DNA of 64,000 nt, from assembly GCF_004684775.1 (NCBI RefSeq), contig NZ_SRIC01000008.1, forward strand, positions 1 to 64,000, written 5' to 3'. The notes below the pieces were generated by a model. It made no database searches and was not told the DNA's origin. It saw only the letters and a list, made by a program, of their open reading frames with translations. This DNA comes from Streptomyces sp. MZ04. Its GTDB lineage: Bacteria; Actinomycetota; Actinomycetes; Streptomycetales; Streptomycetaceae. Both the position numbers and the translations under genes were made by a program. Numbering within the stretch: position 1 is the stretch's first letter; each line of letters begins with the position of its first letter. Positions 1-64,000 of this stretch are shown one piece after another.

Positions 1-132
1 CTTCCGCTCAGTCGTCAGAGGAACAGCCGTCGGAGGAACAGCGGCCCGGCCGCGCGTGGTGCCCGGGGGATGACCGGCGCGGGCCGGTCCGCTGTTCCTC
101 CGACGGCTGTTCCTCTGACGACTGAGCGGAAG
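1..132. repeat. Perfect 44-bp inverted repeat around the MFS start
   Basis: Bases 1-44 are the exact reverse complement of bases 89-132, separated by a 44-base centre that is itself GC-rich and partly palindromic. The right arm lies inside the 5' end of the MFS transporter gene. The left arm begins at the very first base of the window, so the repeat may extend further left. A hairpin this long at a gene start could be an inversion junction, a regulatory structure, or an assembly fold-back artefact. The sequence alone does not say which. Confidence 0.9.
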
Positions 133-1419
133 AGCATCCGCGACGGCGGGAGCATCTGGTCGCGGGACTTCACGCTGTTCTTCGGCGCGCGGGCCGTGGC
201 CAAGCTCGGGGACACCATGCTGCCGGTCGCGCTCGCCGCGGGGCTGCTGCGGCACGGGCACGGCGCGGGGGCCGTCGGCCTCGCGATGGCCGCCACCACG
301 GTGTGCTTCGCGGGCCTTGTGATCTTCGGCGGGGTCTTCGCCGACCGGTTCAGCACGCGCCTGCTGATGATCGGCGCCGACGTGGTACGGCTCGGCACGC
401 AGTCGGTCGCGGCCGTCCTCTTCTTCACCGGCCATGTCGTCCTCTGGCAGATCTGCGTGATCGGCGCGGTCAACGGCGCCGCGGGCGCGATCTTCCAGCC
501 GGGCGTCGCCAGCACGGTGCCGCGCCTCGCCGCCGACGTCCAGAAGGCCAACGGGGCGATACGGGTGGCCGAGTCGGTCGCCGCCCTGGCGGGCCCGGCC
601 GTCGCCGGCGTCCTGGTGGCCCTCGCCTCGCCCGGCGCCGTCTTCGCCGCGCACGCGGGAACGTACGGACTGAGTGCCCTGTGTCTATTGCTGCTCAGGC
701 TGCCGCCCGCACTGCCCGGCTCGCTGCCGCACAGCGAGGGCTTCCGGGCCGATCTCGTGCAGGGCTGGCGGGAGTTCAGGTCCCGCACCTGGCTCTGGGG
801 CGTCATCGCCATCTTCTGCGTCCTGATGATCACGACGACGGGCCCGCTGACACCCCTGGTCGCCACGCTCGTCGTCCAGGAGCACGGCTCCGGCGCGTAC
901 GGCCTGGTGAACTCCGCCCTCGGCGCGGGCACCGTGCTCGGCGGCCTGTTCGCCCTGCGGCTTCGCCCCCGCCGCATGCTCCGCGCCGGCGCCATCGCGC
1001 TGATCGGCTACTGCGCGTTCCCGGCTGCCGTCGGCGCCCAGCTCGGCGTCCCGCTGATGGCGGCGGGCGCCGCGGTCGCGGGCGCCGGACTCTCCTTCTG
1101 GGGCGTGATGTGGGCGACGAGCGTCCAGACCCAGGTGCCGCCCGACGTCCTCAACCGCATCCACGCGTACGACGTCGCGGGCTCCATCGCGCTGCTGCCG
1201 GTCGGCCAGGCGCTCGCGGGGCCCGCCGCGAGCGCGTTCGGCGCGGAGCAGGTGCTGATCACGGGCGGCGTGACCACGGTCGCCGTCTGCCTGGCCATGC
1301 TCGCGGTGCCCGCCATACGCGGACTGGTGCGCGCGGACGCGGCCCCGGTGTCGGGCGGGCCAGGCCGACTGCCCGCGCCGGCGGCTATCCGCGAGCCCGC
1401 GCCCCCAGAAACCGGGTGA
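70..1419 (+). CDS. MFS transporter
   Basis: 449 aa, a usual length for a 12-helix major facilitator. Hydrophobic segments run through the protein, beginning near residue 35 with an RDFTLFFGARAVAKLGD-type opening common in actinobacterial MFS proteins of the enterobactin-exporter (EntS-like) group. The substrate cannot be read from sequence. The first 21 codons lie in the right arm of the inverted repeat at 1-132, so the annotated ATG may not be the native start. The last 35 bases overlap the 3' end of the convergent transketolase gene. It is probably not part of the biosynthetic cluster. Confidence 0.85.
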   Translation: MTGAGRSAVPPTAVPLTTERKSIRDGGSIWSRDFTLFFGARAVAKLGDTMLPVALAAGLLRHGHGAGAVGLAMAATTVCFAGLVIFGGVFADRFSTRLLMIGADVVRLGTQSVAAVLFFTGHVVLWQICVIGAVNGAAGAIFQPGVASTVPRLAADVQKANGAIRVAESVAALAGPAVAGVLVALASPGAVFAAHAGTYGLSALCLLLLRLPPALPGSLPHSEGFRADLVQGWREFRSRTWLWGVIAIFCVLMITTTGPLTPLVATLVVQEHGSGAYGLVNSALGAGTVLGGLFALRLRPRRMLRAGAIALIGYCAFPAAVGAQLGVPLMAAGAAVAGAGLSFWGVMWATSVQTQVPPDVLNRIHAYDVAGSIALLPVGQALAGPAASAFGAEQVLITGGVTTVAVCLAMLAVPAIRGLVRADAAPVSGGPGRLPAPAAIREPAPPETG

Positions 1420-2299
1420 TCCGCTCCCGCAGGGACCGCGCGTCGAGGCCGTGCGCGGCCGTGTGCTCGTCGATCTGCCCGTAGCGGCGCAGCTCGGCGC
1501 GGCCGACGCCGAGCCCGAGGACCCGGTGCGGGAGGTCGGCCAGCGCGTCGTTCGCGCCGGCGGTGGAGGTTCCGGCCAGATAGGGCTCGACGATCACGAC
1601 GTCGGCGGCTTCCGCCGCTCCGACGGCCCCGCGCAGCGCCTCCGCGTCGAAGGGCCGCACGGTGGTCGCGTACAGCACGCCCACGTCGAGCCCCTCGGTC
1701 GCGGCGAGGACGTTGTCCAGCATCGGGCCGACGGCGATCACGACCCCGTCACGGCCATCGCGCACGGTGCGGAAGCGTGCCCCGTCGACGGGCAGAGCCT
1801 GAGTGTTCGACTGGACCGAAAGACGGACGTACACCTTGTCGTCACCGGCGGCGACCGCGTGCCGCAGCAGGGTCTCCGCCTCGTCCGGGTGCCCCGGCAC
1901 GTGCACGGTCCAGCCGTCCAGGGTGTCGAGGAGCGCCACGTCACCCGGTGACATATGGGTGAAGCCACCGGCGGGCCAGTCGAACGAAGCGGCCGCGCTG
2001 ACGAGCACCCCGCCCACGCCCTGGTGCCCGAAGTCCAGCTTGAGCTGCTCGAACGGCCGCTCCACGAGAAAGCTCGCGAAGGTGTGCACGACGGGCCGCA
2101 GCCCGGCAAGGGCGAGCCCGGCCCCGGCGCCGACGAGCAGCTGCTCCCGGATCCCGACGTTGATCACCCGGTCCGGGTGCTTGCGCTGAGCGTCCTTGAA
2201 TCCGTCTGCCCCGATCTCGGCGAGGACGACGGCGACGCGGGGGTCTTCGTCGAGCAGTCGCGAGACGACGGGGGCGAAGCGATCACGCATGGTGTCCAT
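1385..2299 (-). CDS. Transketolase, C-terminal (pyrimidine-binding) subunit
   Basis: 304 aa. It contains the transketolase central and C-terminal domains. The NVGIREQ stretch near residues 46-52 carries the glutamate that contacts the thiamine diphosphate pyrimidine, and HTFASFLVERPFEQ follows. The partner subunit lies 74 bp upstream on the same strand, so the two genes form a split transketolase. Such split enzymes act on ketose phosphates in the non-oxidative pentose phosphate pathway or on related sugars. A role in supplying erythrose 4-phosphate to the DAHP synthase at 10.9 kb is conceivable but only inferred from distance. Confidence 0.88.
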   Translation of the reverse strand: MDTMRDRFAPVVSRLLDEDPRVAVVLAEIGADGFKDAQRKHPDRVINVGIREQLLVGAGAGLALAGLRPVVHTFASFLVERPFEQLKLDFGHQGVGGVLVSAAASFDWPAGGFTHMSPGDVALLDTLDGWTVHVPGHPDEAETLLRHAVAAGDDKVYVRLSVQSNTQALPVDGARFRTVRDGRDGVVIAVGPMLDNVLAATEGLDVGVLYATTVRPFDAEALRGAVGAAEAADVVIVEPYLAGTSTAGANDALADLPHRVLGLGVGRAELRRYGQIDEHTAAHGLDARSLRERITRFLGARARG

Positions 2300-2373
2300 G
2301 ACAGAGGTACCTCCGGGAGAAGCTGATGTGGGAGTGAGGGGAGGGGAGCCGGACGGCGGTCGGGCGTCAGGCC

Positions 2374-3102
2374 TCAGGCGAGCTTGGGCTCGCTCACCGA
2401 GCCCTTCGGCTCGACCCGCGCCACGACCACGCGCGGCCGCCCCGGATGCGGCGCGGTGAACGCCGCGTACAACGCTTCGTGATCACGGCCGTCGACGGTC
2501 TGGGCCGACCACCCGGCGGCCTCGAAGCGCGCGGCGATACCGCCGGGCCTGGCATGCCGCGCGGAGGCGTTGTCGATCACAAGGGTGTGCAGCCGCTCGA
2601 GACCGGAAGGACCCGCGAAGGCGATGGCCTCGTGATTGCTGCCCTCGTCGAGCTCCGCGTCCCCCACGAGCACCCACACCACCGGCTCCGCGAGCCCGCG
2701 CGCCCCGAGCCCCAGCGCCGTGCCCACCGCGAGCGGCAGCCCGTGCCCGAGCGATCCGCTCCCGATCTCGACCCCCGGCACGAGCACGCGGTCCGGATGG
2801 TGCCCCAGCGGAGAGTCGTACGCCCCGAAGCGCTCGAGCCAGTCGACCGGTATGAAGCCCTTGGCGGCGAGGACGGCGTAGTACGCCATGGGCCCGTGCC
2901 CCTTGGAGAGCAGGAACCGGTCGCGCTCCGGGTCGCCCGCGCGCTCGGGTGTGACCCTGAGCACCCGGTCGTAGAGCACCCAGAGGGCGTCGAGGGTCGA
3001 GGTCGCGGCCGGCCCGTGCTTCTCGTCCCCGGTCATCCGCCCCATGAGGCCCGGCAGATCGGCGTATCCGTACTCGTGTCCGCGTTCCGTTGTCGTCGTC
3101 AT
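2374..3102 (-). CDS. Transketolase, N-terminal (diphosphate-binding) subunit
   Basis: 242 aa. The diphosphate-binding domain shows SKGHGPMAYYAVLA near residue 66, GSLGHGLPLAVG near 114 and the thiamine-diphosphate motif GDAELDEGSNHEA near 147. The start ATG is only 16 bases from a SoxR-type palindrome, implying a short leader. It is first in a two-gene operon with the C-terminal subunit. Redox control of a transketolase would fit NADPH supply under oxidative stress, but that is inference. Confidence 0.88.
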   Translation of the reverse strand: MTTTTERGHEYGYADLPGLMGRMTGDEKHGPAATSTLDALWVLYDRVLRVTPERAGDPERDRFLLSKGHGPMAYYAVLAAKGFIPVDWLERFGAYDSPLGHHPDRVLVPGVEIGSGSLGHGLPLAVGTALGLGARGLAEPVVWVLVGDAELDEGSNHEAIAFAGPSGLERLHTLVIDNASARHARPGGIAARFEAAGWSAQTVDGRDHEALYAAFTAPHPGRPRVVVARVEPKGSVSEPKLA

Positions 3103-3118
3103 GCCACCGAGCGTGCAA

Positions 3119-3136
3119 CCTCAAGTTCGCTTGAGG
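3119..3136. promoter_or_regulatory. SoxR/MerR-type operator
   Basis: The 18-mer CCTCAAGTTCGCTTGAGG is a perfect palindrome that differs from the E. coli SoxR box only in its two central bases. On the minus strand a TTGACC -35-like hexamer overlaps its upstream edge, and the palindrome occupies an elongated spacer before the transketolase ATG at 3102. This is the promoter layout expected for MerR-family control. No soxR gene is in the window. Confidence 0.7.
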
Positions 3137-3233
3137 TCAACAGGGCGAGAAAGGCGTGAGCGATCACCGCCTGGAGTGCGGTATTGTTTCGGTGCGCGTT
3201 CAGCCAGGGGGAAACCCCAGGTCACACGGGCAC

Positions 3234-3307
<74 letters not shown>

Positions 3308-3321
3308 CGGAAACGTCGCGG

Positions 3322-3349
3322 GTAGGGGTCATCTTCGGATGGCCCCTAC
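3322..3349 (+). terminator. Terminator of tRNA-Pro
   Basis: GTAGGGGTCAT and ATGGCCCCTAC pair over 11 bp (one G-T wobble) around the loop CTTCGG. It begins 15 bases after the tRNA and has the shape of an intrinsic terminator, without a long T run. Confidence 0.75.
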
Positions 3350-3429
3350 TTCGTGTTTGGGAGCAAATTTGGCCGAGGAACTACACCGCCGAGCGGAGAA
3401 GGGCCAGGCCGCACGGCACCGCGCCGCGA

Positions 3430-3723
3430 TGGCGCGTGACCCAGCACGCGGATAGCGTTCCAGCCCTCCAGCGGAGGGCGCTTGAGCTCAAGAAGACCGC
3501 CGCTGTGGCAGGAGAGGCGACTGCACGTCACCTTGCCTACCTCACCGACCGGGTTCTGGTCGCGACAGGCGAGCCCCAGCTGTCCGGGACGCAGTACACC
3601 CACGAGCCGGACGGCTCGGACCTGCGTCCGCAACCGGTGGCTGACCCGGAATGCCTCGACGAACGCCGTGCCGCCATGGGTCTGGAACCAGCCGCAGAAT
3701 ACGATCACCGCATGCGCAGATAG
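3430..3723 (+). pseudogene. C-terminal fragment of a DUF6624-like protein
   Basis: The last 97 codons of an open frame resemble the C-terminus of the actinobacterial DUF6624 family. The recognisable stretches are WRVTQHAD, ALQRRALEL, ATARHLAYLTDRVLVA and ECLDERRAAMGL. The frame upstream runs through the tRNA and has no matching N-terminal half, start codon or ribosome binding site. I read this as a remnant left by a deletion or insertion next to the tRNA. The family name is from memory of its motifs and was not searched. Confidence 0.55.
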
Positions 3724-3749
3724 GGGCTCTCCCGTAACTAACCTTGAGT

Positions 3750-3939
3750 CGGGCCATCCCGCTCGCGCGGAGAGCAGAGTTCAGCGTGCCGCTCCTGCTC
3801 GTGCCGTACGGGACCATCCCGCACGTGCAGGGAGCAGATCCAACTCGCCGCCGCCATCAAGCAGCACGTGCGGGAAGCAAAGCATCACCTCGACCTCGTC
3901 CGGGTCCGCGGCGGGACCATCCCTGCGCGCGGGGAGCAG
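3750..3939 (-). CRISPR. Decayed type I-E-like CRISPR array remnant
   Basis: Three copies of a degenerate repeat related to the Streptomyces type I-E repeat (GGGACCATCCC...GGGGAGCAG as read here) lie at 3750-3777, 3810-3837 and 3913-3939. The first spacing is 60 bases, normal for a 28-bp repeat plus a 32-bp spacer. A fourth, badly mutated copy may lie near 3853-3879. The repeats differ from each other by several bases and no cas gene is nearby, so the array is probably dead. The canonical repeat reads on the minus strand. Confidence 0.7.
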
Positions 3940-4070
3940 CGCTGTTCCGCCCAGGGTGGGCGGCTGTGGGCAAGGGAGAGTGGGCAGCACCGTACTGACC
4001 TGTCAGTAGGGCAGCCATAGGCGTGCAGCGGTCCGTCCGTGGCGACACCGGCCATGTGGACCTTCCGCAA

Positions 4071-4100
4071 CTCAGGGGCCGTTTTCGGACGGCCCCTGAG
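4071..4100. terminator. Bidirectional-looking terminator hairpin
   Basis: CTCAGGGGCCGT and ACGGCCCCTGAG form a perfect 12-bp stem with the six-base loop TTTCGG. It sits just past the stop of the minus-strand methyltransferase at 4104 and closes that operon. It resembles the tRNA terminator at 3322-3349 in its loop and GGGGCC/GGCCCC core. The bases between the CRISPR relic (3939) and this hairpin hold nothing else that I recognise. Confidence 0.8.
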
Positions 4101-4103
4101 TCG

Positions 4104-4817
4104 CTATGGGGAGGGCTGGGCAAGGTGACCGTCGTGCCGGGGTGTACCCGCGCCAACGGCGACATAGCCGAGGCTGTAGTGCTTGACGGCTGCGTCGTCG
4201 GTCCCGGCCCGGACCAGTTCCCACGGCTCGCGACGGCAGTCGGCGGCGAACATCCGGCACAGCAGCCAGGCGAGCGGTCGCAGCGCGACCAGCTCGTCGG
4301 CGCCGCCGGCCCGGGCGGGGTAGCACCCGTCCATGACCGCGAGCCGGCCCCCGGGACGCACCATGCCCGCCATCATCCGCAGAGTGCCCTGCCAGTCGGG
4401 GATGACGGAGAGTCCAAGGGTGCACAGCACGGCGTCGAACCTCGCGCCCCGTGCCAGAAGCCCCAGCTCTTCGAAGTGCGCCGGGGACAGGCTCGTCACA
4501 TCGCGCTCCAGTACGGTGATGTTGTCCCAGCCCTGGCCGGCTACCCGTGCGCGGGCGCGCCGCAGCATCCGGGGCGAGCGGTCGACGGCGACCAGCCGGC
4601 CGGAGGGGCCGATCTCCCGCTCGATGAGCGGGAAGTTGCGTCCCGTACCGCAGGCGATGTCGAGTACCCGTGCACCTGGGCGCAGGCGCAGCAACTCCGC
4701 TGCCTCGGCGCGTGCGCGTGCGTAGAGGGGTCGCTCCGCGCTGGCCCAGTCGTAGACCGGGGCCAGCAGCTCATAACGCCGGCGAGCGGGATCGGCCGCG
4801 GTGACCGGCGGGGCCAT
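4104..4817 (-). CDS. SAM-dependent methyltransferase (class I)
   Basis: 237 aa. SAM motif I is VLDIACGTGRNFPLIE near residue 46, with the acidic loop at LVAVDRSPRML, post-I FDAVLCTLGLS and motif III RPGGRLAVMD. The ATG at 4817 overlaps the TGA of the ABC permease by one base, so it is the last gene of the operon and probably translationally coupled. The substrate is unknown. Its neighbours suggest modification or export of a small molecule, perhaps self-protection controlled by the TetR protein at 7683. Confidence 0.8.
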   Translation of the reverse strand: MAPPVTAADPARRRYELLAPVYDWASAERPLYARARAEAAELLRLRPGARVLDIACGTGRNFPLIEREIGPSGRLVAVDRSPRMLRRARARVAGQGWDNITVLERDVTSLSPAHFEELGLLARGARFDAVLCTLGLSVIPDWQGTLRMMAGMVRPGGRLAVMDGCYPARAGGADELVALRPLAWLLCRMFAADCRREPWELVRAGTDDAAVKHYSLGYVAVGAGTPRHDGHLAQPSP

Positions 4818-5629
4818 CAGGCGTCGCGCCGGTTGATCAGTGCGAAGCCGATGGCAAGGGCGACGGCCGCGTACAGGCTGAAAATGCCCATGCCGGGCCA
4901 GGGGCCGAGACTGCTGACCTCCGCGCCCTTGGTGATGAAGATCTGGCTGCCGGCGTTCATCGGCATGTACGGGCCGACGTTCTCCTTCCACGAGCTGGGG
5001 AGGAGATCGAGCAGGATCGCCGGGACGAAGAGCAGGCCGAAGAGCGCGGCGATCGAGCCGGCGGAGGCACGGAGGACGAGCCCGAGCCCCATCCCGAGCA
5101 GGCCCAGAACGCCGAGGTAGAGGCCGCCGCCGCAGACCGCCCGGAGAACTCCGGGATCGGAGATCGACAGCGACAGGGCGTCGTCGGAGGCGAACGCCTG
5201 GAAGGCGTAGAAGGAGCCGAAGCAGGAGACGATGCCGACCGAGAGCGCGACGGCGGCGAAGACGACGACCTTGGCGCTCAGCAGCATGCGTCGCTGCGGG
5301 ACGGCGGCGAAGGTCGCCCGGATCATGCCCGTGCTGTACTCGGTGGTGATGGCCAGCACCCCGAGCACGCCGATGGCGATCTGCGACAGATGCAGGCCCG
5401 CGAGGCTGAGCCGGATCGCATCGGCGGTCAGTTTGTCCTCCCCGCTGAGCCGCCCGGGGATGAAGATGCCGGCCAGGGCTCCCACCCCGATGTTGAAGAC
5501 CACGGCGGCGAACAGGGTCCAGAAGGTCGCGCGCACCGAGCGGAGCTTCAGGAACTCGGAGCGGAGGATCCCGGGAAGATCCGGGCCGGATCGACGAGCG
5601 GTGCGAGTTGCCTCGACTGTTGCGTGCAT
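4817..5629 (-). CDS. ABC transporter permease
   Basis: 270 aa with about six hydrophobic segments and the pattern of ABC-2-like permeases (SEFLKLRSVRATFWTLF opening, ITTEYSTGMIRATFAAVPQRR near residue 95). It follows its ATPase by 9 bases and overlaps the methyltransferase start. It would form the membrane half of an exporter with the 5639-6574 ATPase. The substrate is not evident. Confidence 0.85.
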   Translation of the reverse strand: MHATVEATRTARRSGPDLPGILRSEFLKLRSVRATFWTLFAAVVFNIGVGALAGIFIPGRLSGEDKLTADAIRLSLAGLHLSQIAIGVLGVLAITTEYSTGMIRATFAAVPQRRMLLSAKVVVFAAVALSVGIVSCFGSFYAFQAFASDDALSLSISDPGVLRAVCGGGLYLGVLGLLGMGLGLVLRASAGSIAALFGLLFVPAILLDLLPSSWKENVGPYMPMNAGSQIFITKGAEVSSLGPWPGMGIFSLYAAVALAIGFALINRRDA

Positions 5630-5638
5630 GAACGGGCC

Positions 5639-6574
5639 TCAGCGGGTGTTCGGGACCGGGACGTGCGCGCCTCCGGCCGTACGGAAGTCCACGGATTCGC
5701 TGGTGAGTTCCATATAGCGCTCCTCCAGCGTCTGCTGCTGAGCGGAGAGTTCGAGCAGGGTGACGTCGTGCGCGCGGGCGAGCTCGCCGACCTCATCGCT
5801 GGAACTTCCGGTGATGTGCAGCGAGTCGGCGGGCCGACGGACCACGGTGGCGCCCCGGGACTGCAGGAGTTCGGTCAGCTGTTCCGGCTGCGGGGTGCGC
5901 ACCCGAACGAAGTTCCCGGTACCGCTCCTGATGAAGTCCTCGATGCTCGTCTCGGTGATCAGACGCCCCCGGCCGATGATGACAAGGCGGTCGGCGGTGA
6001 GAGCCATCTCGCTCATCAGATGGCTGGAGAGAAAGACTGTCCGGCCTTCGGCCGCGAGCGCCTTCAGCAGATTGCGGATCCACAGCACGCCGTCGGGGTC
6101 GAGGCCGTTCACCGGTTCGTCGAGCATCAGTACGGGCGGGTCTCCGAGGAGAGCCGCGGCGATGCCAAGGCGCTGGGACATGCCGAGGGAGAACCCGCCC
6201 GCGCGCCTGCGGGCCACGCTCGTCAGCCCGACCACATCCAGCACCTGCTCGACCCGGCTGCGGCTGATGCCGTTGCTGAGGGCGAGGCACATCAGATGGT
6301 TGTACGCCGTGCGTCCGCCGTGCCAAGCCTTGGACTCCAGCAGCGCGCCGACCTCGAAGAGCGGCCGGCCGTAGGAGGAGTACTGCTTGCCGTTGACCCG
6401 TACCCGGCCTGCGGTCGGAGCGTCCAGGCCCAGAATCAGGCGCATGGTCGTGGACTTTCCCGACCCGTTGGGACCGAGGAATCCCGTCACCTGGCCCGAA
6501 GGGACCGTGAAGGACAGGTCGTCCACGGCGAGGGTGGAACCGTAGCTCTTGCTGAGGCCGGCCGCCTCGATCAT
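5639..6574 (-). CDS. ABC transporter ATP-binding protein
   Basis: 311 aa, single nucleotide-binding domain. Walker A is GPNGSGKST near residue 34, the signature is FSLGMSQRLGIAAALLG and Walker B is VLMLDEPVNGLDP. A C-terminal extension of about 90 residues is typical of drug-export ATPases of the DrrA/CcmA type. It pairs with the permease downstream in an operon of five minus-strand genes. Confidence 0.88.
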   Translation of the reverse strand: MIEAAGLSKSYGSTLAVDDLSFTVPSGQVTGFLGPNGSGKSTTMRLILGLDAPTAGRVRVNGKQYSSYGRPLFEVGALLESKAWHGGRTAYNHLMCLALSNGISRSRVEQVLDVVGLTSVARRRAGGFSLGMSQRLGIAAALLGDPPVLMLDEPVNGLDPDGVLWIRNLLKALAAEGRTVFLSSHLMSEMALTADRLVIIGRGRLITETSIEDFIRSGTGNFVRVRTPQPEQLTELLQSRGATVVRRPADSLHITGSSSDEVGELARAHDVTLLELSAQQQTLEERYMELTSESVDFRTAGGAHVPVPNTR

Positions 6575-6634
6575 CGTGCGTTCTCCCCTGCTCGTGTGCC
6601 GCTCACCGCGTCGCTGCTTCCGGGGTCGGGCCGG

Positions 6635-6820
6635 TCAATGGCCTTCTCCGGACACGCTGATGACGCCGGTGAGGTGGAGGACGAGGAACGCGGCGATCAG
6701 CACGACACCCACCGCGACCCACAAGGTGATCCGCCATCGCGGTCGCTTGGCCGCCTGCTCGCCGTCGAGGCTCGGGTGACTGCGGGAGTCGGTGTCGGAG
6801 TGGTGTGGCAGGTCGGCCAT
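6635..6820 (-). CDS. Small single-span membrane protein
   Basis: 61 aa. About 28 hydrophilic residues rich in His, Asp, Arg and Lys precede one membrane helix (ITLWVAVGVVLIAAFLVLHL, near residues 31-50) and a short tail. No family recognised. It lies between the methyltransferase and the ABC ATPase of the same operon, which suggests a small accessory subunit. A TetR-type palindrome lies 56 bases upstream of its start. Confidence 0.65.
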   Translation of the reverse strand: MADLPHHSDTDSRSHPSLDGEQAAKRPRWRITLWVAVGVVLIAAFLVLHLTGVISVSGEGH

Positions 6821-6875
6821 GCGGGCCTCCTCGTAGGCGTACGGACTCTGGTGTCCGATGGTCCGAGTTTTCCGA

Positions 6876-6892
6876 GACAGAGTGTCTCTGTC
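6876..6892. promoter_or_regulatory. Candidate TetR operator, internal to operon
   Basis: GACAGAG-TGT-CTCTGTC is a perfect 7-bp inverted repeat. Its core ACAGAGTGT differs by one base from ACAGACTGT in the palindrome at 7624-7636 beside the tetR gene. It lies between the 6896-7561 methyltransferase and the small membrane protein, so it could control the distal part of the operon. Confidence 0.55.
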
Positions 6893-6895
6893 AAG

Positions 6896-7561
6896 TCAAA
6901 GTGCATCGAATACGTCACCCAGGACGTAGTGCAGCGAGGGCCAGCGGTCGCCGCTGTCGGTGATGTGGAAGCCGGCCTGTTCGGCCAGGCCCGGCAGTTC
7001 GCTGCTGGGAGCGTGCCGGTCCGCGTGCCCGGACGCCATCCCGAGCGTCTTGGCCAGGCGGAGATGACGCGGCAGTCTGCCGTAGTCGACGAGCAGCAGT
7101 CGGCCGCCGGGCCGCAGCACTCGGCGCATCTCGCGCAGTGCGGCGAGCCGGTCCCCGTCGGGCAGGTGGTGGATGGCGAGACTGGAGATGATGACGTCGA
7201 ACGAGGCGTCGCCGAACGGCAGTTCCTGGGCGGAGGCGGTCCGGAACGTGCAGTTGGCCGGCGCCCGGCGTGCGGCGTACTCGATCACCGGCTGCGATGG
7301 GTCGATGCCCACCACATGGCCGCCTGGGGTGACGGCGAGGGCGGCCCGGCGGCTGAAGTAGCCCGTGCCGCAGCCGATGTCGAGAATCTGCTGCCCGGGG
7401 CGGGCGCCGCTGAGGGTGACCAGGTCGTCGTAGACCCGGCGCCGACGGCCGAGGAAGCCGATCGCCGCGCCGATTTCGTACAGCCGGGCCCGGCGGATCT
7501 GTGCGCCGCCGTGGCCTGGCGTGTGCTGAGGGTGGATCGGGGTGTGCGGCCCGTGTCCCAT
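6896..7561 (-). CDS. SAM-dependent methyltransferase (UbiE/MenG-like fold)
   Basis: 221 aa. SAM motif I is ILDIGCGTGYFSRRAA near residue 58, followed by VVGIDPSQPVIEYA, the post-I strand SFDVIISSLAIHHL and motif III RPGGRLLLVDYG. The N-terminus is His-rich over about 18 residues. It is the first gene of the minus-strand operon and faces the tetR gene across a 121-bp gap. The substrate is unknown. Confidence 0.8.
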   Translation of the reverse strand: MGHGPHTPIHPQHTPGHGGAQIRRARLYEIGAAIGFLGRRRRVYDDLVTLSGARPGQQILDIGCGTGYFSRRAALAVTPGGHVVGIDPSQPVIEYAARRAPANCTFRTASAQELPFGDASFDVIISSLAIHHLPDGDRLAALREMRRVLRPGGRLLLVDYGRLPRHLRLAKTLGMASGHADRHAPSSELPGLAEQAGFHITDSGDRWPSLHYVLGDVFDAL

Positions 7562-7623
7562 GAAGCGGCTCCCTGTCTCCCGGGTCCTTCGTCTTCTGTG
7601 AGGCGTTCACTCCGAATTTTACA

Positions 7624-7636
7624 ATACAGACTGTAT
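7624..7636. promoter_or_regulatory. Candidate TetR operator in divergent promoter
   Basis: ATACAG-A-CTGTAT is a perfect 6-bp inverted repeat in the gap between the methyltransferase (starts 7561) and the TetR regulator (starts 7683). Its core matches the internal operator at 6876-6892. This is the usual place for a TetR protein that represses itself and the divergent operon. Confidence 0.65.
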
Positions 7637-7682
7637 CGATGGCGGCATAACGTCGTAGTCCTGCGAGCTGTACGATTACGGC

Positions 7683-8282
7683 GTGCCGAAGCTGTGGAGT
7701 GAGACGATCGAGACGCACCGCCGAGCGGTGCACGACGCGGTCCTGGATGCGACGGCGGCGCTGGCAGCCGAGCATGGGCCGCTCGCGGTCACGATGTCGC
7801 AGATCGCCGAGCAAGCGGGTATCGGCCGGGCGACGTTGTACAAGTACTTCCCAGACGTCCAGTCCATCCTCGTCGCCTGGCACAACCGCGAGGTCACGGC
7901 ACACCTCGAGGTACTTGCCCGCGCCCAGGGACAGGGGGGCGATCCCGGCAAAAGGCTCGAGGCGGTCCTTGAGGCCTACGCCCTGATCCATCACGAGCGG
8001 GCCCGCCGTCACGGCCGGGGGAGCGGTGGCGCCGAGCTGGTCACGCTGCTGCACCAGGACGACCATGTCGTACACGCGCAGCGGCACATTCACGAGATGG
8101 TGCGGGACGTGCTGGCGGAGGCCGCCGCGGCGGGCCGTGTTCGGGACGATGTCGCTCCCGTCGAACTGGCCGCCTACTGCCTCTCGGCCCTGCAGGTGGC
8201 CGGGAGTCTCCCGTCCGCCGCCGCGGTGCGCCGTCTCGTCACCGTCACCCTCGCCGGGCTGCGGCCGGGCGACTCGGCCTGA
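7683..8282 (+). CDS. TetR-family transcriptional regulator
   Basis: 199 aa, GTG start. The N-terminal helix-turn-helix is clear: ALAAEHGPLAVTMSQIAEQAGIGRATLYKYFPDVQSIL, residues 23-60. The C-terminal ligand-binding domain is variable, as usual. It is divergent from the methyltransferase/ABC operon, and two related palindromes flank the promoter region. The likely role is ligand-relieved repression of that export and modification operon. Confidence 0.9.
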   Translation: MPKLWSETIETHRRAVHDAVLDATAALAAEHGPLAVTMSQIAEQAGIGRATLYKYFPDVQSILVAWHNREVTAHLEVLARAQGQGGDPGKRLEAVLEAYALIHHERARRHGRGSGGAELVTLLHQDDHVVHAQRHIHEMVRDVLAEAAAAGRVRDDVAPVELAAYCLSALQVAGSLPSAAAVRRLVTVTLAGLRPGDSA

Positions 8283-8430
8283 CACGGCTCCGCCTGACGC
8301 GGCTCGCCCTGCGCGCGTTGGGGGACTTCGCGAATACCGTCCGGCGAGTAGAGGTCGTACGCGGGCGTATTTAGAGGGTCCCATCCTGCCCGCCGGTGCG
8401 GCGCGAACTCCATTTCATACGGACCGTCGT

Positions 8431-8459
8431 GGGCAACTGCGGGAGTTCCGTGGTTGAAC
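8431..8459. promoter_or_regulatory. StrR-type activator site
   Basis: GGGCAACTG, an 11-base spacer and TGGTTGAAC fit the StrR/NovG consensus GTTCRACTG-N11-CRGTYGAAC. The site lies 125 bases before the ferredoxin start at 8585 and marks the left edge of the cluster. The spacer begins CGG and ends TTCCG like the other sites in the window. The rest of the 302-base gap after tetR holds no further gene or clear structure. Confidence 0.75.
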
Positions 8460-8584
8460 AGGAAGCGCCTGTCCTTCTTGACGGTTCATCGGCCGGTGCC
8501 TGACGCTTCGTTACCGACGACCCGACTGGAAGTGCTGCTAGCCGTCGGGCAATTGGAATCGACACCCGAGGGTGGGGAGTCGTA

Positions 8585-8917
8585 ATGCCGCAGAACGAAG
8601 AAATTGCGGCAGCTGCAAGGGCTGCCAGAACGGAACGCGTCACCACCAAGGCACGTAAACCCGGATGGCAGAAACCGCCGCGCCGCATCGAATCATCAGA
8701 ATGCATAACGTGCGATTCCTGTGTGCGAAGTTGTCCGCCGGAATTCAATGCGATCTTTGACCGGGGACTTGATGTGGTCATCGTTCCCGAACTGTGCTCG
8801 GGCTGTCCGGTGTGCGTACTGGTCTGCCCCGTGGACTGCATCTACGTGGACGAGGACTGGTCGCCGACGGACAGCGACATGTGGACGCACATCGCGGCCC
8901 AGGAGGCCGGCCGATGA
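8585..8917 (+). CDS. Ferredoxin with two 4Fe-4S motifs
   Basis: 110 aa. Two complete CxxCxxCxxxCP motifs are present, at C40-C43-C46-C50 and C71-C74-C77-C81, so two 4Fe-4S clusters are expected. About 35 basic residues precede them. Its stop overlaps the ATG of the 8914 gene (ATGA), which points to a dedicated electron-transfer partner. As first gene of an operon ending in the CreE/CreD pair, it may supply electrons for reducing a nitroso or N-oxide intermediate during N-N bond formation. That role is inference. Confidence 0.88.
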   Translation: MPQNEEIAAAARAARTERVTTKARKPGWQKPPRRIESSECITCDSCVRSCPPEFNAIFDRGLDVVIVPELCSGCPVCVLVCPVDCIYVDEDWSPTDSDMWTHIAAQEAGR

Positions 8918-10842
8918 CCCCCCGCGGCGAGACAGGGACGGGCAGGGCGGCGGCGGGCTCGCGCCGTGCCGCGTTGGCGAAGGCCAGGCAGAGTCGCCGT
9001 CCGAGCCGCCTCGGCGAGCGGGCCGGTGCCGCTCCCAAGCCGGACTTCGTCTTCGACAGCAACGCCGGATTCCCGGGGTTGCTCGCGCGGACCTGGTCCC
9101 GGGCGGCGGCCGAGCAGGACCCGGGCCGGGCAGTGGAACTGCTGCTCACCCTCGGCGGGCTCGTACCCGCGGACATATCGCTGCGCGCGCTGCGATGTAC
9201 GGAGGAGGCCGCACTGCGGGTGCTCTTCGGCATCTCCTGGCGCGAGCCCGCCGACAAGGGGCGCGACATGGCGACGGCCGACGCGGCGGGCCCGCCCGCG
9301 TTCCTCGGCGAGCTGGGACTGACCACCAGTGGTCGCGTGGTGCTCTCCGTCCCCTCCGAAGGGCCGCTGGCCGGCCGGGAGAAGCTGGTCGACGGGGTGT
9401 TGCGGATCCCCTGGCCGGCGCCGGCGCTGACCGCGTACGAGCATGAGGTCGGGCAGGCGTCGGCCCGCTCGGCCGCCGAGGCCGCGGACTGCCGGGCATG
9501 GCTGTCGGCCACTGGCCCGCAGGGGCGCGACAGGCTCCTTGACGAGTTGAAGGACGCCGCGCGCCGGACCGCGCCCTTCGTGCTCTACCAGGAGGAGCGG
9601 CAGTACACGAACTTTCGCGAGCGCAACACCCTGCCCGGCAAGACACTGTGGCCGGGACATCCGGACTGTGCGCTCAGCGCACTGCAGGGCATACCGCTCG
9701 CCCTGTGGTCGGACAGCGATGTCGTGATGGTCGTCTGCCTCGCCCTCCTGGTCCGTTCAGCCGGATACGCCAGGATCGAGGAGGCCAACGGCACCCAGCT
9801 CACGGTCGGCCATGTGGCCGCACTGCTGGAGCGGACCCGGCGCAAGTACAACGCCGTGCCCGGTGGCCGGAGGGTGCGCCCGGCGGCGTCTCAACGGGTC
9901 ACCGAACTCCGCACGCTGGCCGCGGCCATCCGCGCCCGGCGGGCCCAGGTCACCCGTTCCGTACAGCTCTACCGCGAGATCCACGGCCCCCTCATGCACA
10001 AGATCGAGCGCGTGGCCGAAGCACCCGCGGACGGTGCCAGGGAACGGGAGCAGAGGATCTGCGCCCGCTTGGCCGACCGGATCCCGGTCACCGGTGGGAC
10101 GTTGGCGGAGATGTCCGCGGACATCCAGGCCGGCGCCGACTGGCTCACCCGGCCGCACGGCGCGTTCGGCACCGGACTCGAATCCCTGGTGTACGAGACG
10201 GTGTCGGCCGCCCGGGCGGCCTTCGACGCCGACTTCGCCATGAGCCGCGGCCTGCGTTCGCTGCCCGCCCTCATCCAGGCGCTGCGGCATGAGGACTGGG
10301 CCCGGATCTCCGGATGGGAGCTGCCCGAGTATTTCTGCTGCGTGGTGCCGGCGGCCGGAGCGCGCCGCTACTTCGAGGACTCGGCGGACCGGCTCGCCGA
10401 TGTGGCGTGGGCGATCTCCTCCCGTATGCAGTACAACTCGTGGCATTTCATCGTCGGCAATCTGCCCAAGGTGCCCGAGGTGGAGGCACGCGACTACTTC
10501 GTGCCGCCCACTGTCCCCGACATCGCCTTCCACTCCGACCAGCACCACCACGGCCATGTGGCGGCGCAGGTGCGCTTCAGCATCCGCAGCCCGCAGGCGG
10601 TGAAGGTACTTGACCGGGCCTTCGGAGGCTTCGTCGATCTGCGGTTGCTGCGCTGCGCCGGGACCCCGTTCGGTGAACAGGACCTGTTGGCGGCGCAGCA
10701 CGTCTCGACGCTGCTTGCCGACGCCACCACCGCCACCGCCACCCTGGTGGCCGCCGGCGCCGAGGCGGAGGTCACTGCCTTCGGACCGCAGTGGCACTGG
10801 GAGACCGTCACGGCCGGCGAATCCCGCTGTGCCGATGGCTGA
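8914..10842 (+). CDS. Unrecognised 642-aa protein, ferredoxin-coupled
   Basis: 642 aa, starting at the ATG that overlaps the ferredoxin stop. I do not recognise a family. Features visible: a basic, disordered-looking first 40 residues; a mostly helical, Arg/Ala-rich middle; PEYFCCVVPAAG near residue 472; and a histidine cluster, HSDQHHHGHVAAQVRF, near residue 540 that could bind metal. No membrane segment or secretion signal is seen. It lies in the same operon as the ferredoxin and the nitrous-acid genes. It is the obvious candidate for a redox or N-N-forming step that the recognised enzymes do not cover, but nothing in the sequence proves this. Confidence 0.7.
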   Translation: MTPRGETGTGRAAAGSRRAALAKARQSRRPSRLGERAGAAPKPDFVFDSNAGFPGLLARTWSRAAAEQDPGRAVELLLTLGGLVPADISLRALRCTEEAALRVLFGISWREPADKGRDMATADAAGPPAFLGELGLTTSGRVVLSVPSEGPLAGREKLVDGVLRIPWPAPALTAYEHEVGQASARSAAEAADCRAWLSATGPQGRDRLLDELKDAARRTAPFVLYQEERQYTNFRERNTLPGKTLWPGHPDCALSALQGIPLALWSDSDVVMVVCLALLVRSAGYARIEEANGTQLTVGHVAALLERTRRKYNAVPGGRRVRPAASQRVTELRTLAAAIRARRAQVTRSVQLYREIHGPLMHKIERVAEAPADGAREREQRICARLADRIPVTGGTLAEMSADIQAGADWLTRPHGAFGTGLESLVYETVSAARAAFDADFAMSRGLRSLPALIQALRHEDWARISGWELPEYFCCVVPAAGARRYFEDSADRLADVAWAISSRMQYNSWHFIVGNLPKVPEVEARDYFVPPTVPDIAFHSDQHHHGHVAAQVRFSIRSPQAVKVLDRAFGGFVDLRLLRCAGTPFGEQDLLAAQHVSTLLADATTATATLVAAGAEAEVTAFGPQWHWETVTAGESRCADG

Positions 10843-10884
10843 CGGACTGAGAACCGGCCATCCGACTGCGAGGGGAGGGGAGTT

Positions 10885-12117
10885 GTGCTGCGTCACGAGG
10901 CACTGGACCCCGGCACGGCATTCGTCGACCTGCACAAGTCCGCGCGGCTGCGGGCGCTGAGCAGACTGCCCGCGGCACACCAGCCGAAGTGGCTGCACCA
11001 CACCGACCTCGCCTGTATCCGCGGTGAACTCGCGGCACTGCCCGCCCTGGTGGGCAGGGCGGGTATCGCGGCGCTGCGCGATGCCCTGTGCGAGGTGGAG
11101 GAAGGCACGTCGCTGTTGCTTCATGTCGGTGAATGCGCCGAGCTGTTCACCATGGCCGGCCAGGACCAGGTGGAGCGCAGGCTGCGGCTCTACCGGGCCA
11201 TGGCCGACCGCCTCGCGGCGCGCACCGGGAGCTCCGTGGTGCTCCTCGCCCGGATGGCCGGTCAGCACGCGAAGCCGCGCAGCAGCCCGACCGAGGAACT
11301 GCCCGACGGCACTGTGCTGCCGGTGTACGCCGGTGACGCCGTCAACGCCCTGGAGTCGACCGAGGTGGGCCGCCGGGCAGACCCCTGGCGGCTGTTGACC
11401 AGTTACGACCGCTCCCGCGACACCCTGACCGCCCTGCAGGAGCTCAGCGCAGCCGGTCAGCGTGCCTTCGTGTCGCACGAGGCGCTTCTCACGGACTACG
11501 AGGAGCCCATGACCAGGGGCGAGCGGGAACTGCACTCGGCCGGTGGACATCTGGTGTGGATCGGCGAGCGGACCCGGGGCGCCACCGACTGGCACATCCA
11601 GTGGGCGGCGTCGATCGCCAATCCCGTCGGCGTGAAGCTCGGGCCGACCGCCCGGAGCCAGGATGTGGTGCGGCTCGTCCGCACCCTGAACCCCCGGTCC
11701 CAGAGCGGGCGGCTCAGCCTCATCGCCAGGATGGGCGCGGCCGCGGCGGCGGACCGGCTCGCCTCGCTGGCGGGTGCTGTCCGCCGCTCGGGCGTTCCCG
11801 TGCTGTGGCAGTGCGACCCCATGCACGGCAACACCCGCCGGGCAGGCGGCGTCAAACTCCGTCTGCTGTCCGATCTGAGGGCGGAAATGACTGCCTTCGT
11901 ACGGACCCTGCGTGCCGTCGGTGCGCGGCCCGGGGGGCTGCATCTCGAAGTGACGCCCGAGGACGTGCGGGAGTGCCTGGAAGACGAGGACTCGCCTGGG
12001 ACGGTCACCTCGTCGGCGCCGTGCGACCCCCGGCTGAACACCGATCAGGCACTGGAGCTGGTCGATCACTTCGCCTACGAACTCACTTGTTCACCACAGA
12101 CCGGAGTTCACCGATGA
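10885..12117 (+). CDS. Class II 3-deoxy-7-phosphoheptulonate (DAHP) synthase
   Basis: 410 aa, GTG start after GGGGAGGGGAG. It condenses phosphoenolpyruvate and erythrose 4-phosphate, the first step of the shikimate pathway. The class II signatures are in order: VGECAELF near residue 81, ARMAGQHAKPRS near 126, SHEALLTDYE near 197, WIGERTR near 218, NPVGVKLGP near 245 and CDPMHGN near 310. It is shorter than plant-type or mycobacterial AroG (about 460 aa), as cluster-borne copies often are. It boosts chorismate supply for the salicylate synthase, whose ATG overlaps its stop by 4 bases. Confidence 0.92.
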   Translation: MLRHEALDPGTAFVDLHKSARLRALSRLPAAHQPKWLHHTDLACIRGELAALPALVGRAGIAALRDALCEVEEGTSLLLHVGECAELFTMAGQDQVERRLRLYRAMADRLAARTGSSVVLLARMAGQHAKPRSSPTEELPDGTVLPVYAGDAVNALESTEVGRRADPWRLLTSYDRSRDTLTALQELSAAGQRAFVSHEALLTDYEEPMTRGERELHSAGGHLVWIGERTRGATDWHIQWAASIANPVGVKLGPTARSQDVVRLVRTLNPRSQSGRLSLIARMGAAAAADRLASLAGAVRRSGVPVLWQCDPMHGNTRRAGGVKLRLLSDLRAEMTAFVRTLRAVGARPGGLHLEVTPEDVRECLEDEDSPGTVTSSAPCDPRLNTDQALELVDHFAYELTCSPQTGVHR

Positions 12118-13478
12118 CCACCACCGCCGCGGCCTCCCAGCACTACCTCGAAACCTGCCTCCGGCTACCGGACGATCCGCTGGTCACCCTTTCCCGGCTG
12201 GCCGCCGCCGGTGTACACCGGGACTATGCGATCTACGAGAACGACGGCCAGTGGTCGTACGCGGGAGGCGCGCTCGCCGAGATATCCCTTGACCGCTCCG
12301 GGGCCCGGCTGCGCGGTGCGGAGTCGGCGGAGCTGACCGAGCTGGCCTGGGACGGCGCGCCACTGCGCCAGGTGCACAAGCTCCTTGAGCGGGTGCCCTT
12401 CGCGGACTGGCGGGCCTACGGCTGGGCCGCGTTCGAGCTCGCATACGCCAAGGGCGGGGACACGAGCCTCGTCGGCGGGGAGCGGCTGCTGCATCTGGTG
12501 GTGCCGCACACCGAGGTGCGGATCAAGGGCGGCTGGGTACAGCTCAGGTCGGCCGACGCAACGACCCTCAAAGCAGCGGCCGCCGCGCTGAGCACGGACG
12601 GCGCCCAAGTGGCGGACACGGTGCGGCCGGTGGATGTCCGGGGGCACGGTGCGGACGCCTACGAGCGAGCCGTCGAACTGGCCATCGCAGACATCCGGCA
12701 GCGCAAACTGCAGAAGGTGATCCTCTCCCGGGTCGTGGAACTGCGGGAGGAGATCGACTTCATCGGCACCTATGTCGCCGGGCGGCGCGGGAACAACCCG
12801 GCCCGGTCCTTCCTGCTGCGCCTCGGTGGAGTGGAGGCCGTCGGCTTCAGCCCGGAGATCGTCGTCAAGGTGGACAGCGACGGACGTGTGGTCAGCCAGC
12901 CCCTGGCCGGCACGCGTGCCCTCACCGATGACCCCGAACTCAACGAGCGGCTGCGCTCCGATCTCGTCACGGACGCCAAGGAGATCTTCGAGCACGCCAT
13001 CTCCGTGAAGATCGCGCTCGACGACATCGAGAGCATCTGCGCACCGGGATCCGTGGCCGTCGAGGAGTACATGGCGGTGCGGCACCGCGGCAGTGTGCAG
13101 CACCTGGCCTCCAGGGTCTCCGGGCGGCTTGCCGAGGGGTACGGCCCCTGGGATGTCTTCGCCGCCGCGTTCCCGGCCGTGACCGCATCGGGCGTGCCCA
13201 AGGAGGCCGCCTACGCCAGTATCCGGACGCATGAGCCGCAGGCCCGCGGCCTCTACAGCGGCGCCGTGCTCACCGTGGACCAGGACGGGGCGATGGACGC
13301 CGCGTTGGTGCTGCGAGCCGTCTACCGACGCGACGGCCGGACCTGGCTGCAGGCCGGTGCCGGGGTCGTGGGCCAGTCCCGGCCCGCCCGCGAGTTCGAA
13401 GAGACCTGCGAAAAGCTCGAGAGCGTCGCACGGTTCCTCGTCCCGTCCACGCGACTGGAAGGTGCGGCTCATGCTTGA
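12114..13478 (+). CDS. Salicylate synthase (MbtI/Irp9-like)
   Basis: 454 aa, close to MbtI (about 450). It is a chorismate-utilising enzyme that converts chorismate through isochorismate to salicylate and pyruvate. Visible motifs are KVILSR with the general-base lysine near residue 200, GFSPEIVVK, SQPLAGTRALT, FPAVTASGVPKEAA, LYSGAVL and GAGVVGQSRPAREFEETCEKL. The partner genes (aryl-AMP ligase and aryl carrier) favour salicylate over anthranilate or isochorismate. It overlaps DAHP synthase upstream and the ligase downstream. Confidence 0.88.
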   Translation: MTTTAAASQHYLETCLRLPDDPLVTLSRLAAAGVHRDYAIYENDGQWSYAGGALAEISLDRSGARLRGAESAELTELAWDGAPLRQVHKLLERVPFADWRAYGWAAFELAYAKGGDTSLVGGERLLHLVVPHTEVRIKGGWVQLRSADATTLKAAAAALSTDGAQVADTVRPVDVRGHGADAYERAVELAIADIRQRKLQKVILSRVVELREEIDFIGTYVAGRRGNNPARSFLLRLGGVEAVGFSPEIVVKVDSDGRVVSQPLAGTRALTDDPELNERLRSDLVTDAKEIFEHAISVKIALDDIESICAPGSVAVEEYMAVRHRGSVQHLASRVSGRLAEGYGPWDVFAAAFPAVTASGVPKEAAYASIRTHEPQARGLYSGAVLTVDQDGAMDAALVLRAVYRRDGRTWLQAGAGVVGQSRPAREFEETCEKLESVARFLVPSTRLEGAAHA

Positions 13479-15099
13479 CGGTTGTACTCCCTGGCCGGCG
13501 GAGTTCCAGGCGCGATACCGGTCACTCGGCTGCTGGCGGGGCGAGTCGCTCGGATCCCTGCCCCGTACCTGGGCGCGCGCATACGGCTCCCGCACCGCCC
13601 TCGTCCACGGAGAGCAGCGGATCAGCTATGCCCGACTCGCCGGTCTGGTGGACCGGATGGCGGCCGGGTTCCGCGCCCGCGGGCTGCGCGCGGGGGAACG
13701 GGTGATCGTACAGCTGCCGAACATCCCCGAGTTCGTCATCGTGTGCTTCGCCCTGTTCCGGCTCGACGTGAAGCCGGTCTTCTCACTCCTCGCGCACCGG
13801 GCGGATGAGATCCGGCATCTGGCGGCCCTCTCGGGTGCGGTCGGATACGTGGTGCCCGGCGCCTACCGGGGCTTCGACTTCACCGCGCTGGCCGGGCGGA
13901 TCGCGACGGATGCCGAGGCATTGCGCCTGGTGTGCGTGGCGGACGGCAAACTGCCCGATGCGGTCGGGGGAAGCGGCGCGGAGTCGGTCGCGCTGGCCGA
14001 TGTGGACGCGGATCCCGTGGAACTGCCCGAGCCGGACGCCTCGGACGTGGCCTTCTTCCTGCTCTCCGGCGGGACCACGGCGCTGCCGAAGCTCATCCCG
14101 CGGACCCATGACGACTACGCCTACCAGACCCGGGTGACCGCCGGAATCAACTGCCTCACCGCGGACGACGTGTATCTCGCCGCGCTGCCCGTCGAGTTCA
14201 ACTTCTCCTGGGGCTGCCCCGGTGTGGTGGGCACGTTGAGCAACGGCGGAACGGTGGTACTCGCGGACGGCCCCGACCCCGCGGACTGCTTCGAACTGAT
14301 CGAGCGTGAAGCGGTGACCTTCACCTCGCTGGTGCCGACGGCGGCGCAGCTGTGGGTCGAGGCCGCGGACGCCGTTCCGTACCAGGCACACAGCCTGGAG
14401 CTGATCCAGATCGGCGGCGCCCCGCTGCACCGTGAGCTCGCCGAGCAGATCCTCCCGGTCTTCGGGGCCCGCCTTCAGCAGGTATTCGGCATGGCCGAGG
14501 GACTCCTGACGTTCACCCGAGCGGACGATCCGCCCGAGACCATCCTCACCACCCAAGGGCGGCCTGTCTCGCCGTACGACGAGATACGCATCGTCGACGA
14601 GGACGGCGCCCAGGTCCCGGTGGGCACCGCCGGGGAGTTGCTGACCCGCGGTCCGTACACGCTGCGCGGCTACTACCGCGCCGCCGAGCACAACGCACGA
14701 GCCTTCACGGTGGACGGCTTCTACCGCACAGGGGACCTCGCCCGGCTGACCGGCACGGGCGACCTGGTCATCACGGGCCGGATCAAGGACGTGATCATCC
14801 GCGGCGGTCACAAGATCTCCGCCACGGAGCTCGAGCACCATCTGCACGCTCTTCCGGCCGTGGAGCGGGTGGCCGTGGTGCCCGCTCCCGACCCGTACCT
14901 CGGCGAACGGATCTGCCTGTACGTCAGGCCCGCGGGTGATCCCCCGACCCTTGCGGAGCTGCGCCGGGCGCTGCATGAACTCGGGCTCGCCGACTACAAG
15001 TTGCCCGACCGCCTTGAGATCGTCTCCGAGCTCCCGCTCACGGGCCTCGGCAAGGTCGACAAGAAGGCACTCTCCCAGGCCGCTGCCGCGACTGCCTGA
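13471..15099 (+). CDS. Salicyl-AMP ligase
   Basis: 542 aa, the length of EntE/DhbE/YbtE stand-alone adenylating enzymes. Motifs: LLSGGTTALPKLIPRTH (A3-like) near residue 202, FGMAEGLLTFTR, YRTGDLARL and a C-terminal GKVDKKAL with the catalytic lysine. In the aryl pocket NFSWGCPG has Cys where DhbE has the serine that contacts the 3-hydroxyl of 2,3-dihydroxybenzoate. Known salicylate ligases (YbtE, MbtA) also carry Cys there, so salicylate is the likely substrate. It should load the carrier protein encoded next. The ATG at 13471 overlaps the salicylate synthase by 8 bases. Confidence 0.88.
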   Translation: MLDGCTPWPAEFQARYRSLGCWRGESLGSLPRTWARAYGSRTALVHGEQRISYARLAGLVDRMAAGFRARGLRAGERVIVQLPNIPEFVIVCFALFRLDVKPVFSLLAHRADEIRHLAALSGAVGYVVPGAYRGFDFTALAGRIATDAEALRLVCVADGKLPDAVGGSGAESVALADVDADPVELPEPDASDVAFFLLSGGTTALPKLIPRTHDDYAYQTRVTAGINCLTADDVYLAALPVEFNFSWGCPGVVGTLSNGGTVVLADGPDPADCFELIEREAVTFTSLVPTAAQLWVEAADAVPYQAHSLELIQIGGAPLHRELAEQILPVFGARLQQVFGMAEGLLTFTRADDPPETILTTQGRPVSPYDEIRIVDEDGAQVPVGTAGELLTRGPYTLRGYYRAAEHNARAFTVDGFYRTGDLARLTGTGDLVITGRIKDVIIRGGHKISATELEHHLHALPAVERVAVVPAPDPYLGERICLYVRPAGDPPTLAELRRALHELGLADYKLPDRLEIVSELPLTGLGKVDKKALSQAAAATA

Positions 15100-15155
15100 C
15101 CGCCACCGGCCGATCTGCGACGGCCGGATCCCACCCGAAGGACAAGGACGGACGA

Positions 15156-15434
15156 GTGATGGAGCGATCCACGGCGAGCGAGCCGCCTACCCTCGACGAA
15201 CTGCGCGAGGCCGTCGCCGGCCTCCTGGGCACCACCCCCGAGGACATCCCGGTGGACGGGAACCTTCTCCAGCTGGGCGTCGACTCGATCTGCGTCATGC
15301 GGCTGGTCAACGGCTGGCGCCGGGCGGGACTGCGGGTGTCCTCGCGCGAGTTGTTCGCCGAGCCCACCCTCCTTGCGTGGCACCGGCACCTCGACGCACT
15401 GGGCCATGACACGAGCGGCGAAGCCCGGCGGTGA
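15156..15434 (+). CDS. Aryl carrier protein
   Basis: 92 aa. The phosphopantetheine site is LGVDSICVMRL with Ser44, preceded by the DELREAVAGLLG helix typical of carrier domains. GTG at 15156 is followed immediately by ATG at 15159; AAGGA at 15144-15148 fits the GTG slightly better. It should carry the salicyl thioester made by the ligase. The stop overlaps the CreE-like gene start. Confidence 0.88.
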   Translation: MMERSTASEPPTLDELREAVAGLLGTTPEDIPVDGNLLQLGVDSICVMRLVNGWRRAGLRVSSRELFAEPTLLAWHRHLDALGHDTSGEARR

Positions 15435-17419
15435 ACCACGCGACCGGACGGCTGTCCGTCTGCATCATCGGCGGGGGACCGCGAGGCGTGTCGGTACTGG
15501 AGCGCATCTGCGCCAACGCGCGGCGGACCGCGCCCGGCGGGCCTGTGGGCGTGCACATCGTCGATCCGTACCGGCCGGGCGCCGGCAAGGTGTGGCGCAC
15601 CCAGCAGGCCGAGCATCTGCTCATGAATACGGTCGCCTCGCAGGTCACCCTGTTCACCGACGACAGCGTGGAGCTGGAGGGACCGGTCGTGCCGGGCCCG
15701 AGTCTCCACCAGTGGGCCGTGGAGCTGCCCGCCGGGACCTACGGTCCGTACGACCATGCCACCGTCGCCGAGGCCCGCAGGCTCGGCCCGGACACCTACC
15801 CGACCCGGGCCTTCTACGGCCGGTATCTGGAATGGGTGTACCGGCACATCAGGCGATCGGCTCCGACGCCGGTTTCGGTGACGGCGCATCGGTCGCGGGC
15901 GGTCTGGCTCGACGACATGGCGGGCGGCAGCGGGCGGCAGAGCGTGCTCCTGGAGAACGGGGTGAGGCTGGACGGACTGGATGCCGTCGTACTCACACAG
16001 GGGCACGTGGGGGAGCGGCTCACCCACACCCAGGCCCGGCTCGCGGCCTTCGCGGCCGAGCACGGCCTTTGCTATGTGCCGCCGGCCAATCCCGCGGACA
16101 CCGATCTCTCCCACATAGGCGCGGTCGAGCCCGTGTTGCTGCGGGGGCTCGGCCTCAACTTCTTCGACTATCTGACACTGCTGACCACCGGCCGTGGCGG
16201 CCGGTTCCGCCGCACTGGAGACAGCCTGCGGTACGAACCTTCCGGAGCGGAACCGCGGTTGCTTGCCGGGTCCCGGCGGGGTGTGCCGCACCACGCCCGC
16301 GGCGAGAACGAGAAGGGGCCCTACGGGCGCCATCAGCCGGTCGTGCTCACGCCGTCGGTCATCGAGCGGCTGCGCAAACGTGCGGTCAGAGAAGGCGGGT
16401 TGGACTTCCGGGCCGAGCTGTGGCCGCTGATCGCCACCGAGGTCGAGACCGTCTACTACAGCGCGCTGCTCGAGGCCCATGGCCGCGGTGTCGTGGCCCG
16501 ACGGCTGCGCGCACAGTACCCCGCCCGGGCCGACGACCCACGGGAACGTGAGCTGCTGTGCGCCGAGTTCGGCATCGCACCGGGGGAGCGCTGGAACTGG
16601 GCCCGCATCGCCCATCCCCATCTGGAGCGCTCGTTCACCGGACCGGGCGACCACCGTGCCTGGCTGCTCGGGCATCTGCGGGCCGATCTGGCCGAGGCGC
16701 GGTCGGGCAATGTCCGCGGGCCGGTGAAGGCGGCCGTCGACGTGCTGCGCGATCTGCGCAACGAGATCCGGCTCCTTGTGGATCACGGCGGACTCACCGG
16801 TGATTCCCACCGGGATCATCTGGACGGCTGGTACACGCCGTTGAACGCCTTCCTCTCCATCGGTCCGCCGGCCAGCCGGGTGGAGGAGATGATCGCGCTC
16901 ATCGAGGCCGGAGTCCTCGATGTGCTCGGTCCCGGTCTTTCGGCCTTCGCCGACCACGGGTGCCGGGCGTTCACCGCCCGCTCCGCACGCGTGCCGGGAT
17001 CAGCCGTGCGGGCAACCGCGCTGATCGAGGCCCGGCTCCCGGGAACGGACCTGCGGCGCACGGCCGACCCCCTGCTGCAGCAGCTGCTCGCGCGCGGTGA
17101 GTGCACCCCGTACCGCATCCCTGTGGGTGCCCAACGGCCCTATGAGACAGGGGGACTTGCCGTCACCGGGCGGCCCTACCAACTCCTTGACGCGGCCGGT
17201 CGGCCGCATCCTCGGCGCTTCGCGTTCGGCGTCCCCACCGAGGGCGTGCACTGGGTCACCGCGGCCGGAGTGCGCCCCGGGGTGAACTCCGTCAGCCTGA
17301 GCGACGCCGATGCCATCGCGCGGGCTGCGCTCGCGCTGGCCCCCGCGCACCTTGAAGCCCCCGCGGCCGTGCCGAGCGGCGGCAGTCCGACGACGGAGAG
17401 CGGAGACGAACATGGTTGA
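15431..17419 (+). CDS. CreE-like flavin monooxygenase (L-aspartate N-oxidation)
   Basis: 662 aa. An FAD-binding Rossmann motif, VCIIGGGPRGVSVLERI, occurs at residues 10-26, and the length and overall pattern fit the FAD/NAD(P)-binding group that includes CreE of cremeomycin and FzmM of fosfazinomycin. Those enzymes oxidise L-aspartate to nitrosuccinate. The assignment depends strongly on the next gene, a lyase of the CreD type that overlaps it by 8 bases; the two families occur as a pair. Together they would release nitrous acid and fumarate from aspartate. Other FAD-dependent roles cannot be excluded from motifs alone. Confidence 0.78.
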   Translation: MNHATGRLSVCIIGGGPRGVSVLERICANARRTAPGGPVGVHIVDPYRPGAGKVWRTQQAEHLLMNTVASQVTLFTDDSVELEGPVVPGPSLHQWAVELPAGTYGPYDHATVAEARRLGPDTYPTRAFYGRYLEWVYRHIRRSAPTPVSVTAHRSRAVWLDDMAGGSGRQSVLLENGVRLDGLDAVVLTQGHVGERLTHTQARLAAFAAEHGLCYVPPANPADTDLSHIGAVEPVLLRGLGLNFFDYLTLLTTGRGGRFRRTGDSLRYEPSGAEPRLLAGSRRGVPHHARGENEKGPYGRHQPVVLTPSVIERLRKRAVREGGLDFRAELWPLIATEVETVYYSALLEAHGRGVVARRLRAQYPARADDPRERELLCAEFGIAPGERWNWARIAHPHLERSFTGPGDHRAWLLGHLRADLAEARSGNVRGPVKAAVDVLRDLRNEIRLLVDHGGLTGDSHRDHLDGWYTPLNAFLSIGPPASRVEEMIALIEAGVLDVLGPGLSAFADHGCRAFTARSARVPGSAVRATALIEARLPGTDLRRTADPLLQQLLARGECTPYRIPVGAQRPYETGGLAVTGRPYQLLDAAGRPHPRRFAFGVPTEGVHWVTAAGVRPGVNSVSLSDADAIARAALALAPAHLEAPAAVPSGGSPTTESGDEHG

Positions 17420-18851
17420 CGACGACGGCCGAACGGCCGCCCCCGACACCGGCCTGCTGTCGCCCGTGCGAGCCGGCACCCGGATCGAGGCGCTGCTCGA
17501 CGACCGGGCCTGGCTGCAGGGACTGCTCGACGCCGAGGCGGCGCTGGCCAGGGCGCAGGCCGGCCTGCGGCAGATACCGCAGTGGGCCGCGGCCGCGATC
17601 GGCGCCGCCGCCCACTGCGAACGCTTCGACATCCCGGCCCTGGCGGTGCGTTCGCGCGAGGCCGCCAATCCCGTGGTGGCCCTAGTCCAGGACCTCGCCG
17701 CCGAGGTCGCGAAGTCCGATGTGGCCGCGGCCGAGTACGTCCATCGGGGCTCTACCAGCCAGGACATTCTCGACACCGGCGTGATGCTCGTGTCGGCCCG
17801 CGCGCTGCACGTGATCGAGGACGATCTCCGGCGCGTCACGACGGCCCTGGCCGGCCTCGCGGAGCGGCACCGTGACACCCCCATGGCCGCCCGCACCCTG
17901 ACCCAGCACGCGGTGCCCACCACCTTCGGGCTGAAGGCAGCGGGCTGGCTGCTGCTGGTGCACGGTGCCGCCGACCGGGTACGGCAGCTGCGTCTGGGAG
18001 GCCTTCCCGTGCAACTCGGCGGGGCGGCAGGGACGTTGGCGGGATACGCCGAGTACGCCGGGCTCGACCAGCCGGATGCCACGGGGTCCGCCGGCGGGCT
18101 CGCGGGCCGACTCGGTGCGGCTTTCGCCAGGGAGACCGGTCTGGCCGATGCGGTGTTGCCCTGGCATACGCGGCGTACGCCGCTCGCGGACCTGGGCGCG
18201 GTGCTCGCGCTGGTGAGCGGGGCACTGGGGAAGATCGCCGTCGATGTGCAGTCCATGACCAGAACCGAGGTCGCGGAGGTGGCCGAGCCGGCCGCGGTCG
18301 GCCGGGGGGCCTCCTCGGCCATGCCGCACAAGCGCAACCCGGTCCTCGCCACCCTGATCCGCGCCGCCGCGATGCAAGTGCCGCTGCTCGCGACGAACCT
18401 CGCCCAGTGCATGCTCGCCGAGGACGAGCGGTCGGCCGGTGCCTGGCACGCCGAATGGCAGCCGCTCCGGGAATGCCTGAGGCTGACCGGCGGCGCCGCG
18501 GCCACGGCCGCCGAACTGCTCGACGGAATCGAGATCTTCCCGGAGCGCATGCGGGCGAACCTGGAACGCACCGGCAGCCTGGTGGTGTCCGAGCGCCTTG
18601 CGGCCGTGCTGGCGCCGGTCATCGGCAGGACGGAGGCGAAAGCCCTGCTGTCGGCGGCCTCCGCGGAAGCGGCCGACACCGGAAAGCCGCTGGGTACGGT
18701 GCTTGCCGACCGACCCCAGACGGCCGACCGCTGGTCGGAGAAGGAACTGACCGCACTGCTCGACCCGGTGAACTACCTGGGCGCGGCACCGGAACTCGTC
18801 GACCGGGCCGTACGGGTGTACCGTACGGCGGCCCTTGCTGAATCGCCATGA
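17412..18851 (+). CDS. CreD-like nitrosuccinate lyase (fumarase/ASL superfamily)
   Basis: 479 aa, ATG at 17412. Superfamily motifs are HRGSTSQDILDT near residue 111, TLTQHAVPTTFG and the signature GRGASSAMPHKRNP near residue 298. Generic annotation would call it 3-carboxy-cis,cis-muconate cycloisomerase. Pairing with the CreE-like flavoenzyme makes nitrosuccinate lyase, releasing nitrous acid and fumarate, the better reading. It ends the left operon (8585-18851). A second, different lyase of the same superfamily is at 38705. Confidence 0.8.
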   Translation: MVDDDGRTAAPDTGLLSPVRAGTRIEALLDDRAWLQGLLDAEAALARAQAGLRQIPQWAAAAIGAAAHCERFDIPALAVRSREAANPVVALVQDLAAEVAKSDVAAAEYVHRGSTSQDILDTGVMLVSARALHVIEDDLRRVTTALAGLAERHRDTPMAARTLTQHAVPTTFGLKAAGWLLLVHGAADRVRQLRLGGLPVQLGGAAGTLAGYAEYAGLDQPDATGSAGGLAGRLGAAFARETGLADAVLPWHTRRTPLADLGAVLALVSGALGKIAVDVQSMTRTEVAEVAEPAAVGRGASSAMPHKRNPVLATLIRAAAMQVPLLATNLAQCMLAEDERSAGAWHAEWQPLRECLRLTGGAAATAAELLDGIEIFPERMRANLERTGSLVVSERLAAVLAPVIGRTEAKALLSAASAEAADTGKPLGTVLADRPQTADRWSEKELTALLDPVNYLGAAPELVDRAVRVYRTAALAESP

Positions 18852-18943
18852 AATAGATGTGAATCGGCGGCGGAATATCTTGCTCCAACGGCGGAATATC
18901 CGGCTCCCATTCGGTAATTGATTCAACGGTTGATCTCTTGACC

Positions 18944-18966
18944 CCCTACCAACCTCGCTAGTAGGG
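18944..18966. promoter_or_regulatory. Inverted repeat before the strR-like gene
   Basis: CCCTAC and GTAGGG form a 6-bp inverted repeat with an 11-base spacer, about 70 bases before the regulator start. The 11-base spacing equals that of the StrR-type sites but the arms are different. It may be the binding site of another regulator or a weak hairpin. The remaining bases from 18852 to 19036 hold a direct repeat of CGGCGGAATATC (18864 and 18889 region) and nothing else clear. Confidence 0.35.
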
Positions 18967-19036
18967 TTCGGGAAGCACGCTCGAGGGCTCTCTAGTTAAA
19001 TCCGGAAAACCATCGTGGTGTAGGGGGAAGCTACAA

Positions 19037-20119
19037 ATGCCCGATCTCCGGGTCAAGTCAAATTCCCGTGTGTCGACGGAAGTCGAACTCGCCAGTAAGG
19101 ATCTCGTCGGCCCGGTACAGGAGTCGCTGGATGTCTACGGCAACGGATCACTGGACCGATGTCCTGTGGTCTGGGTACGTATTGATTCCCTCGTTCTCGA
19201 GGGGTCTCCGCGTCAGGCAGGTGAAGACGAGAACCACACGCGCCTGCTTGCCGAGTCCGGCAATGCGCTTCCGTCGATAATCGTGCATCGGCCCACGATG
19301 CGGGTGATCGATGGAATGCATCGGGTTCAGGCGGCGTTACTGAACGGGAAGGAAGAGATATCTGCGCGTCTATTGGAGTGTGACGAGCGCGTCGCGTTCG
19401 TGCTCGCGGTACAGGCAAACATCACGCACGGTCTGCCGCTTTCGCACTCCGATCGAAAACTGGCCGCCGAGCGGATCATCGCATCCAATCCGCAGTGGTC
19501 GGACCGGGCGGTGGCGGCCGCAAGTGGTCTGTCCGACAAGACAGTTGCCCGAATCCGCGCCCAAGCGGCCGCCGATTCACCGGAGTCGGGAACGCGTCTC
19601 GGCCGCGACGGTCGTCGGCGGCCCGTCGACAGCGCGGACAGGCGCCGATTGGCCGCGGCGATGATCCGGGAACAGCCGGGCGCGGGAAATCGTGAAATCG
19701 CCCGGGTGGCCGGTCTTTCCCCGGCAACCGTCCGTGATGTGCGTCATCGCACGATGCTCGGTGAAGACCCGGTGCCCGCACGCTACCGGCAGGACGACCA
19801 GGCGTCGCAGGAGCCGTCCGGGCCGCAGCGGAGACTGGTGCCCAGCCGTCCGGGATCCAGGACTCCCGTTGTCCATATGGCCGCGATTCTGGGCCGGCTG
19901 CGCAGCGATCCCGCTCTGCGGATGAACGACACCGGGCGGCACATACTGCGCTGGCTGCATCACCACACGATCAATCCTGGCGAGATGCAGTACTTGGGGC
20001 ACCATCTGCCTGATCACTGGACCAACTGCGTCGCGGATCTCGCGCGAGGCTACGCGACGGCGTGGGGCGACCTGGCCGAGCAACTCGACAAACGCTCTTC
20101 CCGCACGCCTCTGCGCTGA
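19037..20119 (+). CDS. StrR/NovG-family cluster activator (ParB-like plus HTH)
   Basis: 360 aa with a GGGGGAAG ribosome binding site. A ParB/Srx-like N-terminal domain contains VRIDSLVLEGSPRQAGED near residue 47 and RVIDGMHRVQAA near residue 94. It is followed by LAVQANITHGLPLSHSDRK and a helix-turn-helix at NPQWSDRAVAAASGLSDKTVARI, with a second HTH-like stretch near residue 225. This order is diagnostic of pathway-specific activators such as StrR, NovG and Tei15. These bind GTTCRACTG-N11-CRGTYGAAC, and matching sites occur at 8431, 29562, 38563, 43861, 54377 and 55607 here. It is therefore the likely master activator of the whole cluster. Confidence 0.92.
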   Translation: MPDLRVKSNSRVSTEVELASKDLVGPVQESLDVYGNGSLDRCPVVWVRIDSLVLEGSPRQAGEDENHTRLLAESGNALPSIIVHRPTMRVIDGMHRVQAALLNGKEEISARLLECDERVAFVLAVQANITHGLPLSHSDRKLAAERIIASNPQWSDRAVAAASGLSDKTVARIRAQAAADSPESGTRLGRDGRRRPVDSADRRRLAAAMIREQPGAGNREIARVAGLSPATVRDVRHRTMLGEDPVPARYRQDDQASQEPSGPQRRLVPSRPGSRTPVVHMAAILGRLRSDPALRMNDTGRHILRWLHHHTINPGEMQYLGHHLPDHWTNCVADLARGYATAWGDLAEQLDKRSSRTPLR

Positions 20120-20251
20120 CGGGCTCCTCCTCGCTGACGGGCTCCTCTGCACCGACGGGCGCGGGACTTCATTCTCTGCTCCAGCGCCGTGTCCGTTGTC
20201 GCCTCTGGGCGACGGGCACGGCACTGTCGTGTGTCCGGGCTCGGGTTCGGC

Positions 20252-20989
20252 TCACCGTCCGCGCGGATCGAAGCCGAAGGGCAGTTCGAGGCGGTGACTG
20301 CGCATCAGCTCCTCGTCGCCGAGCAGCTCGCCGGTGGGGCCGTCGGCCACGATCAGGCCCTGGCTGAGGATCACCGAGCGGGGGCAGAGCTCCAGGGCGT
20401 ACGGGAGATCGTGAGTGATCATGAGAACGGTGACATCGAGGGAGCGCAGGATGTCGGCCAGTTCACGCCGGGAGGCGGGGTCGAGGTTGGAGGAGGGCTC
20501 GTCGAGCACCAGGATCTCGGGTTCCATGGCAAGCACGGTGGCCACCGCGACCCTGCGGCGCTGCCCGAAGGAGAGATGGTGCGGCGGCCGGTCCACGAAC
20601 TCGGCCATGCCCACCTGAGCGAGCGCCTTGTCGACCCGCGCCTCCAGCTCGGGGCCGCGCAACCCGCTGGTCGCGGGCCCGAAGGCCACGTCCTCGCGGA
20701 CGGTGGGCATGAAGAGCTGGTCGTCGGGGTCCTGGAAGACGATTCCGACACGGCGGCGGATCTCGGCGAGATGCTTTTTCCCGACCGCGAGGCCGCCCAC
20801 GTGGACCGTGCCGGTGCCGCCGCCGAGGATGCCGTTGAGGTGGAGGACCAACGTGGTCTTGCCGGCGCCGTTCGGACCGAGCAGGGCGACCCGTTCCCCC
20901 TGCTCCACGGCGAGATCGACGCCGAACAGGGCCTGGTGGCCGTCGGGATAGGCGTACGCGAGGCCGGAGACGTCGAGGGTGCGCGTCAT
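20252..20989 (-). CDS. cbiO: ECF-type Ni/Co transporter ATPase (CbiO/NikO-like)
   Basis: 245 aa, ATG at 20989 overlapping the CbiQ stop (ATGA). Walker A is GPNGAGKTT near residue 37, followed by the Q-loop [22 protein letters not shown] typical of CbiO, the signature [12 protein letters not shown] and Walker [14 protein letters not shown]. It energises metal import by the CbiM/CbiQ complex encoded upstream. Nickel rather than cobalt is favoured by the Nur-like box upstream of cbiM and the lar genes in the window. The 132 bases to the convergent strR-like gene hold only imperfect CTGACGGGCTCCTC direct repeats. Confidence 0.9.
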
Positions 20990-21750
20990 ACGAAGGACCA
21001 TCCCAGCAGACAGACGGCGAGCGCCGTCAGGGGCAGTGCGGCCGCGTGCGACCACTGGGCGCGGGTCCCGGTCACCTCGTCGATGACCGGCATGGACCCG
21101 GTGTAGCCGCGGCTGAGCATCGCCAGATGTACGCGCTCACCGCGTTCGTAGGAGCGGATGAACAGGGCGCCGGCGGACTTCGCGAGCACTCCCCAACTGC
21201 GCGGGCCGCGCGCCTCGAAGCCGCGGGACTCGCGAGCGATGCGCATCCGCCGCAGCTCTGCGGTGATCACCTCCCCGTAACGGAGCATGAAGGAGGCGAT
21301 CTGTACCAGGAGGGGTGGCATCCGCAGCCGCTGCAGGCCGAGCAGCACTTCACGCAGTTCGGTGGTGGCGGCAAGCAGTACGGAGGCGGCGACGCCGAGG
21401 GTGCCCTTGGCCAGGATGTTCCAGGCCCCCCACAGACCGGACTCGCTGAGGGACAGGCCGAGGACGTCGGTGCGTGGTCCCTCTGCCACGAAGGGCAGCA
21501 GCAGGGCGAACGCCACGAAGGGCACTTCCACGGCAAGCCGCTTGAGCACAAAGAGCACGGGGGTCCGGGCCGCTCGTGCGACCGCGCCGATCAGCAGTGC
21601 GTACCCGCCGAACGCCCAGACCGCCTCGCGGGGGGTGGCCACCACGACCAGGACGAAGCCGAAGACAGCGGCGAGTTTGCAATGCGGTGGCAGCCGGTGC
21701 ACGGCGGAATGCCCGTGCCGGTAGAGCTGGTGTGTGTGGCCTGCTCCCAT
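20986..21750 (-). CDS. cbiQ: ECF-type Ni/Co transporter transmembrane T component (CbiQ-like)
   Basis: 254 aa with about five hydrophobic segments. The T-component coupling helices are visible at RMRIARESRGFEARG near residue 167 and in the SYERGERVHLAMLSRGY region near 205. It starts 3 bases after the cbiM stop and overlaps cbiO by 4 bases, so the three genes are one operon. It couples the ATPase to the substrate-binding CbiM. Confidence 0.88.
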   Translation of the reverse strand: MGAGHTHQLYRHGHSAVHRLPPHCKLAAVFGFVLVVVATPREAVWAFGGYALLIGAVARAARTPVLFVLKRLAVEVPFVAFALLLPFVAEGPRTDVLGLSLSESGLWGAWNILAKGTLGVAASVLLAATTELREVLLGLQRLRMPPLLVQIASFMLRYGEVITAELRRMRIARESRGFEARGPRSWGVLAKSAGALFIRSYERGERVHLAMLSRGYTGSMPVIDEVTGTRAQWSHAAALPLTALAVCLLGWSFV

Positions 21751-21753
21751 GGC

Positions 21754-22950
21754 TCAGGGCACCTCCTGGTCGACAGCGGTCACAGCGGTCACAGCGGTCA
21801 CAGCGGTCACAGCGGTCACAGCGGTCACAGCGGTGACAGCGGCGCGCTCAGGCTCGGAGGGCTGAGCGGCGGACCTGCGGCGGCGCACCACGATGAAGAC
21901 GCCGGTGCCGACGGCGAGGGTCGTACCCACCCCGATGACGCCGGCCAGGCTCCGCGAGATCCCGTCGTCGTCGCTGTCCTTGCTGCCGTATCCGGCGAGC
22001 GGCGAATCCTTGGTCCCGGAGTCCTTCTGCTTCTCGTCGAAGCCCTGGTCGCCGGCGACCTTCTGCAGCCCGTCGGGAGCGTCGGAGGCGTAGTAGCTGA
22101 CGACTCCGGCGAGCGCGAGGGAGGCCGCAACCCCCAGTGCCCACAGCCAGCGCTTGGCACGGCCGGGGCGGGCAGGCGCCGCCTCGGGTACGGGGGCGCG
22201 TACAGCGGGTACGGGCGGCGCCGGGCGGCCGGGGAGGGTCACCGCCGCGTTGCGCAGCTCAAGTCGGCGCCGCAGGCCCTGCGCGCCGTGCACCAGGTCC
22301 GGTCGGACCGCGGCCACGGAGCCCACGGTCAGCATCGTGATCGCGGCCTCGCCGAGGCCGATCAGCAGGTGGACGCCGACCATGGCGGTGGCCACCTTGG
22401 CCACGGACACATCCGCCGTGCCGCCCAGCGCGTACAGACAGGTGAAGGCTGCCGCCGCGGCCGGCACCGAGACGAATGCCGCGATGAAGGACGAGGCGCC
22501 GAGCGTGGTGCGCCGCCCGCGAGGCAGCAGCCGCAGCAGCACACGGAAGACGACCTGCGAGACGACGACGGTGACCACACCCATCAACGTGATGTTGATG
22601 CCGAGGGCGGTGAGGCCGCCGTCGGCGAAGAGCAGTCCCTGCACAAGCAGCACCACGGAGATGACGAGCACGGCCGTGTACGGGCCGACCAGGATGGTGG
22701 CGAGGGCCCCGCCGAGCAGATGGCCGCTGGTGCCGGCGCCGACCGGGAAGTTGAGCATCTGTACGGCGAAGATGAAGGCGGCGACCAGGCCGGCGAGCGG
22801 GGCGGTGCGCTCGGCCCCGGCTCCGGATGCGTCGGCCTCCCCGGCGATCTCCCGCCGAGCGCCGCGCAGGCTGACCGCCACGGCTGCCGCCGCCACGACC
22901 CCGGCTCCCACCGAGACCGGCGCGTCAATGAATCCATCGGGTACATGCAT
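21754..22950 (-). CDS. cbiM: Ni/Co ECF transporter S component, CbiM plus CbiN-like tail
   Basis: 398 aa. The N-terminus MHVPDGFIDAP is the hallmark of CbiM/NikM, whose His2 and free amino group bind the metal. About seven membrane segments follow to roughly residue 215. The C-terminal part has a PDGLQKVAGDQGF stretch (PDGLE/CbiN-like) and a final helix at GVIGVGTTLAVGTGVFIVV, so the M and N functions are fused. The extreme C-terminus is a repetitive Thr-Ala-Val tail encoded by a 9-bp repeat. A Nur-like box lies 67 bases upstream of the start. Confidence 0.9.
   Translation of the reverse strand: MHVPDGFIDAPVSVGAGVVAAAAVAVSLRGARREIAGEADASGAGAERTAPLAGLVAAFIFAVQMLNFPVGAGTSGHLLGGALATILVGPYTAVLVISVVLLVQGLLFADGGLTALGINITLMGVVTVVVSQVVFRVLLRLLPRGRRTTLGASSFIAAFVSVPAAAAAFTCLYALGGTADVSVAKVATAMVGVHLLIGLGEAAITMLTVGSVAAVRPDLVHGAQGLRRRLELRNAAVTLPGRPAPPVPAVRAPVPEAAPARPGRAKRWLWALGVAASLALAGVVSYYASDAPDGLQKVAGDQGFDEKQKDSGTKDSPLAGYGSKDSDDDGISRSLAGVIGVGTTLAVGTGVFIVVRRRRSAAQPSEPERAAVTAVTAVTAVTAVTAVTAVTAVDQEVP
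21773..21844. repeat. 9-bp tandem repeat in the cbiM 3' end
   Basis: About eight head-to-tail copies of ACAGCGGTC encode (Thr-Ala-Val)n in frame at the C-terminus of CbiM, a few codons before the stop. Because the unit is three codons, copy-number change would not break the gene. The tail follows the last membrane helix and an RRRR stretch, so it should be cytoplasmic. Slippage-prone. Confidence 0.9.
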
Positions 22951-23016
22951 AGGGCGTATACCTCCCTGCCGGCTGACCGCTGCGGGCCGACCGCGCTGCC
23001 CGAAGGTAACCAGTTA

Positions 23017-23033
23017 TTGCGAACAAGCCGCAA
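23017..23033. promoter_or_regulatory. Nur-like (nickel uptake regulator) box
   Basis: TTGCGA-ACAAG-CCGCAA has the 6-5-6 layout and the TTGC...GCAA ends of the Streptomyces coelicolor Nur box (tTGCaa-N5-ttGCAA). It lies 67 bases before the cbiM ATG in the 191-base upstream region. Nur is a Fur-family repressor that blocks nickel uptake when nickel is ample. No cobalamin riboswitch features are visible here, which also argues for nickel. Confidence 0.6.
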
Positions 23034-23081
23034 TGGCATGGAAGTTGCCACAAGGCGCGGAGCGCGCGCCGTGCCCGGGGC

Positions 23082-23110
23082 GGGCAACCGCGCATTCTCC
23101 GCGGTCGGAC
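23082..23110. promoter_or_regulatory. Weak StrR-type site before cbiM
   Basis: GGGCAACCG, an 11-base spacer (CGCATTCTCCG) and CGGTCGGAC. The right arm matches CRGTYGAAC in 8 of 9 positions and the left arm matches GTTCRACTG in 6 of 9. The spacer shares the CG...TCCG ends of the stronger sites. It is 132 bases from the cbiM start, similar to the distances at the other operons. Confidence 0.4.
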
Positions 23111-23141
23111 ACCGTGCCCGCCGGGGAGTTGCCGCCGGCGG

Positions 23142-23339
23142 TCAATTGCGGTCGCGGTCCTCGAGTTCGGCCCGCCACAGCACCTCATCGGGGGTCAGCC
23201 GCACCTGCCGCGTCGGCGGCTCGGGCGGCATCCCCAGCGTGGAGAAGCCGAAGGAGGTCGCAGCCTCCCGGACCGCCCGCGCCATCCGGCAGGCCGCGTC
23301 ACCGACGATGTGCAGAACCCGCCTCACACCCCAGATCAC
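23142..23339 (-). CDS. Small hypothetical protein coupled to plsC-like gene
   Basis: 65 aa. The GTG at 23339 overlaps the TGA of the acyltransferase gene (GTGA), the same arrangement as the other junctions in this operon, which supports it as a real gene. The N-terminal half is amphipathic and basic (VRRVLHIVGDAACRMARAVREA) and the C-terminal half is polar. There is no recognised domain and no membrane segment long enough to span. It is the last gene of the five-gene operon. Confidence 0.5.
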   Translation of the reverse strand: MIWGVRRVLHIVGDAACRMARAVREAATSFGFSTLGMPPEPPTRQVRLTPDEVLWRAELEDRDRN

Positions 23340-24241
23340 TTCCCCGGGTCCCGCAGCGGCCTGCCGGCCTCCCAGACGCGCCGCCACGAAGCGGCCTGAG
23401 GCGGTCCCTTCGGACCGGCGAGCGACGCCGGTTCGTCCTGGCGCAGCGCGCCGTACCAGCCGAGCTCCTCCTCGTTCCACAATCGCGCGATGGCCGACGC
23501 AAGACGGGAGTTGAAGGCGCGCGCGCTCTCGCCCGGCTCCGGCCGCAGCGGCCGCCCGAAGCGGACCGATACCCGGGGTCGCCCCGGTACCGGCCAGCCG
23601 CGGCCGCGGGGCATGGCGGCGAACGAGCCGCGGATCGCGACAGGGACTGCCGGGATGTCGAACGCGCAGCACAGATAGGCGCTGCCGGCCTGGACCCGGT
23701 TCATCCAGCCGTCCGCCGATCTGGTGCCCTCGGGGAAGAGCAGCAAGTTCCAGCCGTCCTTGACCAGTTCGGGCGCGAGACTCTTCAAGCGCGTGGATCC
23801 CCTGCGCTCCACCGGGAACCCATTGATCACCAGGGCGGTCACGAAGCCGCGCCAGCGGGAGTCGAAGAAGTAGTCGGCGGCGGCCCCCACCGCGGTGCGG
23901 CGCGCGTATCGCGGCGGCAGCGCGCCGAGTACGAGCGGTGTGTCCAGATGGCTCGCGTGGTTGGCGACGAAGACCACGGGGCCGCGCAGCGCGTCGAGGT
24001 GCTCAAGACCTTCCACATCCGGGTCGCACACCGCCCAGGCCGTGGGCTTCAACAGCCCGCGCTGCAGGCCGTGGCGCACCGCGCCGGCCAGTGGCGTGCG
24101 CGCCCAGGCGGTGGCGAACTGTCGGCGCCTCGGCGGATTGCGGAAGGGCTCGGCCGAACGCGGTACGCGGGCCCGGCCGCGCCAGTCCCGGCCCTGGGCG
24201 AGCAGCCGGACCACACCGGTCAGCTTCTCCCCGCGGCTCAT
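23336..24241 (-). CDS. PlsC-like acyltransferase (AGPAT family)
   Basis: 301 aa. The HX4D catalytic motif is NHASHLD near residue 99, and the second signature FPEGTRSADGW follows near residue 166. Family members acylate lysophosphatidate, but cluster-borne copies may acylate other hydroxyls. The start overlaps the LarA-like stop by 4 bases. Placement after a fatty-acyl-reductase-like fusion and an alcohol dehydrogenase suggests handling of an acyl chain or an alcohol product of that operon. The precise acceptor is unknown. Confidence 0.85.
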   Translation of the reverse strand: MSRGEKLTGVVRLLAQGRDWRGRARVPRSAEPFRNPPRRRQFATAWARTPLAGAVRHGLQRGLLKPTAWAVCDPDVEGLEHLDALRGPVVFVANHASHLDTPLVLGALPPRYARRTAVGAAADYFFDSRWRGFVTALVINGFPVERRGSTRLKSLAPELVKDGWNLLLFPEGTRSADGWMNRVQAGSAYLCCAFDIPAVPVAIRGSFAAMPRGRGWPVPGRPRVSVRFGRPLRPEPGESARAFNSRLASAIARLWNEEELGWYGALRQDEPASLAGPKGPPQAASWRRVWEAGRPLRDPGK

Positions 24242-25815
24242 CGGACGTCCGCCAGGGCGAGCGGAGGACTGTGGTGATACGTGATCGACGGGCTCGAACC
24301 GACCGTCTCCCGGGCCATCTCCAGAGCGTCACCCAGGGTGCTCGCGGTGCGGAAGCCGAGGCGGGACGCGCTGCGCCGCTCGGCACCGACGAAGATGACG
24401 TCGCCGAGGTGCTCCAGGGCATGGGCGCCCCAGTACCACATGTAGAGGGGATGAACCCCGTGGTAGGCATGGCTGGTCCGGTACAGATGGGTGTACCAGG
24501 GATCGGTCGCGAACTGCTCCTCGTACTTCCGCTCGATGACCGCGGGATCCTTGGTCGAGGCCAGCACCGACTCGTAGAAGTCGATGTAGCTCGGATGGTG
24601 CACCGGATGGAACTCCTCCGGCATCGGGTGGTAGAAGATCCCGACGCCGCCCTTACGGACGATCGGCTGGTTCCGGTAGAGGTTGAAGAAGTAGCCGAGT
24701 CCGAGGGACATCACGAGGATCGGGTTCATGATGGAGTTGACGTTGTAGGGGCAGATGAACGGCAGCCCCCAGATCCCGATGTCGCTCTGCCCGCCGACCT
24801 CGGTGAGCTGCTGCCGGTGCACCATCTCCAGCGTGTGCGGGTGCACTTGCGCCGGTGCCCCCGCGTTGACACCGGTCAGGCCGTACGGCGCATGGCTGCG
24901 CTGCCACACCTCGCGCCGCAGCCTGGGCGGGCTCAGCGAGTTGGCCTTGCGGAACGCCAGGTATCCGGCCTGGTCGGCCAGCGTCCACTCCCATTCCCGC
25001 TTGTTCATGAAGCCGACATGCGGGGGGTAGGAGTCGCCGTTCACTGTCGACTCGATGGTGAAGACCCGGACATTGCGGCCAAGGACCTCGGCCATCCGGT
25101 CGTACGAGTGGTGCATCGCGGAGTTCGGCGGATCGTTGAACGACCTGGAGTTCTGCAGCGTGTGCACATTGTGGTGATGACGCAGGCTTCGGTACGAGGC
25201 GAGACCCACCGCGACCGATTTGCTGCCACCGCTCATCCCGGTCAGGGTGATGTTCACGTACACGATCAGATCGCTCTCGGCCGCGCGCCGGTTGATCTCG
25301 ACCACCTCGCCGTGCCTGGTGGTGCCGAGCTCGGTCAGATGCGCGCGGTCCTCGGCGTCGTGGTTGCGCAGATGCGCCGGGAAGAAGGAGCGGAACACCC
25401 GGTCACCGACGGTCCGTTTGAGTTCGGCGGCCGTCATCCGGCGGTGCAGCGAGTTGGCGGCGAGGAGTTCGACATCGTCGACCCCGGCCCGCGCGGCCAG
25501 CTCAAGGACATGTTCGATGATGCGTTGCCGCACGTCCGGGGTGCGCATCTGGGGGAGCGGCAGCGACAGATCGTCGAAGACGATCGTCAGCCGCATCCCC
25601 GGCCGCAGCAACGTGGGCAGCGGGTCTTCGCCGTGCGGATGCAGCAGGGCACGGCGGATCGCGCCGTCGACGTCCTTCAGTCCCGGCAGCGAGTCCGGCG
25701 GATAGATCACCCGGGTGCCGAGTGGGAAGCGCTCAAGGCGCGCGCCCTCGCCCTCGTTGACGAGTAACGCCGGTGTCCGCTCGTCCACTTCGAGCACAAA
25801 GCCTGGTCGGCTCAC
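24238..25815 (-). CDS. LarA-like nickel-pincer-nucleotide enzyme (DUF2088)
   Basis: 525 aa, GTG start at 25815 after AGGGG, longer than Lactobacillus LarA (about 425). By hand alignment Lys199 in SGGSKSVAVGL corresponds to LarA Lys184, which holds the pincer cofactor. His215 in SLRHHHN corresponds to the nickel ligand His200, and His124 in NSLHRRMT to catalytic His108. The residue matching the second catalytic base His174 is Ile189. Cofactor binding therefore looks intact while one catalytic base is missing, so lactate racemisation is unlikely. The cofactor genes larE, larB and larC are at 62.4-64 kb and a metal importer is at 20-23 kb. The substrate is unknown; it shares an operon with a reductase and an alcohol dehydrogenase. 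Confidence 0.82.
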   Translation of the reverse strand: MSRPGFVLEVDERTPALLVNEGEGARLERFPLGTRVIYPPDSLPGLKDVDGAIRRALLHPHGEDPLPTLLRPGMRLTIVFDDLSLPLPQMRTPDVRQRIIEHVLELAARAGVDDVELLAANSLHRRMTAAELKRTVGDRVFRSFFPAHLRNHDAEDRAHLTELGTTRHGEVVEINRRAAESDLIVYVNITLTGMSGGSKSVAVGLASYRSLRHHHNVHTLQNSRSFNDPPNSAMHHSYDRMAEVLGRNVRVFTIESTVNGDSYPPHVGFMNKREWEWTLADQAGYLAFRKANSLSPPRLRREVWQRSHAPYGLTGVNAGAPAQVHPHTLEMVHRQQLTEVGGQSDIGIWGLPFICPYNVNSIMNPILVMSLGLGYFFNLYRNQPIVRKGGVGIFYHPMPEEFHPVHHPSYIDFYESVLASTKDPAVIERKYEEQFATDPWYTHLYRTSHAYHGVHPLYMWYWGAHALEHLGDVIFVGAERRSASRLGFRTASTLGDALEMARETVGSSPSITYHHSPPLALADVR

Positions 25816-25825
25816 GGTGACGCCC

Positions 25826-27040
25826 CTAATTCTGGTTCGGGTCGAATACGACTTTGACGGAGCCGAGCCGGCCGGCCGCGACCGCGTGCCCGATGGCCTC
25901 CCGCCAGCGGGACAGCGGAAAGACGGCATCGACGAATGACGCGAGCGGGGCGCGGCCGGCCAGGCCGATCGCCTCCGCGAAGTCCGGACGGGAGGCCGTA
26001 TCGCCACCGCCGTCCGAGGCGTAGGAACCGATGAGACTGAGCTCCCTGAACCACACCGGCGTCAGATCGACGGAGCCGGACGGCATCCCGGACACCACGA
26101 CGGTGCCCCCGGCCCGCACGGTGCGCAGCGCTGTGTCCAGACCGGACGCGCCGCCGGTGCAGTCGAAGGCCATGTCGACCCCACCGAGCAGGAACTCGGC
26201 GCCGAAATCGGGCCGTTCCAGCGCCCCGCCCGCCACAAGGCGCAGCGCCCTGGCCGTACGACCCGGGGCGAAGGTCTCGGTGGCGCCCAGCGATGTGGCC
26301 TTCTCCCGCTGGTGCGCGTGCTTGGCGACGACGTACACCGGCCCCGCCGCGGAGAGTTCGCGCAGCGCAAGCACGGTGAGCAGCCCGACCGTGCCGGCGC
26401 CGACGACAAGCACCGAGGCTCCCGGAGGGACGGCCGCGCGGCGCACCGAGTGGATGGCGCAGGCCAGCGGCTCCACCAGCACCGCGCTGCGGTCGTCGAG
26501 GGTGTCCGGGAGCGGATGGAGCTGGGTGGTGTGCGCGAGCAGGGAACGGCTCCAGCCGCCTCCGGTCGCGGCGCAGAACCCGGTCTGCAGCCCGGGGCCG
26601 AGCGTCCCCGTCGTGATGTGCCCGCAGCGGCTCGGCCGGCCGGCCGAGCAGTGCGGGCACAGCTCGGTGGCCCTGGCCGTGCACGAGAGCACCGGGTCGA
26701 CAACCACCCTGCTGCCCTTGGGAATTCCGGGAAAGTCCTCCAGGGATTCGGCCACGATCTCGTGACCCGGGACGAACGGCAGCGAGACCAGAGGGCCGAG
26801 ATACGGCGAGGAGCGCCCGGTGAACAGGGCCAGGTCGGAGCCGCAGATACCGGAGAGCAGCGGCCGTAGCCGTACCCAGCCGGGCCCATCCGGCTGGGGG
26901 TCGGGCCGGTCGACAAGACGCAGTGGGGAGACCGAGCCGGCCACCGCACCGGCCAGTCGGGCGCCGCCGGGGGCCGCGGCGATACCGCGGGCGGCCAGGT
27001 ATCTGGCCGGGGAACGATAGAACTCCAGTGCCCGGGTCAT
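25826..27040 (-). CDS. Zinc-dependent MDR alcohol dehydrogenase
   Basis: 404 aa. Medium-chain dehydrogenase motifs: SGICGSDLALF near residue 63 (catalytic Zn Cys), PGHEIVAESLEDFP near residue 90, a structural-zinc-like Cys set (CPHC...RCGH) near 125-140, the NAD(P) motif VVGAGTVGLLTVLAL near 211 and AFDCTGGASGLDTAL. It overlaps the upstream reductase-phosphatase gene by 4 bases and lies 10 bases before the LarA-like start. It probably oxidises or reduces a hydroxyl or aldehyde that the neighbouring enzymes make or use. Confidence 0.88.
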   Translation of the reverse strand: MTRALEFYRSPARYLAARGIAAAPGGARLAGAVAGSVSPLRLVDRPDPQPDGPGWVRLRPLLSGICGSDLALFTGRSSPYLGPLVSLPFVPGHEIVAESLEDFPGIPKGSRVVVDPVLSCTARATELCPHCSAGRPSRCGHITTGTLGPGLQTGFCAATGGGWSRSLLAHTTQLHPLPDTLDDRSAVLVEPLACAIHSVRRAAVPPGASVLVVGAGTVGLLTVLALRELSAAGPVYVVAKHAHQREKATSLGATETFAPGRTARALRLVAGGALERPDFGAEFLLGGVDMAFDCTGGASGLDTALRTVRAGGTVVVSGMPSGSVDLTPVWFRELSLIGSYASDGGGDTASRPDFAEAIGLAGRAPLASFVDAVFPLSRWREAIGHAVAAGRLGSVKVVFDPNQN

Positions 27041-29337
27041 GAGTTGGCACCCCTTCCCGGCCTCGCCGACAGCGCGATCGCGGCCGCCTCAAGACGTCCG
27101 CCGGTGTACGCGCCCCAGTGGTCGATCCGCCAGGAGCGGCGTTTGGCGTGCCGGTAGAGCCGGGCATCCGGGTTGACCGCGACCGGGTTGCCCACCAGCG
27201 CGAGCAGCGGGGTGTCCGAGAAGCTGTCGCCGTAGGCGTAACTGCGGCCGAGATCGATCCCGGCGACCCCTGCGTAGCGGCGGGTCCAGGCTGCCCTGGC
27301 CTCCCCGACGATGGGTGGACCCTCGAGGAATCCGGTCAGTACGCCCTCATGCGCCTGGAGGCGGCTGGCGACGATCTCGTCGAAGAGCGGACCGAGCGGC
27401 TCGGTGAGGATGTCGGCGGTGCCGGTCAACAGAACGGTGCGGTGTCCGGCGGCGCGGTGATCGCGGATCCGGCGGATCGCTTCCGGGTACGAGCGGTGCA
27501 GCAGGGCGTCGCCGATCCGATGGCGGACCACCGCGCGCAGTTCGGCCTCGCCGCAGCCCTCGTAACGCCTCATGAACGCTCTGATGAACTCGCCGCGGTC
27601 ACGCCGTTCCGCACGCAGATAGCCGGGCACTGATGTCGCCAACGAGGCGAGCTCGCCCGGCCAGGCCGAGCGGGGACGGTCGATCAGCCGGGTCCACAGG
27701 TAGACCTCGACGAGATTCGAGCCGAGTACGGTCCCCTCCAGATCGAACACCGCGGCGATGTCCTGGCCTTCGGGCAGGTTGCCCGGCGAGGCCCGCCGCT
27801 TGCGCGGCCCGGCGGTTCGGCGTGCCACCGCCGTCACTGCCGGGCAGTACACCTCGCGGATGTAAGACGGCCAGTCGACCCTGGCCACGTCGAAGTCCGG
27901 GCTGCCTTTCGCCTGCGCGCGATGAAGTGCGAGGACGTTGTGGTCGCCGTACAGGGCTTCGACGCTGCCGTAGCCGCCGTACAGATCGAGCAGCTTGCGC
28001 AGGGACTCGGTGACCCGGGTGTCTTTGTGCGTCCGGTCGAGCCAGTTCCTGGTCCGTTCGGTGGCGGGCAGACGCAGCAGCACGCGGTCCGCGAGCCCCA
28101 GCGCCTTCTCGGCTGCTTTCAGTGTCCGTTCCGCCTTCGCGGCGCCGGTGAACTGCCATGTCGGCACCTTGACATGACCCCGAGCGCCGCTCGGCAGTGG
28201 ATGGTCGCGGAAGTACTGGGACACCTGGAGGTGGAGGTCGCGCTGCGTGAGCGGATTGCGTGCGCCGGTGCCGATGTGGAAGTACTCCGGCTCACCGTGC
28301 TGCTCACCAGGGGCGGCGGCCACAGCGAGCACGGCGGAGGTGACGAGGTCCACCGGCACGAGGTCGATCACGCTCTCGGGGTGGACGGGGAACTCCGGAA
28401 TGTCGCCCCGACCGTAGGCGAGGACGATCGGGTCCATCATTTTGAACGACTCGAACCAGCCCGGATACGGGAGTTCCAGTGCCGCCTGCACAATCGTCGG
28501 CCGCACCACGGAGAGCCGGAAGCCGGCCGCACGAGCGCGCTCCTCGGCCACCCGCTCGCCGAGCGCCTTGGTGAACGTATAGACATCGGTCCACCCCAGT
28601 GCCTGCCCGCGCACCCGGCCCGCGGCGACCAGCCGATCATGCACCCAGTCGCGGCGGTCCTGCTCGACGGCGTCCACGACGGCGCGTGGTCCCGCCTTGC
28701 CGTCCCGGGCCCGCGCCGACTCAAGGAGCGACCCCAGCACTCCCGGGGAACGGGACAAGCGCTCGGCCTCCTCGCGTGCCGCAAGCGCGTGGTCGAGCTC
28801 GCAGCGCCAGTCCACGTCGTGCGCAAGGGACTGCTCGGGGATGACTCCCTTGCGCACGGCGGAGACGTACGCGGTCGAGACATGCACCACGTGCGGCGGG
28901 GTGTCCGAAGCGGGCAGGGCCGAGTAAAGGTCGTGCACACCCTGGACGTTGATACGGAACGCCTCGTCGGCCGGCGGGTCGAAGGAGACCGTCGACGCGC
29001 AGTGCAGCACCGCGGTGAGGTCCGCGGGCAGTGCGGGCAGCGCGCCCCCGATATCGCCTTCCAGCGCGCTCACCCGGTCGGCGAGCGCGGCCTGCACTCC
29101 CGCGTAGCCGACCCGTTCCCGCAGCGCGCCGAAGACCGGCTTGCGGGCAAGGCCGGCAAGCCGGTCGGCGGCCGGCGCGGTGCCACGGCGCCGGATCAGC
29201 ACGCTGATCCGGGTGTCGGGGTGGTCGACGAGCAGCCGCTCCAACATCGCCTGGCCGAGGAAGCCGGTGGCGCCGGTGAGCAGCACATGGCCGGTCAGCC
29301 GGCCGGGCCGGGCCGAGCTCCGGGCAGGTGGTGGCAC
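27037..29337 (-). CDS. Fusion: fatty-acyl-reductase-like SDR plus HAD phosphatase
   Basis: 766 aa from the GTG at 29337, chosen because GGAGG lies at the right distance before it; an in-frame ATG at 29415 has weaker support. Residues 15-350 are a male-sterility/thioester-reductase-type extended SDR with LLTGATGFLGQAML, VVHVSTAYVSAVRKG and YTFTKALGE. Residues about 530-760 are a HAD-IB phosphatase with motif I FDLEGTVLGSN, motif II LLTGTADILTEP and motif IV YGDSFSDTPLL. Motif I has Glu in place of the usual second Asp. The reductase part could reduce an acyl thioester to an aldehyde or alcohol. First gene of a five-gene operon with 4-base overlaps. Confidence 0.82.
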   Translation of the reverse strand: MPPPARSSARPGRLTGHVLLTGATGFLGQAMLERLLVDHPDTRISVLIRRRGTAPAADRLAGLARKPVFGALRERVGYAGVQAALADRVSALEGDIGGALPALPADLTAVLHCASTVSFDPPADEAFRINVQGVHDLYSALPASDTPPHVVHVSTAYVSAVRKGVIPEQSLAHDVDWRCELDHALAAREEAERLSRSPGVLGSLLESARARDGKAGPRAVVDAVEQDRRDWVHDRLVAAGRVRGQALGWTDVYTFTKALGERVAEERARAAGFRLSVVRPTIVQAALELPYPGWFESFKMMDPIVLAYGRGDIPEFPVHPESVIDLVPVDLVTSAVLAVAAAPGEQHGEPEYFHIGTGARNPLTQRDLHLQVSQYFRDHPLPSGARGHVKVPTWQFTGAAKAERTLKAAEKALGLADRVLLRLPATERTRNWLDRTHKDTRVTESLRKLLDLYGGYGSVEALYGDHNVLALHRAQAKGSPDFDVARVDWPSYIREVYCPAVTAVARRTAGPRKRRASPGNLPEGQDIAAVFDLEGTVLGSNLVEVYLWTRLIDRPRSAWPGELASLATSVPGYLRAERRDRGEFIRAFMRRYEGCGEAELRAVVRHRIGDALLHRSYPEAIRRIRDHRAAGHRTVLLTGTADILTEPLGPLFDEIVASRLQAHEGVLTGFLEGPPIVGEARAAWTRRYAGVAGIDLGRSYAYGDSFSDTPLLALVGNPVAVNPDARLYRHAKRRSWRIDHWGAYTGGRLEAAAIALSARPGRGANS

Positions 29338-29512
29338 GGCATACCTCCGGTACGGAGTCGCATGGTGGATGGGGCGGTCGCGTACGGGGACCGGCCGGTC
29401 GGGTGGGGAGGACATCGAGGGTCCTGCGCTGCCCGGCACACTGTCGAGGCTTCGGCAGGCTAGGCCACCGGCAGAAGACCGGGCAATCGCCGTCCGCGTG
29501 GTGTCGCCCGTT

Positions 29513-29539
29513 CAACTGCAGGTCAGTGGGGTGCAGTTG
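29513..29539. repeat. Second inverted repeat in the 29.4-29.7 kb control region
   Basis: CAACTGC and GCAGTTG are separated by 13 bases (CAACTG to CAGTTG is 15 bases). The arms are exactly those of the StrR-type sites but the spacing is off by 4 bases, so it may be an auxiliary or degenerate site. It lies 49 bases left of the canonical site at 29562. Confidence 0.5.
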
Positions 29540-29561
29540 GGAGGACGGGGGCGAAAGGGCT

Positions 29562-29590
29562 GGGCAACCACGGAGATTCCGGGGTTGCCC
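29562..29590. promoter_or_regulatory. StrR-type activator site in divergent promoter
   Basis: GGGCAACCA, spacer CGGAGATTCCG and GGGTTGCCC. The site is between the divergent reductase-phosphatase operon (starts 29337) and the ACP-ketosynthase-NRPS operon (starts 29721), 130 bases before the latter, and could serve both. The whole 383-base intergenic region holds this site, the related inverted repeat at 29513 and no recognisable gene. Confidence 0.65.
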
Positions 29591-29720
29591 ACATGGGGCG
29601 CCGGTCCCTCGCGGTGTGCAACCGCCGCACAGCGTGCCTTCCCGGCCGACCGCGTGCCAGGGTGCTGTCGGCCAGGGCCAACTGCGCCGACATGCTTCGG
29701 CGACGTATTCAGGAGTCGAT

Positions 29721-29993
29721 GTGATCGAGACAATTCGCGAGTCGGTGATGGCCGCCTTGACCGACATGAATTTCGACCTCAGCGAACTGACGGGGACCAT
29801 GGTGCTCGGCCCGGCCGGGCTCGACCTCGAATCGCTCGGCGTGGCTGAACTCGCGGTGCGTATCGAGGACGATTTCGGGGTGCGGTTCGCCGACGAGGAG
29901 CTGCCCGCGATGGCGGAGCTGACACTCGACGGGCTCGTCGCCCTGGTGGCCGAGCGGGCCGGCGCGGCCTCGGCCGCCGGCCAGGCCGACTGA
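29721..29993 (+). CDS. Discrete acyl carrier protein
   Basis: 90 aa, GTG start 5 bases after AGGAG. The carrier site is GLDLESLGVAEL with Ser38; Glu replaces the usual Asp before Ser. It lies immediately before a FabF-like ketosynthase gene, which should be its partner in chain extension. Confidence 0.85.
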   Translation: MIETIRESVMAALTDMNFDLSELTGTMVLGPAGLDLESLGVAELAVRIEDDFGVRFADEELPAMAELTLDGLVALVAERAGAASAAGQAD

Positions 29994-30000
29994 GCCGGCC

Positions 30001-31281
30001 GTGGCTGATCCGAGGCGGGCCCACCAGCGGGCCGTGGTGACGGGCATCGGTCTGGTCACGCCGCTGGGCGAGGACGTGGACGAGTTCTTCGAGGCGCTGT
30101 GCCTGCCCCGGTCGGGTCTGGTGCGGCCGCCGGCCGGCCATGTCGCCGAAGGTCTCCTCGACGCTGTCGGGATCGCGCCCGAGCTGGACGCGGCCCAGCT
30201 CGTGCCCCGGCACGACACCGGTGTCGCCGATCGCTTCTCGCTGATGGCGGTGGCCGCGGCCGATGCCGCGCTGGCCGACGCCGGTATCAAGATCGGTGAG
30301 GACGTGGATCCACAGCGGGTCGCCGTCGTCGGCTCCACCGGTGCGGGCGGCATGATCACTTTCGAACGGCAGGCGCGGTCCTCCGGGGAGCGGGGCTCCT
30401 CGGGCGTGACATCGTTCCTGTACGCCGCTTTCCTGCCGAACATGTCCACGGCACGCATCGCGATCAAGCACGGGATCCGCGGCTACAGCTCGACCCACAC
30501 CACCGCCTGCGCGGCCAGCGCCCACGCCATCGCCGAGGCCTACCGGCTGATCTCGGCCGACGACGCCGACGTGGTGGTGTGCGGGGGTACGGAGGCGACG
30601 CTGGGTCTCACCGGCATCGCGGGATTCCGCAACGCCCGTGCTCTGGCCACGGGTTGGAGCGAGGACCCGACCGCCGCCAGTCGTCCCTTCGACACCCGGC
30701 GCAACGGCTTTGTGCTGAGCGAGGGCGGCGGCATGCTGGTGATCGAGCGGGCGGATCTCACCGACGCCCGCGACGGCGTCGGCTACGCCGATCTCACCGG
30801 GTGGGGATGCACCACGGACGCGTTTCACCTGATGATGCCGAACCCGGACGGGTCCGGAGTCGCGCAGTGCCTGCGTACGGCGATCAGCCGGGCCGGTCTC
30901 GTGCCCGGGGACATCGGCTACGTCAACGCCCACGGCACCGGCACGAAGATCGGCGACATCGCCGAGGCCGCCGCCATCCGGCAGGTCTTCGGCGCCGACC
31001 AGCCCGCGGTGAGCTCGACGAAGGGGGTGACGGGGCATCTGCTCGGTGGCGCGGGGGCGGTGGAGGCGGCCGCCACGGTCCTGGCCGTGTCCCGGGGTCT
31101 TCTGCCGCCGACACGCAACCTCGATGAGCCCGACCCGCGCTGCGATCTCGACCATGTCCGCGGCACCGCCCGCCGCGCTCCGGCGCATGCCGCGCTTTCG
31201 ACGTCCTCGGCGTTCGGCGGCCACAACGTGGCGCTGGTCTTCGAACCGCCCAGCACGCGCCGCAACAGGAACCAGCGGTGA
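30001..31281 (+). CDS. FabF-like (type II) ketosynthase
   Basis: 426 aa, GTG start. All three catalytic elements are present: Cys in HTTACAASAHAI near residue 164, His in NAHGTGTKIGD near residue 310 and His in KGVTGHLLGGAGAVE near 345. It is a stand-alone condensing enzyme that would use the ACP encoded 7 bases upstream. Its stop overlaps the NRPS start (GTGA), tying ketide extension to the glycine-activating protein. Confidence 0.9.
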   Translation: MADPRRAHQRAVVTGIGLVTPLGEDVDEFFEALCLPRSGLVRPPAGHVAEGLLDAVGIAPELDAAQLVPRHDTGVADRFSLMAVAAADAALADAGIKIGEDVDPQRVAVVGSTGAGGMITFERQARSSGERGSSGVTSFLYAAFLPNMSTARIAIKHGIRGYSSTHTTACAASAHAIAEAYRLISADDADVVVCGGTEATLGLTGIAGFRNARALATGWSEDPTAASRPFDTRRNGFVLSEGGGMLVIERADLTDARDGVGYADLTGWGCTTDAFHLMMPNPDGSGVAQCLRTAISRAGLVPGDIGYVNAHGTGTKIGDIAEAAAIRQVFGADQPAVSSTKGVTGHLLGGAGAVEAAATVLAVSRGLLPPTRNLDEPDPRCDLDHVRGTARRAPAHAALSTSSAFGGHNVALVFEPPSTRRNRNQR

Positions 31282-34200
31282 CGGCGTCCCTCAGCTGTGT
31301 GCTGGCGGGGGAGAACGCACTGCTGGCCGAATGCGCCTCCCGATGGCTGGAGAAGGGCCATCGCATCATCGCGCTGATCGCCCCGGATCCCGAGTTACGT
31401 GCATGGGCGCGCCGGCGGAACATCCCGGCTCTCGCCCGGTTCGACGAGCTCGAACCCGCGCTGGACGGTGCGCCGTTCGACTACCTGTTCAGCATCAGCA
31501 ACCTGCGGCTGGTGCCGCAGCGGCTGCTCACCCTTCCGCGCCGCCTTGCCGTCAACTTCCATGACGCGCTGCTGCCGCGGCACGCCGGGCTGCACGCCAC
31601 CAGCTGGGCACTGCTTGCGTCGCCCGTCGAAAAGTCGCCCGTCGAACACGGAGTGACCTGGCATGTGATGACAGAGGCCGCCGACGAGGGCGACATCCTT
31701 CTGCAGCGCGGGTTCACCGTCGATGCCGACGAGACGGCGTACAGCCTCAACATCAAGTGCTTCCAGGCCGGTGCGGACTCGTTCGCCGAGCTGACGGATC
31801 TGCTGGCCGCGGGCGGGGAGCGGCGGGTGCCGCAGAATCTGGGGCTGCGCACCTACCACGGCCGCCATGACGTACTGCCCGACGGTGGACTGCTGCGCTG
31901 GTCGCGAGACGGGGCAGCGCTGCACGCCCTGGTGCGCGCGACGTGTTTCGGCCCTCATCCCAACCGGCTTGGCACCGCGAAGGCAGTCGGGCCCGGCGAG
32001 ATCCTGACGGTGGCGGAGAGCCGGCTGTCCCGGTCGCGCAGTGGCCTGCGACCCGGCACCGTCGTGTCCGTCGACGGCGACGGGATCACGGTTGCCACCG
32101 GCGGTGGTGATCTCACGCTGGGCGGATTCGCCCTCCCGGACGCAGAACCCGTCACACCTCTCCAACTCGCGGCCCGCTGGGGTCTTGAGCGCGGTCGGCT
32201 GCTGCCCGAGCCGGACGACGAGGCGGTGGGCGAGCTGGTCGCCCAGCTGACCGCGACCCGCGCCGACGAGGCGTACTGGGTGCGCCGCCTTGCCGGTCTC
32301 CGCCCGATGGACCTGTGCCACCGCGGCGCCGTAACCGCCCCCGCGGCAGTCGGCCGGCTGGATCTGACGACAGCCGCGCCGCCCGGACTCGCGTCGATCC
32401 GTCCCGGCGACCGGGCGGGGGCTCTGCTGGCGGCCGTGCTGCTCTATCTGGCCAGGACTGCCGGTGAAGACGAGGCCGACATCGGATTTCGGGCGGCACA
32501 GCACGCGGCCGACGCCCGTCTGTTCGCCGCCGCCGTGCCGCTGCGGCTGCCCGTACCGGAGCCGGGGCTCGGCTTCGCGGACTATTGCGTGGCGGTCGCC
32601 GACGCGGTGGCCGCCGCCGACAAGCGCGTCGGCTTTCTCCGGGACGTACGGTCCCGGTACCCGGTCCTGAGGAAGGTTCCCGGACCGCACGGGCTGCCCA
32701 TTGTCGTGCGGATCGGTGCGGCCGATACGGAGCAGGTCGGCGGCGGCACAGCGGAGATCCTCGTGTCTCCCACCGGTGACCGGTGCGTGTGGCGTCTGTC
32801 GGCGGACCGGATCGCAGCGGACGCGGCCGAGGCGCTGCGTGCCGACTTCGGCGCCTTCCTGCGGGCGCTCGCGGACGCGCCCCACGATGTCGCCGCCGTA
32901 CCGCTGCTGTCCGGCAGCAGGCGGCAGCTCGTCCTCGACCGCTGGAACGCCACCGGCGCGGACTATCCGAGGGACAGGTGCGTACCCGATCTGATCGCTC
33001 GGCAGGCACGGCGCCGACCGGAGGCCGTCGCCGTGGTGTCCGACGGCGGGACACTGACGTATCGCGGGCTCCAGGAGCGCTCGGACAGACTGGCCGTGGC
33101 ACTGGCCGATAGGGGGGTCGAGCCGGGAGACCTGGTCGGCGTCCACCTTCGGCGCTCCGCCGATCTGGTCGTAGGCCTGCTCGGCGTGATGAAGGCGGGT
33201 GCCGCCTACGTACCGCTGGATCCGGTGTACCCGCCGGACCGCATCCGCGCCATGCTGGCCGACGCGGGCGCCCGGCTCGTGGTCACGAACGGCGGTCCCA
33301 CCTCGCCATGGAAAGGAGTGCTGCCCGAACTGTGCCTCGACCGGCTGCCGCAGGGCGTCGTCGTCCCGTCGCCGTATGCGGCCCGGCCCGACGGCCTCGC
33401 CTACGTCATCTACACCTCGGGCTCGACGGGCCGCCCCAAAGGGGTGCGGGTCGGGCATCGCGCACTGGTCAACTTCCTGTGCTCGATGGCTGGTTCCCCG
33501 GGCTGCACCGCGGACGACCGACTCCTCGCCGTCACCACCGTTTGCTTCGACATCGCCGGTCTCGAGCTGTTCCTGCCTCTGATCTCCGGCGGTTCCACAG
33601 AGCTGGTGCCCGAGCGGACGGCCACCGACGGTTTCGCACTGCGCAAGCGGATCCGTGTCTCCCGGCCGACCCTGATGCAGGCGACACCGGCGACCTGGCG
33701 GATGCTGATCGCAGCCGGCTGGGACGGTGAGCCGGGGCTGCGGGCGCTGTGCGGGGGAGAGGCGCTTCCCCCGGATCTGGCGGCCGGGCTGCTGACCCGC
33801 TGCGCACAGCTGTGGAATCTGTACGGCCCGACCGAGACCACCATCTGGTCGTCGGCAGTCCGGCTCGGGCCGGGAGACCGGATCACCCTGGGCCGGCCCA
33901 TCGCCAATACCCGCTGCTACGTGAGGGATGCCCAGGGCCGGCCGCTGCCGCCGTATGTGCCGGGGGAGTTGTACATCGGCGGGGACGGGGTGGCGGACGG
34001 CTACCACGCGCGGCCGGAGCTGACGGCCGAGAAATTCACCTCCGACGAACTCGCCGGGACCGGACGGCTGTACCGCACCGGGGACCTGGTGCGGTACCTC
34101 GCCGACGGGCGCCTCGAGTATCTGAACCGGATCGACGACCAGGTGAAGCTGCACGGCTATCGCATCGAACTCGGCGAGATAGAGGCGGCCCTGACCGGGC

Positions 34201-34775
34201 ACGGAGGAGTGGCGCGAGCGGTCGTGGTGGTCCGTGAGGACGTTCCGGGAGACCGGAGGCTGGTGGCCTATCTCGTTCCCTCCGCGAGCGGACTGCCCGG
34301 AGCCGCGACGCTGCGCGGGCATCTCGCGCGGCTGCTCCCCGGCTATATGGTGCCCGCGCTGTTCGTACCGCTCGTCGAGATCCCCGTCACCCGCAACGGC
34401 AAGGTGGACCGCAAGGCGCTGCCCGTGCCGCCGGTCGATGCGGGCACCGGTCAGGCCGGGCCTCGCCCGCAGGACGGAGCGCAGGCCGCCGTTGCCGCCA
34501 TCTGGCGGCGGGTACTGCGCCGGGACGACATCGGGGCCGACGACAACTTCTTCGACGCGGGCGGAAGTTCACTGTTGATCGTCGAGGTGATATCCAACCT
34601 GAACAGCGAGTTCGGGGTGGATCTTGCCTCCGTGGACATGTTCCGCAACCCCACCGTGCGCAGTATGGCCACGCATCTGTCGGCGCTGGCAGGCGTGGGC
34701 CCGATGGTGAGCGCCACGGCTTACGGGCGGCGCCTGGACCGGTCGCTGATCCACCGGCGCAGGAACCGCCCTTGA
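31278..34775 (+). CDS. NRPS: formyltransferase, partial condensation, adenylation (Gly), PCP
   Basis: 1165 aa, GTG start. Residues 1 to about 240 are a methionyl-tRNA-formyltransferase-like domain with the Asn-x-His of VNFHDALLPRHAG (near 92-104) and the Asp of ADEGD (near 139). Residues about 290-560 resemble the C-terminal half of a condensation domain; no HHxxxDG motif is visible. The adenylation domain (about 585-1060) has YTSGSTGRPKG, FDIAGLELF, YGPTETTIW and NGKVDRKAL. Specificity residues read by eye give D-I-L-Q-L-G-L-I-W-K, the classic glycine code. A PCP follows (DAGGSSLLI, Ser near 1097). There is no thioesterase. A formylated or C1-modified glycine unit is the simplest guess. Confidence 0.88.
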   Translation: MTASLSCVLAGENALLAECASRWLEKGHRIIALIAPDPELRAWARRRNIPALARFDELEPALDGAPFDYLFSISNLRLVPQRLLTLPRRLAVNFHDALLPRHAGLHATSWALLASPVEKSPVEHGVTWHVMTEAADEGDILLQRGFTVDADETAYSLNIKCFQAGADSFAELTDLLAAGGERRVPQNLGLRTYHGRHDVLPDGGLLRWSRDGAALHALVRATCFGPHPNRLGTAKAVGPGEILTVAESRLSRSRSGLRPGTVVSVDGDGITVATGGGDLTLGGFALPDAEPVTPLQLAARWGLERGRLLPEPDDEAVGELVAQLTATRADEAYWVRRLAGLRPMDLCHRGAVTAPAAVGRLDLTTAAPPGLASIRPGDRAGALLAAVLLYLARTAGEDEADIGFRAAQHAADARLFAAAVPLRLPVPEPGLGFADYCVAVADAVAAADKRVGFLRDVRSRYPVLRKVPGPHGLPIVVRIGAADTEQVGGGTAEILVSPTGDRCVWRLSADRIAADAAEALRADFGAFLRALADAPHDVAAVPLLSGSRRQLVLDRWNATGADYPRDRCVPDLIARQARRRPEAVAVVSDGGTLTYRGLQERSDRLAVALADRGVEPGDLVGVHLRRSADLVVGLLGVMKAGAAYVPLDPVYPPDRIRAMLADAGARLVVTNGGPTSPWKGVLPELCLDRLPQGVVVPSPYAARPDGLAYVIYTSGSTGRPKGVRVGHRALVNFLCSMAGSPGCTADDRLLAVTTVCFDIAGLELFLPLISGGSTELVPERTATDGFALRKRIRVSRPTLMQATPATWRMLIAAGWDGEPGLRALCGGEALPPDLAAGLLTRCAQLWNLYGPTETTIWSSAVRLGPGDRITLGRPIANTRCYVRDAQGRPLPPYVPGELYIGGDGVADGYHARPELTAEKFTSDELAGTGRLYRTGDLVRYLADGRLEYLNRIDDQVKLHGYRIELGEIEAALTGHGGVARAVVVVREDVPGDRRLVAYLVPSASGLPGAATLRGHLARLLPGYMVPALFVPLVEIPVTRNGKVDRKALPVPPVDAGTGQAGPRPQDGAQAAVAAIWRRVLRRDDIGADDNFFDAGGSSLLIVEVISNLNSEFGVDLASVDMFRNPTVRSMATHLSALAGVGPMVSATAYGRRLDRSLIHRRRNRP

Positions 34776-34787
34776 GCAGCGTCCCGT

Positions 34788-34827
34788 CTACTGTCTGAGG
34801 GTCTCGGCTACTGTCCGAGGGTCTCGG
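34788..34827. repeat. 20-bp tandem duplication at the pks stop
   Basis: Two adjacent near-identical 20-mers of CTACTGTCTGAGGGTCTCGG differ at one base. The second copy contains the stop of the minus-strand PKS gene. It looks like a local tandem duplication between the two convergent operons; it contains no hairpin. Confidence 0.7.
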
Positions 34828-37372
34828 CGAAGTTCCGTACGAACTCCTCGATGGTCGGGTAGTCGATGAACGCGGTCGCCGGAATCTCGCAGCGCAGCTC
34901 GTCGCTGAGCTTGGCCGTCAGCTCGATCAGCATCAGTGACTCGGCATTGAGGTCGAACAGATTGACCGCCGGATCGGGCAGCCCGCTCTCGGTGGGCTGC
35001 GGGCCGAGCGCCTTGCCGATCTCCGCCTGGAGATACTGAGTGAGCAGGTCTTCCTGCTCCGCTCCCCAGCGCCCGCCGACGATCTCACCCAGCGAAGGAC
35101 CGTTCTGCGGGTGAGCACCGCAGCTTTCCGGGTCGTACCAGAAACGCTCACGCTGGAACGGATACGTGGGCAGTCCCACTCTGCGGAACGGTCGGCCGGA
35201 GTGGACCCGGGACCAGTCCACGGTCAGCCCGGCCAGCCAGGCCTGCCCGAGTGAGGCGAGCAGCCCGGACATGCCGGGGTCGTGGACCGAGCCGTAGTCC
35301 GGGGCCATGCGCACGGGTATCAAGCCTGAGTCCCGCACCGCAGTCGCCATCGACGCCGGGTCGGACCCGTCCGCGGCGGAGACCGGACTGCCGGGGCCCC
35401 GCCAGCCGTCGCCGTCGGCCAGCCACAGCGGCTCGGCGGACGCAGTGGCCGGCGGTCCTGCCTGCCCCGGGTCCAGCATGAACGCCACGTCGAACAGGCC
35501 CGCCAGACAGCCCGCCGCGCGCCAGCCCTCGCCCGTGGCGAGCAGCCCGGCGGGCCGTACGCCCCAGCAGGACCACACCTGGGCCGTGGCGTACTCCGCC
35601 AGGGCCGCGGCTACCGCGTCGCCCGTAGTGAGTGCCTTGCGAGCGTCGTCCTCGTCGCCGACAAGACCGGTACAGGCGTTGTTGACGGCGGCGCGGAATG
35701 CGGGGAGTTGCTCGTACAGCGCCACGGCGTGCGCGCCGCCGTCCGGCGAGAGACCCGTGCACAGGAACGCGGCAGAGCCGGATTCTCGTACCACCTCGGC
35801 GGCCGCCACGCGGTCCCGGCTGCCGACCGCGAGCGCCATGGCGGCGTCCCGGACGCCGTCGGCGACGACGAACCTGCGGTGTGCGTGAACGCGGCGACCG
35901 AGAGCCAGCGTTCCTGCGACGTCATGCAGAGGTGTCGCGGGAGCACGCCGCAGATGCCGGGCAAGAGTGGCGGCGGCGCGGTCCGCGGCGGGCGCGGTGG
36001 CAGCGGACACCAGAAGCAGAGCCGGGCCCTCGAAGACTGCCGGGGCAGCGGGCCGGGCCGGCGGCTCCTCGAGCACCACATGGGCGTTGGTCCCTCCGAT
36101 GCCGAAGGAACTCACCCCCGCGCGGCGTGGTCCGTGGCCGGCAGTCTGCCAGTCGCACAGCTCCGTGTGCACGCTGAACGGACCCTCGGCGAACGGGATC
36201 TGCGGATTCGGCGACTCGAAGTCGGCGGCCGGCACAAGACGGCCGTGGCGCAGCATCAGCACGGTCTTGATGAGCCCCGCCATGCCCGAAGCAGTGTCCA
36301 GATGCCCGATGGCGGACTTCACCGAGCCCAGGGCGCACGCATGATCCGGTCCTGCCGGGGCGAACGCGGCGTTGAGTGCGGCCACTTCGACGGGATCGCC
36401 GAGAGCCGTCCCCGTCCCGTGCGCCTCGACGTACGTGATCGTCTCCGGCGGACACTCGGCCACCCGCAGCGCGTCACTGATGACGGCTGCCTGACCATCG
36501 ATGCTCGGCGCGGTGTAACTCGCCTTCAGCGAACCGTCGTTGTTGATCGCCGAGCCTTTGATCACCGCATGGATCAGATCGCCGGCCGCCAGTGCGTCGC
36601 TCAGCCGCTTCAGAACCACCACTCCGACGCCGCTTCCGAGCACCGTGCCCTGCGCCTTGGCGTCGAAGGCACGGCACCGCCCGTCGGGCGAGAAGATCAT
36701 GCCTTCCTGGTACAGATATCCCTGGTCCTGTGGGATGCGGATATGGGCGCTGCCGGCCAGCGCCGTATCGCACTCTCCGCCGAGCAGGGCCAGGCACGCC
36801 AGATGGACGGCGACCAGCGAAGTGGAGCACGCGGTACCGACGTTCACACTGGGCCCGCGCAGCCCCAGCTTGTACGAGACCCTGGTGGCGAGGAAGTCCT
36901 TGTCACTGGCGATCATCAGCCGGTAGCGCTCGACATCGGATGCCGTGCGAAACCGGTCGGCCAGATAGTGCCAGGCGTACGCGTTGAGTCCGGCCCCCGC
37001 ATAGACACCGACCGTGTCGAGGCAGCGGTCGGGATCGCAGCCGGCATCCTCAAGGGCGGTCAGCGCGCACTCCAGGAAGACGCGCTGTTGCGGGTCGAGC
37101 ACTTCGGCCTCGTCCCGCGGGATACGGAACAGGTCCGCGTCGAACATATCGCTGTCCGCAAGCACCTGGCCCGCCTTCACATAGCGTGGATCGGCCAGCA
37201 GTTCCGGGGCCACGCCGGCCGCAAGCAGCTCCTGACCGGTGAAGTACGTGGTGGTCCGGGTGCCGGCGCACAGGTTCTGCCAGAACTGCCCCACGTTCTC
37301 GGCGCCGGGAAAACGGCACGCCATCCCGACGACGGCCACATCCGCCTCGCGTATCTCGACAGTCGCATCCAT
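34808..37372 (-). CDS. PKS protein: KS, dead AT remnant, ACP
   Basis: 854 aa, ATG at 37372 after AAAGGA. The ketosynthase (residues about 10-440) is complete: GTACSTSLVAVH (Cys near 181), EAHGTGTALGDPVE and KSAIGHLDTASG. The following AT-like stretch is only about 200 residues instead of 300. Where active ATs have GHSxGE it reads ATGEGWRAAG, so the nucleophilic serine is gone. The usual post-AT linker (GLPTYPFQRERFWYDP) and an ACP with NAESLMLIEL (Ser near 811) complete it. Extender loading must come from elsewhere, or the KS uses a non-malonyl partner. No KR, DH, ER or TE domain is present. Confidence 0.88.
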   Translation of the reverse strand: MDATVEIREADVAVVGMACRFPGAENVGQFWQNLCAGTRTTTYFTGQELLAAGVAPELLADPRYVKAGQVLADSDMFDADLFRIPRDEAEVLDPQQRVFLECALTALEDAGCDPDRCLDTVGVYAGAGLNAYAWHYLADRFRTASDVERYRLMIASDKDFLATRVSYKLGLRGPSVNVGTACSTSLVAVHLACLALLGGECDTALAGSAHIRIPQDQGYLYQEGMIFSPDGRCRAFDAKAQGTVLGSGVGVVVLKRLSDALAAGDLIHAVIKGSAINNDGSLKASYTAPSIDGQAAVISDALRVAECPPETITYVEAHGTGTALGDPVEVAALNAAFAPAGPDHACALGSVKSAIGHLDTASGMAGLIKTVLMLRHGRLVPAADFESPNPQIPFAEGPFSVHTELCDWQTAGHGPRRAGVSSFGIGGTNAHVVLEEPPARPAAPAVFEGPALLLVSAATAPAADRAAATLARHLRRAPATPLHDVAGTLALGRRVHAHRRFVVADGVRDAAMALAVGSRDRVAAAEVVRESGSAAFLCTGLSPDGGAHAVALYEQLPAFRAAVNNACTGLVGDEDDARKALTTGDAVAAALAEYATAQVWSCWGVRPAGLLATGEGWRAAGCLAGLFDVAFMLDPGQAGPPATASAEPLWLADGDGWRGPGSPVSAADGSDPASMATAVRDSGLIPVRMAPDYGSVHDPGMSGLLASLGQAWLAGLTVDWSRVHSGRPFRRVGLPTYPFQRERFWYDPESCGAHPQNGPSLGEIVGGRWGAEQEDLLTQYLQAEIGKALGPQPTESGLPDPAVNLFDLNAESLMLIELTAKLSDELRCEIPATAFIDYPTIEEFVRNFAETLGQ

Positions 37373-37383
37373 GGTGGGTCCTT

Positions 37384-38523
37384 TCACGGCAACCGGATGC
37401 CCACGTCGGCCGCGACGGCGGGCATGTCGAGGAAGCTCTGGGCGACGAACCGAGCCGCTGACTCGTCGGCGTCCAGATCGCGGAAGATGTCGATGAGCTC
37501 CCGCAGTTGCTCGTCGCGATCGCCCTCCCCGGCGGCGATCTGCAGGGTCACTTCCCGCAGCCGTTCCTCGACCCGCTGGATGTCGAGGACCTGGGGGAAC
37601 TTGATGCTGAAGGTGGAGCGGTGAGTGCCGCTGTTGTTGCGCTTGACCGCGCGCACATGGCTGGCCGCGTTGAGCTTGTAGAACATGCAGTCCCAGTGTT
37701 TGAACGAGTAGTAGTTCAGCAGCGGGAACAGGGTGCAGTGGGTTTCCAGCGGTGAGGACTCGTAAAGCCCCTTGGCCTTCAGCTCGGCCACCATCCGGTC
37801 CGGGTCGTAGCTGTGCCGCATCGCGATGAACGGAAACACGATCTTGGGCAGCTCGTGTTCCTCCGCGAACAGCACCTCTTCCAGCTCGCCCCGGAACACC
37901 TCGTCGGTCAGCCGGGTCCCGAACGCGTCGTAGAAACCCCGGACGATCTCCCTGACATTGGACTCCATCGTCAGGATCTGCTGCGGGTCCGCGCACATCG
38001 CGATGTAGGGGATGCGGTGGCGATGGGCGTGCAGCACCGCGCGCAGCACGAAGAAGGTACGGCACGAGGCGCACGGCAGCTTCTCGTCGAGGTAGGTACC
38101 CGGCTTTCTCGGGGCAGGCCGGTTGAAGACCTCCCGCATCACCTTCTTGATGCTGTCGTCGTCCGAGTCAAGGACGAAGTCCGCCGGAATCTTCTCCCGG
38201 GCAAGCCGGATGTTGTCGGCGGCATGCGCACTCTCGAACGGCACATCGAAGGTATAGGCAAGGACGCGTTTGCCGAATTCATTGACAAACTTGTCCAGCA
38301 TGTAGGTGCTGTCCTTGCCGCCGCTGTACATGAAGAGACAGTCGTACGGCACAGCCGGATTCCGAGGCGCCTGCTGAAATTCCTCGAAGACCGCGTTGGT
38401 GTACCGGTAGTTCACCAGTAGATCGCCGGCTATGTCCAGCCGGCAAAGATTGCACACCCCGGCATCATCGACGGATATCCCCGGATGTCCGCTACTCAAC
38501 GTACACACACTGCAAAGAGTCAC
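37384..38523 (-). CDS. PP-loop ATPase of the N-acetyl-sugar amidotransferase (WbpG) type
   Basis: 379 aa from GTG at 38523; an in-frame TTG at 38541 is the alternative start. It begins with a zinc-ribbon-like CSVC...CNLC pair, as in WbpG/PseA proteins, and carries the ATP-pyrophosphatase loop FMYSGGKDST near residue 68. A later CASCRTFF motif adds two cysteines. These enzymes adenylate a carbonyl or amide oxygen and replace it with nitrogen or sulfur. It sits 11 bases before the KS-ACP gene, so its likely target is a carrier-bound or cluster-specific carboxyl or amide. Amide or hydrazide formation is an attractive guess. Confidence 0.72.
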   Translation of the reverse strand: MTLCSVCTLSSGHPGISVDDAGVCNLCRLDIAGDLLVNYRYTNAVFEEFQQAPRNPAVPYDCLFMYSGGKDSTYMLDKFVNEFGKRVLAYTFDVPFESAHAADNIRLAREKIPADFVLDSDDDSIKKVMREVFNRPAPRKPGTYLDEKLPCASCRTFFVLRAVLHAHRHRIPYIAMCADPQQILTMESNVREIVRGFYDAFGTRLTDEVFRGELEEVLFAEEHELPKIVFPFIAMRHSYDPDRMVAELKAKGLYESSPLETHCTLFPLLNYYSFKHWDCMFYKLNAASHVRAVKRNNSGTHRSTFSIKFPQVLDIQRVEERLREVTLQIAAGEGDRDEQLRELIDIFRDLDADESAARFVAQSFLDMPAVAADVGIRLP

Positions 38524-38562
38524 GGCGGTCAGGCTAACCAACGTCTAGGCCGGATTCTGCCG

Positions 38563-38593
38563 GTTCAACTGCGGAATCGGTGCGCAGTTGTCA
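38563..38593. promoter_or_regulatory. StrR-type site with 13-base spacer
   Basis: GTTCAACTG and CAGTTGTCA are separated by CGGAATCGGTGCG, two bases longer than the usual 11. The left arm is a perfect match to the StrR consensus. It lies in the divergent promoter between the PP-loop/PKS operon and the lyase-GNAT-amidase operon. Confidence 0.55.
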
Positions 38594-38704
38594 CCGGCCG
38601 TACGCTGGTGAAGACTTCCCGGCCCAAACGCTGCTGCCGCGAATGCGAACGGCGCCGTATCGCCGCTATTCCAGGACGGTGTGCGCCGTCCGGGAAGGAC
38701 CGAG

Positions 38705-39988
38705 ATGATTCCGCGTTATACGTGTCCGGAGATGGCGGAGTTATGGACGGATCAGGCCCGCTTCTCGCTGTGGGTGCGGGTGGAGGTACTGGCGTCCCAG
38801 GCCCAGGCGTTCCTGGACGTGGTGCCGGCCGACGCCCTGGACGACATCGTCCGGGCGCCGGTGCCCGACCCGGCGCGGATCGCGGAGCATGAGCGGGAAC
38901 GGGATCATGAGGTCCTCTCCTTCCTCGCCGCGTACTGCGAGGGGATGCCCGAAGAGTCGGCCCGCTGGGTGCACTTGGGCATGACCAGCTACGACCTGGT
39001 GGACACCGCACTCGGCCACACCCTCGCCCGCAGCTGCGACCTGCTGATCCGCGCCACCACCCGGCTGCGTGAGGTGCTTGCGGACCGGGCGGCCGAGCAC
39101 TGGGGCACGCTCTGTGTGGGCCGCACCCACGGAGTCCACGCCGAGCCGACGACCTTCGGTCACAGGCTGGCCGGATTCGCGTTCGCCATGGACCGCTCGC
39201 TGCAGCGGCTGCGAGCGGCCCGGGAGGCCGTCGCCGTGGGAACGATCTCGGGATCCGTGGGCACCTACGCCCTGATCGACCCGTTCGTGGAAACCTACGT
39301 CTGCGGTGAGTTGGGACTCGGCGTCGAGCCGGCGCCCACCCAGGTGGTGGCACGCGACCGCCATGCCCAGTTGGTGCAGGCGGTGGCCACTCTGGGCGGC
39401 TGCATCGAGCAAATCGCCCTGGAACTGCGCCTGTTGCAGCGGACCGAGGTCCGCGAGGTCGAGGAGCGGCGCGCCTCGGCCTACCAAGGATCGAGTGCCA
39501 TGCCGCACAAGCGCAATCCGACGACCAGCGAGCGCCTGTGCGGTCTTTCCCGGCTGCTGCGCGGCTACGCGTCGATGGCCCTGGAGGACGTGGCGCTCTG
39601 GCATGAGCGGGACCTCGCTCACCAGGCGGTCGAACGGGTGATCCTGCCCGACTGCTTGGCCGTCGCGCACTACCAGGTGATCGCGGCCGTCGAACTCGTC
39701 TCCTGTATGGAGGTGTTTCCGGACCGTATGCGCCAGGCGCTGGACACGACCGGCGGCCTGACCCTCAGCTCGGCGGTGCTTGCCGATCTGCTGCGGGACG
39801 GCGTCGAGCGCGAGACGGCCTATCGCACGGTGCAGTCGGCGGCGAACAGGTCACTGGCCGACGGCACGGACTTCGTCGCGGAGCTCGGTAAGGAGGGCGT
39901 CGCGGCCGGGGTGACACCGGAGCGTTTCCTGGTCCATCACGACGTGATCCTCAAGCGATTGGACGCCCTGCGTGAACGGGAAGATTGA
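38705..39988 (+). CDS. PurB-like lyase, probable hydrazinosuccinate-type lyase (FzmR-like)
   Basis: 427 aa, ATG at 38705 after GGAAGGACC. Fumarase/adenylosuccinate lyase superfamily motifs are in order: LGMTSYDLVDTALG near 94, GRTHGVHAEPTTFGHRLAGFA near 140 and the signature QGSSAMPHKRNPTTSE near 264. Its immediate partners are a GNAT and an amidase, not purine genes. In the fosfazinomycin pathway a lyase of this family removes fumarate from N-acetylhydrazinosuccinate to give acetylhydrazine. Housekeeping PurB is the alternative, but the operon context favours a cluster role. Confidence 0.82.
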   Translation: MIPRYTCPEMAELWTDQARFSLWVRVEVLASQAQAFLDVVPADALDDIVRAPVPDPARIAEHERERDHEVLSFLAAYCEGMPEESARWVHLGMTSYDLVDTALGHTLARSCDLLIRATTRLREVLADRAAEHWGTLCVGRTHGVHAEPTTFGHRLAGFAFAMDRSLQRLRAAREAVAVGTISGSVGTYALIDPFVETYVCGELGLGVEPAPTQVVARDRHAQLVQAVATLGGCIEQIALELRLLQRTEVREVEERRASAYQGSSAMPHKRNPTTSERLCGLSRLLRGYASMALEDVALWHERDLAHQAVERVILPDCLAVAHYQVIAAVELVSCMEVFPDRMRQALDTTGGLTLSSAVLADLLRDGVERETAYRTVQSAANRSLADGTDFVAELGKEGVAAGVTPERFLVHHDVILKRLDALRERED

Positions 39989-40373
39989 GCGCGTCGAAGG
40001 CGCCGCGCTGGATGTCGACGAGGTGCTCGCGGTCTACCGCTCATCGGGCCTCGGCGAGCGCCGGCCGATCGGGGACCGCGGGCGCTTCACGGCGATGCTG
40101 CGCAACGCCAACCTGGTCATGGTCTGCCGTACCGACAGCGAGCTGGTGGGGATCGCCCGCTGCGTCTCCGACTTCTCGTACACCACCTATCTGTCGGACA
40201 TCGCGGTCAGCGCCGGACATCAGCGGTCCGGCATCGGACGTGCCCTGATCGATGCGGTACGGCTGGAGGCACCCACCGCCAAGATCGTGCTGCTTTCGGC
40301 GCCCGCCGCCACGGAGTACTACCCCCATATCGGCTTCACCCGGCACGACTCGGCATGGGTGTGGAACCCGTGA
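39972..40373 (+). CDS. GNAT acetyltransferase, FzmQ-like in context
   Basis: 133 aa, GTG start overlapping the lyase gene by 17 bases. The acetyl-CoA loop is IAVSAGHQRSGIGRALIDA near residue 76, followed by LSAPAATEYYPHIGF, a normal small GNAT layout. In the fosfazinomycin/kinamycin scheme a GNAT acetylates hydrazinosuccinate before the lyase acts; this gene has exactly that neighbourhood. The substrate is inferred, not visible. Confidence 0.8.
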   Translation: MNGKIERVEGAALDVDEVLAVYRSSGLGERRPIGDRGRFTAMLRNANLVMVCRTDSELVGIARCVSDFSYTTYLSDIAVSAGHQRSGIGRALIDAVRLEAPTAKIVLLSAPAATEYYPHIGFTRHDSAWVWNP

Positions 40374-41740
40374 CGGCGGTCCGGGGTGTCGGCGACACCC
40401 GCGAGGCGATGCGACAGGGCGAGTGCTCGGCCATCGGACATGTGGAGGCCGCGCTGACCGCCATCGCCGCACAGGACAAGGAACTCGGGGCGTTCGTCAC
40501 CGTCGCAGGCGACCAGGCGGTCGCCGAGGCGGAGGCGGCCGACCGGACGATCCGCGAACTCGGCCCGCGGGCCTGGGTGCGGCGGCCGCTGCTCGGCATC
40601 ACCGTCTCGGTGAAGGACCTCGTCCAGACCGGGGACCTGCCGACGCTGCGTGGCTCGCTGCTCGAGAACCGGCGCGAGCCCGTCGACGCGCCTGCCGTCG
40701 CCCGGCTGCGGGCCGCCGGGGCCATCGTGATCGGCAAGACCACCACATCCGAGTACGGCTGGTGCGGTAGCACAGTGAGCCGGATCGGGCCCGCCACCCG
40801 CAATCCGTTCGACCACGAGCGCTCCGCCGGCGGATCGAGCGGCGGCGCCGCGGTGTCGGTGGCCGCCGGTATGTGTGCGGCCGCGCTCGGCACCGATGGC
40901 GCAGGATCGGTCCGGATACCGGCGGCGTTCTGTGGGGTGGTCGGGTTCAAGCCGTCGTACGGCCGGATCCCGTATGTGCCGGCCTGCGCCGACCGCCTTG
41001 CGCATCTGGGGCCGCTCACCACGAGTGTGGCGGACGCGGCCGAACTCACCACGGTGATGACCGGTGCCTCGCCGCTCGACCCCGACTCGGGCTTCGTCCC
41101 GGCGCCCCGGCGGGAGGCGCCGCTGCGGATCGCCTGGCTCGAATTCCCCGGCACGCAGCCGGAGATCCGCACAGTGGCCGAGAACGCCCGTGCGGTGCTG
41201 TCCGTTCTGGGTCATCGGGTCGAGCACATCGACATACCCTTCCCCGACCCGGGGCCTGCGCTACGAGACATCATCGCGGCCGCCGACGCCGCCGCGTCCG
41301 CGCCCGAGGACGATCCCCTGTGCGACCCGGGGCGTCTTGCTGTCATCCGGTACGGCCGGACCGTCGGCGGAGCCGCGGTGTTGCGCGCGGAGGAGACCCG
41401 GATGGAGTTGAGGATCCGGCTGCGGGCGCTGATGGAGCGCTACGACCTGCTCGCCATGGCCACGGTCCCCATCGAGCCGTTCGCCGCCGAGGCCATCGGG
41501 CCGCCCTGGGCCGCGGACCCCGGTGATCTGCTCTGGCTGTCCTGGACACCGGCCACCTATCCGTTCAACATGACCGGCCAGCCCGCGGTGTCCCTGCCGG
41601 TGGGGAAGACCGCCGCCGGGCTTCCGGTGGGGCTGCAGCTTGTCGGACCCTTCCGGGGCGACGATGTGGTGTTGTCCACCGCGCGCGCCGTCGAGTCGGC
41701 CCTCGGTACGGATCAGCGGCCGATGCTGGTCCCACAATGA
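40370..41740 (+). CDS. Amidase-signature hydrolase
   Basis: 456 aa from GTG at 40370 (GTGA overlap with the GNAT stop); an ATG at 40355 is also in frame. The Ser-cisSer-Lys machinery is visible: Lys in TVSVKDLVQTG near residue 81, AGGSSGGAAVSVAAG near residue 153 and the nucleophile region GTDGAGSVRIPAAFCG near residue 175. With the preceding lyase and GNAT it could deacetylate acetylhydrazine to free hydrazine, the step assigned to the amidase in the fosfazinomycin route. Confidence 0.85.
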   Translation: MTAVRGVGDTREAMRQGECSAIGHVEAALTAIAAQDKELGAFVTVAGDQAVAEAEAADRTIRELGPRAWVRRPLLGITVSVKDLVQTGDLPTLRGSLLENRREPVDAPAVARLRAAGAIVIGKTTTSEYGWCGSTVSRIGPATRNPFDHERSAGGSSGGAAVSVAAGMCAAALGTDGAGSVRIPAAFCGVVGFKPSYGRIPYVPACADRLAHLGPLTTSVADAAELTTVMTGASPLDPDSGFVPAPRREAPLRIAWLEFPGTQPEIRTVAENARAVLSVLGHRVEHIDIPFPDPGPALRDIIAAADAAASAPEDDPLCDPGRLAVIRYGRTVGGAAVLRAEETRMELRIRLRALMERYDLLAMATVPIEPFAAEAIGPPWAADPGDLLWLSWTPATYPFNMTGQPAVSLPVGKTAAGLPVGLQLVGPFRGDDVVLSTARAVESALGTDQRPMLVPQ

Positions 41741-41774
41741 GCCCGACCGGTATGGTCCCGACGGGGAGGTTCAA

Positions 41775-42134
41775 GTGTTCGGTCTTGGTGAGCGTGAATC
41801 GGCCATTATGGATGTTCTCTGGACAGCGGAACGGCCCATGAAGGTCCGTGAGGTCCTGGACTCTCTGGAAGGCCGTCGCCTGGCCTATACGACGGTGATG
41901 ACCATCCTCGACAACCTGCACCGCAAAGAATGGGTGCAGCGGGCGATGGGCGGCCTCGCATACCGCTACGTTCCCGCCTTCAGCAGGGAGGAAGCCGCCG
42001 CCCGCGCGCTGCGCCAGGTACTTCAGGCGTCAGGGGACCCTGACGGCGCGCTCCTCTATTTCGCGGAGTCGGCCACGGACCGCGAGTCCGAACTGCTGCG
42101 TGCCGCCCTGGGAAAGAAGCAGCGCCGGTCCTGA
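41775..42134 (+). CDS. BlaI/MecI-family repressor
   Basis: 119 aa, GTG start after GGGGAGG. The winged-helix N-domain is typical: LGERESAIMDVLWTAERPMKVREVLDSLEGRRLAYTTVMTILDNLHRKEWVQR, with a dimerising C-terminal helix (YVPAFSREEAAARALRQVL). Such repressors are inactivated by an M56 metalloprotease partner. The only M56 gene in the window is at 54607, far from it but in the same cluster. It starts 35 bases after the amidase gene and overlaps the next GNAT gene. Confidence 0.9.
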   Translation: MFGLGERESAIMDVLWTAERPMKVREVLDSLEGRRLAYTTVMTILDNLHRKEWVQRAMGGLAYRYVPAFSREEAAARALRQVLQASGDPDGALLYFAESATDRESELLRAALGKKQRRS

Positions 42135-42748
42135 TGAAGGAGCCTCGTATGACCTGGGTTGAACGTGCCGCGGTGCCGCTGGAATGTGAGCACGTTCTCC
42201 TGCGGCCGCTTGAAGAGCCGGACCGACCTCTGCTGCACGCGATTGCGATGGATCCGCGGATCTGGCGGTTCTTTGTCACCCGAATCGATACCGATGACGA
42301 CTTCCATGCCTGGTTCAACCAGATGATGGAGGATCAGGACGCAGGCCGGCGGGTGGTCCACTGCATCACCGACAAGGCCCGTGGTGTCGTGGCCGGGAGC
42401 ATGGGCTTCAGTAATTTCGCGGAATCCGAACGGCGCCTGGAGATAGGCGGATCCTGGGTGGGCAGCGCATTCCAGGGCCGGGGTGTCAACCGCTGGGCGA
42501 AATTCGTCATGCTGCGCCACGCATTCGAGGAACTGGGCGCCGAACGCGTCGAGTTCAAGACCGATGTGCTCAACGTTCAGGCCCGCCGAGCCCTGCGCAA
42601 CATCGGAGCTGTCGAGGAAGGAACGTTGCGCAGCTACAACTTCATGCCCGGCGGGCGGCGCCGCGACGCGGTGTACTACAGCGTGCTGCTCGCGGAGTGG
42701 GCCGGGGTGAAGCGGGCCTTGACCGGCTCCGTCACGGCGCCTGGGTGA
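42134..42748 (+). CDS. RimJ/RimL-type GNAT acetyltransferase
   Basis: 204 aa. It has the RimJ/L pattern: LECEHVLLRPLEEPD opening, IGGSWVGSAFQGRGVNRWAKFVML with the acetyl-CoA loop near residue 97, then VEFKTDVLNVQARRALRNIGAVEEGTLR. The start shares a base with the BlaI stop (TGATG). It could be a tailoring or self-resistance acetyltransferase. The last 17 bases overlap the convergent KASIII-like gene. Confidence 0.85.
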   Translation: MKEPRMTWVERAAVPLECEHVLLRPLEEPDRPLLHAIAMDPRIWRFFVTRIDTDDDFHAWFNQMMEDQDAGRRVVHCITDKARGVVAGSMGFSNFAESERRLEIGGSWVGSAFQGRGVNRWAKFVMLRHAFEELGAERVEFKTDVLNVQARRALRNIGAVEEGTLRSYNFMPGGRRRDAVYYSVLLAEWAGVKRALTGSVTAPG

Positions 42749-43757
42749 TCTCAAGCAGCACGCAGGCCGCTTCCATCCCTGGCGCACAGCCGACCATCAG
42801 GACGCGGTCCCCGACCGTCGCCGCGCCGGAGCGCCATACATGCTCCAGGCCGCGGATCATGTCCAGCGGCCCGGCGTGGCCCGCCCGGCGGGTGAATTCC
42901 CAGATGCCGCGTTCCATCCCCACTCCGACGGGGTCCAGGAGCATGTCGCGGATCCCGTCCTCGGTGAAGCCGTCGTGGACCACGCGGGTGATCTGGTCCA
43001 GGGTGAGCCCGGCGTCCTTCAGGGCGGCCTGCGCCGCGTCGAAGAGGATCGCGCCGAAGTCGCCGAGCGGCGGTATCAGTCCAGCAGCGGACCGCTGCTG
43101 GAAACAGGCCATACGTGACCTGAAGTCGAGGGCCCGCCCGGCGGTGAGACCGGGTGGGAACATGGTCTCCCCGGACCGGTGCTTGAGTTCCAGCTCGGGA
43201 TCGGAGACCGCGGTCACCGTGAGGACCCGGGCGAAGCCGCCGCGCTTGGACAGCACCACGGCTCCGCCGCCGTCGGCAAGGACGTACTGCTTCGACGCCC
43301 GCCAGCGATCGACCGCGGGCGTGCCGAAGTTGTCCGCCGCGGTCACAAGGGCCGCCGTGCGGTCGCGCTCGGCGCCCAGGTAGCACACCGCCAGGTTCAG
43401 CGCCGAGAAGAACCCCACGCAGCCATTGCGAACTTCCAGCGAGGTGACCGGCTGATTGACCGTGTGCCGGTTGATGTAGTGCGGCGCCGACCAGCCGTCG
43501 GGCCCCTGCGGGTGGACGTTCGTGTGGAATACCCCGCTGAATTCCCCCGGCGCATGGCGGGAGTGCGCAAGCGCGGAGTTCGCCGCCGCTATGGCGAGTT
43601 CGGGTGCCGGTGTCGTACCGGCCACCGAAATCGAAAGCAGGCCGCTGCGCTGTTGCTCATCGGCATCCCACCAGCCCCGCTCCACCGCCTCGGCCGTCGA
43701 TACAAGATCCGTATCGGCGGTGCCTATTCCGGCGATATGTATGCCCTCTACCCTCAC
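42732..43757 (-). CDS. KASIII-like acyltransferase (CerJ/ChlB3-like)
   Basis: 341 aa, GTG start. The condensing-enzyme Cys is in VRNGCVGFFSALNLAV near residue 111 and a His in VVHDGFTEDGI near 260. The FabH asparagine region (GNTS) is replaced by RAGHAGPLDMI near residue 295. Cys-His-Asp instead of Cys-His-Asn is known from CerJ-type enzymes that transfer an acyl group to oxygen or nitrogen rather than forming C-C bonds. Esterification or acylation is therefore more likely than condensation. Confidence 0.72.
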   Translation of the reverse strand: MRVEGIHIAGIGTADTDLVSTAEAVERGWWDADEQQRSGLLSISVAGTTPAPELAIAAANSALAHSRHAPGEFSGVFHTNVHPQGPDGWSAPHYINRHTVNQPVTSLEVRNGCVGFFSALNLAVCYLGAERDRTAALVTAADNFGTPAVDRWRASKQYVLADGGGAVVLSKRGGFARVLTVTAVSDPELELKHRSGETMFPPGLTAGRALDFRSRMACFQQRSAAGLIPPLGDFGAILFDAAQAALKDAGLTLDQITRVVHDGFTEDGIRDMLLDPVGVGMERGIWEFTRRAGHAGPLDMIRGLEHVWRSGAATVGDRVLMVGCAPGMEAACVLLEITQAP

Positions 43758-43860
43758 GTGTCCGAACCCCCGCCCGCTCTTGTCAAGGATGTCGACTCTT
43801 GCCTGTGCAGCGGCCTGTTGTCCAGGTCAGCGGTGTCCGCTCCGGGTCTGCTCGGCCGGT

Positions 43861-43889
43861 GGTCGACTGCGGTTGTTCCGCAGTTGAAC
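43861..43889. promoter_or_regulatory. StrR-type activator site (best match)
   Basis: GGTCGACTG, spacer CGGTTGTTCCG and CAGTTGAAC. The right arm is a perfect consensus match. The site is 74 bases before the glutamine-synthetase-like gene at 43964 and 103 bases from the divergent KASIII-like start, so it can drive either. Confidence 0.8.
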
Positions 43890-43963
43890 CATGAGACCAT
43901 CGCGATGCGCCGGGTCATGAAACGCCGACCGGTACCCGATCGAATAGTCGAAGGGGTGGGGGC

Positions 43964-45568
43964 ATGTCTTCTCGACGGTGGTGGAGTTGCTTTCCGCGCA
44001 GCAGTGTGGGTCGCCCGGACTTCGTCACCGAATTCCGCTGCTGGAACGACCGGCAAAGGGCTGCGGCCGAACAGATCGAGGCCATGCTCGGCGAACTCGA
44101 CTTCGTCCGCGTGGCTTTCTGCGACATCCATGGACTCGCCCGGTCCAAGACCGTTCCCGCTGATGTGTTCCGTACGATCCTGCACAACGGAATGGATTTC
44201 AGCCCCGGTCCTTTCCTCTTCGACACCGGCCATGCGGTCGCGGTCGGATTCCTGGACGACGACCCAGGGGTGGGCGTCGCGGAGATCGCCGGTGCAGGCG
44301 ACTTCGTGCTGGTCCCCGATCCGCTGACCTTCCAGCTCCTGCCGCACGCCGGTCCCGGCACGGCCTGGGTGTTGGGGGACGAGTATCTGCGCGACGGAAC
44401 ACCGCATCCGCTCTCGGTGCGGCGCGTGCTGAGGCAGGTCGTCGAGCGATATGCGGCACATGAGTTCGTCCCGGTCATCGGCCTGGAAGCCGAGTGGTAT
44501 CTCACGCGCCGACTGGACAGTCCTGCGGGCAACGAGGGCAATGGCTTCGGTCTGCAGGGGGCCGCCCCGGCAGTGGCCGCGGTCGACGGCGGCTACCAGT
44601 TCAACCTCGATTCCTACTACGACCTCCTGGCTCCGGTCACCGACCCGCTGGCGCGCATGCTGAAGTCCCTTGGGCTGCCCTTGCGTTCCATGGAGCACGA
44701 ATCCGGCCCCGGGCAAGTCGAGACCACCTTCGATCCGCTGGCCGCCCTCGACGCGGCCGACGCGATGGTGCTCTTCCGTACGGTGGCCAAGCAGTTCTGC
44801 GCCCGCCGCGGATACCACGCCTCGTTCATGACACTCCCGGCACTCGACGGATTCGACCCCAGCGGATGGCATCTCCACCAGTCCGTCATGAAGGCCGGAA
44901 CGCGGGAGAACCTGTTCGCGGGGGGCGACGGGGGAGAGGGCCTGTCACCCGAGGGCAAGGGATACCTCGACGGACTCCTTGACCGGGCCCGGGACTTCTG
45001 CCTCCTTTCGGTACCCACCGTGAACGGATACCGGCGGATGGATCCGCGGTTCTCCCTGTCTCCGTCCACGGCGAACTGGAGCCAGGAGAACCGCAGCGTG
45101 ATGGTCCGCCTCATCGGCGAGGGCCCGTCCCTGCACATGGAGAACCGGATCGGCGAGCCCTGTGCCAATCCGTATCTGGTCATGGCCGCACAGCTGGCGG
45201 CCGGCCTCGACGGGGTCCTGGGCGATGAACGGCAACAGTCGCCCGATGAACGGCAACAGTCGCCCGATGAACGGCAACAGTCGCCCGATGAACGGCAACA
45301 GTCGCCCGATGAACGGCAACAGCCGCCCGATGAACGGCAACAGCCGCCCGACGGACGGCCGCGGCTGCCCGGGTCGTTGCGTGAGGCCATCGAGGCATTC
45401 CGGGGCAGTGAAGAGGCCGCCCGGCTGCTCGGCCGGCCGTTGGTCTCCTGCCTGGTGAAACTCAAGGAGAGCGAAGCGTCTCGCTTCGAGGAATGGTGTG
45501 CGGCCGGGAGCGTCTCTCCCGACAAGGTCACCGAGTGGGAGCACCGCGAGTACTTCGAAGTCTTCTGA
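43964..45568 (+). CDS. Glutamine-synthetase-like ligase (FzmN/KinL-like in context)
   Basis: 534 aa, longer than GlnA-III-like enzymes (about 450). Motifs: FVPVIGLEAEWYL near residue 171 with metal-binding Glu, MEHESGPGQVETTF near 243, HLHQS near 305, NGYRRMDPRFSLSP near 353 and ENRSVMVRLIGEG. The active site looks complete. In fosfazinomycin and kinamycin biosynthesis a glutamine-synthetase homologue couples hydrazine to glutamate, giving glutamylhydrazide; this gene fits that slot. Between residues about 420 and 470 it carries six in-frame seven-residue repeats (DERQQSP or DERQQPP), a flexible insertion near the C-terminus. Confidence 0.8.
   Translation: MSSRRWWSCFPRSSVGRPDFVTEFRCWNDRQRAAAEQIEAMLGELDFVRVAFCDIHGLARSKTVPADVFRTILHNGMDFSPGPFLFDTGHAVAVGFLDDDPGVGVAEIAGAGDFVLVPDPLTFQLLPHAGPGTAWVLGDEYLRDGTPHPLSVRRVLRQVVERYAAHEFVPVIGLEAEWYLTRRLDSPAGNEGNGFGLQGAAPAVAAVDGGYQFNLDSYYDLLAPVTDPLARMLKSLGLPLRSMEHESGPGQVETTFDPLAALDAADAMVLFRTVAKQFCARRGYHASFMTLPALDGFDPSGWHLHQSVMKAGTRENLFAGGDGGEGLSPEGKGYLDGLLDRARDFCLLSVPTVNGYRRMDPRFSLSPSTANWSQENRSVMVRLIGEGPSLHMENRIGEPCANPYLVMAAQLAAGLDGVLGDERQQSPDERQQSPDERQQSPDERQQSPDERQQPPDERQQPPDGRPRLPGSLREAIEAFRGSEEAARLLGRPLVSCLVKLKESEASRFEEWCAAGSVSPDKVTEWEHREYFEVF
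45224..45349. repeat. 21-bp minisatellite inside the glutamine-synthetase-like gene
   Basis: Six perfect or near-perfect copies of a 21-bp unit (starting GATGAACGGCAACAG) encode DERQQSP four times and DERQQPP twice, then a decayed DGRPRLP copy. Seven codons per unit keep the frame whatever the copy number. The insertion lies after the conserved catalytic region. Likely recent expansion by slippage. Confidence 0.95.
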
Positions 45569-45668
45569 TTGCAGGACAGCTCAGGACAGCTCGCCAGGAC
45601 TGCACCTCAAGTGACCAGCGACCGCACCGCACTTGACCCATCCCGGCATATCGGAAGAACGTGATGCG

Positions 45669-47525
45669 ATGAACCCGGCCCCTGCGGAGCCCAGGAAGTC
45701 ACGGGCATTCACCCTCTATCTGAGCTACTTCCGGCAGGCCTACGAACTGAGCCCCGTGCTCACCATCGCGACCGCCTGCACGGCCCTGACGGGCTCGATG
45801 ATTCCGCTGGGCAATGTGGCGGTCATCGGCATCGTCGTCGGCAGGATCCCGGCCGCGGTGCAGGGCGGGCCCGACTCCGCCGCCACCGGCTCGGCGCTCA
45901 TGTGGACCGTCCTTGCGGGAGTGCTCCTTGCTGTCCAGTTCGTACTGGGAGGTCTGCAGACCGCCCTCACCACTGTCCTGGGCAACCGGATCGACCTGGC
46001 GCAGCAGCGCCGGCTCATGACCGCGGCCATGCGCCCCGTGGGCATCGCCGACCTTGAACGGCCTCAGATCGCGAGTCTGGTGGCGGTCGGCGGCGAGACC
46101 ATGCGGCCCTGGCTCAAGCCGGGCCGGGTCGCCGGCGGGTTCTGCGCACTGTTCACCGCCCGCGTGGGCCAGTTCGGCGGCTGTGTCCTGCTGGCCGCCT
46201 TCTCCCCGGTACTGGCCGCGGCGCTGCTCTGCGCATCGCTGTGGGCGGAGTACGAGATCCAGAAGGTGGCCAAGCGCGAGACGGCGCATCATCTCGGCGC
46301 CAACCAACTCGCGCGCCGCCAGGACTACTTCTACGAACTCGCCGTCACTCCGGCCGCGGCCAAGGAGATACGCGTCTTCGACCTGTCGGGCTTCCTGCGC
46401 GAGCGGTTCGCCGACAGCTGGCAGCAGTCCGCGCGGTTCCTGTTCGCACAGCGGCAGCCGCGGTCGGTACTCGCCACCGTGCTGCTCGCGGCCATCACCC
46501 TCGGCGGCCTCGGCTGGCTCACCGGCCGGGCACTGGACGGCGCCATCGGTATCGGCTGGGCCAGCGCCTATGCCCAGGCCATCGTCATGGCGGCAGCGAT
46601 GCTGGCGGCGACCACACTGGCCCGCACCCAGTCCGCGCTGGGTCTGGATACCTTCGCCCGTTTCGAGGCCGCCGTCGCCGCGATGGACCGAGCCGGGCGG
46701 GCCGACCCGGTCGAAGGGACCGGTGCCGTGCCCGCACAAGGTCTGCCGCAGCGCGAGATCCGCTTCGAGAACGTCGGCTTCCGGTACTCGGACTCCGCGC
46801 CGGCCGTCCTCGACGCGCTGGACCTGACCGTTCCCGCAGGCGAGTCCCTTGCCATCGTGGGCGCGAACGGCACCGGCAAGACCACCCTGGTCAAGCTGCT
46901 GTGCCGACTGTACGAACCGGTGTCGGGCCGGATCACCGTCGACGGCCGGCCGCTGCGGGACCTCTCCCCGGAGCCCTGGCAGCGGGCGATCGCTCCGGTG
47001 TTCCAGGACTACCTGCGCTTCGAGTTGTCGGCACGGAGCAACATCGGACTCGGCCACCCCGCCCGCCAGGACGATCTCGAAGGCATCCGCGCTGCCGCCG
47101 CCGAGGCGGGGATCGCGGACCGGATCGATGTGCTGGCCGACGGCTGGGACACGGTGCTCTCGCCCGGCCACAAAAGGGGGACGGATCTGTCCGGCGGCGA
47201 ATGGCAGCGGCTGGCCCTGGCGCGGGCGTTGTTCGCGGTACGGCACGGTGCCAAGGTCCTGGTGCTCGACGAGCCCGCGGCGAACCTGGACGCACGGGCC
47301 GAAGCCGAACTCTACCGACAGTTCCTGACCATCACCGAGGGGCTCACCACCATCGTGATCTCACACCGCTTCTCCACCGTGCGCCAGGCAGCGTCGATCA
47401 TCGTGCTCTCCGAGGGCCGGGTCGCCGAACAGGGCACCCATGACGAACTCGTCGCCCAGGGCGGGCAGTACGCGAAGATGTTCCGGTTGCAGGCCGCCCG
47501 CTTCCACGAGGTGCCGACGACATGA
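45669..47525 (+). CDS. ABC exporter half-transporter (TMD-NBD) 1
   Basis: 618 aa from ATG at 45669. A six-helix membrane domain (about residues 25-320) precedes a nucleotide-binding domain with GANGTGKTTLVKL near residue 397, signature LSGGEWQRLALARALF and Walker B VLVLDEPAANLD. The second half-transporter overlaps it by 4 bases, so the pair likely forms a heterodimeric exporter for the cluster product. No C39 peptidase domain is present. Confidence 0.9.
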   Translation: MNPAPAEPRKSRAFTLYLSYFRQAYELSPVLTIATACTALTGSMIPLGNVAVIGIVVGRIPAAVQGGPDSAATGSALMWTVLAGVLLAVQFVLGGLQTALTTVLGNRIDLAQQRRLMTAAMRPVGIADLERPQIASLVAVGGETMRPWLKPGRVAGGFCALFTARVGQFGGCVLLAAFSPVLAAALLCASLWAEYEIQKVAKRETAHHLGANQLARRQDYFYELAVTPAAAKEIRVFDLSGFLRERFADSWQQSARFLFAQRQPRSVLATVLLAAITLGGLGWLTGRALDGAIGIGWASAYAQAIVMAAAMLAATTLARTQSALGLDTFARFEAAVAAMDRAGRADPVEGTGAVPAQGLPQREIRFENVGFRYSDSAPAVLDALDLTVPAGESLAIVGANGTGKTTLVKLLCRLYEPVSGRITVDGRPLRDLSPEPWQRAIAPVFQDYLRFELSARSNIGLGHPARQDDLEGIRAAAAEAGIADRIDVLADGWDTVLSPGHKRGTDLSGGEWQRLALARALFAVRHGAKVLVLDEPAANLDARAEAELYRQFLTITEGLTTIVISHRFSTVRQAASIIVLSEGRVAEQGTHDELVAQGGQYAKMFRLQAARFHEVPTT

Positions 47526-49324
47526 GGACTCCTGGCGGAAACGGAGCACGCCGCTGGCTGCGCACCGGTGCACTCATGCTGGGCATCGGCTGGGAGACCG
47601 GACCGTTTCTCTTTCTCGGGTTCGTCCTGGTCGGTCTGGCCGGCTCGCTCGGCCCGCTGATGTTCGCCCTCGGCCTGCGCCCGCTCGTCGACGGCCTGTA
47701 CCGGCACCACACCGCACCGGCGGTGACGGGCGCGATCGTCTGTTCGGCCGCGCTGCTGCTCGTGGTGTCCACGCCGGCAGCCCAGAACTGGATCACCGCC
47801 CGGATCCGGCAGCGTTCGATCATGGTGATGCAGCGCCGGATCCTGGTCGCAGGATCCAGCGCGCCCGGCCTCGCGCACTTCGAGCGCGCTGAATTCTGGG
47901 AGCGGCTGCAACAGCTGAAGCGCAACTTCAGCCAGCTGCTCATGGGCATGGCGAACGCTTTGGTGCTGCCGCTCGTCGCCGTGCAACTGCTGGTGATCGC
48001 GGGTGTGTTGGCCCAGGTGAGTCCGCTGCTCGCGCTCCTGCCGGCGGTCGCTCTGCCGGCTGCCCTGCTGACCCAGCGCGCGGAGCGGATGCGTCTGGCC
48101 GCCGACGAGCGGGCGGCCGCGGACCGCAGAGGGCTCGAGCATCTCGCCGATGTCGCGTCGAACGTCTCTGCCGCCAAGGAGATCAGGATGTTCGGGATGC
48201 ACGAGGAGCTGGTCCGCCGACACCGAGAGCTGTCGGCCAGAGTCGAACGCAGCACGGAGCCTGCGGCGTTCCGGGCCTACGGAGTGGGTCTCGCCGGCTG
48301 GTTGATCTTCGCGTTGAGCTATCTCGGAGCCGCCGCGCTGACGATCCGGGCCGCCTCCGAGGGGCGCGTCAGCCCCGGTGATGTGGCACTGACCTTGTCG
48401 ATCACGGCGGCGGTCGTCGCGGCCGCGGTCCGCGTGACCGAGGTCATCGGACTGCTGAAGCGGGCCACCGTGGTCTCGGACGACTACCACTGGCTGGCCG
48501 AGCAGTTGGCCGACAGCACGCCCGACGGGCCCACGCGGGCGCTCCCGGCCCGCCTTGAGCACGGCATCGAACTGCGCGGGATCAGCTTCTCCTACCCCGG
48601 CAAGGACACCGCGGCGCTGCAGAGCATCGACCTGTCGCTGCCGGCCGGTTCGGTGGTGGCGGTGGTCGGCGAGAACGGCGCGGGCAAGACCACACTCGTC
48701 AAACTGCTGACCCGGATGTACCGCCCGACCGAGGGCAGCGTGTTCCTGGACGATGTGGATCTCATGCGAGTCGACCACCGGGAGTACCGCAGCCGTATCA
48801 CCGCGGGCTTCCAGGACTTCGTACGGTTCGAGCTCCTGGCCCGGGAATGCGTGGGTGTCGGCGACCTGCCGGCCATCGACGACGAGGAGCGGGTACGCGG
48901 AGCGCTTGGCGACGCGAGCGCTGATTTCGTCGGCTCGCTCGCCCATGGTCTGGCCACCCAGCTCGGTACGCGATGGGACGGTGGCACGGACCTGTCGGGC
49001 GGCGAATGGCAGAAGCTCGCGATGGCGCGGGCGATGATGCGTCGCGATCCGTTGCTTGTGGTGTACGACGAGCCGACGGCCTCCCTGGACCCGCAGACCG
49101 AGCACGCACTCTTCGAGCGAATCGCCCGCTCGGGCCGGCGGCCGTCGGACCGCTGCGGTATCACCCTGCTGATCTCGCACCGCTTCTCCACGGTGCGGAT
49201 GGCGGACCTCATCGTCGTACTGGAGAAGGGCCGTATCCGGGAACAGGGCAGTCATGAGGAACTGGTGGCCGCGAACGGCCTGTACGCCCAGCTCTACTCG
49301 CTGCAGGCGCGGGCATACAGGTAG
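47522..49324 (+). CDS. ABC exporter half-transporter (TMD-NBD) 2
   Basis: 600 aa. A membrane domain of about 330 residues is followed by Walker [14 protein letters not shown] near residue 385, signature LSGGEWQKLAMARAM, Walker B LLVVYDEPTASLD and the switch ISHRFSTVRMADLI. Both signatures have the unusual LSGGEWQ form, which supports a common origin and a joint heterodimer with the upstream gene. A strong terminator follows its stop. Confidence 0.9.
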   Translation: MRTPGGNGARRWLRTGALMLGIGWETGPFLFLGFVLVGLAGSLGPLMFALGLRPLVDGLYRHHTAPAVTGAIVCSAALLLVVSTPAAQNWITARIRQRSIMVMQRRILVAGSSAPGLAHFERAEFWERLQQLKRNFSQLLMGMANALVLPLVAVQLLVIAGVLAQVSPLLALLPAVALPAALLTQRAERMRLAADERAAADRRGLEHLADVASNVSAAKEIRMFGMHEELVRRHRELSARVERSTEPAAFRAYGVGLAGWLIFALSYLGAAALTIRAASEGRVSPGDVALTLSITAAVVAAAVRVTEVIGLLKRATVVSDDYHWLAEQLADSTPDGPTRALPARLEHGIELRGISFSYPGKDTAALQSIDLSLPAGSVVAVVGENGAGKTTLVKLLTRMYRPTEGSVFLDDVDLMRVDHREYRSRITAGFQDFVRFELLARECVGVGDLPAIDDEERVRGALGDASADFVGSLAHGLATQLGTRWDGGTDLSGGEWQKLAMARAMMRRDPLLVVYDEPTASLDPQTEHALFERIARSGRRPSDRCGITLLISHRFSTVRMADLIVVLEKGRIREQGSHEELVAANGLYAQLYSLQARAYR

Positions 49325-49325
49325 C

Positions 49326-49378
49326 GGGCAGCCCGCCGCGGGACATCCCGCGGCGGGACATCCCGCGGCGGGCTGCCC
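49326..49378. terminator. Long bidirectional terminator
   Basis: An 18-bp perfect inverted repeat (GGGCAGCCCGCCGCGGGA and its complement) with a 17-base loop that repeats part of the stem. It sits between the convergent ABC exporter and His-rich protein genes. Confidence 0.85.
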
Positions 49379-49401
49379 CGCAGATCCTGTGGCCCCCCAC
49401 G

Positions 49402-49878
49402 TCAGACCAGCGCGTCCCGCAGGCTCGCCAGATGGCCCGCCTGGTGGCTAATGATGGTGTCGAGCACCACTGCCAGCGTCCGCTCGCCGTCCGCCCACTG
49501 GTTCTTCACCGCGGGCACGCTGTCGAGCTGCGTATCGGTGAGATCCGCGAGGAGCGGCAGCACCTTCTGGGTTCCGTCCAGTTTCTCCAGCACCTCCGGA
49601 AGCCGCGGAGCGTGGTCGTGCGCGTGCCCGTGCCCGTGGGTGTGCGGCGTCCCCTCGGCGGCCGGTACACAACCCGCCGTCTTGAGAAGCCTGCCGATCT
49701 TCTGATAGCCCTCGATGAAATGCAGAGCAGCAGCTCCCACTGAATTCACGGAATGGTCCTTTTCCCGGTCGACATAGGGCCTCATGAGGTCGGAATCGGC
49801 TGCTTCCGCAAGAAGTTCGCGCGCCATGTCGACTTGCTGCGACACCTTGTCCATGAGCTCGGTGCCCCGTTTACTCAC
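49402..49878 (-). CDS. Small helical protein with a histidine-rich metal-binding loop
   Basis: 158 aa from GTG at 49878, chosen because GGGAGGAGG lies 7 bases before it. The helical body ends with a DinB-like TIISHQAGHLASLRDAL motif. In the middle, near residues 94-104, HTHGHGHAHDH gives six histidines in eleven residues, the type of loop that binds nickel in UreE, HypB and SlyD. No catalytic motif recognised. Given the nickel-related genes around it, a nickel store or chaperone is possible; a DinB-type mycothiol-dependent enzyme is the alternative. Confidence 0.65.
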   Translation of the reverse strand: MSKRGTELMDKVSQQVDMARELLAEAADSDLMRPYVDREKDHSVNSVGAAALHFIEGYQKIGRLLKTAGCVPAAEGTPHTHGHGHAHDHAPRLPEVLEKLDGTQKVLPLLADLTDTQLDSVPAVKNQWADGERTLAVVLDTIISHQAGHLASLRDALV

Positions 49879-50086
49879 TTCATTGCCTCCTCCCGGCGGC
49901 ATCAGAATGATGCCGGGCTGCCGCGCTTTCTCTGGCGCCGTCCATCGTTGCCTACGCCATCCCGTATCGCAATCAAGCGGAACTCGCCCCCGGCAGTGGG
50001 CAGGAGCGATTGTGGACACTGCGCCATGCGCGGGAGATATTGGATCGACTCGACCGTGCCGACGCATGTGGAGGGATCGATTTCGA

Positions 50087-52741
50087 ATGGCCGGCTACAC
50101 CATTGCACTGTCCGAAGTGGACCGTGATTCGGGTGCACTTGTCGGAGGGAAGGGCGCCAATCTCGGCGAGCTGTGCCGGGCCGGTGTCCCGGTGCCCGAC
50201 GGCTTCTGCCTCACCACCCGGGCGTTCCGCAGGTTTGTGGACTCCTCGCCCGGAATCGAGAAACTCTATGTGCAGCTCGAGAAAGTCGACGCGGATGACC
50301 GGGACGCCATCGGTCCCCTGAGCGAGAAGCTGTGCGCGCATCTCGGGGCCCTGCCGGTTCCCGCCGAGATCCGTGCGGAACTTGTCGCCGCGTGGCGCCT
50401 GGCGGGCGCGGAATTCCCTTACGCGGTACGGTCGTCCGCCACCGCGGAGGATCTGCCGGGCGCGTCCTTCGCCGGTCAGCACGACACCTTTCTCAACATC
50501 ACCGACGAGGACCAACTCGTGGATTCGGTCCGGCGGTGCTGGATATCGCTGTTCACCGAGCGAGCGATCGGCTATCGCGCCCGCAATGGATTCGACCACC
50601 GGCAGGTGGATCTCGCGGTGGTGGTGCAACGCCTTGTCGAACCCGAGGTGTCGGGGGTGATGTTCACGGCCGACCCGGTGAACGGCCACCGCGGGACCAT
50701 CGTGATCAATGCCGGTTTCGGTCTCGGCGAGGCCATCGTGTCGGGCCTGGTGAACCCGGACCTCTACCGGATCGGCCCGGACGGGACCCTCGAGAAGACG
50801 ATTGCCGACAAGGGCCTTGCGATCGTCTCCGCACCGGACGGCGGCACCATGCGGCAACCGGTCACCGAACCGCGCCGGCGTGCACAGGCCCTGCCCGACC
50901 TCGCCATAGTGGAACTGGCCGCACTGGGACGCAGGCTGCAGCAGCACTTCGACGGCCCACAGGACATCGAATGGGCCTGGGACGGCGGCCGGTTCCATGT
51001 GCTGCAGTCCCGCGCCGTCACCACGCTCTACCCGCTGACGGCGCCGCCCGACGACGGACGGCTGCACATCTACCTCTCGCTGGGCCATCAGCAGATGATG
51101 CTCGACGCGATGCCACCGCTCGCGCTCTCCGTGATCCGGAACTACTTTCCGTTCGGCACCCGCGGCGCGGACAACGAAACACGTGCGATGGGCAGCGCCG
51201 GCGGCCGACTCTTCATCGACTACACGGACCTGCTGCACACCAGGCTCGGCCGGCTGCTGTTCCGCCACCCCGCGGGGACGATGGACAAGCGGATGGGCGG
51301 CGCCTTCCTGCGGGTGGCTGAGCGCCCGGAGTTCCGTACCGGACACAGGTTCCGGCCGGGCAGTTTCGCGCGTACCAACACCAATGTGCTGCGCACCCTC
51401 GGCAACGTGGCCGCCGATCTCTGCTGGCGGAGCTGGCAGACCGCCGAGGCCAAGCGGCAGGACTTCATCCGGCGCGAGGTCGAGGCCACCCGCAAGGCAC
51501 TCGACGTCCCGGACGGCGTCAACCGGATCGCCCTGATCCAGAAAGACATGAAGAAGTCGCTCAGCGTGTACTACCGGCTCACCACGACGCAGTTCTCCGC
51601 GGCGCTCGCACGGACGCTGATCGAGCGGCAGTGCCGCCGCTGGCTCGACGACACCTCGGATCTCGCCTCGCTGGACAAGTCCATGCCGGGCAATGTGACG
51701 ACGCGGATGAGCCTCGGCATCGGCGATCTGGCTGATCTGGTCCGTGGCCGTCCCGAGCTGCGGCAACTCCTTGAGGCGCCACCGGAGCCCTTCACCCTGC
51801 GTTGCCTCGAAGACGTCCCGGGCGGCGCCGAGTTCAGGGTGGCCTTCGAGGTCTTCCTCGGGGAGTACGGCTTCCGGTGCCCCGGCGAGCTGGACATCAC
51901 CCGCGGGCGCTGGCACAGCCGGCCCGAGCAGTTGTTCGCAGGTCTGCTCGCCAATGCGAGCACCGGACGGGCGGGGGAGCACCGTGAGCGCTTCCTGGCC
52001 GGCGAGGACGAGGCGGCGGAGGTGGCGGCGCGGATCTGTGCCCGTCTCCGCAAGACGCGGGCCGGCCGGACGAAGGCGGCTGCCATGGCCCGGCTGATCA
52101 ACGTCTATCGCGCCATGATGGGGATGCGTGAGCACCAGAAGTTCCTCACGGTGCAGCTGTACGACGTGTATCGCCGCGTCCTCTACCAGGAGGGAGGAAG
52201 GCTCGCCACGGCCGGAATTCTGGAGGATCCGCAGGACGTCGAGTATCTGCAACTGCAGGAGCTGCGACGGCTGTCGGACGGAGAGGCCCTGCCCGATCCG
52301 GGCGAACTGACAGCGCGGCGCCGGGCCGACCACGAGCGAGCGCGAGGGCTGACCGTACCGCGCCTGATGACCAGTGACGGGGAGATCCTGGTGGGCCTGC
52401 CGGCCGAACACTCCGGCGACAGTGTGCTCGCGGGACTGCCCGTCTCGGCCGGAGTGGTGGAGGGACGGGCCTGCGTGGTTCTGCGGCCGGAACACGCACG
52501 GATACCGGACGGCTCGATCCTCATCGCACCGTTCACCGATCCCGCCTGGACGCCGCTGTTCTCCGCGGTGAGCGGCATGGTCGTGGAGATCGGTGGCCTG
52601 ATGACACACGGAGCCGTGGTGGCACGCGAACTGGGGCTGCCCGCGGTGGTCGGCGTCGACCACGCGACCAAACAGATACCGGACGGCGCGCGGATCCGTG
52701 TGGACGGATCCCAGGGAACGGTCGAACTGCTCGACGACTGA
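50087..52741 (+). CDS. PEP synthase/rifampin-phosphotransferase-like enzyme
   Basis: 884 aa, ATG at 50087 after GGAGG. The N-terminal PEP synthase/PPDK ATP-binding domain shows GGKGANLGELCRAG near residue 19, AVRSSATAEDLPGASFAGQ near 109 and EVSGVMFTADPVNGH near 185. A long linker follows, then the swivelling phosphohistidine domain with GGLMTHGAVVARELGLPAVVGV near residue 838 (catalytic His). Length and layout match rifampin phosphotransferases as well as PEP synthase-like proteins. It may inactivate or activate a cluster hydroxyl by phosphorylation. Terminator hairpin at 52763. Confidence 0.85.
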   Translation: MAGYTIALSEVDRDSGALVGGKGANLGELCRAGVPVPDGFCLTTRAFRRFVDSSPGIEKLYVQLEKVDADDRDAIGPLSEKLCAHLGALPVPAEIRAELVAAWRLAGAEFPYAVRSSATAEDLPGASFAGQHDTFLNITDEDQLVDSVRRCWISLFTERAIGYRARNGFDHRQVDLAVVVQRLVEPEVSGVMFTADPVNGHRGTIVINAGFGLGEAIVSGLVNPDLYRIGPDGTLEKTIADKGLAIVSAPDGGTMRQPVTEPRRRAQALPDLAIVELAALGRRLQQHFDGPQDIEWAWDGGRFHVLQSRAVTTLYPLTAPPDDGRLHIYLSLGHQQMMLDAMPPLALSVIRNYFPFGTRGADNETRAMGSAGGRLFIDYTDLLHTRLGRLLFRHPAGTMDKRMGGAFLRVAERPEFRTGHRFRPGSFARTNTNVLRTLGNVAADLCWRSWQTAEAKRQDFIRREVEATRKALDVPDGVNRIALIQKDMKKSLSVYYRLTTTQFSAALARTLIERQCRRWLDDTSDLASLDKSMPGNVTTRMSLGIGDLADLVRGRPELRQLLEAPPEPFTLRCLEDVPGGAEFRVAFEVFLGEYGFRCPGELDITRGRWHSRPEQLFAGLLANASTGRAGEHRERFLAGEDEAAEVAARICARLRKTRAGRTKAAAMARLINVYRAMMGMREHQKFLTVQLYDVYRRVLYQEGGRLATAGILEDPQDVEYLQLQELRRLSDGEALPDPGELTARRRADHERARGLTVPRLMTSDGEILVGLPAEHSGDSVLAGLPVSAGVVEGRACVVLRPEHARIPDGSILIAPFTDPAWTPLFSAVSGMVVEIGGLMTHGAVVARELGLPAVVGVDHATKQIPDGARIRVDGSQGTVELLDD

Positions 52742-52762
52742 CCGACTCCTGCCCACGACAGG

Positions 52763-52792
52763 TGATGCACGGCCCCGGAGGGCCGTGCATCA
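52763..52792. terminator. Bidirectional terminator
   Basis: TGATGCACGGCCC and GGGCCGTGCATCA form a perfect 13-bp stem around CGGA, between the convergent dikinase and maleylpyruvate-isomerase-like genes. Confidence 0.9.
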
Positions 52793-52799
52793 TCGCCCG

Positions 52800-53537
52800 T
52801 CAGACGGCCTGCGCCGCGGCGCGGCCGATCAGCGGCAGCTCACCGGCGGAGCACTCGAGCCGGCTGTCCGTCGCGCGTCCGCCCAGCCAGGCCGCCAGAT
52901 CGCTCAGCGTGCCGTGCACCCGGACCGGTTCGCCGTGGCCCAGCGTCCAGCTCTCCCCGCCGGGCGCCGAAAGATCAAGACGCAACCCGTCCGGCACTCG
53001 CCGCGAGAGATAGTCGATCAGATGGACGCACAGGGCGGGGGACCAGTCGGCCGGGCGCCGGCCCAGGTCGTAGTCGACCATGTGCACCTCGGCCTCCCGC
53101 CAGCCGGCGAACAGCACGTCAAGAAGCGTCCCGCGGCCCCGGTAGCGCGCGGGACTCACCCAGGCCGCCCGCCCCAGATGGGACCAGGCCCGGTCGATCA
53201 CCAGCGTCGCGTCGCACACCGCCGTCACCAGGTCCTCGGCCGGACGTCCCGCGTTGGCCTCCACTTCGGAGTCACGGCCTGCCCTGTCCGCCGCCCGGGG
53301 ATCCGGACCCGCGCGGTAGAAGGCCGTGGTCCGCCTGGCCCTGGCGTAGTCGATCTGCCGCAGCGCCGCGTGCAGGAACGCGAGGCGGGCGGCCAGCAGA
53401 TGGGCGCGGGTCCAGCCCGGCAGCTGGGACGGCAATCGGATCTCATCGTCCGTGAGCGGCGAGATGAGCCGGCGCTCGCGGTCGTGCGCTTCTTTGACCC
53501 ACTGAATTATTTCCTGCGTACTTTCCGGTTCGGGCAC
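52800..53537 (-). CDS. Mycothiol-dependent maleylpyruvate isomerase/DinB-family protein
   Basis: 245 aa from GTG at 53537 after AAGGG; a start at 53573 is possible. The N-domain contains LISPLTDDEIRLPSQLPGWTRAHLLAARLAFLHAALRQ, the metal- and mycothiol-binding four-helix pattern of MDMPI proteins. In this copy the usual metal-binding histidine after HLLAR-type sequence is not obvious until later (GWREAEVHMVDYD). The divergent LmbE-like gene is a mycothiol-conjugate-amidase candidate, as in lincomycin biosynthesis. A mycothiol transfer to an electrophile is plausible. Confidence 0.72.
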   Translation of the reverse strand: MPEPESTQEIIQWVKEAHDRERRLISPLTDDEIRLPSQLPGWTRAHLLAARLAFLHAALRQIDYARARRTTAFYRAGPDPRAADRAGRDSEVEANAGRPAEDLVTAVCDATLVIDRAWSHLGRAAWVSPARYRGRGTLLDVLFAGWREAEVHMVDYDLGRRPADWSPALCVHLIDYLSRRVPDGLRLDLSAPGGESWTLGHGEPVRVHGTLSDLAAWLGGRATDSRLECSAGELPLIGRAAAQAV

Positions 53538-53633
53538 GCCAATACCCTTCGTTGTTCGGACTATTCGCATCACCGCTTCATTGTGTACCGCACAGCCTTG
53601 GTGCTGAACCGTCCGGCCGATAGCATCGATGTC

Positions 53634-54368
53634 ATGGCAGCAGAATTACAACTGATCTCCGAGGACTGGTCCTCCGCTCTCGCAGTGGTCGCACACCCCG
53701 ACGATCTGGAATACGGGGCGGTGGCCGCCATTGCCCGCTGGACGGCCCAAGGGAAGCGGATCTCCTATTGTCTCGCGACACGCGGAGAAGCCGGGATCGA
53801 CGGTATGGATCCGGCAGCTGCCGGTCCGCTTCGGGAGAAGGAGGAACGGGCCTCCGCAGCCGTCGTCGGCGTAAGTGACGTGGAATTTCTGGACCACCGG
53901 GACGGAGTCCTCGAACATGGCCTTCCGCTGCGCAGAGACATAGCCCGGGTAATGCGCCGGTGCCGTCCTGACATCATCATTCTGATCAACTGCCGGCCGA
54001 AGTTCATGAACGGCACCGTCAATCAGGCGGACCATGTCGCAGTCGGCCGGGCCGCGATCGACGCGGCCCGTGACGCCGGGAACCGGTGGGTGTTCCGGGA
54101 GTTGCTGGACGAGGGGTACGAGCCGTGGTCCGGCGCCCGGCGCGTTCTCGTGGCCGGCTCACCGGACTCCACCCACGGGGTCGACGTCACGGAGCACTTC
54201 GAGGCCGGCCTTGCTTCGTTGCAGGAGCACGCCGCCTATCTGGCCGGACTCGGCGACGGGCACGGCACCTTCGCCGAGCTGACCCAGGTGCTGCGGACCC
54301 GGACCGGTGCCGCGGGGCGACTGCTCGGGTGCGAACTCGCCATACCGTTCGAGGTTCTCGACCTCTGA
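53634..54368 (+). CDS. LmbE/PIG-L family deacetylase or mycothiol-conjugate amidase
   Basis: 244 aa, ATG at 53634. The zinc motif is VVAHPDDLEYGAVAAIARW near residue 19; GEAGIDGMDPAAAGPLREKEERASAAVVGV and a later NQADHVAVGRAAIDAARDAG complete the metal-binding pattern seen in MshB and Mca. These enzymes cleave amide bonds of glucosamine or mycothiol conjugates. Facing an MDMPI-like gene, it may process a mycothiol adduct of an intermediate, or act as an N-deacetylase in the hydrazide pathway. Confidence 0.82.
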   Translation: MAAELQLISEDWSSALAVVAHPDDLEYGAVAAIARWTAQGKRISYCLATRGEAGIDGMDPAAAGPLREKEERASAAVVGVSDVEFLDHRDGVLEHGLPLRRDIARVMRRCRPDIIILINCRPKFMNGTVNQADHVAVGRAAIDAARDAGNRWVFRELLDEGYEPWSGARRVLVAGSPDSTHGVDVTEHFEAGLASLQEHAAYLAGLGDGHGTFAELTQVLRTRTGAAGRLLGCELAIPFEVLDL

Positions 54369-54376
54369 CGGACCGG

Positions 54377-54405
54377 CGGCAACCGCGTCCGATCCGCAGT
54401 TGGCC
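54377..54405. promoter_or_regulatory. StrR-type site before the M56 operon
   Basis: CGGCAACCG, spacer CGTCCGATCCG and CAGTTGGCC. It is 98 bases before the 35-codon open frame and about 200 bases before the M56 gene. Confidence 0.55.
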
Positions 54406-54502
54406 CCCGCCCCAGGACCGTCGGCTGAGTGTGCAGATTGCTCCCTGCACAAGTAGTCCCCGTCACATGCCGGGTCGCTACCCTCCGACGTGGGAGGTGA
54501 GT

Positions 54503-54610
54503 ATGTCGGCTGTCTGTTTGTATGAAGCTGCCTGTACGTCCATCTCTATGCTCCGGCCACTCGGCAGGTCCCCGCGACCGGCCGACGGCAAGAGGCACCT
54601 CCTGCCGTGA
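54503..54610 (+). CDS. Possible 35-aa small open frame upstream of M56 gene
   Basis: ATG at 54503 with GGGAGG upstream and a stop that overlaps the M56 start as GTGA, the coupling style used across this cluster. It encodes 35 residues with two Cys in the first half (VCLYEAACTS) and a basic, proline-rich second half. No family recognised. It may be a leader whose translation couples to the protease gene. Confidence 0.4.
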   Translation: MSAVCLYEAACTSISMLRPLGRSPRPADGKRHLLP

Positions 54611-55581
54611 TCATCGCGGTCGGACTTCTTCTGGCCGCGGCGCTGTGCAGCTGGCTGGCGCCGCGACTGTTGCTGGCCCTTGACCCGCGGCGGTTCGATC
54701 CGACGTTGCTCCTGGCGTGCTGGTTCTCCGCCGTCGCGGGTGTACTGATCACCATCGGACTCGGTCTCGCCGCCCTGCTGCTGCCCGGCCATCTGCTGTT
54801 GGTCGCCCATGGGGCGGGACACGGGCTGCTCCCCGCGTCCATGCACTGGCCGCGGTCGGTGCCGCACGGTTCACCGCCGGCATGGGAGAAAGCAGCCGGT
54901 GACTGGGGGTGCGTGCTCCTGTGCATCGTGGCGTTGCGCCTGGTCTATGTGGCGGCCCGGTCCGGGCGACGACGCATACGTACCCGGAGGGACTGCTTGG
55001 CCACCTTGCGTGGCACCGCTCGCGAGGAGCCGGGACAGCCGCTGACCCTCTGGGTGCCGCACGGCCGCCCCTTCGCCTTCAGCATGGCCGGTCGGCCAGG
55101 AGTGGTCGTGGTGACCGACGGCATGACGCACCACCTCCACCCGCTGCACTTGGCGGCGGTGCTCGCCCATGAGCGCGCACATCTGCGCGGGCGCCACCAC
55201 GCGCTCGTGGCCTGCGCCGAAGCGTTGAAGGCGGCGCTGCCGGTGGTCCCTCTCTTCCGCATCGCGCCGTCGGCGGTACGTGAACTGGTGGAGGTTGCCG
55301 CGGACAAGCGTGCGGCCGCGCAGTATGGCCCCGCCGCGGTGGCATCCGCCCTGCAACAGGCGTCCGGTGCCCCGACGCAGGAAGCCGACGGGCTGATGAT
55401 GGTCGGTCCCGGTTCCATCGAACTGAGGCTCATCAGGCTGGCGGACGCCATGCCCCGGCCCGGCAGATTCCGCCGCTCCGTGAGTTGCTTGGCGGGCGTG
55501 CTCGTCGCCGGGCTCTTCCCGGTGGCGTCTGCGACCGTGCTCGTCGCGGTCACGATCCACGTGCTGCTGCTCTGCCACTGA
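54607..55581 (+). CDS. M56-family (BlaR1/MecR1-like) membrane metalloprotease
   Basis: 324 aa, GTG start. Hydrophobic segments at residues about 2-22, 38-62 and 95-115 and at the C-terminus flank a zinc-protease centre, VLAHERAHLRGRHH, near residue 186 (HExxH), followed by ELVEVAADKRAAAQYG with the third ligand. There is no penicillin-binding sensor domain. Such proteins cleave BlaI-type repressors; the only one here is at 41775. The protease may therefore link an external or intracellular signal to that repressor. Confidence 0.85.
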   Translation: MIIAVGLLLAAALCSWLAPRLLLALDPRRFDPTLLLACWFSAVAGVLITIGLGLAALLLPGHLLLVAHGAGHGLLPASMHWPRSVPHGSPPAWEKAAGDWGCVLLCIVALRLVYVAARSGRRRIRTRRDCLATLRGTAREEPGQPLTLWVPHGRPFAFSMAGRPGVVVVTDGMTHHLHPLHLAAVLAHERAHLRGRHHALVACAEALKAALPVVPLFRIAPSAVRELVEVAADKRAAAQYGPAAVASALQQASGAPTQEADGLMMVGPGSIELRLIRLADAMPRPGRFRRSVSCLAGVLVAGLFPVASATVLVAVTIHVLLLCH

Positions 55582-55606
55582 GGTCGCACGGCGCCCGCCC
55601 GGTGCT

Positions 55607-55635
55607 GTGCGACTGCGGTCGATCCGCAATTGCCC
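55607..55635. promoter_or_regulatory. StrR-type site before the asnB-like operon
   Basis: GTGCGACTG, spacer CGGTCGATCCG and CAATTGCCC, 119 bases before the asparagine-synthetase-like start at 55755. The left arm matches the consensus in 8 of 9 positions. Confidence 0.65.
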
Positions 55636-55754
55636 ACTTCCCCGGCGTCGTACATACATGGAAATCTGTAGTCTCCGTATTCGCCCAATAGCGGCAGGAA
55701 TTCGGTGTCGACTTTCATCGCGGCGCAATTCGAGGACTCCATGAGGAGCAGTCC

Positions 55755-57617
55755 ATGTGTGGAATCGCAGGAATGGTGTCCTTCACCAGCGAGTTGACTG
55801 AGCGCCTGGAGCTCGTCGACAAGTTGTCCGAGCCGCTGACGTTGCGCGGTCCGAACGAGGCAGGACACTGGACCGGCCGGCATGCACTGATCGCGTTCCG
55901 CCGCAACGCCGTCATAGACCTCGATGGTGGCCGGCAGCCCATGGTCGCCGCGGACGCTTCGGGGTCCGACATCGCTGTCCTTGCCTACACCGGGGAAATC
56001 TTCAACACCGATGAACTGCGAAACGAGTTGTCGGCCCGCGGCCACCGATTCCGCGACCACAGCGATACAGCGGTGGTGCTGCATTCCTATCTGGAATGGG
56101 GTGAGCACTGTGCGGAGCGGCTGCGCGGCATGTTCGCATTCACCGTATGGGACGAGCGGGCCGGCCGCCTTGTGCTGATCCGGGACCGGTTCGGGATCTA
56201 TCCGCTGTGCTACGCCGAGGTCACGGACGGACTCGCCTTCGCCTCCGAGCCGAAGGCACTGTTCGCCGCCGGGGCCTGTCGGCCGGTGGTCGGCCAGGAC
56301 GGTCTGCGCGAACTGCTCGCCTTCACCCCCACACCCGGCGACACCGTGTTCCGTGGTGTGTCCGAGGTGGTCCCCGGACAGGTCGTGACGTATGACCGCA
56401 CCGGACTGCGGCGGCGGACCTATTGGCGGCTCGAGGTCCGCGAGCACACCGACGACTACGAGACGACGGTGCGTACGGTCCGGGAGCTGCTCGAGGACGC
56501 GGTCCGCACCCAACTGGTCGCCGATGTGCCGCTGGGCCTTATGCTCTCCGGTGGTCTGGACTCCAGCGCCCTCTGCGCGATCGCCGCCAAGAGCGGCGGT
56601 TCCCGGCGGTCCGCGCACCTCGACGGCTCCGCCGACGACACACTGCGCACGTATTCGATGGAGTACGGCTACCACTTCGACCACTTCCGCCCCGACGAGC
56701 AGTTCCCGGCTCTCGACAGCCCGTACGCGCATCTGATGAGCCGCCATCTCGGTTCCGATCACCGCGAACTCGTGCTCGGCGCGGCAGATGCAGCCGACCC
56801 GGCGCGCCAACTCGGCGTAGTCGCCGCGATGGATCGTCCGACCGCCCGCCTCGACATGTATGTCGCCGCGCAGCGGCTCTCCGCCTCGGTGCGGGAGACC
56901 TCGAAGGTGGCAGTGAGCGGGGACGGCGCCGATGAGCTGTTCGGCGGCTACCGCTGGTTCCGGGACCCGGCGCGTGCCGCCTCGGGCGCCTTCCCTTGGT
57001 TCGGCCCCGGGCACCGCATCGACGAGTTCGGCGATCTGCTCGACCGGGGGCTCCTCAAGGATCTTGACCTGTCCGGCTACAGCACCGAAAGGTATACGGC
57101 GGCACTGGCCGAAGTGCCCCGGCTCGACGCCGACGTGGCCGTGGACCGCCGGATGCGGGAACTGACGTATCTGCACATGACGCGGTACGTCCGGGTGACG
57201 CTCGACCGCAAGGACCGGATGGGCGCATCGGTGGCACTCGAGGGCCGGGTGCCGTTCTGCGATCACCCGCTCGTCGAGTACGTCTTCAATGTGCCGTCGT
57301 CGATGAAGACAGCCGGCGGCTGGGAGAAGTCGCTGCTGCGGGCCGCGGTGGCGGACCTGCTCCCGGCCGAGGTCCGGGACCGCAAGAAGTCCCCCTTCCC
57401 CAAGGTGCAGGATCCCGCCTACGACGAGGCTCTGCGCGTACGGCTGCGGGAGCTCACCCGGGACTCCGTCAGCCCGGTCGCCGCCCTGCTCGACCCGGCC
57501 CGGGTGGACTCCGTGCTGAGCGGCACCGATGAGCCGGGTATCAGCCGGCTGAGCATCGAGATGGCGATCGGGCTCGATCTCTGGGTCCGGGAGCTCGGCG
57601 TCACCATCGCCGCCTGA
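55755..57617 (+). CDS. Asparagine-synthetase-like amidotransferase (FzmA-like in context)
   Basis: 620 aa with an AGGAG-type site. The N-terminal Ntn glutaminase nucleophile Cys2 is intact (MCGIAGMVSF), with the YTGEIFN and RDRFGIYPL regions. The synthetase half has the PP-loop VPLGLMLSGGLDSSALCAIAA near residue 262, then VSGDGADELFGGYRWF near 385 and a typical C-terminus. In fosfazinomycin a homologue moves hydrazine from glutamylhydrazide onto a carboxylate. Here it could join hydrazine to the salicyl, glycyl or other acid. Ordinary amide formation is the alternative. Confidence 0.82.
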   Translation: MCGIAGMVSFTSELTERLELVDKLSEPLTLRGPNEAGHWTGRHALIAFRRNAVIDLDGGRQPMVAADASGSDIAVLAYTGEIFNTDELRNELSARGHRFRDHSDTAVVLHSYLEWGEHCAERLRGMFAFTVWDERAGRLVLIRDRFGIYPLCYAEVTDGLAFASEPKALFAAGACRPVVGQDGLRELLAFTPTPGDTVFRGVSEVVPGQVVTYDRTGLRRRTYWRLEVREHTDDYETTVRTVRELLEDAVRTQLVADVPLGLMLSGGLDSSALCAIAAKSGGSRRSAHLDGSADDTLRTYSMEYGYHFDHFRPDEQFPALDSPYAHLMSRHLGSDHRELVLGAADAADPARQLGVVAAMDRPTARLDMYVAAQRLSASVRETSKVAVSGDGADELFGGYRWFRDPARAASGAFPWFGPGHRIDEFGDLLDRGLLKDLDLSGYSTERYTAALAEVPRLDADVAVDRRMRELTYLHMTRYVRVTLDRKDRMGASVALEGRVPFCDHPLVEYVFNVPSSMKTAGGWEKSLLRAAVADLLPAEVRDRKKSPFPKVQDPAYDEALRVRLRELTRDSVSPVAALLDPARVDSVLSGTDEPGISRLSIEMAIGLDLWVRELGVTIAA

Positions 57618-57637
57618 CCGGCGGAACAACCGGAGTT

Positions 57638-58183
57638 GTGGAAGGCAGGTGGACAGCGGTGATCGGGACTCGGATCGATCCGGGGATCCTGCGCCGGGTG
57701 CTCGGGCAGTTCGCCACCGGCATCGTGGTCGTGACCGCGCACACCGACGACGGGCTGCCCGTCGGGATGACGGTGAACTCGTTCTGCTCCGTGTCCCTTG
57801 AACCTCCGCTGGTGCTGTTCTGCGTCAGCCGGGCCTCCCGGCTGCACCCGGTGTTCACAGCCGCCCCCGCGTTCGCGGTCAATGTGCTCGGCGAAGCCCA
57901 GCGTGAGCTGTCCCTGGCATTCGCCAGGCCCGGCCTTGACCGGTTCGGCACCCTGTCGCACCGCTCCGGGGCCGGCGGAGTGCCGCTGCTCCCCGGCGCG
58001 CTCGCCGTCGTCACCTGCACCACCGCCTCGGTCACCGAGGCAGGCGACCACGACATCGTGCTGGGCCGGGTGACAGAGCTGGACTGTGATCCGCGGTCGC
58101 TCGCCGACCCACTGGTGTTCTACGGCGGCGCCTACCGTCGGCTCGCTTCCCGGCACGCCGACTGGTGGACCGCGTTCAGCTGA
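57638..58183 (+). CDS. Flavin reductase (HpaC/ActVB-like)
   Basis: 181 aa if translation starts at GTG 57638; a GTG at 57659 is also possible and neither site has an ideal ribosome binding site. FMN-binding split-barrel motifs: LRRVLGQFATGIVVVTAHTDDGLPVGMTVNSFCSVSLEPPLVLFCVSRASRLHPVF near the start, then FAVNVLGEAQ. It supplies reduced flavin to a two-component oxygenase or, here, to the halogenase encoded 65 bases downstream. Confidence 0.88.
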   Translation: MEGRWTAVIGTRIDPGILRRVLGQFATGIVVVTAHTDDGLPVGMTVNSFCSVSLEPPLVLFCVSRASRLHPVFTAAPAFAVNVLGEAQRELSLAFARPGLDRFGTLSHRSGAGGVPLLPGALAVVTCTTASVTEAGDHDIVLGRVTELDCDPRSLADPLVFYGGAYRRLASRHADWWTAFS

Positions 58184-58248
58184 CCTCGCCACGTTCCGGC
58201 CCGAGGTCACAGCGACTGCGCACATCAACGCAACGGAGAGGGAAGTCG

Positions 58249-59892
58249 ATGCCCGATCGTGACGACGCCTACGACGTGATCATCCTCGGCTCGGGGATAG
58301 CCGGCTCCATCCTGGGCGCCGTTCTGGCCAGGAACGGGGCGAAAGTGATGCTGGTGGACGCCGGCGTGCACCCGAGGTTCGCGGTGGGTGAATCGTCCAT
58401 TCCGCGTACGCTCAACATGTTCCGCATCATCGCCGAGCGTTACGACGTACCCGAACTGGAGCTCTTCTGCTCGTTCGACAAGGCGATCAAGGAGATCGCC
58501 CCGACGATGGGCCGCAAGCTCCACTTCGGCTTCATGATGCACGAGGAGGGCAAGGAGCCCGACCCGGCGCACACCACACAACTCGGTACCCACATCCCGG
58601 ACTTGCACACCAGCCACCTCTTCCGGCAGGACACCGACTCGTATCTCTTCCATCTGGCCGTGAAGTACGGGTGTGTCGCCCGTCAGGCCTACCGGGTGCA
58701 GAACGTCGATTTCGGCGAGCATGAGGTCACCATCAGCGGACAGGACGGCACTCGGTTCCGCACCCGTTACCTCGTGGACGCCAGCGGCTTCAGGTCCCCG
58801 GTGGCCGAGCAGCTCGGGCTGCGCGCAGGGCCCGATGCGCTCAAGCACCACGCCCGCTCCCTGTTCACGCACATGATCGACGTCCGGCCCACCGACGAGT
58901 GCCTGAAGATGCCGAAGGAGGAACGGCCGCCCCTGCCCTGGGTGATGGGCACCATGCACCATGTCTTCGAGCGCGGCTGGTTCTGGGTCATCCCGTTCAA
59001 CAACGACCCCGGCTCCATCAATCCGCTGGTCAGCGTCGGCCTGACTTTCGACGAACGCCGCTATCCCAAGCCGGACGACATCACGCCCGCCGAGGAGTTC
59101 GCCCGCCACGTCAGCCGGTTCCCGGTGCTCGAGCGGATCTTCGCCGATGCCAAGACGGTCCGGCCCTGGGTGTCCACCGGCCGGTTCCAGTACACCTCGA
59201 CCCAGACGGTGGGCCATCGCTGGTGCATGATGTCGCACGCCGCCGGCTTCATCGACCCGTTGTACTCCCGCGGTCTGTCCAACACCGGCGAGGTCATCGA
59301 TGCCGTTGCCTGGCGGCTGCTGCGGGCACTGAAGGACGACGACTTCTCCGAGGAGCGCTTCGCGTACGTCGAGCGTCTTCAGCAGAGCCTGGTCCGCTAC
59401 AACGACAACCTGGTCAACTGCTCCTTCATCTCGTGGTCGGACTGGGATCTGTGGAACGCCGTGTACCGGGTGTGGGCGGCCTCCCAAATGCCGGCCAGCA
59501 TGCGGCTGAGCCGAGCCGTGGAGCGTTTTCGGATCTCGCGCGACGAGCAGGTCTTCACGGACCTGGAGGACGAGGAGTTCGTGGGCTCGCCGTTCCCGAA
59601 CAAGGCCTACGACGAGCTGTTCTTCGAGATGGTCCGCCTCTGCGACGCCGTCGACCACGGCGAACTCCGCTCCGGCGACGCGGGCGCGCAGTTGATGCGG
59701 GCTGTCCGCTCCTCACCGGCCGTACTGCCGATGCAGGGGCTCGACGACCCGGAGTCCCGGTTCGTGGCCAAGACCCGCGAATCGTTCCTGGGTCTTGCCC
59801 GCTGGCTCGCCGCCGAGGGGCCACAGGACATGCGTTATCTGGTGGACAACCCGCGGATCAAGGCTGCCCTTGCGAGCCGGCCGACCGCATAG
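58249..59892 (+). CDS. Flavin-dependent halogenase
   Basis: 547 aa, ATG at 58249 after GGAGAGGGAAG. The FAD motif GSGIAGSILGAVLARNG is near residue 13, GESSIPRTLNMFRI near 45 and the halogenase signature WFWVIP near residue 244, followed by SHAAGFIDPLYSRGLSNTGEV. A lysine in the GRKLHFGFMM region near residue 88 may be the one that binds hypohalous acid. The overall form is closer to phenol- or carrier-bound-substrate halogenases than to tryptophan halogenases. The salicyl ring is a logical target. The reductase gene is immediately upstream. Confidence 0.82.
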   Translation: MPDRDDAYDVIILGSGIAGSILGAVLARNGAKVMLVDAGVHPRFAVGESSIPRTLNMFRIIAERYDVPELELFCSFDKAIKEIAPTMGRKLHFGFMMHEEGKEPDPAHTTQLGTHIPDLHTSHLFRQDTDSYLFHLAVKYGCVARQAYRVQNVDFGEHEVTISGQDGTRFRTRYLVDASGFRSPVAEQLGLRAGPDALKHHARSLFTHMIDVRPTDECLKMPKEERPPLPWVMGTMHHVFERGWFWVIPFNNDPGSINPLVSVGLTFDERRYPKPDDITPAEEFARHVSRFPVLERIFADAKTVRPWVSTGRFQYTSTQTVGHRWCMMSHAAGFIDPLYSRGLSNTGEVIDAVAWRLLRALKDDDFSEERFAYVERLQQSLVRYNDNLVNCSFISWSDWDLWNAVYRVWAASQMPASMRLSRAVERFRISRDEQVFTDLEDEEFVGSPFPNKAYDELFFEMVRLCDAVDHGELRSGDAGAQLMRAVRSSPAVLPMQGLDDPESRFVAKTRESFLGLARWLAAEGPQDMRYLVDNPRIKAALASRPTA

Positions 59893-59914
59893 CGACACAC
59901 CAAGGAGGAGCCCC

Positions 59915-60403
59915 GTGCCGGACGTTGCGATCCAGGAGTACGACGAGGGCGCGCTGTACGCCGAACTCCTTGCCGGGGTCCGCGGCCAGGTCCTTGAGAT
60001 CGGCGCGGGGACGGGCGTGAGCTTCGTGCGTGCCGGGCGGGTGGAGCAACTCCCGGTACCGACCGGCTCGTTCGACGTGGTGGTGATATCCCGGGTGCTC
60101 TGTTCGGTCAAGGATGTGTCCGGCGCGCTGGCGGAGCTGCGGCGGGTACTGCGCCCGGGCGGGGAGCTGAGGTTCTACGAGCACATCCGTTCCGGGCGGC
60201 CAGGACTGGCACGGACGCAGCGGGCCCTCGACCTCATCTGGCCGCTGGTCACGGGCGGCTGCCATCTGGCCCGCCGCACGGAGGCGGCACTTGCGGCACA
60301 CGGTCTTCGGATCACCGATGCCCGCCATTTCGACCTGCTGGTGGCCGGCCGGGTCACACCCGCGTCGCCCTGCGTGATCGGACGTGCGGTGAGGCACGGG
60401 TGA
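59915..60403 (+). CDS. Shortened class I methyltransferase, possibly non-functional
   Basis: 162 aa, GTG after AAGGAGGAG. Motif I VLEIGAGTGVSF near residue 28 is followed almost directly by VEQLPVPTGSFDVVVISRVL. Normal family members have 40-50 residues between them, including the acidic loop that holds the SAM ribose. That stretch is missing here while the frame stays open. Motif III RPGGELRFYEHI is present. It is therefore probably an in-frame internal deletion and may be inactive. Confidence 0.72.
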   Translation: MPDVAIQEYDEGALYAELLAGVRGQVLEIGAGTGVSFVRAGRVEQLPVPTGSFDVVVISRVLCSVKDVSGALAELRRVLRPGGELRFYEHIRSGRPGLARTQRALDLIWPLVTGGCHLARRTEAALAAHGLRITDARHFDLLVAGRVTPASPCVIGRAVRHG

Positions 60404-60951
60404 ACGTGGTGAGCGGCAGGCCCGACTCGCAGTGCCGGCGGCCGGTCAGCAGGGACGGGATGCCGGACGCGGCGTGCGGAGACTTCGGCGGCAGCAGCCG
60501 TGCGGTCAGGCCGGCGCCGATCTCGTCGATCGTGATGTCGACATCCTCGAAGCCAAGTGGCATCCGGGTCAGCGGAAACCATGCCTTGTGCGCCGCCTCC
60601 TTGGCGCTGAACAGCAGACGGTCCCAGTGCACTGCCGGCCGGTCACGGTCAGCAGTCGGTCGAGCCGGGCGCGCTCCGGGGGAAGGCTGATGTACTTCAG
60701 TATGCCGCGGGGCAGCGCCCCGTTCGGCTCCGCGTCGATTCCGGCCGCGACCAGTCCGGTGCTCTGAGCCACCACGGCCGCCCGGTAACCGGCGCAATGA
60801 GTGAGGCTGCCCACCACCCCGGCAACTCGCGTCGGCGCCGGGAGGTCACAGGGCCGAGTATCGCTTCCTCCGTCGGCAGCGAGAACGCGTCGGGGATATC
60901 GCCGAATGCTTCCGCGCAACAGGATTCCGAGGGCACCAAAAGATCCATCAT
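60354..60951 (-). pseudogene. Broken Sfp/PptT-type phosphopantetheinyl transferase
   Basis: Three pieces of one protein are spread over three frames. An N-terminal PptT-like piece (LVPSESCCAEAFGDIPDAFSLPTEE, from ATG 60951) ends after SRRRRE. VGSLTHCAGYRAA with GIDAEPNGALPRGIL then appears in another frame (about 60620-60830). VHWDRLLFSAKEAAHKAWFPLT with the Mg-binding WDRLLFSAKEA signature continues in a third frame down to the stop at 60354. About 35 codons are also missing at the first junction. The gene cannot make a full protein. Carrier proteins of the cluster must be activated by another transferase. Confidence 0.85.
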
Positions 60952-61076
60952 CGACAGTCCTTTCCGCTACTGACAAGGGTCGGTGCGAGCCGGCTGCTCA
61001 ACCCCATCGGTATCTGCTGTCTGCCCGTGGATGAAATGAGCATCGGCGAATATTGCATTCACCGTAGGAGAGCCCC

Positions 61077-62390
61077 GTGTTGATTGCACTTCCGGTGGCG
61101 CCGATACAGAGCCACCAACTGCTTGTGTTTCTCCTCCAGGTAGGGCTGCTGCTGATGCTGGCCCTCATCCTTGGCCGTCTGGCGGCCCGTTGCGGACTGC
61201 CTGCCGTGGTGGGTGAGCTGTGCGTGGGCATCGTGCTCGGGCCCTCGTTGCTCGACCACGTGGCGCCGGACATCGCCGGCTGGCTGCTGCCCAAGGACAC
61301 CGGGCAATTCCATCTGCTCGACGCCGCCGGCCAGCTCGGGGTGTTGCTGCTCGTCGGAATAACCGGAGTCGAGCTCGACCTCGGCATGGTCCGCCGACGC
61401 GGCCGGACCACGCTCGCGATCAGCCTGTCCGGGCTCCTGCTGCCCCTGGGGCTCGGTATCGGGGCCGGATACCTCGTCCCGGAGCAGTTTCTCGGCGGCG
61501 ATGGGGAGCGCCCTGTCTTCGCGCTCTTCCTCGGGGTCGCGATGTGCGTCAGTGCCATACCGGTCATCACCAAGACGCTGTCGGACATGAACCTGCTGCA
61601 CCGCAACGTCGGCCAGCTGACCCTCGCCGCCGGCATGATCGACGACATCGTCGGTTGGCTGATGCTCTCCATCGTCTCCGCGATGGCCACCACAGGAGTG
61701 CATCCGCAGACAGTCGGCCGCTCGATCATGTGGATCGCGGTGGTGATCGGCTTCGCCGCCACGGTGGGCCGGGTGGTGACCCGCATCGGGCTGCGCCGGG
61801 CCAACCGTGCTGCCGCTGCCGGGGCGCCGGCCGCCTTCATCGCCGTCATCGTGCTGCTGGCCAGTGCGGCGACCCAGTCGATGGGCCTGGAGGCGGTGTT
61901 CGGCGCGTTCGTGGCCGGCATCATGCTGCGGCAGTCGGGCGCGGTCCGGATGGAACTCCTCGCCCCCATACGGACGTTCGTGCTCGCGGTCCTGGCTCCC
62001 CTGTTCTTCGCCACTGCCGGACTGCGTGCCGACCTCACGGCGCTGCGCCGTCCCGAAGTGCTGCTGCTTGCGGTGACGGTCTTGTTCATCGCCGTCGTCG
62101 GGAAGTTCGTCGGGGCCTTCCTCGGCGCCCGGCTCGGCCGCCTGGACCGGTGGGAGGCTCTGGCCATCGGAGCGGGCATGAACTCACGCGGCGTCATCGA
62201 GCTCGTGGTGGCGTCGGTCGGGCTGAGGCTTGGCGTACTGACAACCGAGTCCTACACCGTCGTGGTCCTCGTGGCCGTGGCGACCTCGGTCATGGCACCG
62301 CCGATTCTGCGCTTCGCGACCCGTCGGATCGAGCAGACGACTGAGGAGGTGGTACGGGCCCGGCTGAGCGCCGCCGGGGTCAGCGGCTGA
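61077..62390 (+). CDS. Kef/CPA2-type cation-proton antiporter
   Basis: 437 aa, GTG start after GTAGGAG. About 12 membrane segments with LARRCGLPAVVGELCVGIVLGPSLL-type opening near residue 40, CVSAIPVITKTLSDM, AGMIDDIVGWLML with the DD-like pair near residue 182, and NSRGVIELVVASVGL near 370. Family members exchange Na+ or K+ for protons. Cluster-linked copies, often annotated in antibiotic clusters, may give resistance or maintain pH. It ends 11 bases inside the convergent larE gene. The 125 bases upstream show no clear operator. Confidence 0.88.
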   Translation: MLIALPVAPIQSHQLLVFLLQVGLLLMLALILGRLAARCGLPAVVGELCVGIVLGPSLLDHVAPDIAGWLLPKDTGQFHLLDAAGQLGVLLLVGITGVELDLGMVRRRGRTTLAISLSGLLLPLGLGIGAGYLVPEQFLGGDGERPVFALFLGVAMCVSAIPVITKTLSDMNLLHRNVGQLTLAAGMIDDIVGWLMLSIVSAMATTGVHPQTVGRSIMWIAVVIGFAATVGRVVTRIGLRRANRAAAAGAPAAFIAVIVLLASAATQSMGLEAVFGAFVAGIMLRQSGAVRMELLAPIRTFVLAVLAPLFFATAGLRADLTALRRPEVLLLAVTVLFIAVVGKFVGAFLGARLGRLDRWEALAIGAGMNSRGVIELVVASVGLRLGVLTTESYTVVVLVAVATSVMAPPILRFATRRIEQTTEEVVRARLSAAGVSG

Positions 62391-63225
62391 GTCTGCGGGG
62401 GACGGGCGGCAGATGATTCATCGAACCGGAGCGGAACTCGTGCACGGCGACGGGCAGTTCGCCGAAGCCGGCCTCGCGGACGGCCTCGGCAAGGCGCGGG
62501 TCCCGCAGCACGGCGGGCAGTGACTCCCGGTCGACCTCGATCCGTACGGAGGTGTCCAGATCACGCACCCGGACATTGCCCTTGCCGGCAGGTCCGAGCA
62601 GACGGCGTACGGCGATCTCCGCACGCTCGACCCGGGCCAGCCTGTTCGGCGTGACCTCGATTCCGTACGCGATGCGGCTCGCCAGGCAGGCCATGGCCGG
62701 CTTGTCCCAGGTGGGAAGCGACCACAGACGGGCCACGGCCCGGACGGCGGACTTGCCGAGCCCGGCGTCGGCGAGCGGTGTGCGGGCGCCGCGCTCGGCG
62801 GCAGCGGCGATCCCTGGGCGGAAGCGGTCGACCACATCATCTGTGTTGGTGCCGGTGGCGACGGTGTCATAGCCCCGCTCCGCCGCGAGCGCCCGCGCGG
62901 CGTCGAGCAGGCTGCTCTTGCAGAAGTAGCAGCGCCGGCGGCCGTTGGCGCGGTAGCCGGACACGTCCATCTCGTGGGTGTCGACGCGGTGGTGCGCCAC
63001 GCCAAGCTCTTCGCAGAACCGGGTCGCCGCCAGGAGTTCCTCGTCCGGAAGGGAGGGGGAGACGGCGGTCACGGCGGCCATCCGGTCCGGGCCCAGCGTT
63101 CTGGCGGCTGCCGCGACCACCACGCTGGAGTCGACACCGCCCGAGAAGGCGACCAGAGTTCTGCCGTAGCCGGAAATTTCGGTGAGCAATGCCTGTGCGC
63201 CATGAATTGCCGTACGTTCTCCCAT
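62380..63225 (-). CDS. larE: LarE, sulfur-transfer enzyme of nickel-pincer cofactor synthesis
   Basis: 281 aa, ATG at 63225. The ATP-pyrophosphatase loop is FSGGVDSS near residue 27, then RRRCYFCKSSL near 97. KPAMACLASRIAYG places Cys180 at the position of Lactobacillus LarE Cys176, the cysteine whose sulfur is sacrificed to the cofactor. It converts the two carboxylates made by LarB to thiocarboxylates. Divergent from larB by 26 bases, so the two probably share a control region. Confidence 0.92.
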   Translation of the reverse strand: MGERTAIHGAQALLTEISGYGRTLVAFSGGVDSSVVVAAAARTLGPDRMAAVTAVSPSLPDEELLAATRFCEELGVAHHRVDTHEMDVSGYRANGRRRCYFCKSSLLDAARALAAERGYDTVATGTNTDDVVDRFRPGIAAAAERGARTPLADAGLGKSAVRAVARLWSLPTWDKPAMACLASRIAYGIEVTPNRLARVERAEIAVRRLLGPAGKGNVRVRDLDTSVRIEVDRESLPAVLRDPRLAEAVREAGFGELPVAVHEFRSGSMNHLPPVPRRLSR

Positions 63226-63251
63226 GATTTCCGCTCCGCAGAGTGAGGGCG

Positions 63252-63980
63252 ATGGAACAGATGCCAGCAGAGTACAAGGGAGTTGTCCCGGAGACCGAGC
63301 ACGCCCGTGAGACCGATCTCGGATTCGCGCGCATTGATATTGACCGGGCCCGCCGTACCGGCGACCCCGAAGTGGTATTCGGTGAGGGGAAAACACCGGA
63401 GCAAGTGGTCGCCACCCTGCGGGCATTGCATCGGGCGCACCCGGACCGGGCGGTGCTGGCCACCAGGCTGTCCGACGAGGCGCGCGAGCTGTGCCGGCGG
63501 GAGCTGTCCGGAGCGGCGGTCGACGACGTGGGCAGAACCGCGGTGCTCGGCCCGCCGCCCGCGCCGAAGGGGAGCGTGGCCGTGGTGTCGGCGGGCACCT
63601 GCGACCTGCCCGTGGTGCTGGAATGCGTGGCCACGGTGCGCGCGTTCGGCTCCCGCGCGGAAGTGGTCGGCGACGTGGGTGTCGCGGGACTGCACCGGCT
63701 GCTCGCGCAGCGGGAGAGGATCGCCGGGTGCCACGTAGTGGTGGCCGTGGCGGGGATGGAGGCGGCCCTGCCGTCCGTGCTCGGCGGGCTGATCGGCCTG
63801 CCGCTGATCGCCGTGCCGACGAGCGTCGGATACGGCTGGCATCTGGACGGTCTGACGGCCTGGCTTGCGGTACTGAACAGTTGTGCTCCCGGGGTGGTGT
63901 CGGTCAACGTGGACAACGGCTTCGGCGCGGGTGTCGCCGCGGCGCGGATCGCCAGGTGCGCGGGACCGGGGGCGGTATGA
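63252..63980 (+). CDS. larB: LarB, carboxylase of nickel-pincer cofactor synthesis
   Basis: 242 aa from ATG at 63252 (GTG at 63243 also in frame). The N-terminal DLGFARIDIDRARRTGDPEVVFGEGKTPEQV stretch and the PurE-like core VAVVSAGTCDLPVVLE, VVGDVGVAGLHRLL, VVAVAGMEAALPSVLGGLIGLPLIAVPTSVGYG are diagnostic of LarB. It carboxylates and hydrolyses nicotinic acid adenine dinucleotide in the first step of the cofactor. The stop overlaps the larC ATG. Confidence 0.93.
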   Translation: MEQMPAEYKGVVPETEHARETDLGFARIDIDRARRTGDPEVVFGEGKTPEQVVATLRALHRAHPDRAVLATRLSDEARELCRRELSGAAVDDVGRTAVLGPPPAPKGSVAVVSAGTCDLPVVLECVATVRAFGSRAEVVGDVGVAGLHRLLAQRERIAGCHVVVAVAGMEAALPSVLGGLIGLPLIAVPTSVGYGWHLDGLTAWLAVLNSCAPGVVSVNVDNGFGAGVAAARIARCAGPGAV

Positions 63981-64000
63981 AGACGCTCTGGGTCGACCCC
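63977..64000 (+). CDS. larC: Start of larC (cut by window edge)
   Basis: ATG at 63977 overlaps the larB stop (ATGA) and encodes MKTLWVDP before the window ends. LarC, the CTP-dependent nickel insertase, normally follows LarB and commonly starts MKTLYLD-like, so this is its likely beginning. Only eight codons are visible. Confidence 0.6.

Follow-up and report, generated by a model that had tools for sequence, protein, structure and literature searches.

A predicted ferredoxin-dependent heme hydrazine synthase encoded beside salicylate genes in Streptomyces sp. MZ04

A ferredoxin and a 642-aa protein, encoded by overlapping genes in a 64,000-nucleotide stretch of the Streptomyces sp. MZ04 genome (contig NZ_SRIC01000008.1, positions 1 to 64,000; hereafter, the window), very probably form a heme hydrazine synthase that consists of two components, as KinIJ does, where the activity of the pair itself is predicted. 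The original prediction held that these genes encode redox partners that join two nitrogens, and our analysis supports this: the pair matches KinI and KinJ, with nine of nine residues named for KinJ occurring at a constant offset. The N-N joining step, which was long undefined, is thereby placed on a specific and very recently described pair of enzymes. This kind of N-N-forming enzyme is already known, and the surprise expressed in the original prediction is resolved by a preprint of May 2025 (PMC12154649). The remaining interest lies in a combination, as the locus points to a product containing both salicylate and hydrazine.

Arrangement of the gene pair and its operon

The ferredoxin ORF starts with ATG at position 8585 and encodes 110 aa (stop codon at 8915-8917), while the ORF of the large protein starts with ATG at 8914 and encodes 642 aa (stop codon at 10840-10842). 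The ORFs share four bases, ATGA, at 8914-8917, which is the overlap that had been noted previously. The pair was also correctly placed ahead of salicylate and nitrous-acid genes, since genes for a DAHP synthase through a nitrosuccinate lyase follow it on the same strand. A total of 61 loci in other genomes encode relatives of the 642-aa protein, and counts of loci in this text refer to these. The features in this part of the window are as follows.

7683..8282, + strand: TetR-family regulator upstream of the pair (Pfam TetR_N)
8585..8917, + strand: KinI-type ferredoxin, 110 aa, with two [4Fe-4S]-type motifs and an N-terminal extension (Cys motifs; Pfam Fer4; 59 of 61 loci)
8914..10842, + strand: predicted KinJ/FzmP/NegJ-type heme hydrazine synthase, 642 aa (nine of nine KinJ residues at +7; distantly GAF-like C-terminal domain)
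10885..12117, + strand: class II DAHP synthase family, shikimate supply (PF01474, E 3.2e-106; TIGR01358, 323 bits, below the cut-off of 614.7)
12114..13478, + strand: salicylate synthase (NCBIfam TIGR03494, 454.5 bits, cut-off 325)
13471..15099, + strand: aryl- (probably salicyl-) AMP ligase, 542 aa (Pfam AMP-binding; highest NCBIfam score for DHB-AMP ligase, 594.6 bits, below the cut-off of 723.6)
15159..15434, + strand: aryl carrier protein (Pfam PP-binding)
15488..17419, + strand: CreE/FzmM-like aspartate N-monooxygenase, identified from its fold and its neighbour (Pfam NAD_binding_9, FAD-NAD(P)-binding)
17412..18851, + strand: nitrosuccinate lyase of the CreD/FzmL type (NCBIfam NF052556, 708 bits, cut-off 650)
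19037..20119, + strand: putative regulator with HTH, 360 aa (Pfam HTH_23, E 2.6e-8; homologues of 33-60% identity in 14 of 61 loci)

Neighbouring genes in this run share 4-8 bases or have gaps of roughly 40-60 bases between them, and this spacing is consistent with a single operon that extends from the ferredoxin through the nitrosuccinate lyase. One same-strand run thus holds the ferredoxin, the heme enzyme, a nitrite supply and a putative aryl acceptor line. It is possible that the TetR-family regulator is also part of the cluster; a homologue of it (55%) occurs in one of the 61 loci, beside the cassette of locus L022.

The ferredoxin matches Pfam models of 4Fe-4S diclusters (best E-value 1.5e-10). 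Its N-terminal extension is followed by two CxxCxxCxxxC motifs, which begin at residues 40 and 71. Such an extension is described for KinI-type ferredoxins in the main text of PMC12154649, and all features of this type, i.e., the extension, two [4Fe-4S] motifs and an adjoining kinJ-type gene, are present. In 59 of the 61 loci, the large gene is immediately preceded by a gene for a ferredoxin homologue, and all 59 have both Cys motifs, so that the pairing exceeds a chance arrangement. In 48 of these 59, the ferredoxin's stop codon is within an ATGA, GTGA or TTGA string. The two loci that yielded no ferredoxin are L061 and L058, and the contig of the latter starts inside the large gene.

Residues of KinJ in the 642-aa protein

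KinJ and FzmP are reported to form a new family of proteins that bind heme b. Together with the ferredoxin KinI, they convert L-aspartate and nitrite into L-hydrazinosuccinate in anaerobic assays in vitro, although both seldom exceeded a single turnover (main text of PMC12154649). The same text names residues C468, M498, H504, H541, R497, R551, R570, N501 and potentially K356 of KinJ, where H541 is the likely axial heme ligand; the roles of this ligand and of the arginines are proposals of its authors. All nine residues match the 642-aa protein at a single offset of +7, as K363, C475, R504, M505, N508, H511, H548, R558 and R577, and H548 therefore corresponds to the proposed axial ligand. Because the offset was set using M505, eight of the nine matches are independent of the choice of offset. 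In controls, the next best offset gave four of nine matches, the best of 51 other genes in the window gave three, and 1000 shuffles gave at most five. Two of the arginines are written as R496/R550 in one passage of PMC12154649 and as R497/R551 in another. At the offset of +7, R496 and R550 would fall on S503 and I557, so only R497/R551 fit, and we take the other form to be slips of the numbering by one.

To gauge conservation, it is important to consider how the relatives were collected. The 61 loci were fetched with six exact 8-residue patterns, MQYNSWHF among them, and thus the conservation of that stretch is in part a product of selection, while K363, C475, R504, H548, R558 and R577 are part of no search pattern. 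The relatives are 55-71% identical to the 642-aa protein in their best segment, with the exception of L054 (44%). Our alignment has 54 rows, i.e., the window and 53 of the 61 loci. It leaves out L013 and L020 (a stop in the extended frame), L057 (whose frame appears broken), L058 (partial), and L025, L029, L031 and L040 (outside limits of 580-680 aa after choice of the start). Every one of the 54 rows has all nine residues, as well as W510, H544, H545 and R554. A further 13 rows were found independently of the patterns. The nine residues are all kept in the 12 of these that cover the region, which represent 11 genes (L069 and L075 come from one gene) and include four rows that are only 29-41% identical; the remaining row, the fragment L074, keeps those of the nine that lie within its span. 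Among 199 sampled Streptomyces genomes, 13 matched the 642-aa protein, including the window's own, where two of the matches are weak (E-values 1.6e-33 and 1.6e-41) and another is fragmentary. Plasmid records hold eight relatives, all annotated as hypothetical proteins. A relative in Micromonospora rosaria (L017), the species from which FlsU2 comes, is 61% identical.

The HHHGH cluster that had previously attracted attention occupies residues 544-548. It lies in the segment of the proposed heme ligand, with its last histidine, H548, at the ligand position. The first, second and last histidines are invariant in all 54 aligned rows, while the third is present in 45. A metal site of the hydrolase type was therefore rejected as an explanation for the cluster, given the variable third histidine and the position of the last one.

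Predicted fold and family

Structure prediction had been suggested as a check on the pair, and its outcome agrees with what the authors of the KinJ work report. An AlphaFold2 model of the 642-aa protein, made from the alignment described above, has a mean pLDDT of 88.5 and a pTM of 0.88. A Foldseek search of the PDB with this model gave no matches at E <= 0.001, and any likeness to GAF domains is therefore distant. The best match has an E-value of 5.3e-3, the heme-bound GAF domain of DosT (2vzw) has 0.056, and the best 50 matches are, by their titles, mostly phytochromes, sensor kinases and GAF domains. VIA-align places GAF domains, including heme- and bilin-binding ones, on residues ~372-614 with Z up to 11.7, and this segment contains C475, R504-H511, H548, R558 and R577. 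The comparison bears on the C-terminal part of the protein, as residues 1 to ~220 are barely covered. The authors of PMC12154649 likewise compare KinJ to DosT and to GAF domains that bind bilins. The model thus suggests that the C-terminal domain of the 642-aa protein is distantly GAF-like, as reported for KinJ.

Since GAF domains are found in sensors, this fold might also suit a redox pair that joins no nitrogens, such as a heme sensor or a nitrite reductase that forms ammonia. However, KinJ itself has the same resemblance, the nine active-site residues of KinJ are kept at fixed spacing, and the context includes genes that handle nitrite and hydrazines. We therefore consider a redox pair of this other sort highly improbable, and retain a hydrazine synthase as our prediction.

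The original prediction also described the large protein as unrecognized. As regards domain databases, this stands: there are no Pfam matches up to an E-value of 10, the best NCBIfam model has an E-value of 0.092, far below its cut-off, and a sequence search of the PDB gave one weak match (E-value 0.018). A lack of matches to previously known domain families is itself a trait of the KinJ family. The statement does not hold with regard to the literature, in which KinJ/FzmP appear in 2018 as part of a conserved five-gene cassette with a role that was then unknown (text of PMC6133997), in 2024 as a putative N-N enzyme in a review (text of PMC11705231, which gives KinJ as UniProt A0A385LMJ2), and in 2025 as a demonstrated N-N enzyme in the preprint. 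The possibility that the 642-aa protein is of an unknown kind was rejected in view of this literature and the match of all nine residues. Taken together, the residues (compared by the numbering of KinJ in PMC12154649), the fold and the gene context lead us to assign the protein to the KinJ/FzmP/NegJ family.

Nitrite supply and hydrazine cassette

Immediately after the carrier protein gene, the operon encodes the two predicted enzymes of nitrite formation. The lyase scores above the cut-off of its NCBIfam model. The gene at 15488-17419 has no NCBIfam match, and its homologues (56-62%) occur near lyase homologues (59-67%) in 9 of the 61 loci. Further cassette genes are found in a second segment, at 38.7-45.6 kb.

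38732..39988, + strand: KinM/FzmR-type lyase, N-acetylhydrazinosuccinate to acetylhydrazine and fumarate (Pfam Lyase_1; 54 of 61 KinJ loci)
39972..40373, + strand: KinN/FzmQ-type N-acetyltransferase (Pfam GNAT; homologue in 44 of 61 KinJ loci)
40370..41740, + strand: KinK/FzmO-type amidase (Pfam Amidase; homologue in 50 of 61 KinJ loci)
42248..42748, + strand: second GNAT acetyltransferase (Pfam PF13302)
42732..43757, - strand: KAS III-like protein, 341 aa, proposed salicyl transferase (Pfam ACP_syn_III)
44084..45568, + strand: KinL/FzmN-type glutamine-synthetase-like ligase, glutamyl-acetylhydrazine (Pfam Gln-synt_C; 53 of 61 KinJ loci)

The functions of these gene types are described in the text of PMC6133997, according to which FzmM and FzmL convert aspartate into nitrous acid, FzmQ/KinN acetylates hydrazinosuccinate, FzmR/KinM then yields acetylhydrazine and fumarate, FzmN loads acetylhydrazine onto glutamate, and FzmO/KinK is an amidase. 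That this amidase acts in deacetylation is our assumption. All six gene types of the kin/fzm hydrazino cassette occur in the window, counting the CreD and CreE types, of which the CreE-like gene is recognized by its FAD-binding fold and its neighbour. Because each class of cassette gene has a representative in the window, the pair appears, from gene content, to belong to a complete kin/fzm-type set. This set is split over two segments, as the pair's operon and the second segment are ~20 kb apart, with other genes between them. Homologues of the second GNAT gene (60-72%) follow the KinM homologue in L034, L037, L042 and L044, four loci in which no KinN type was found.

These genes also bear on the substrate. 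Members of the KinJ family differ in this respect, e.g., NegJ makes hydrazinoacetate from glycine (main text of PMC12154649), and so a KinJ-family enzyme might use glycine or another amine rather than aspartate. However, the KinM lyase, KinN acetyltransferase, amidase and glutamine-synthetase-like types in the window fit hydrazinosuccinate, and we regard a different amine as improbable. Specifically, the presence of a lyase of the fumarate-releasing type favours aspartate over glycine.

Salicylate module and its counterparts in Nocardia

The presence of the pair beside genes that make and activate salicylate suggests a natural product that combines salicylate and hydrazine. We tentatively propose a new class of natural product, a reading that we hold to be slightly short of an even prospect. 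In this class, the reductive heme N-N system would be wired to an aryl-acid carrier line, and a KAS III-like transferase would pass the aryl group to a KinIJ-derived hydrazine, giving an aryl hydrazide or a derivative. As part of the same reading, the aryl group would be salicyl or, in some Nocardia, 2,3-dihydroxybenzoyl.

Similar arrangements are found in six Nocardia loci. In L035, L036 and L049, the ferredoxin, heme enzyme, DAHP synthase, salicylate synthase and aryl ligase occur in the same order as in the window, followed by the carrier match, with homologues that are 49-69% identical. In L045, L046 and L048, the DAHP synthase and carrier follow the pair, with the ligase between them in two of the three, and no salicylate synthase of the window's type was found after the pair. 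Overall, after the pair, the DAHP synthase and carrier occur in all six loci, the ligase is in place in five and the salicylate synthase occurs in three, where the six loci amount to approximately four independent cases (L035 and L036 have identical KinJ proteins, and L045 and L048 share 93% identity in their ligases). Locus L046 instead has an isochorismatase, a short-chain dehydrogenase and a chorismate-binding enzyme, which we take to be a set for the synthesis of 2,3-dihydroxybenzoate. In one core motif of the ligase, Cys at the position before PG would mark salicylate ligases, and Ser would mark dihydroxybenzoate ligases. The window (FNFSWGCPG), L035 and L049 have Cys at this position; L045 and L048 (FNFTWGSPG) and L046 (HNFPLSSPG) have Ser. 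Within the fetched stretches, the six Nocardia loci retain the KinM type, and no KinL, KinK or KinN type was found. L035 and L045 carry a gene of the penicillin-amidase family, which we suggest replaces the amidase.

The hydrazine cassette of the window encloses the KAS III-like gene. Relatives of the product of this gene (59-64%) occur at four of the fetched KinJ loci, L022, L045, L046 and L048. Considering the whole genomes of L022 and the six Nocardia, an entire homologue adjoins the ferredoxin gene in three of seven (L045, L046 and L048), lies ~3.4 kb upstream in L022 and is on another contig in the genome of L036, while the genomes of L035 and L049 have only fragments. When 345 genomes of the class were searched, 20 of them, including the window's own, gave a match at E <= 1e-40. 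There were 23 foreign matches, of which four were left out and 19 were retrieved with ~1.5 kb of flanking sequence per side. An aryl ligase adjoins each of the four best (45-50%), and a salicylate synthase also adjoins three of them, while none of the 15 weaker matches adjoins either gene within these flanks. No KinJ was found in the 20 kb around each of the four best relatives. Given their association with aryl genes apart from KinJ, the KAS III-like protein is expected to serve carrier lines of the salicyl type. In an alignment, it keeps NGC at the likely position of the nucleophile, and has GHAG in place of the GN motif of FabH. Based on these two features, we propose that the protein is an acyltransferase and not a condensing enzyme.

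The same four relatives, which have an aryl ligase and a carrier match within their 20 kb, can also be read as indicating that the salicylate genes serve a different product, e.g., a siderophore, and share the gene run by chance. In agreement with this, all seven genomes (L022 and the six Nocardia) encode a salicylate-synthase homologue of 44-50% identity elsewhere in the genome. The tree of KinJ proteins (54 rows) likewise does not unite the seven rows with aryl genes (the window and six Nocardia): L045/L046/L048 and L035/L036/L049 form two well-supported groups with weak forks between, and the window's row has no supported partner, its nearest by path being L022. However, the recurrence of the DAHP synthase, carrier and ligase after the pair in Nocardia, even with some near-copies among these loci, and the position of the KAS III-like gene argue against a separate product. 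We consider such a product unlikely, though less so than the alternatives discussed for the pair itself.

Proposed pathway

The ferredoxin would dock on the 642-aa protein and supply electrons to heme b, which would be held by H548 within the GAF-like C-terminal domain. Nitrite would be made from aspartate by the CreE- and CreD-type enzymes (15488-18851), would bind the heme near R504, R558 and R577, and would be reduced without O2. The reduced nitrite could then couple to the amino group of L-aspartate to give L-hydrazinosuccinate, with a net use of four electrons. The cassette at 38.7-45.6 kb may perform acetylation, release of fumarate, loading of acetylhydrazine on glutamate and the assumed deacetylation. 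In parallel, the salicylate module (10885-15434) would make a salicyl-S-carrier protein, from which the KAS III-like protein (42732-43757) might pass the salicyl group to the hydrazine synthon. Heme b, the need for a ferredoxin and the N-N reaction are reported for KinIJ in the main text of PMC12154649, and the acetylation, fumarate release and glutamyl loading are reported for its cassette partners. We infer the use of aspartate by this pair, the deacetylation, the sequence in which the steps occur in this strain, and the salicyl transfer in its entirety.

Among the papers examined from searches of open-licence main texts in PMC, we found no salicylate-hydrazine product or cluster. The terms salicyl, benzoate and DAHP have no occurrences in the main text of that preprint, nor does salicyl in the texts of PMC11705231 and PMC13061610. 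The joining of a salicylate module to a hydrazine cassette, partly conserved in Nocardia, was likewise not found described in these papers. The locus provides a new setting in which the substrate scope of the KinJ family and its specificity for ferredoxins can be tested.

Comparison with known systems

The most similar system is KinI/KinJ of kinamycin biosynthesis in Streptomyces murayamaensis, as described in the main text of PMC12154649. Both have an adjacent ferredoxin and heme protein, the nine residues and a GAF-like C-terminal domain, and both have nitrite genes and KinK/L/M/N-type genes nearby. In contrast to kinamycin, the run in the window goes on into the DAHP synthase, salicylate synthase, aryl-AMP ligase and carrier protein, with a distance of ~20 kb to the remaining cassette genes.

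FzmP of fosfazinomycin belongs to the same heme family, and its cluster shares the later gene types FzmN/O/Q/R and the nitrite genes of the FzmL/M type. According to the main text of PMC12154649, however, the fzm cluster has no ferredoxin gene, whereas the ferredoxin gene in the window overlaps the heme gene. NegJ of negamycin is also of this heme family, but the same text gives glycine as its substrate and a ferredoxin encoded outside its cluster, unlike the adjacent ferredoxin of the window.

For the dedicated attachment of salicylate, the nearest precedent among the papers compared is celesticetin, whose Ccb3/Ccb2/Ccb1 similarly comprise a salicylate synthase, an activating ligase and a dedicated acyltransferase (texts of PMC4351081 and PMC5416915). 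According to these texts, celesticetin uses CoA and a WS/DGAT acyltransferase, whereas the window has a carrier protein and, as candidate transferase, the KAS III-like protein.

Hydrazine-pathway genes and their neighbors in the window

The second GNAT protein (42248-42748) has homologues (60-72%) that are encoded after the KinM-type lyase gene in four Streptomyces loci with a KinJ relative (L034, L037, L042 and L044), and no KinN-type N-acetyltransferase was found in these four loci. Based on this arrangement, the GNAT may be an alternative hydrazinosuccinate acyltransferase.

Between both halves of the hydrazine pathway in the window lie an isomerase gene and, nearby, putative transporter genes:

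24238-25797, minus strand: LarAH14/15/16-family nickel-pincer-dependent hydroxyacid isomerase
20252-22896, minus strand: putative ABC transporter, possibly for metal uptake

The isomerase scores 880 bits with its NCBIfam model (cut-off 740). The transporter and its possible role in metal uptake are suggested by sequence only. A second biosynthetic block may or may not contribute to the same product as the hydrazine pathway:

29721-38352: carrier protein, ketosynthase, 1165-aa protein, ketosynthase-carrier protein and amidotransferase-like protein

The 1165-aa protein combines formyltransferase, adenylation and carrier protein domains, and one protein of the block has weak similarity to N-acetyl sugar amidotransferases.

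KinJ relatives in other genomes

KinJ relatives also occur in plasmid records (H1-H8), namely on seven Streptomyces plasmids and one Burkholderia stagnalis replicon (where the match covers 56% of the query and is 28% identical), and every one is annotated as a hypothetical protein. The homologue in Actinomadura livida (L057) is split across three matches in an apparently broken frame, and so appears to be a pseudogene or a sequencing error.

In Nocardia vulneris and N. brasiliensis (L045 and L048), the KinIJ and aryl genes are flanked by genes for a GHMP kinase, a diphosphomevalonate-decarboxylase-like protein and a polyprenyl synthetase, hinting that the product is prenylated; for these flanking genes, the evidence is Pfam assignments in L045 only and gene order.

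A domain architecture shared with rifampin phosphotransferases

One further gene in the window encodes a domain architecture that is also found in rifampin phosphotransferases:

50192-52741: protein with PPDK_N and PEP-utilising mobile domains, 849 aa
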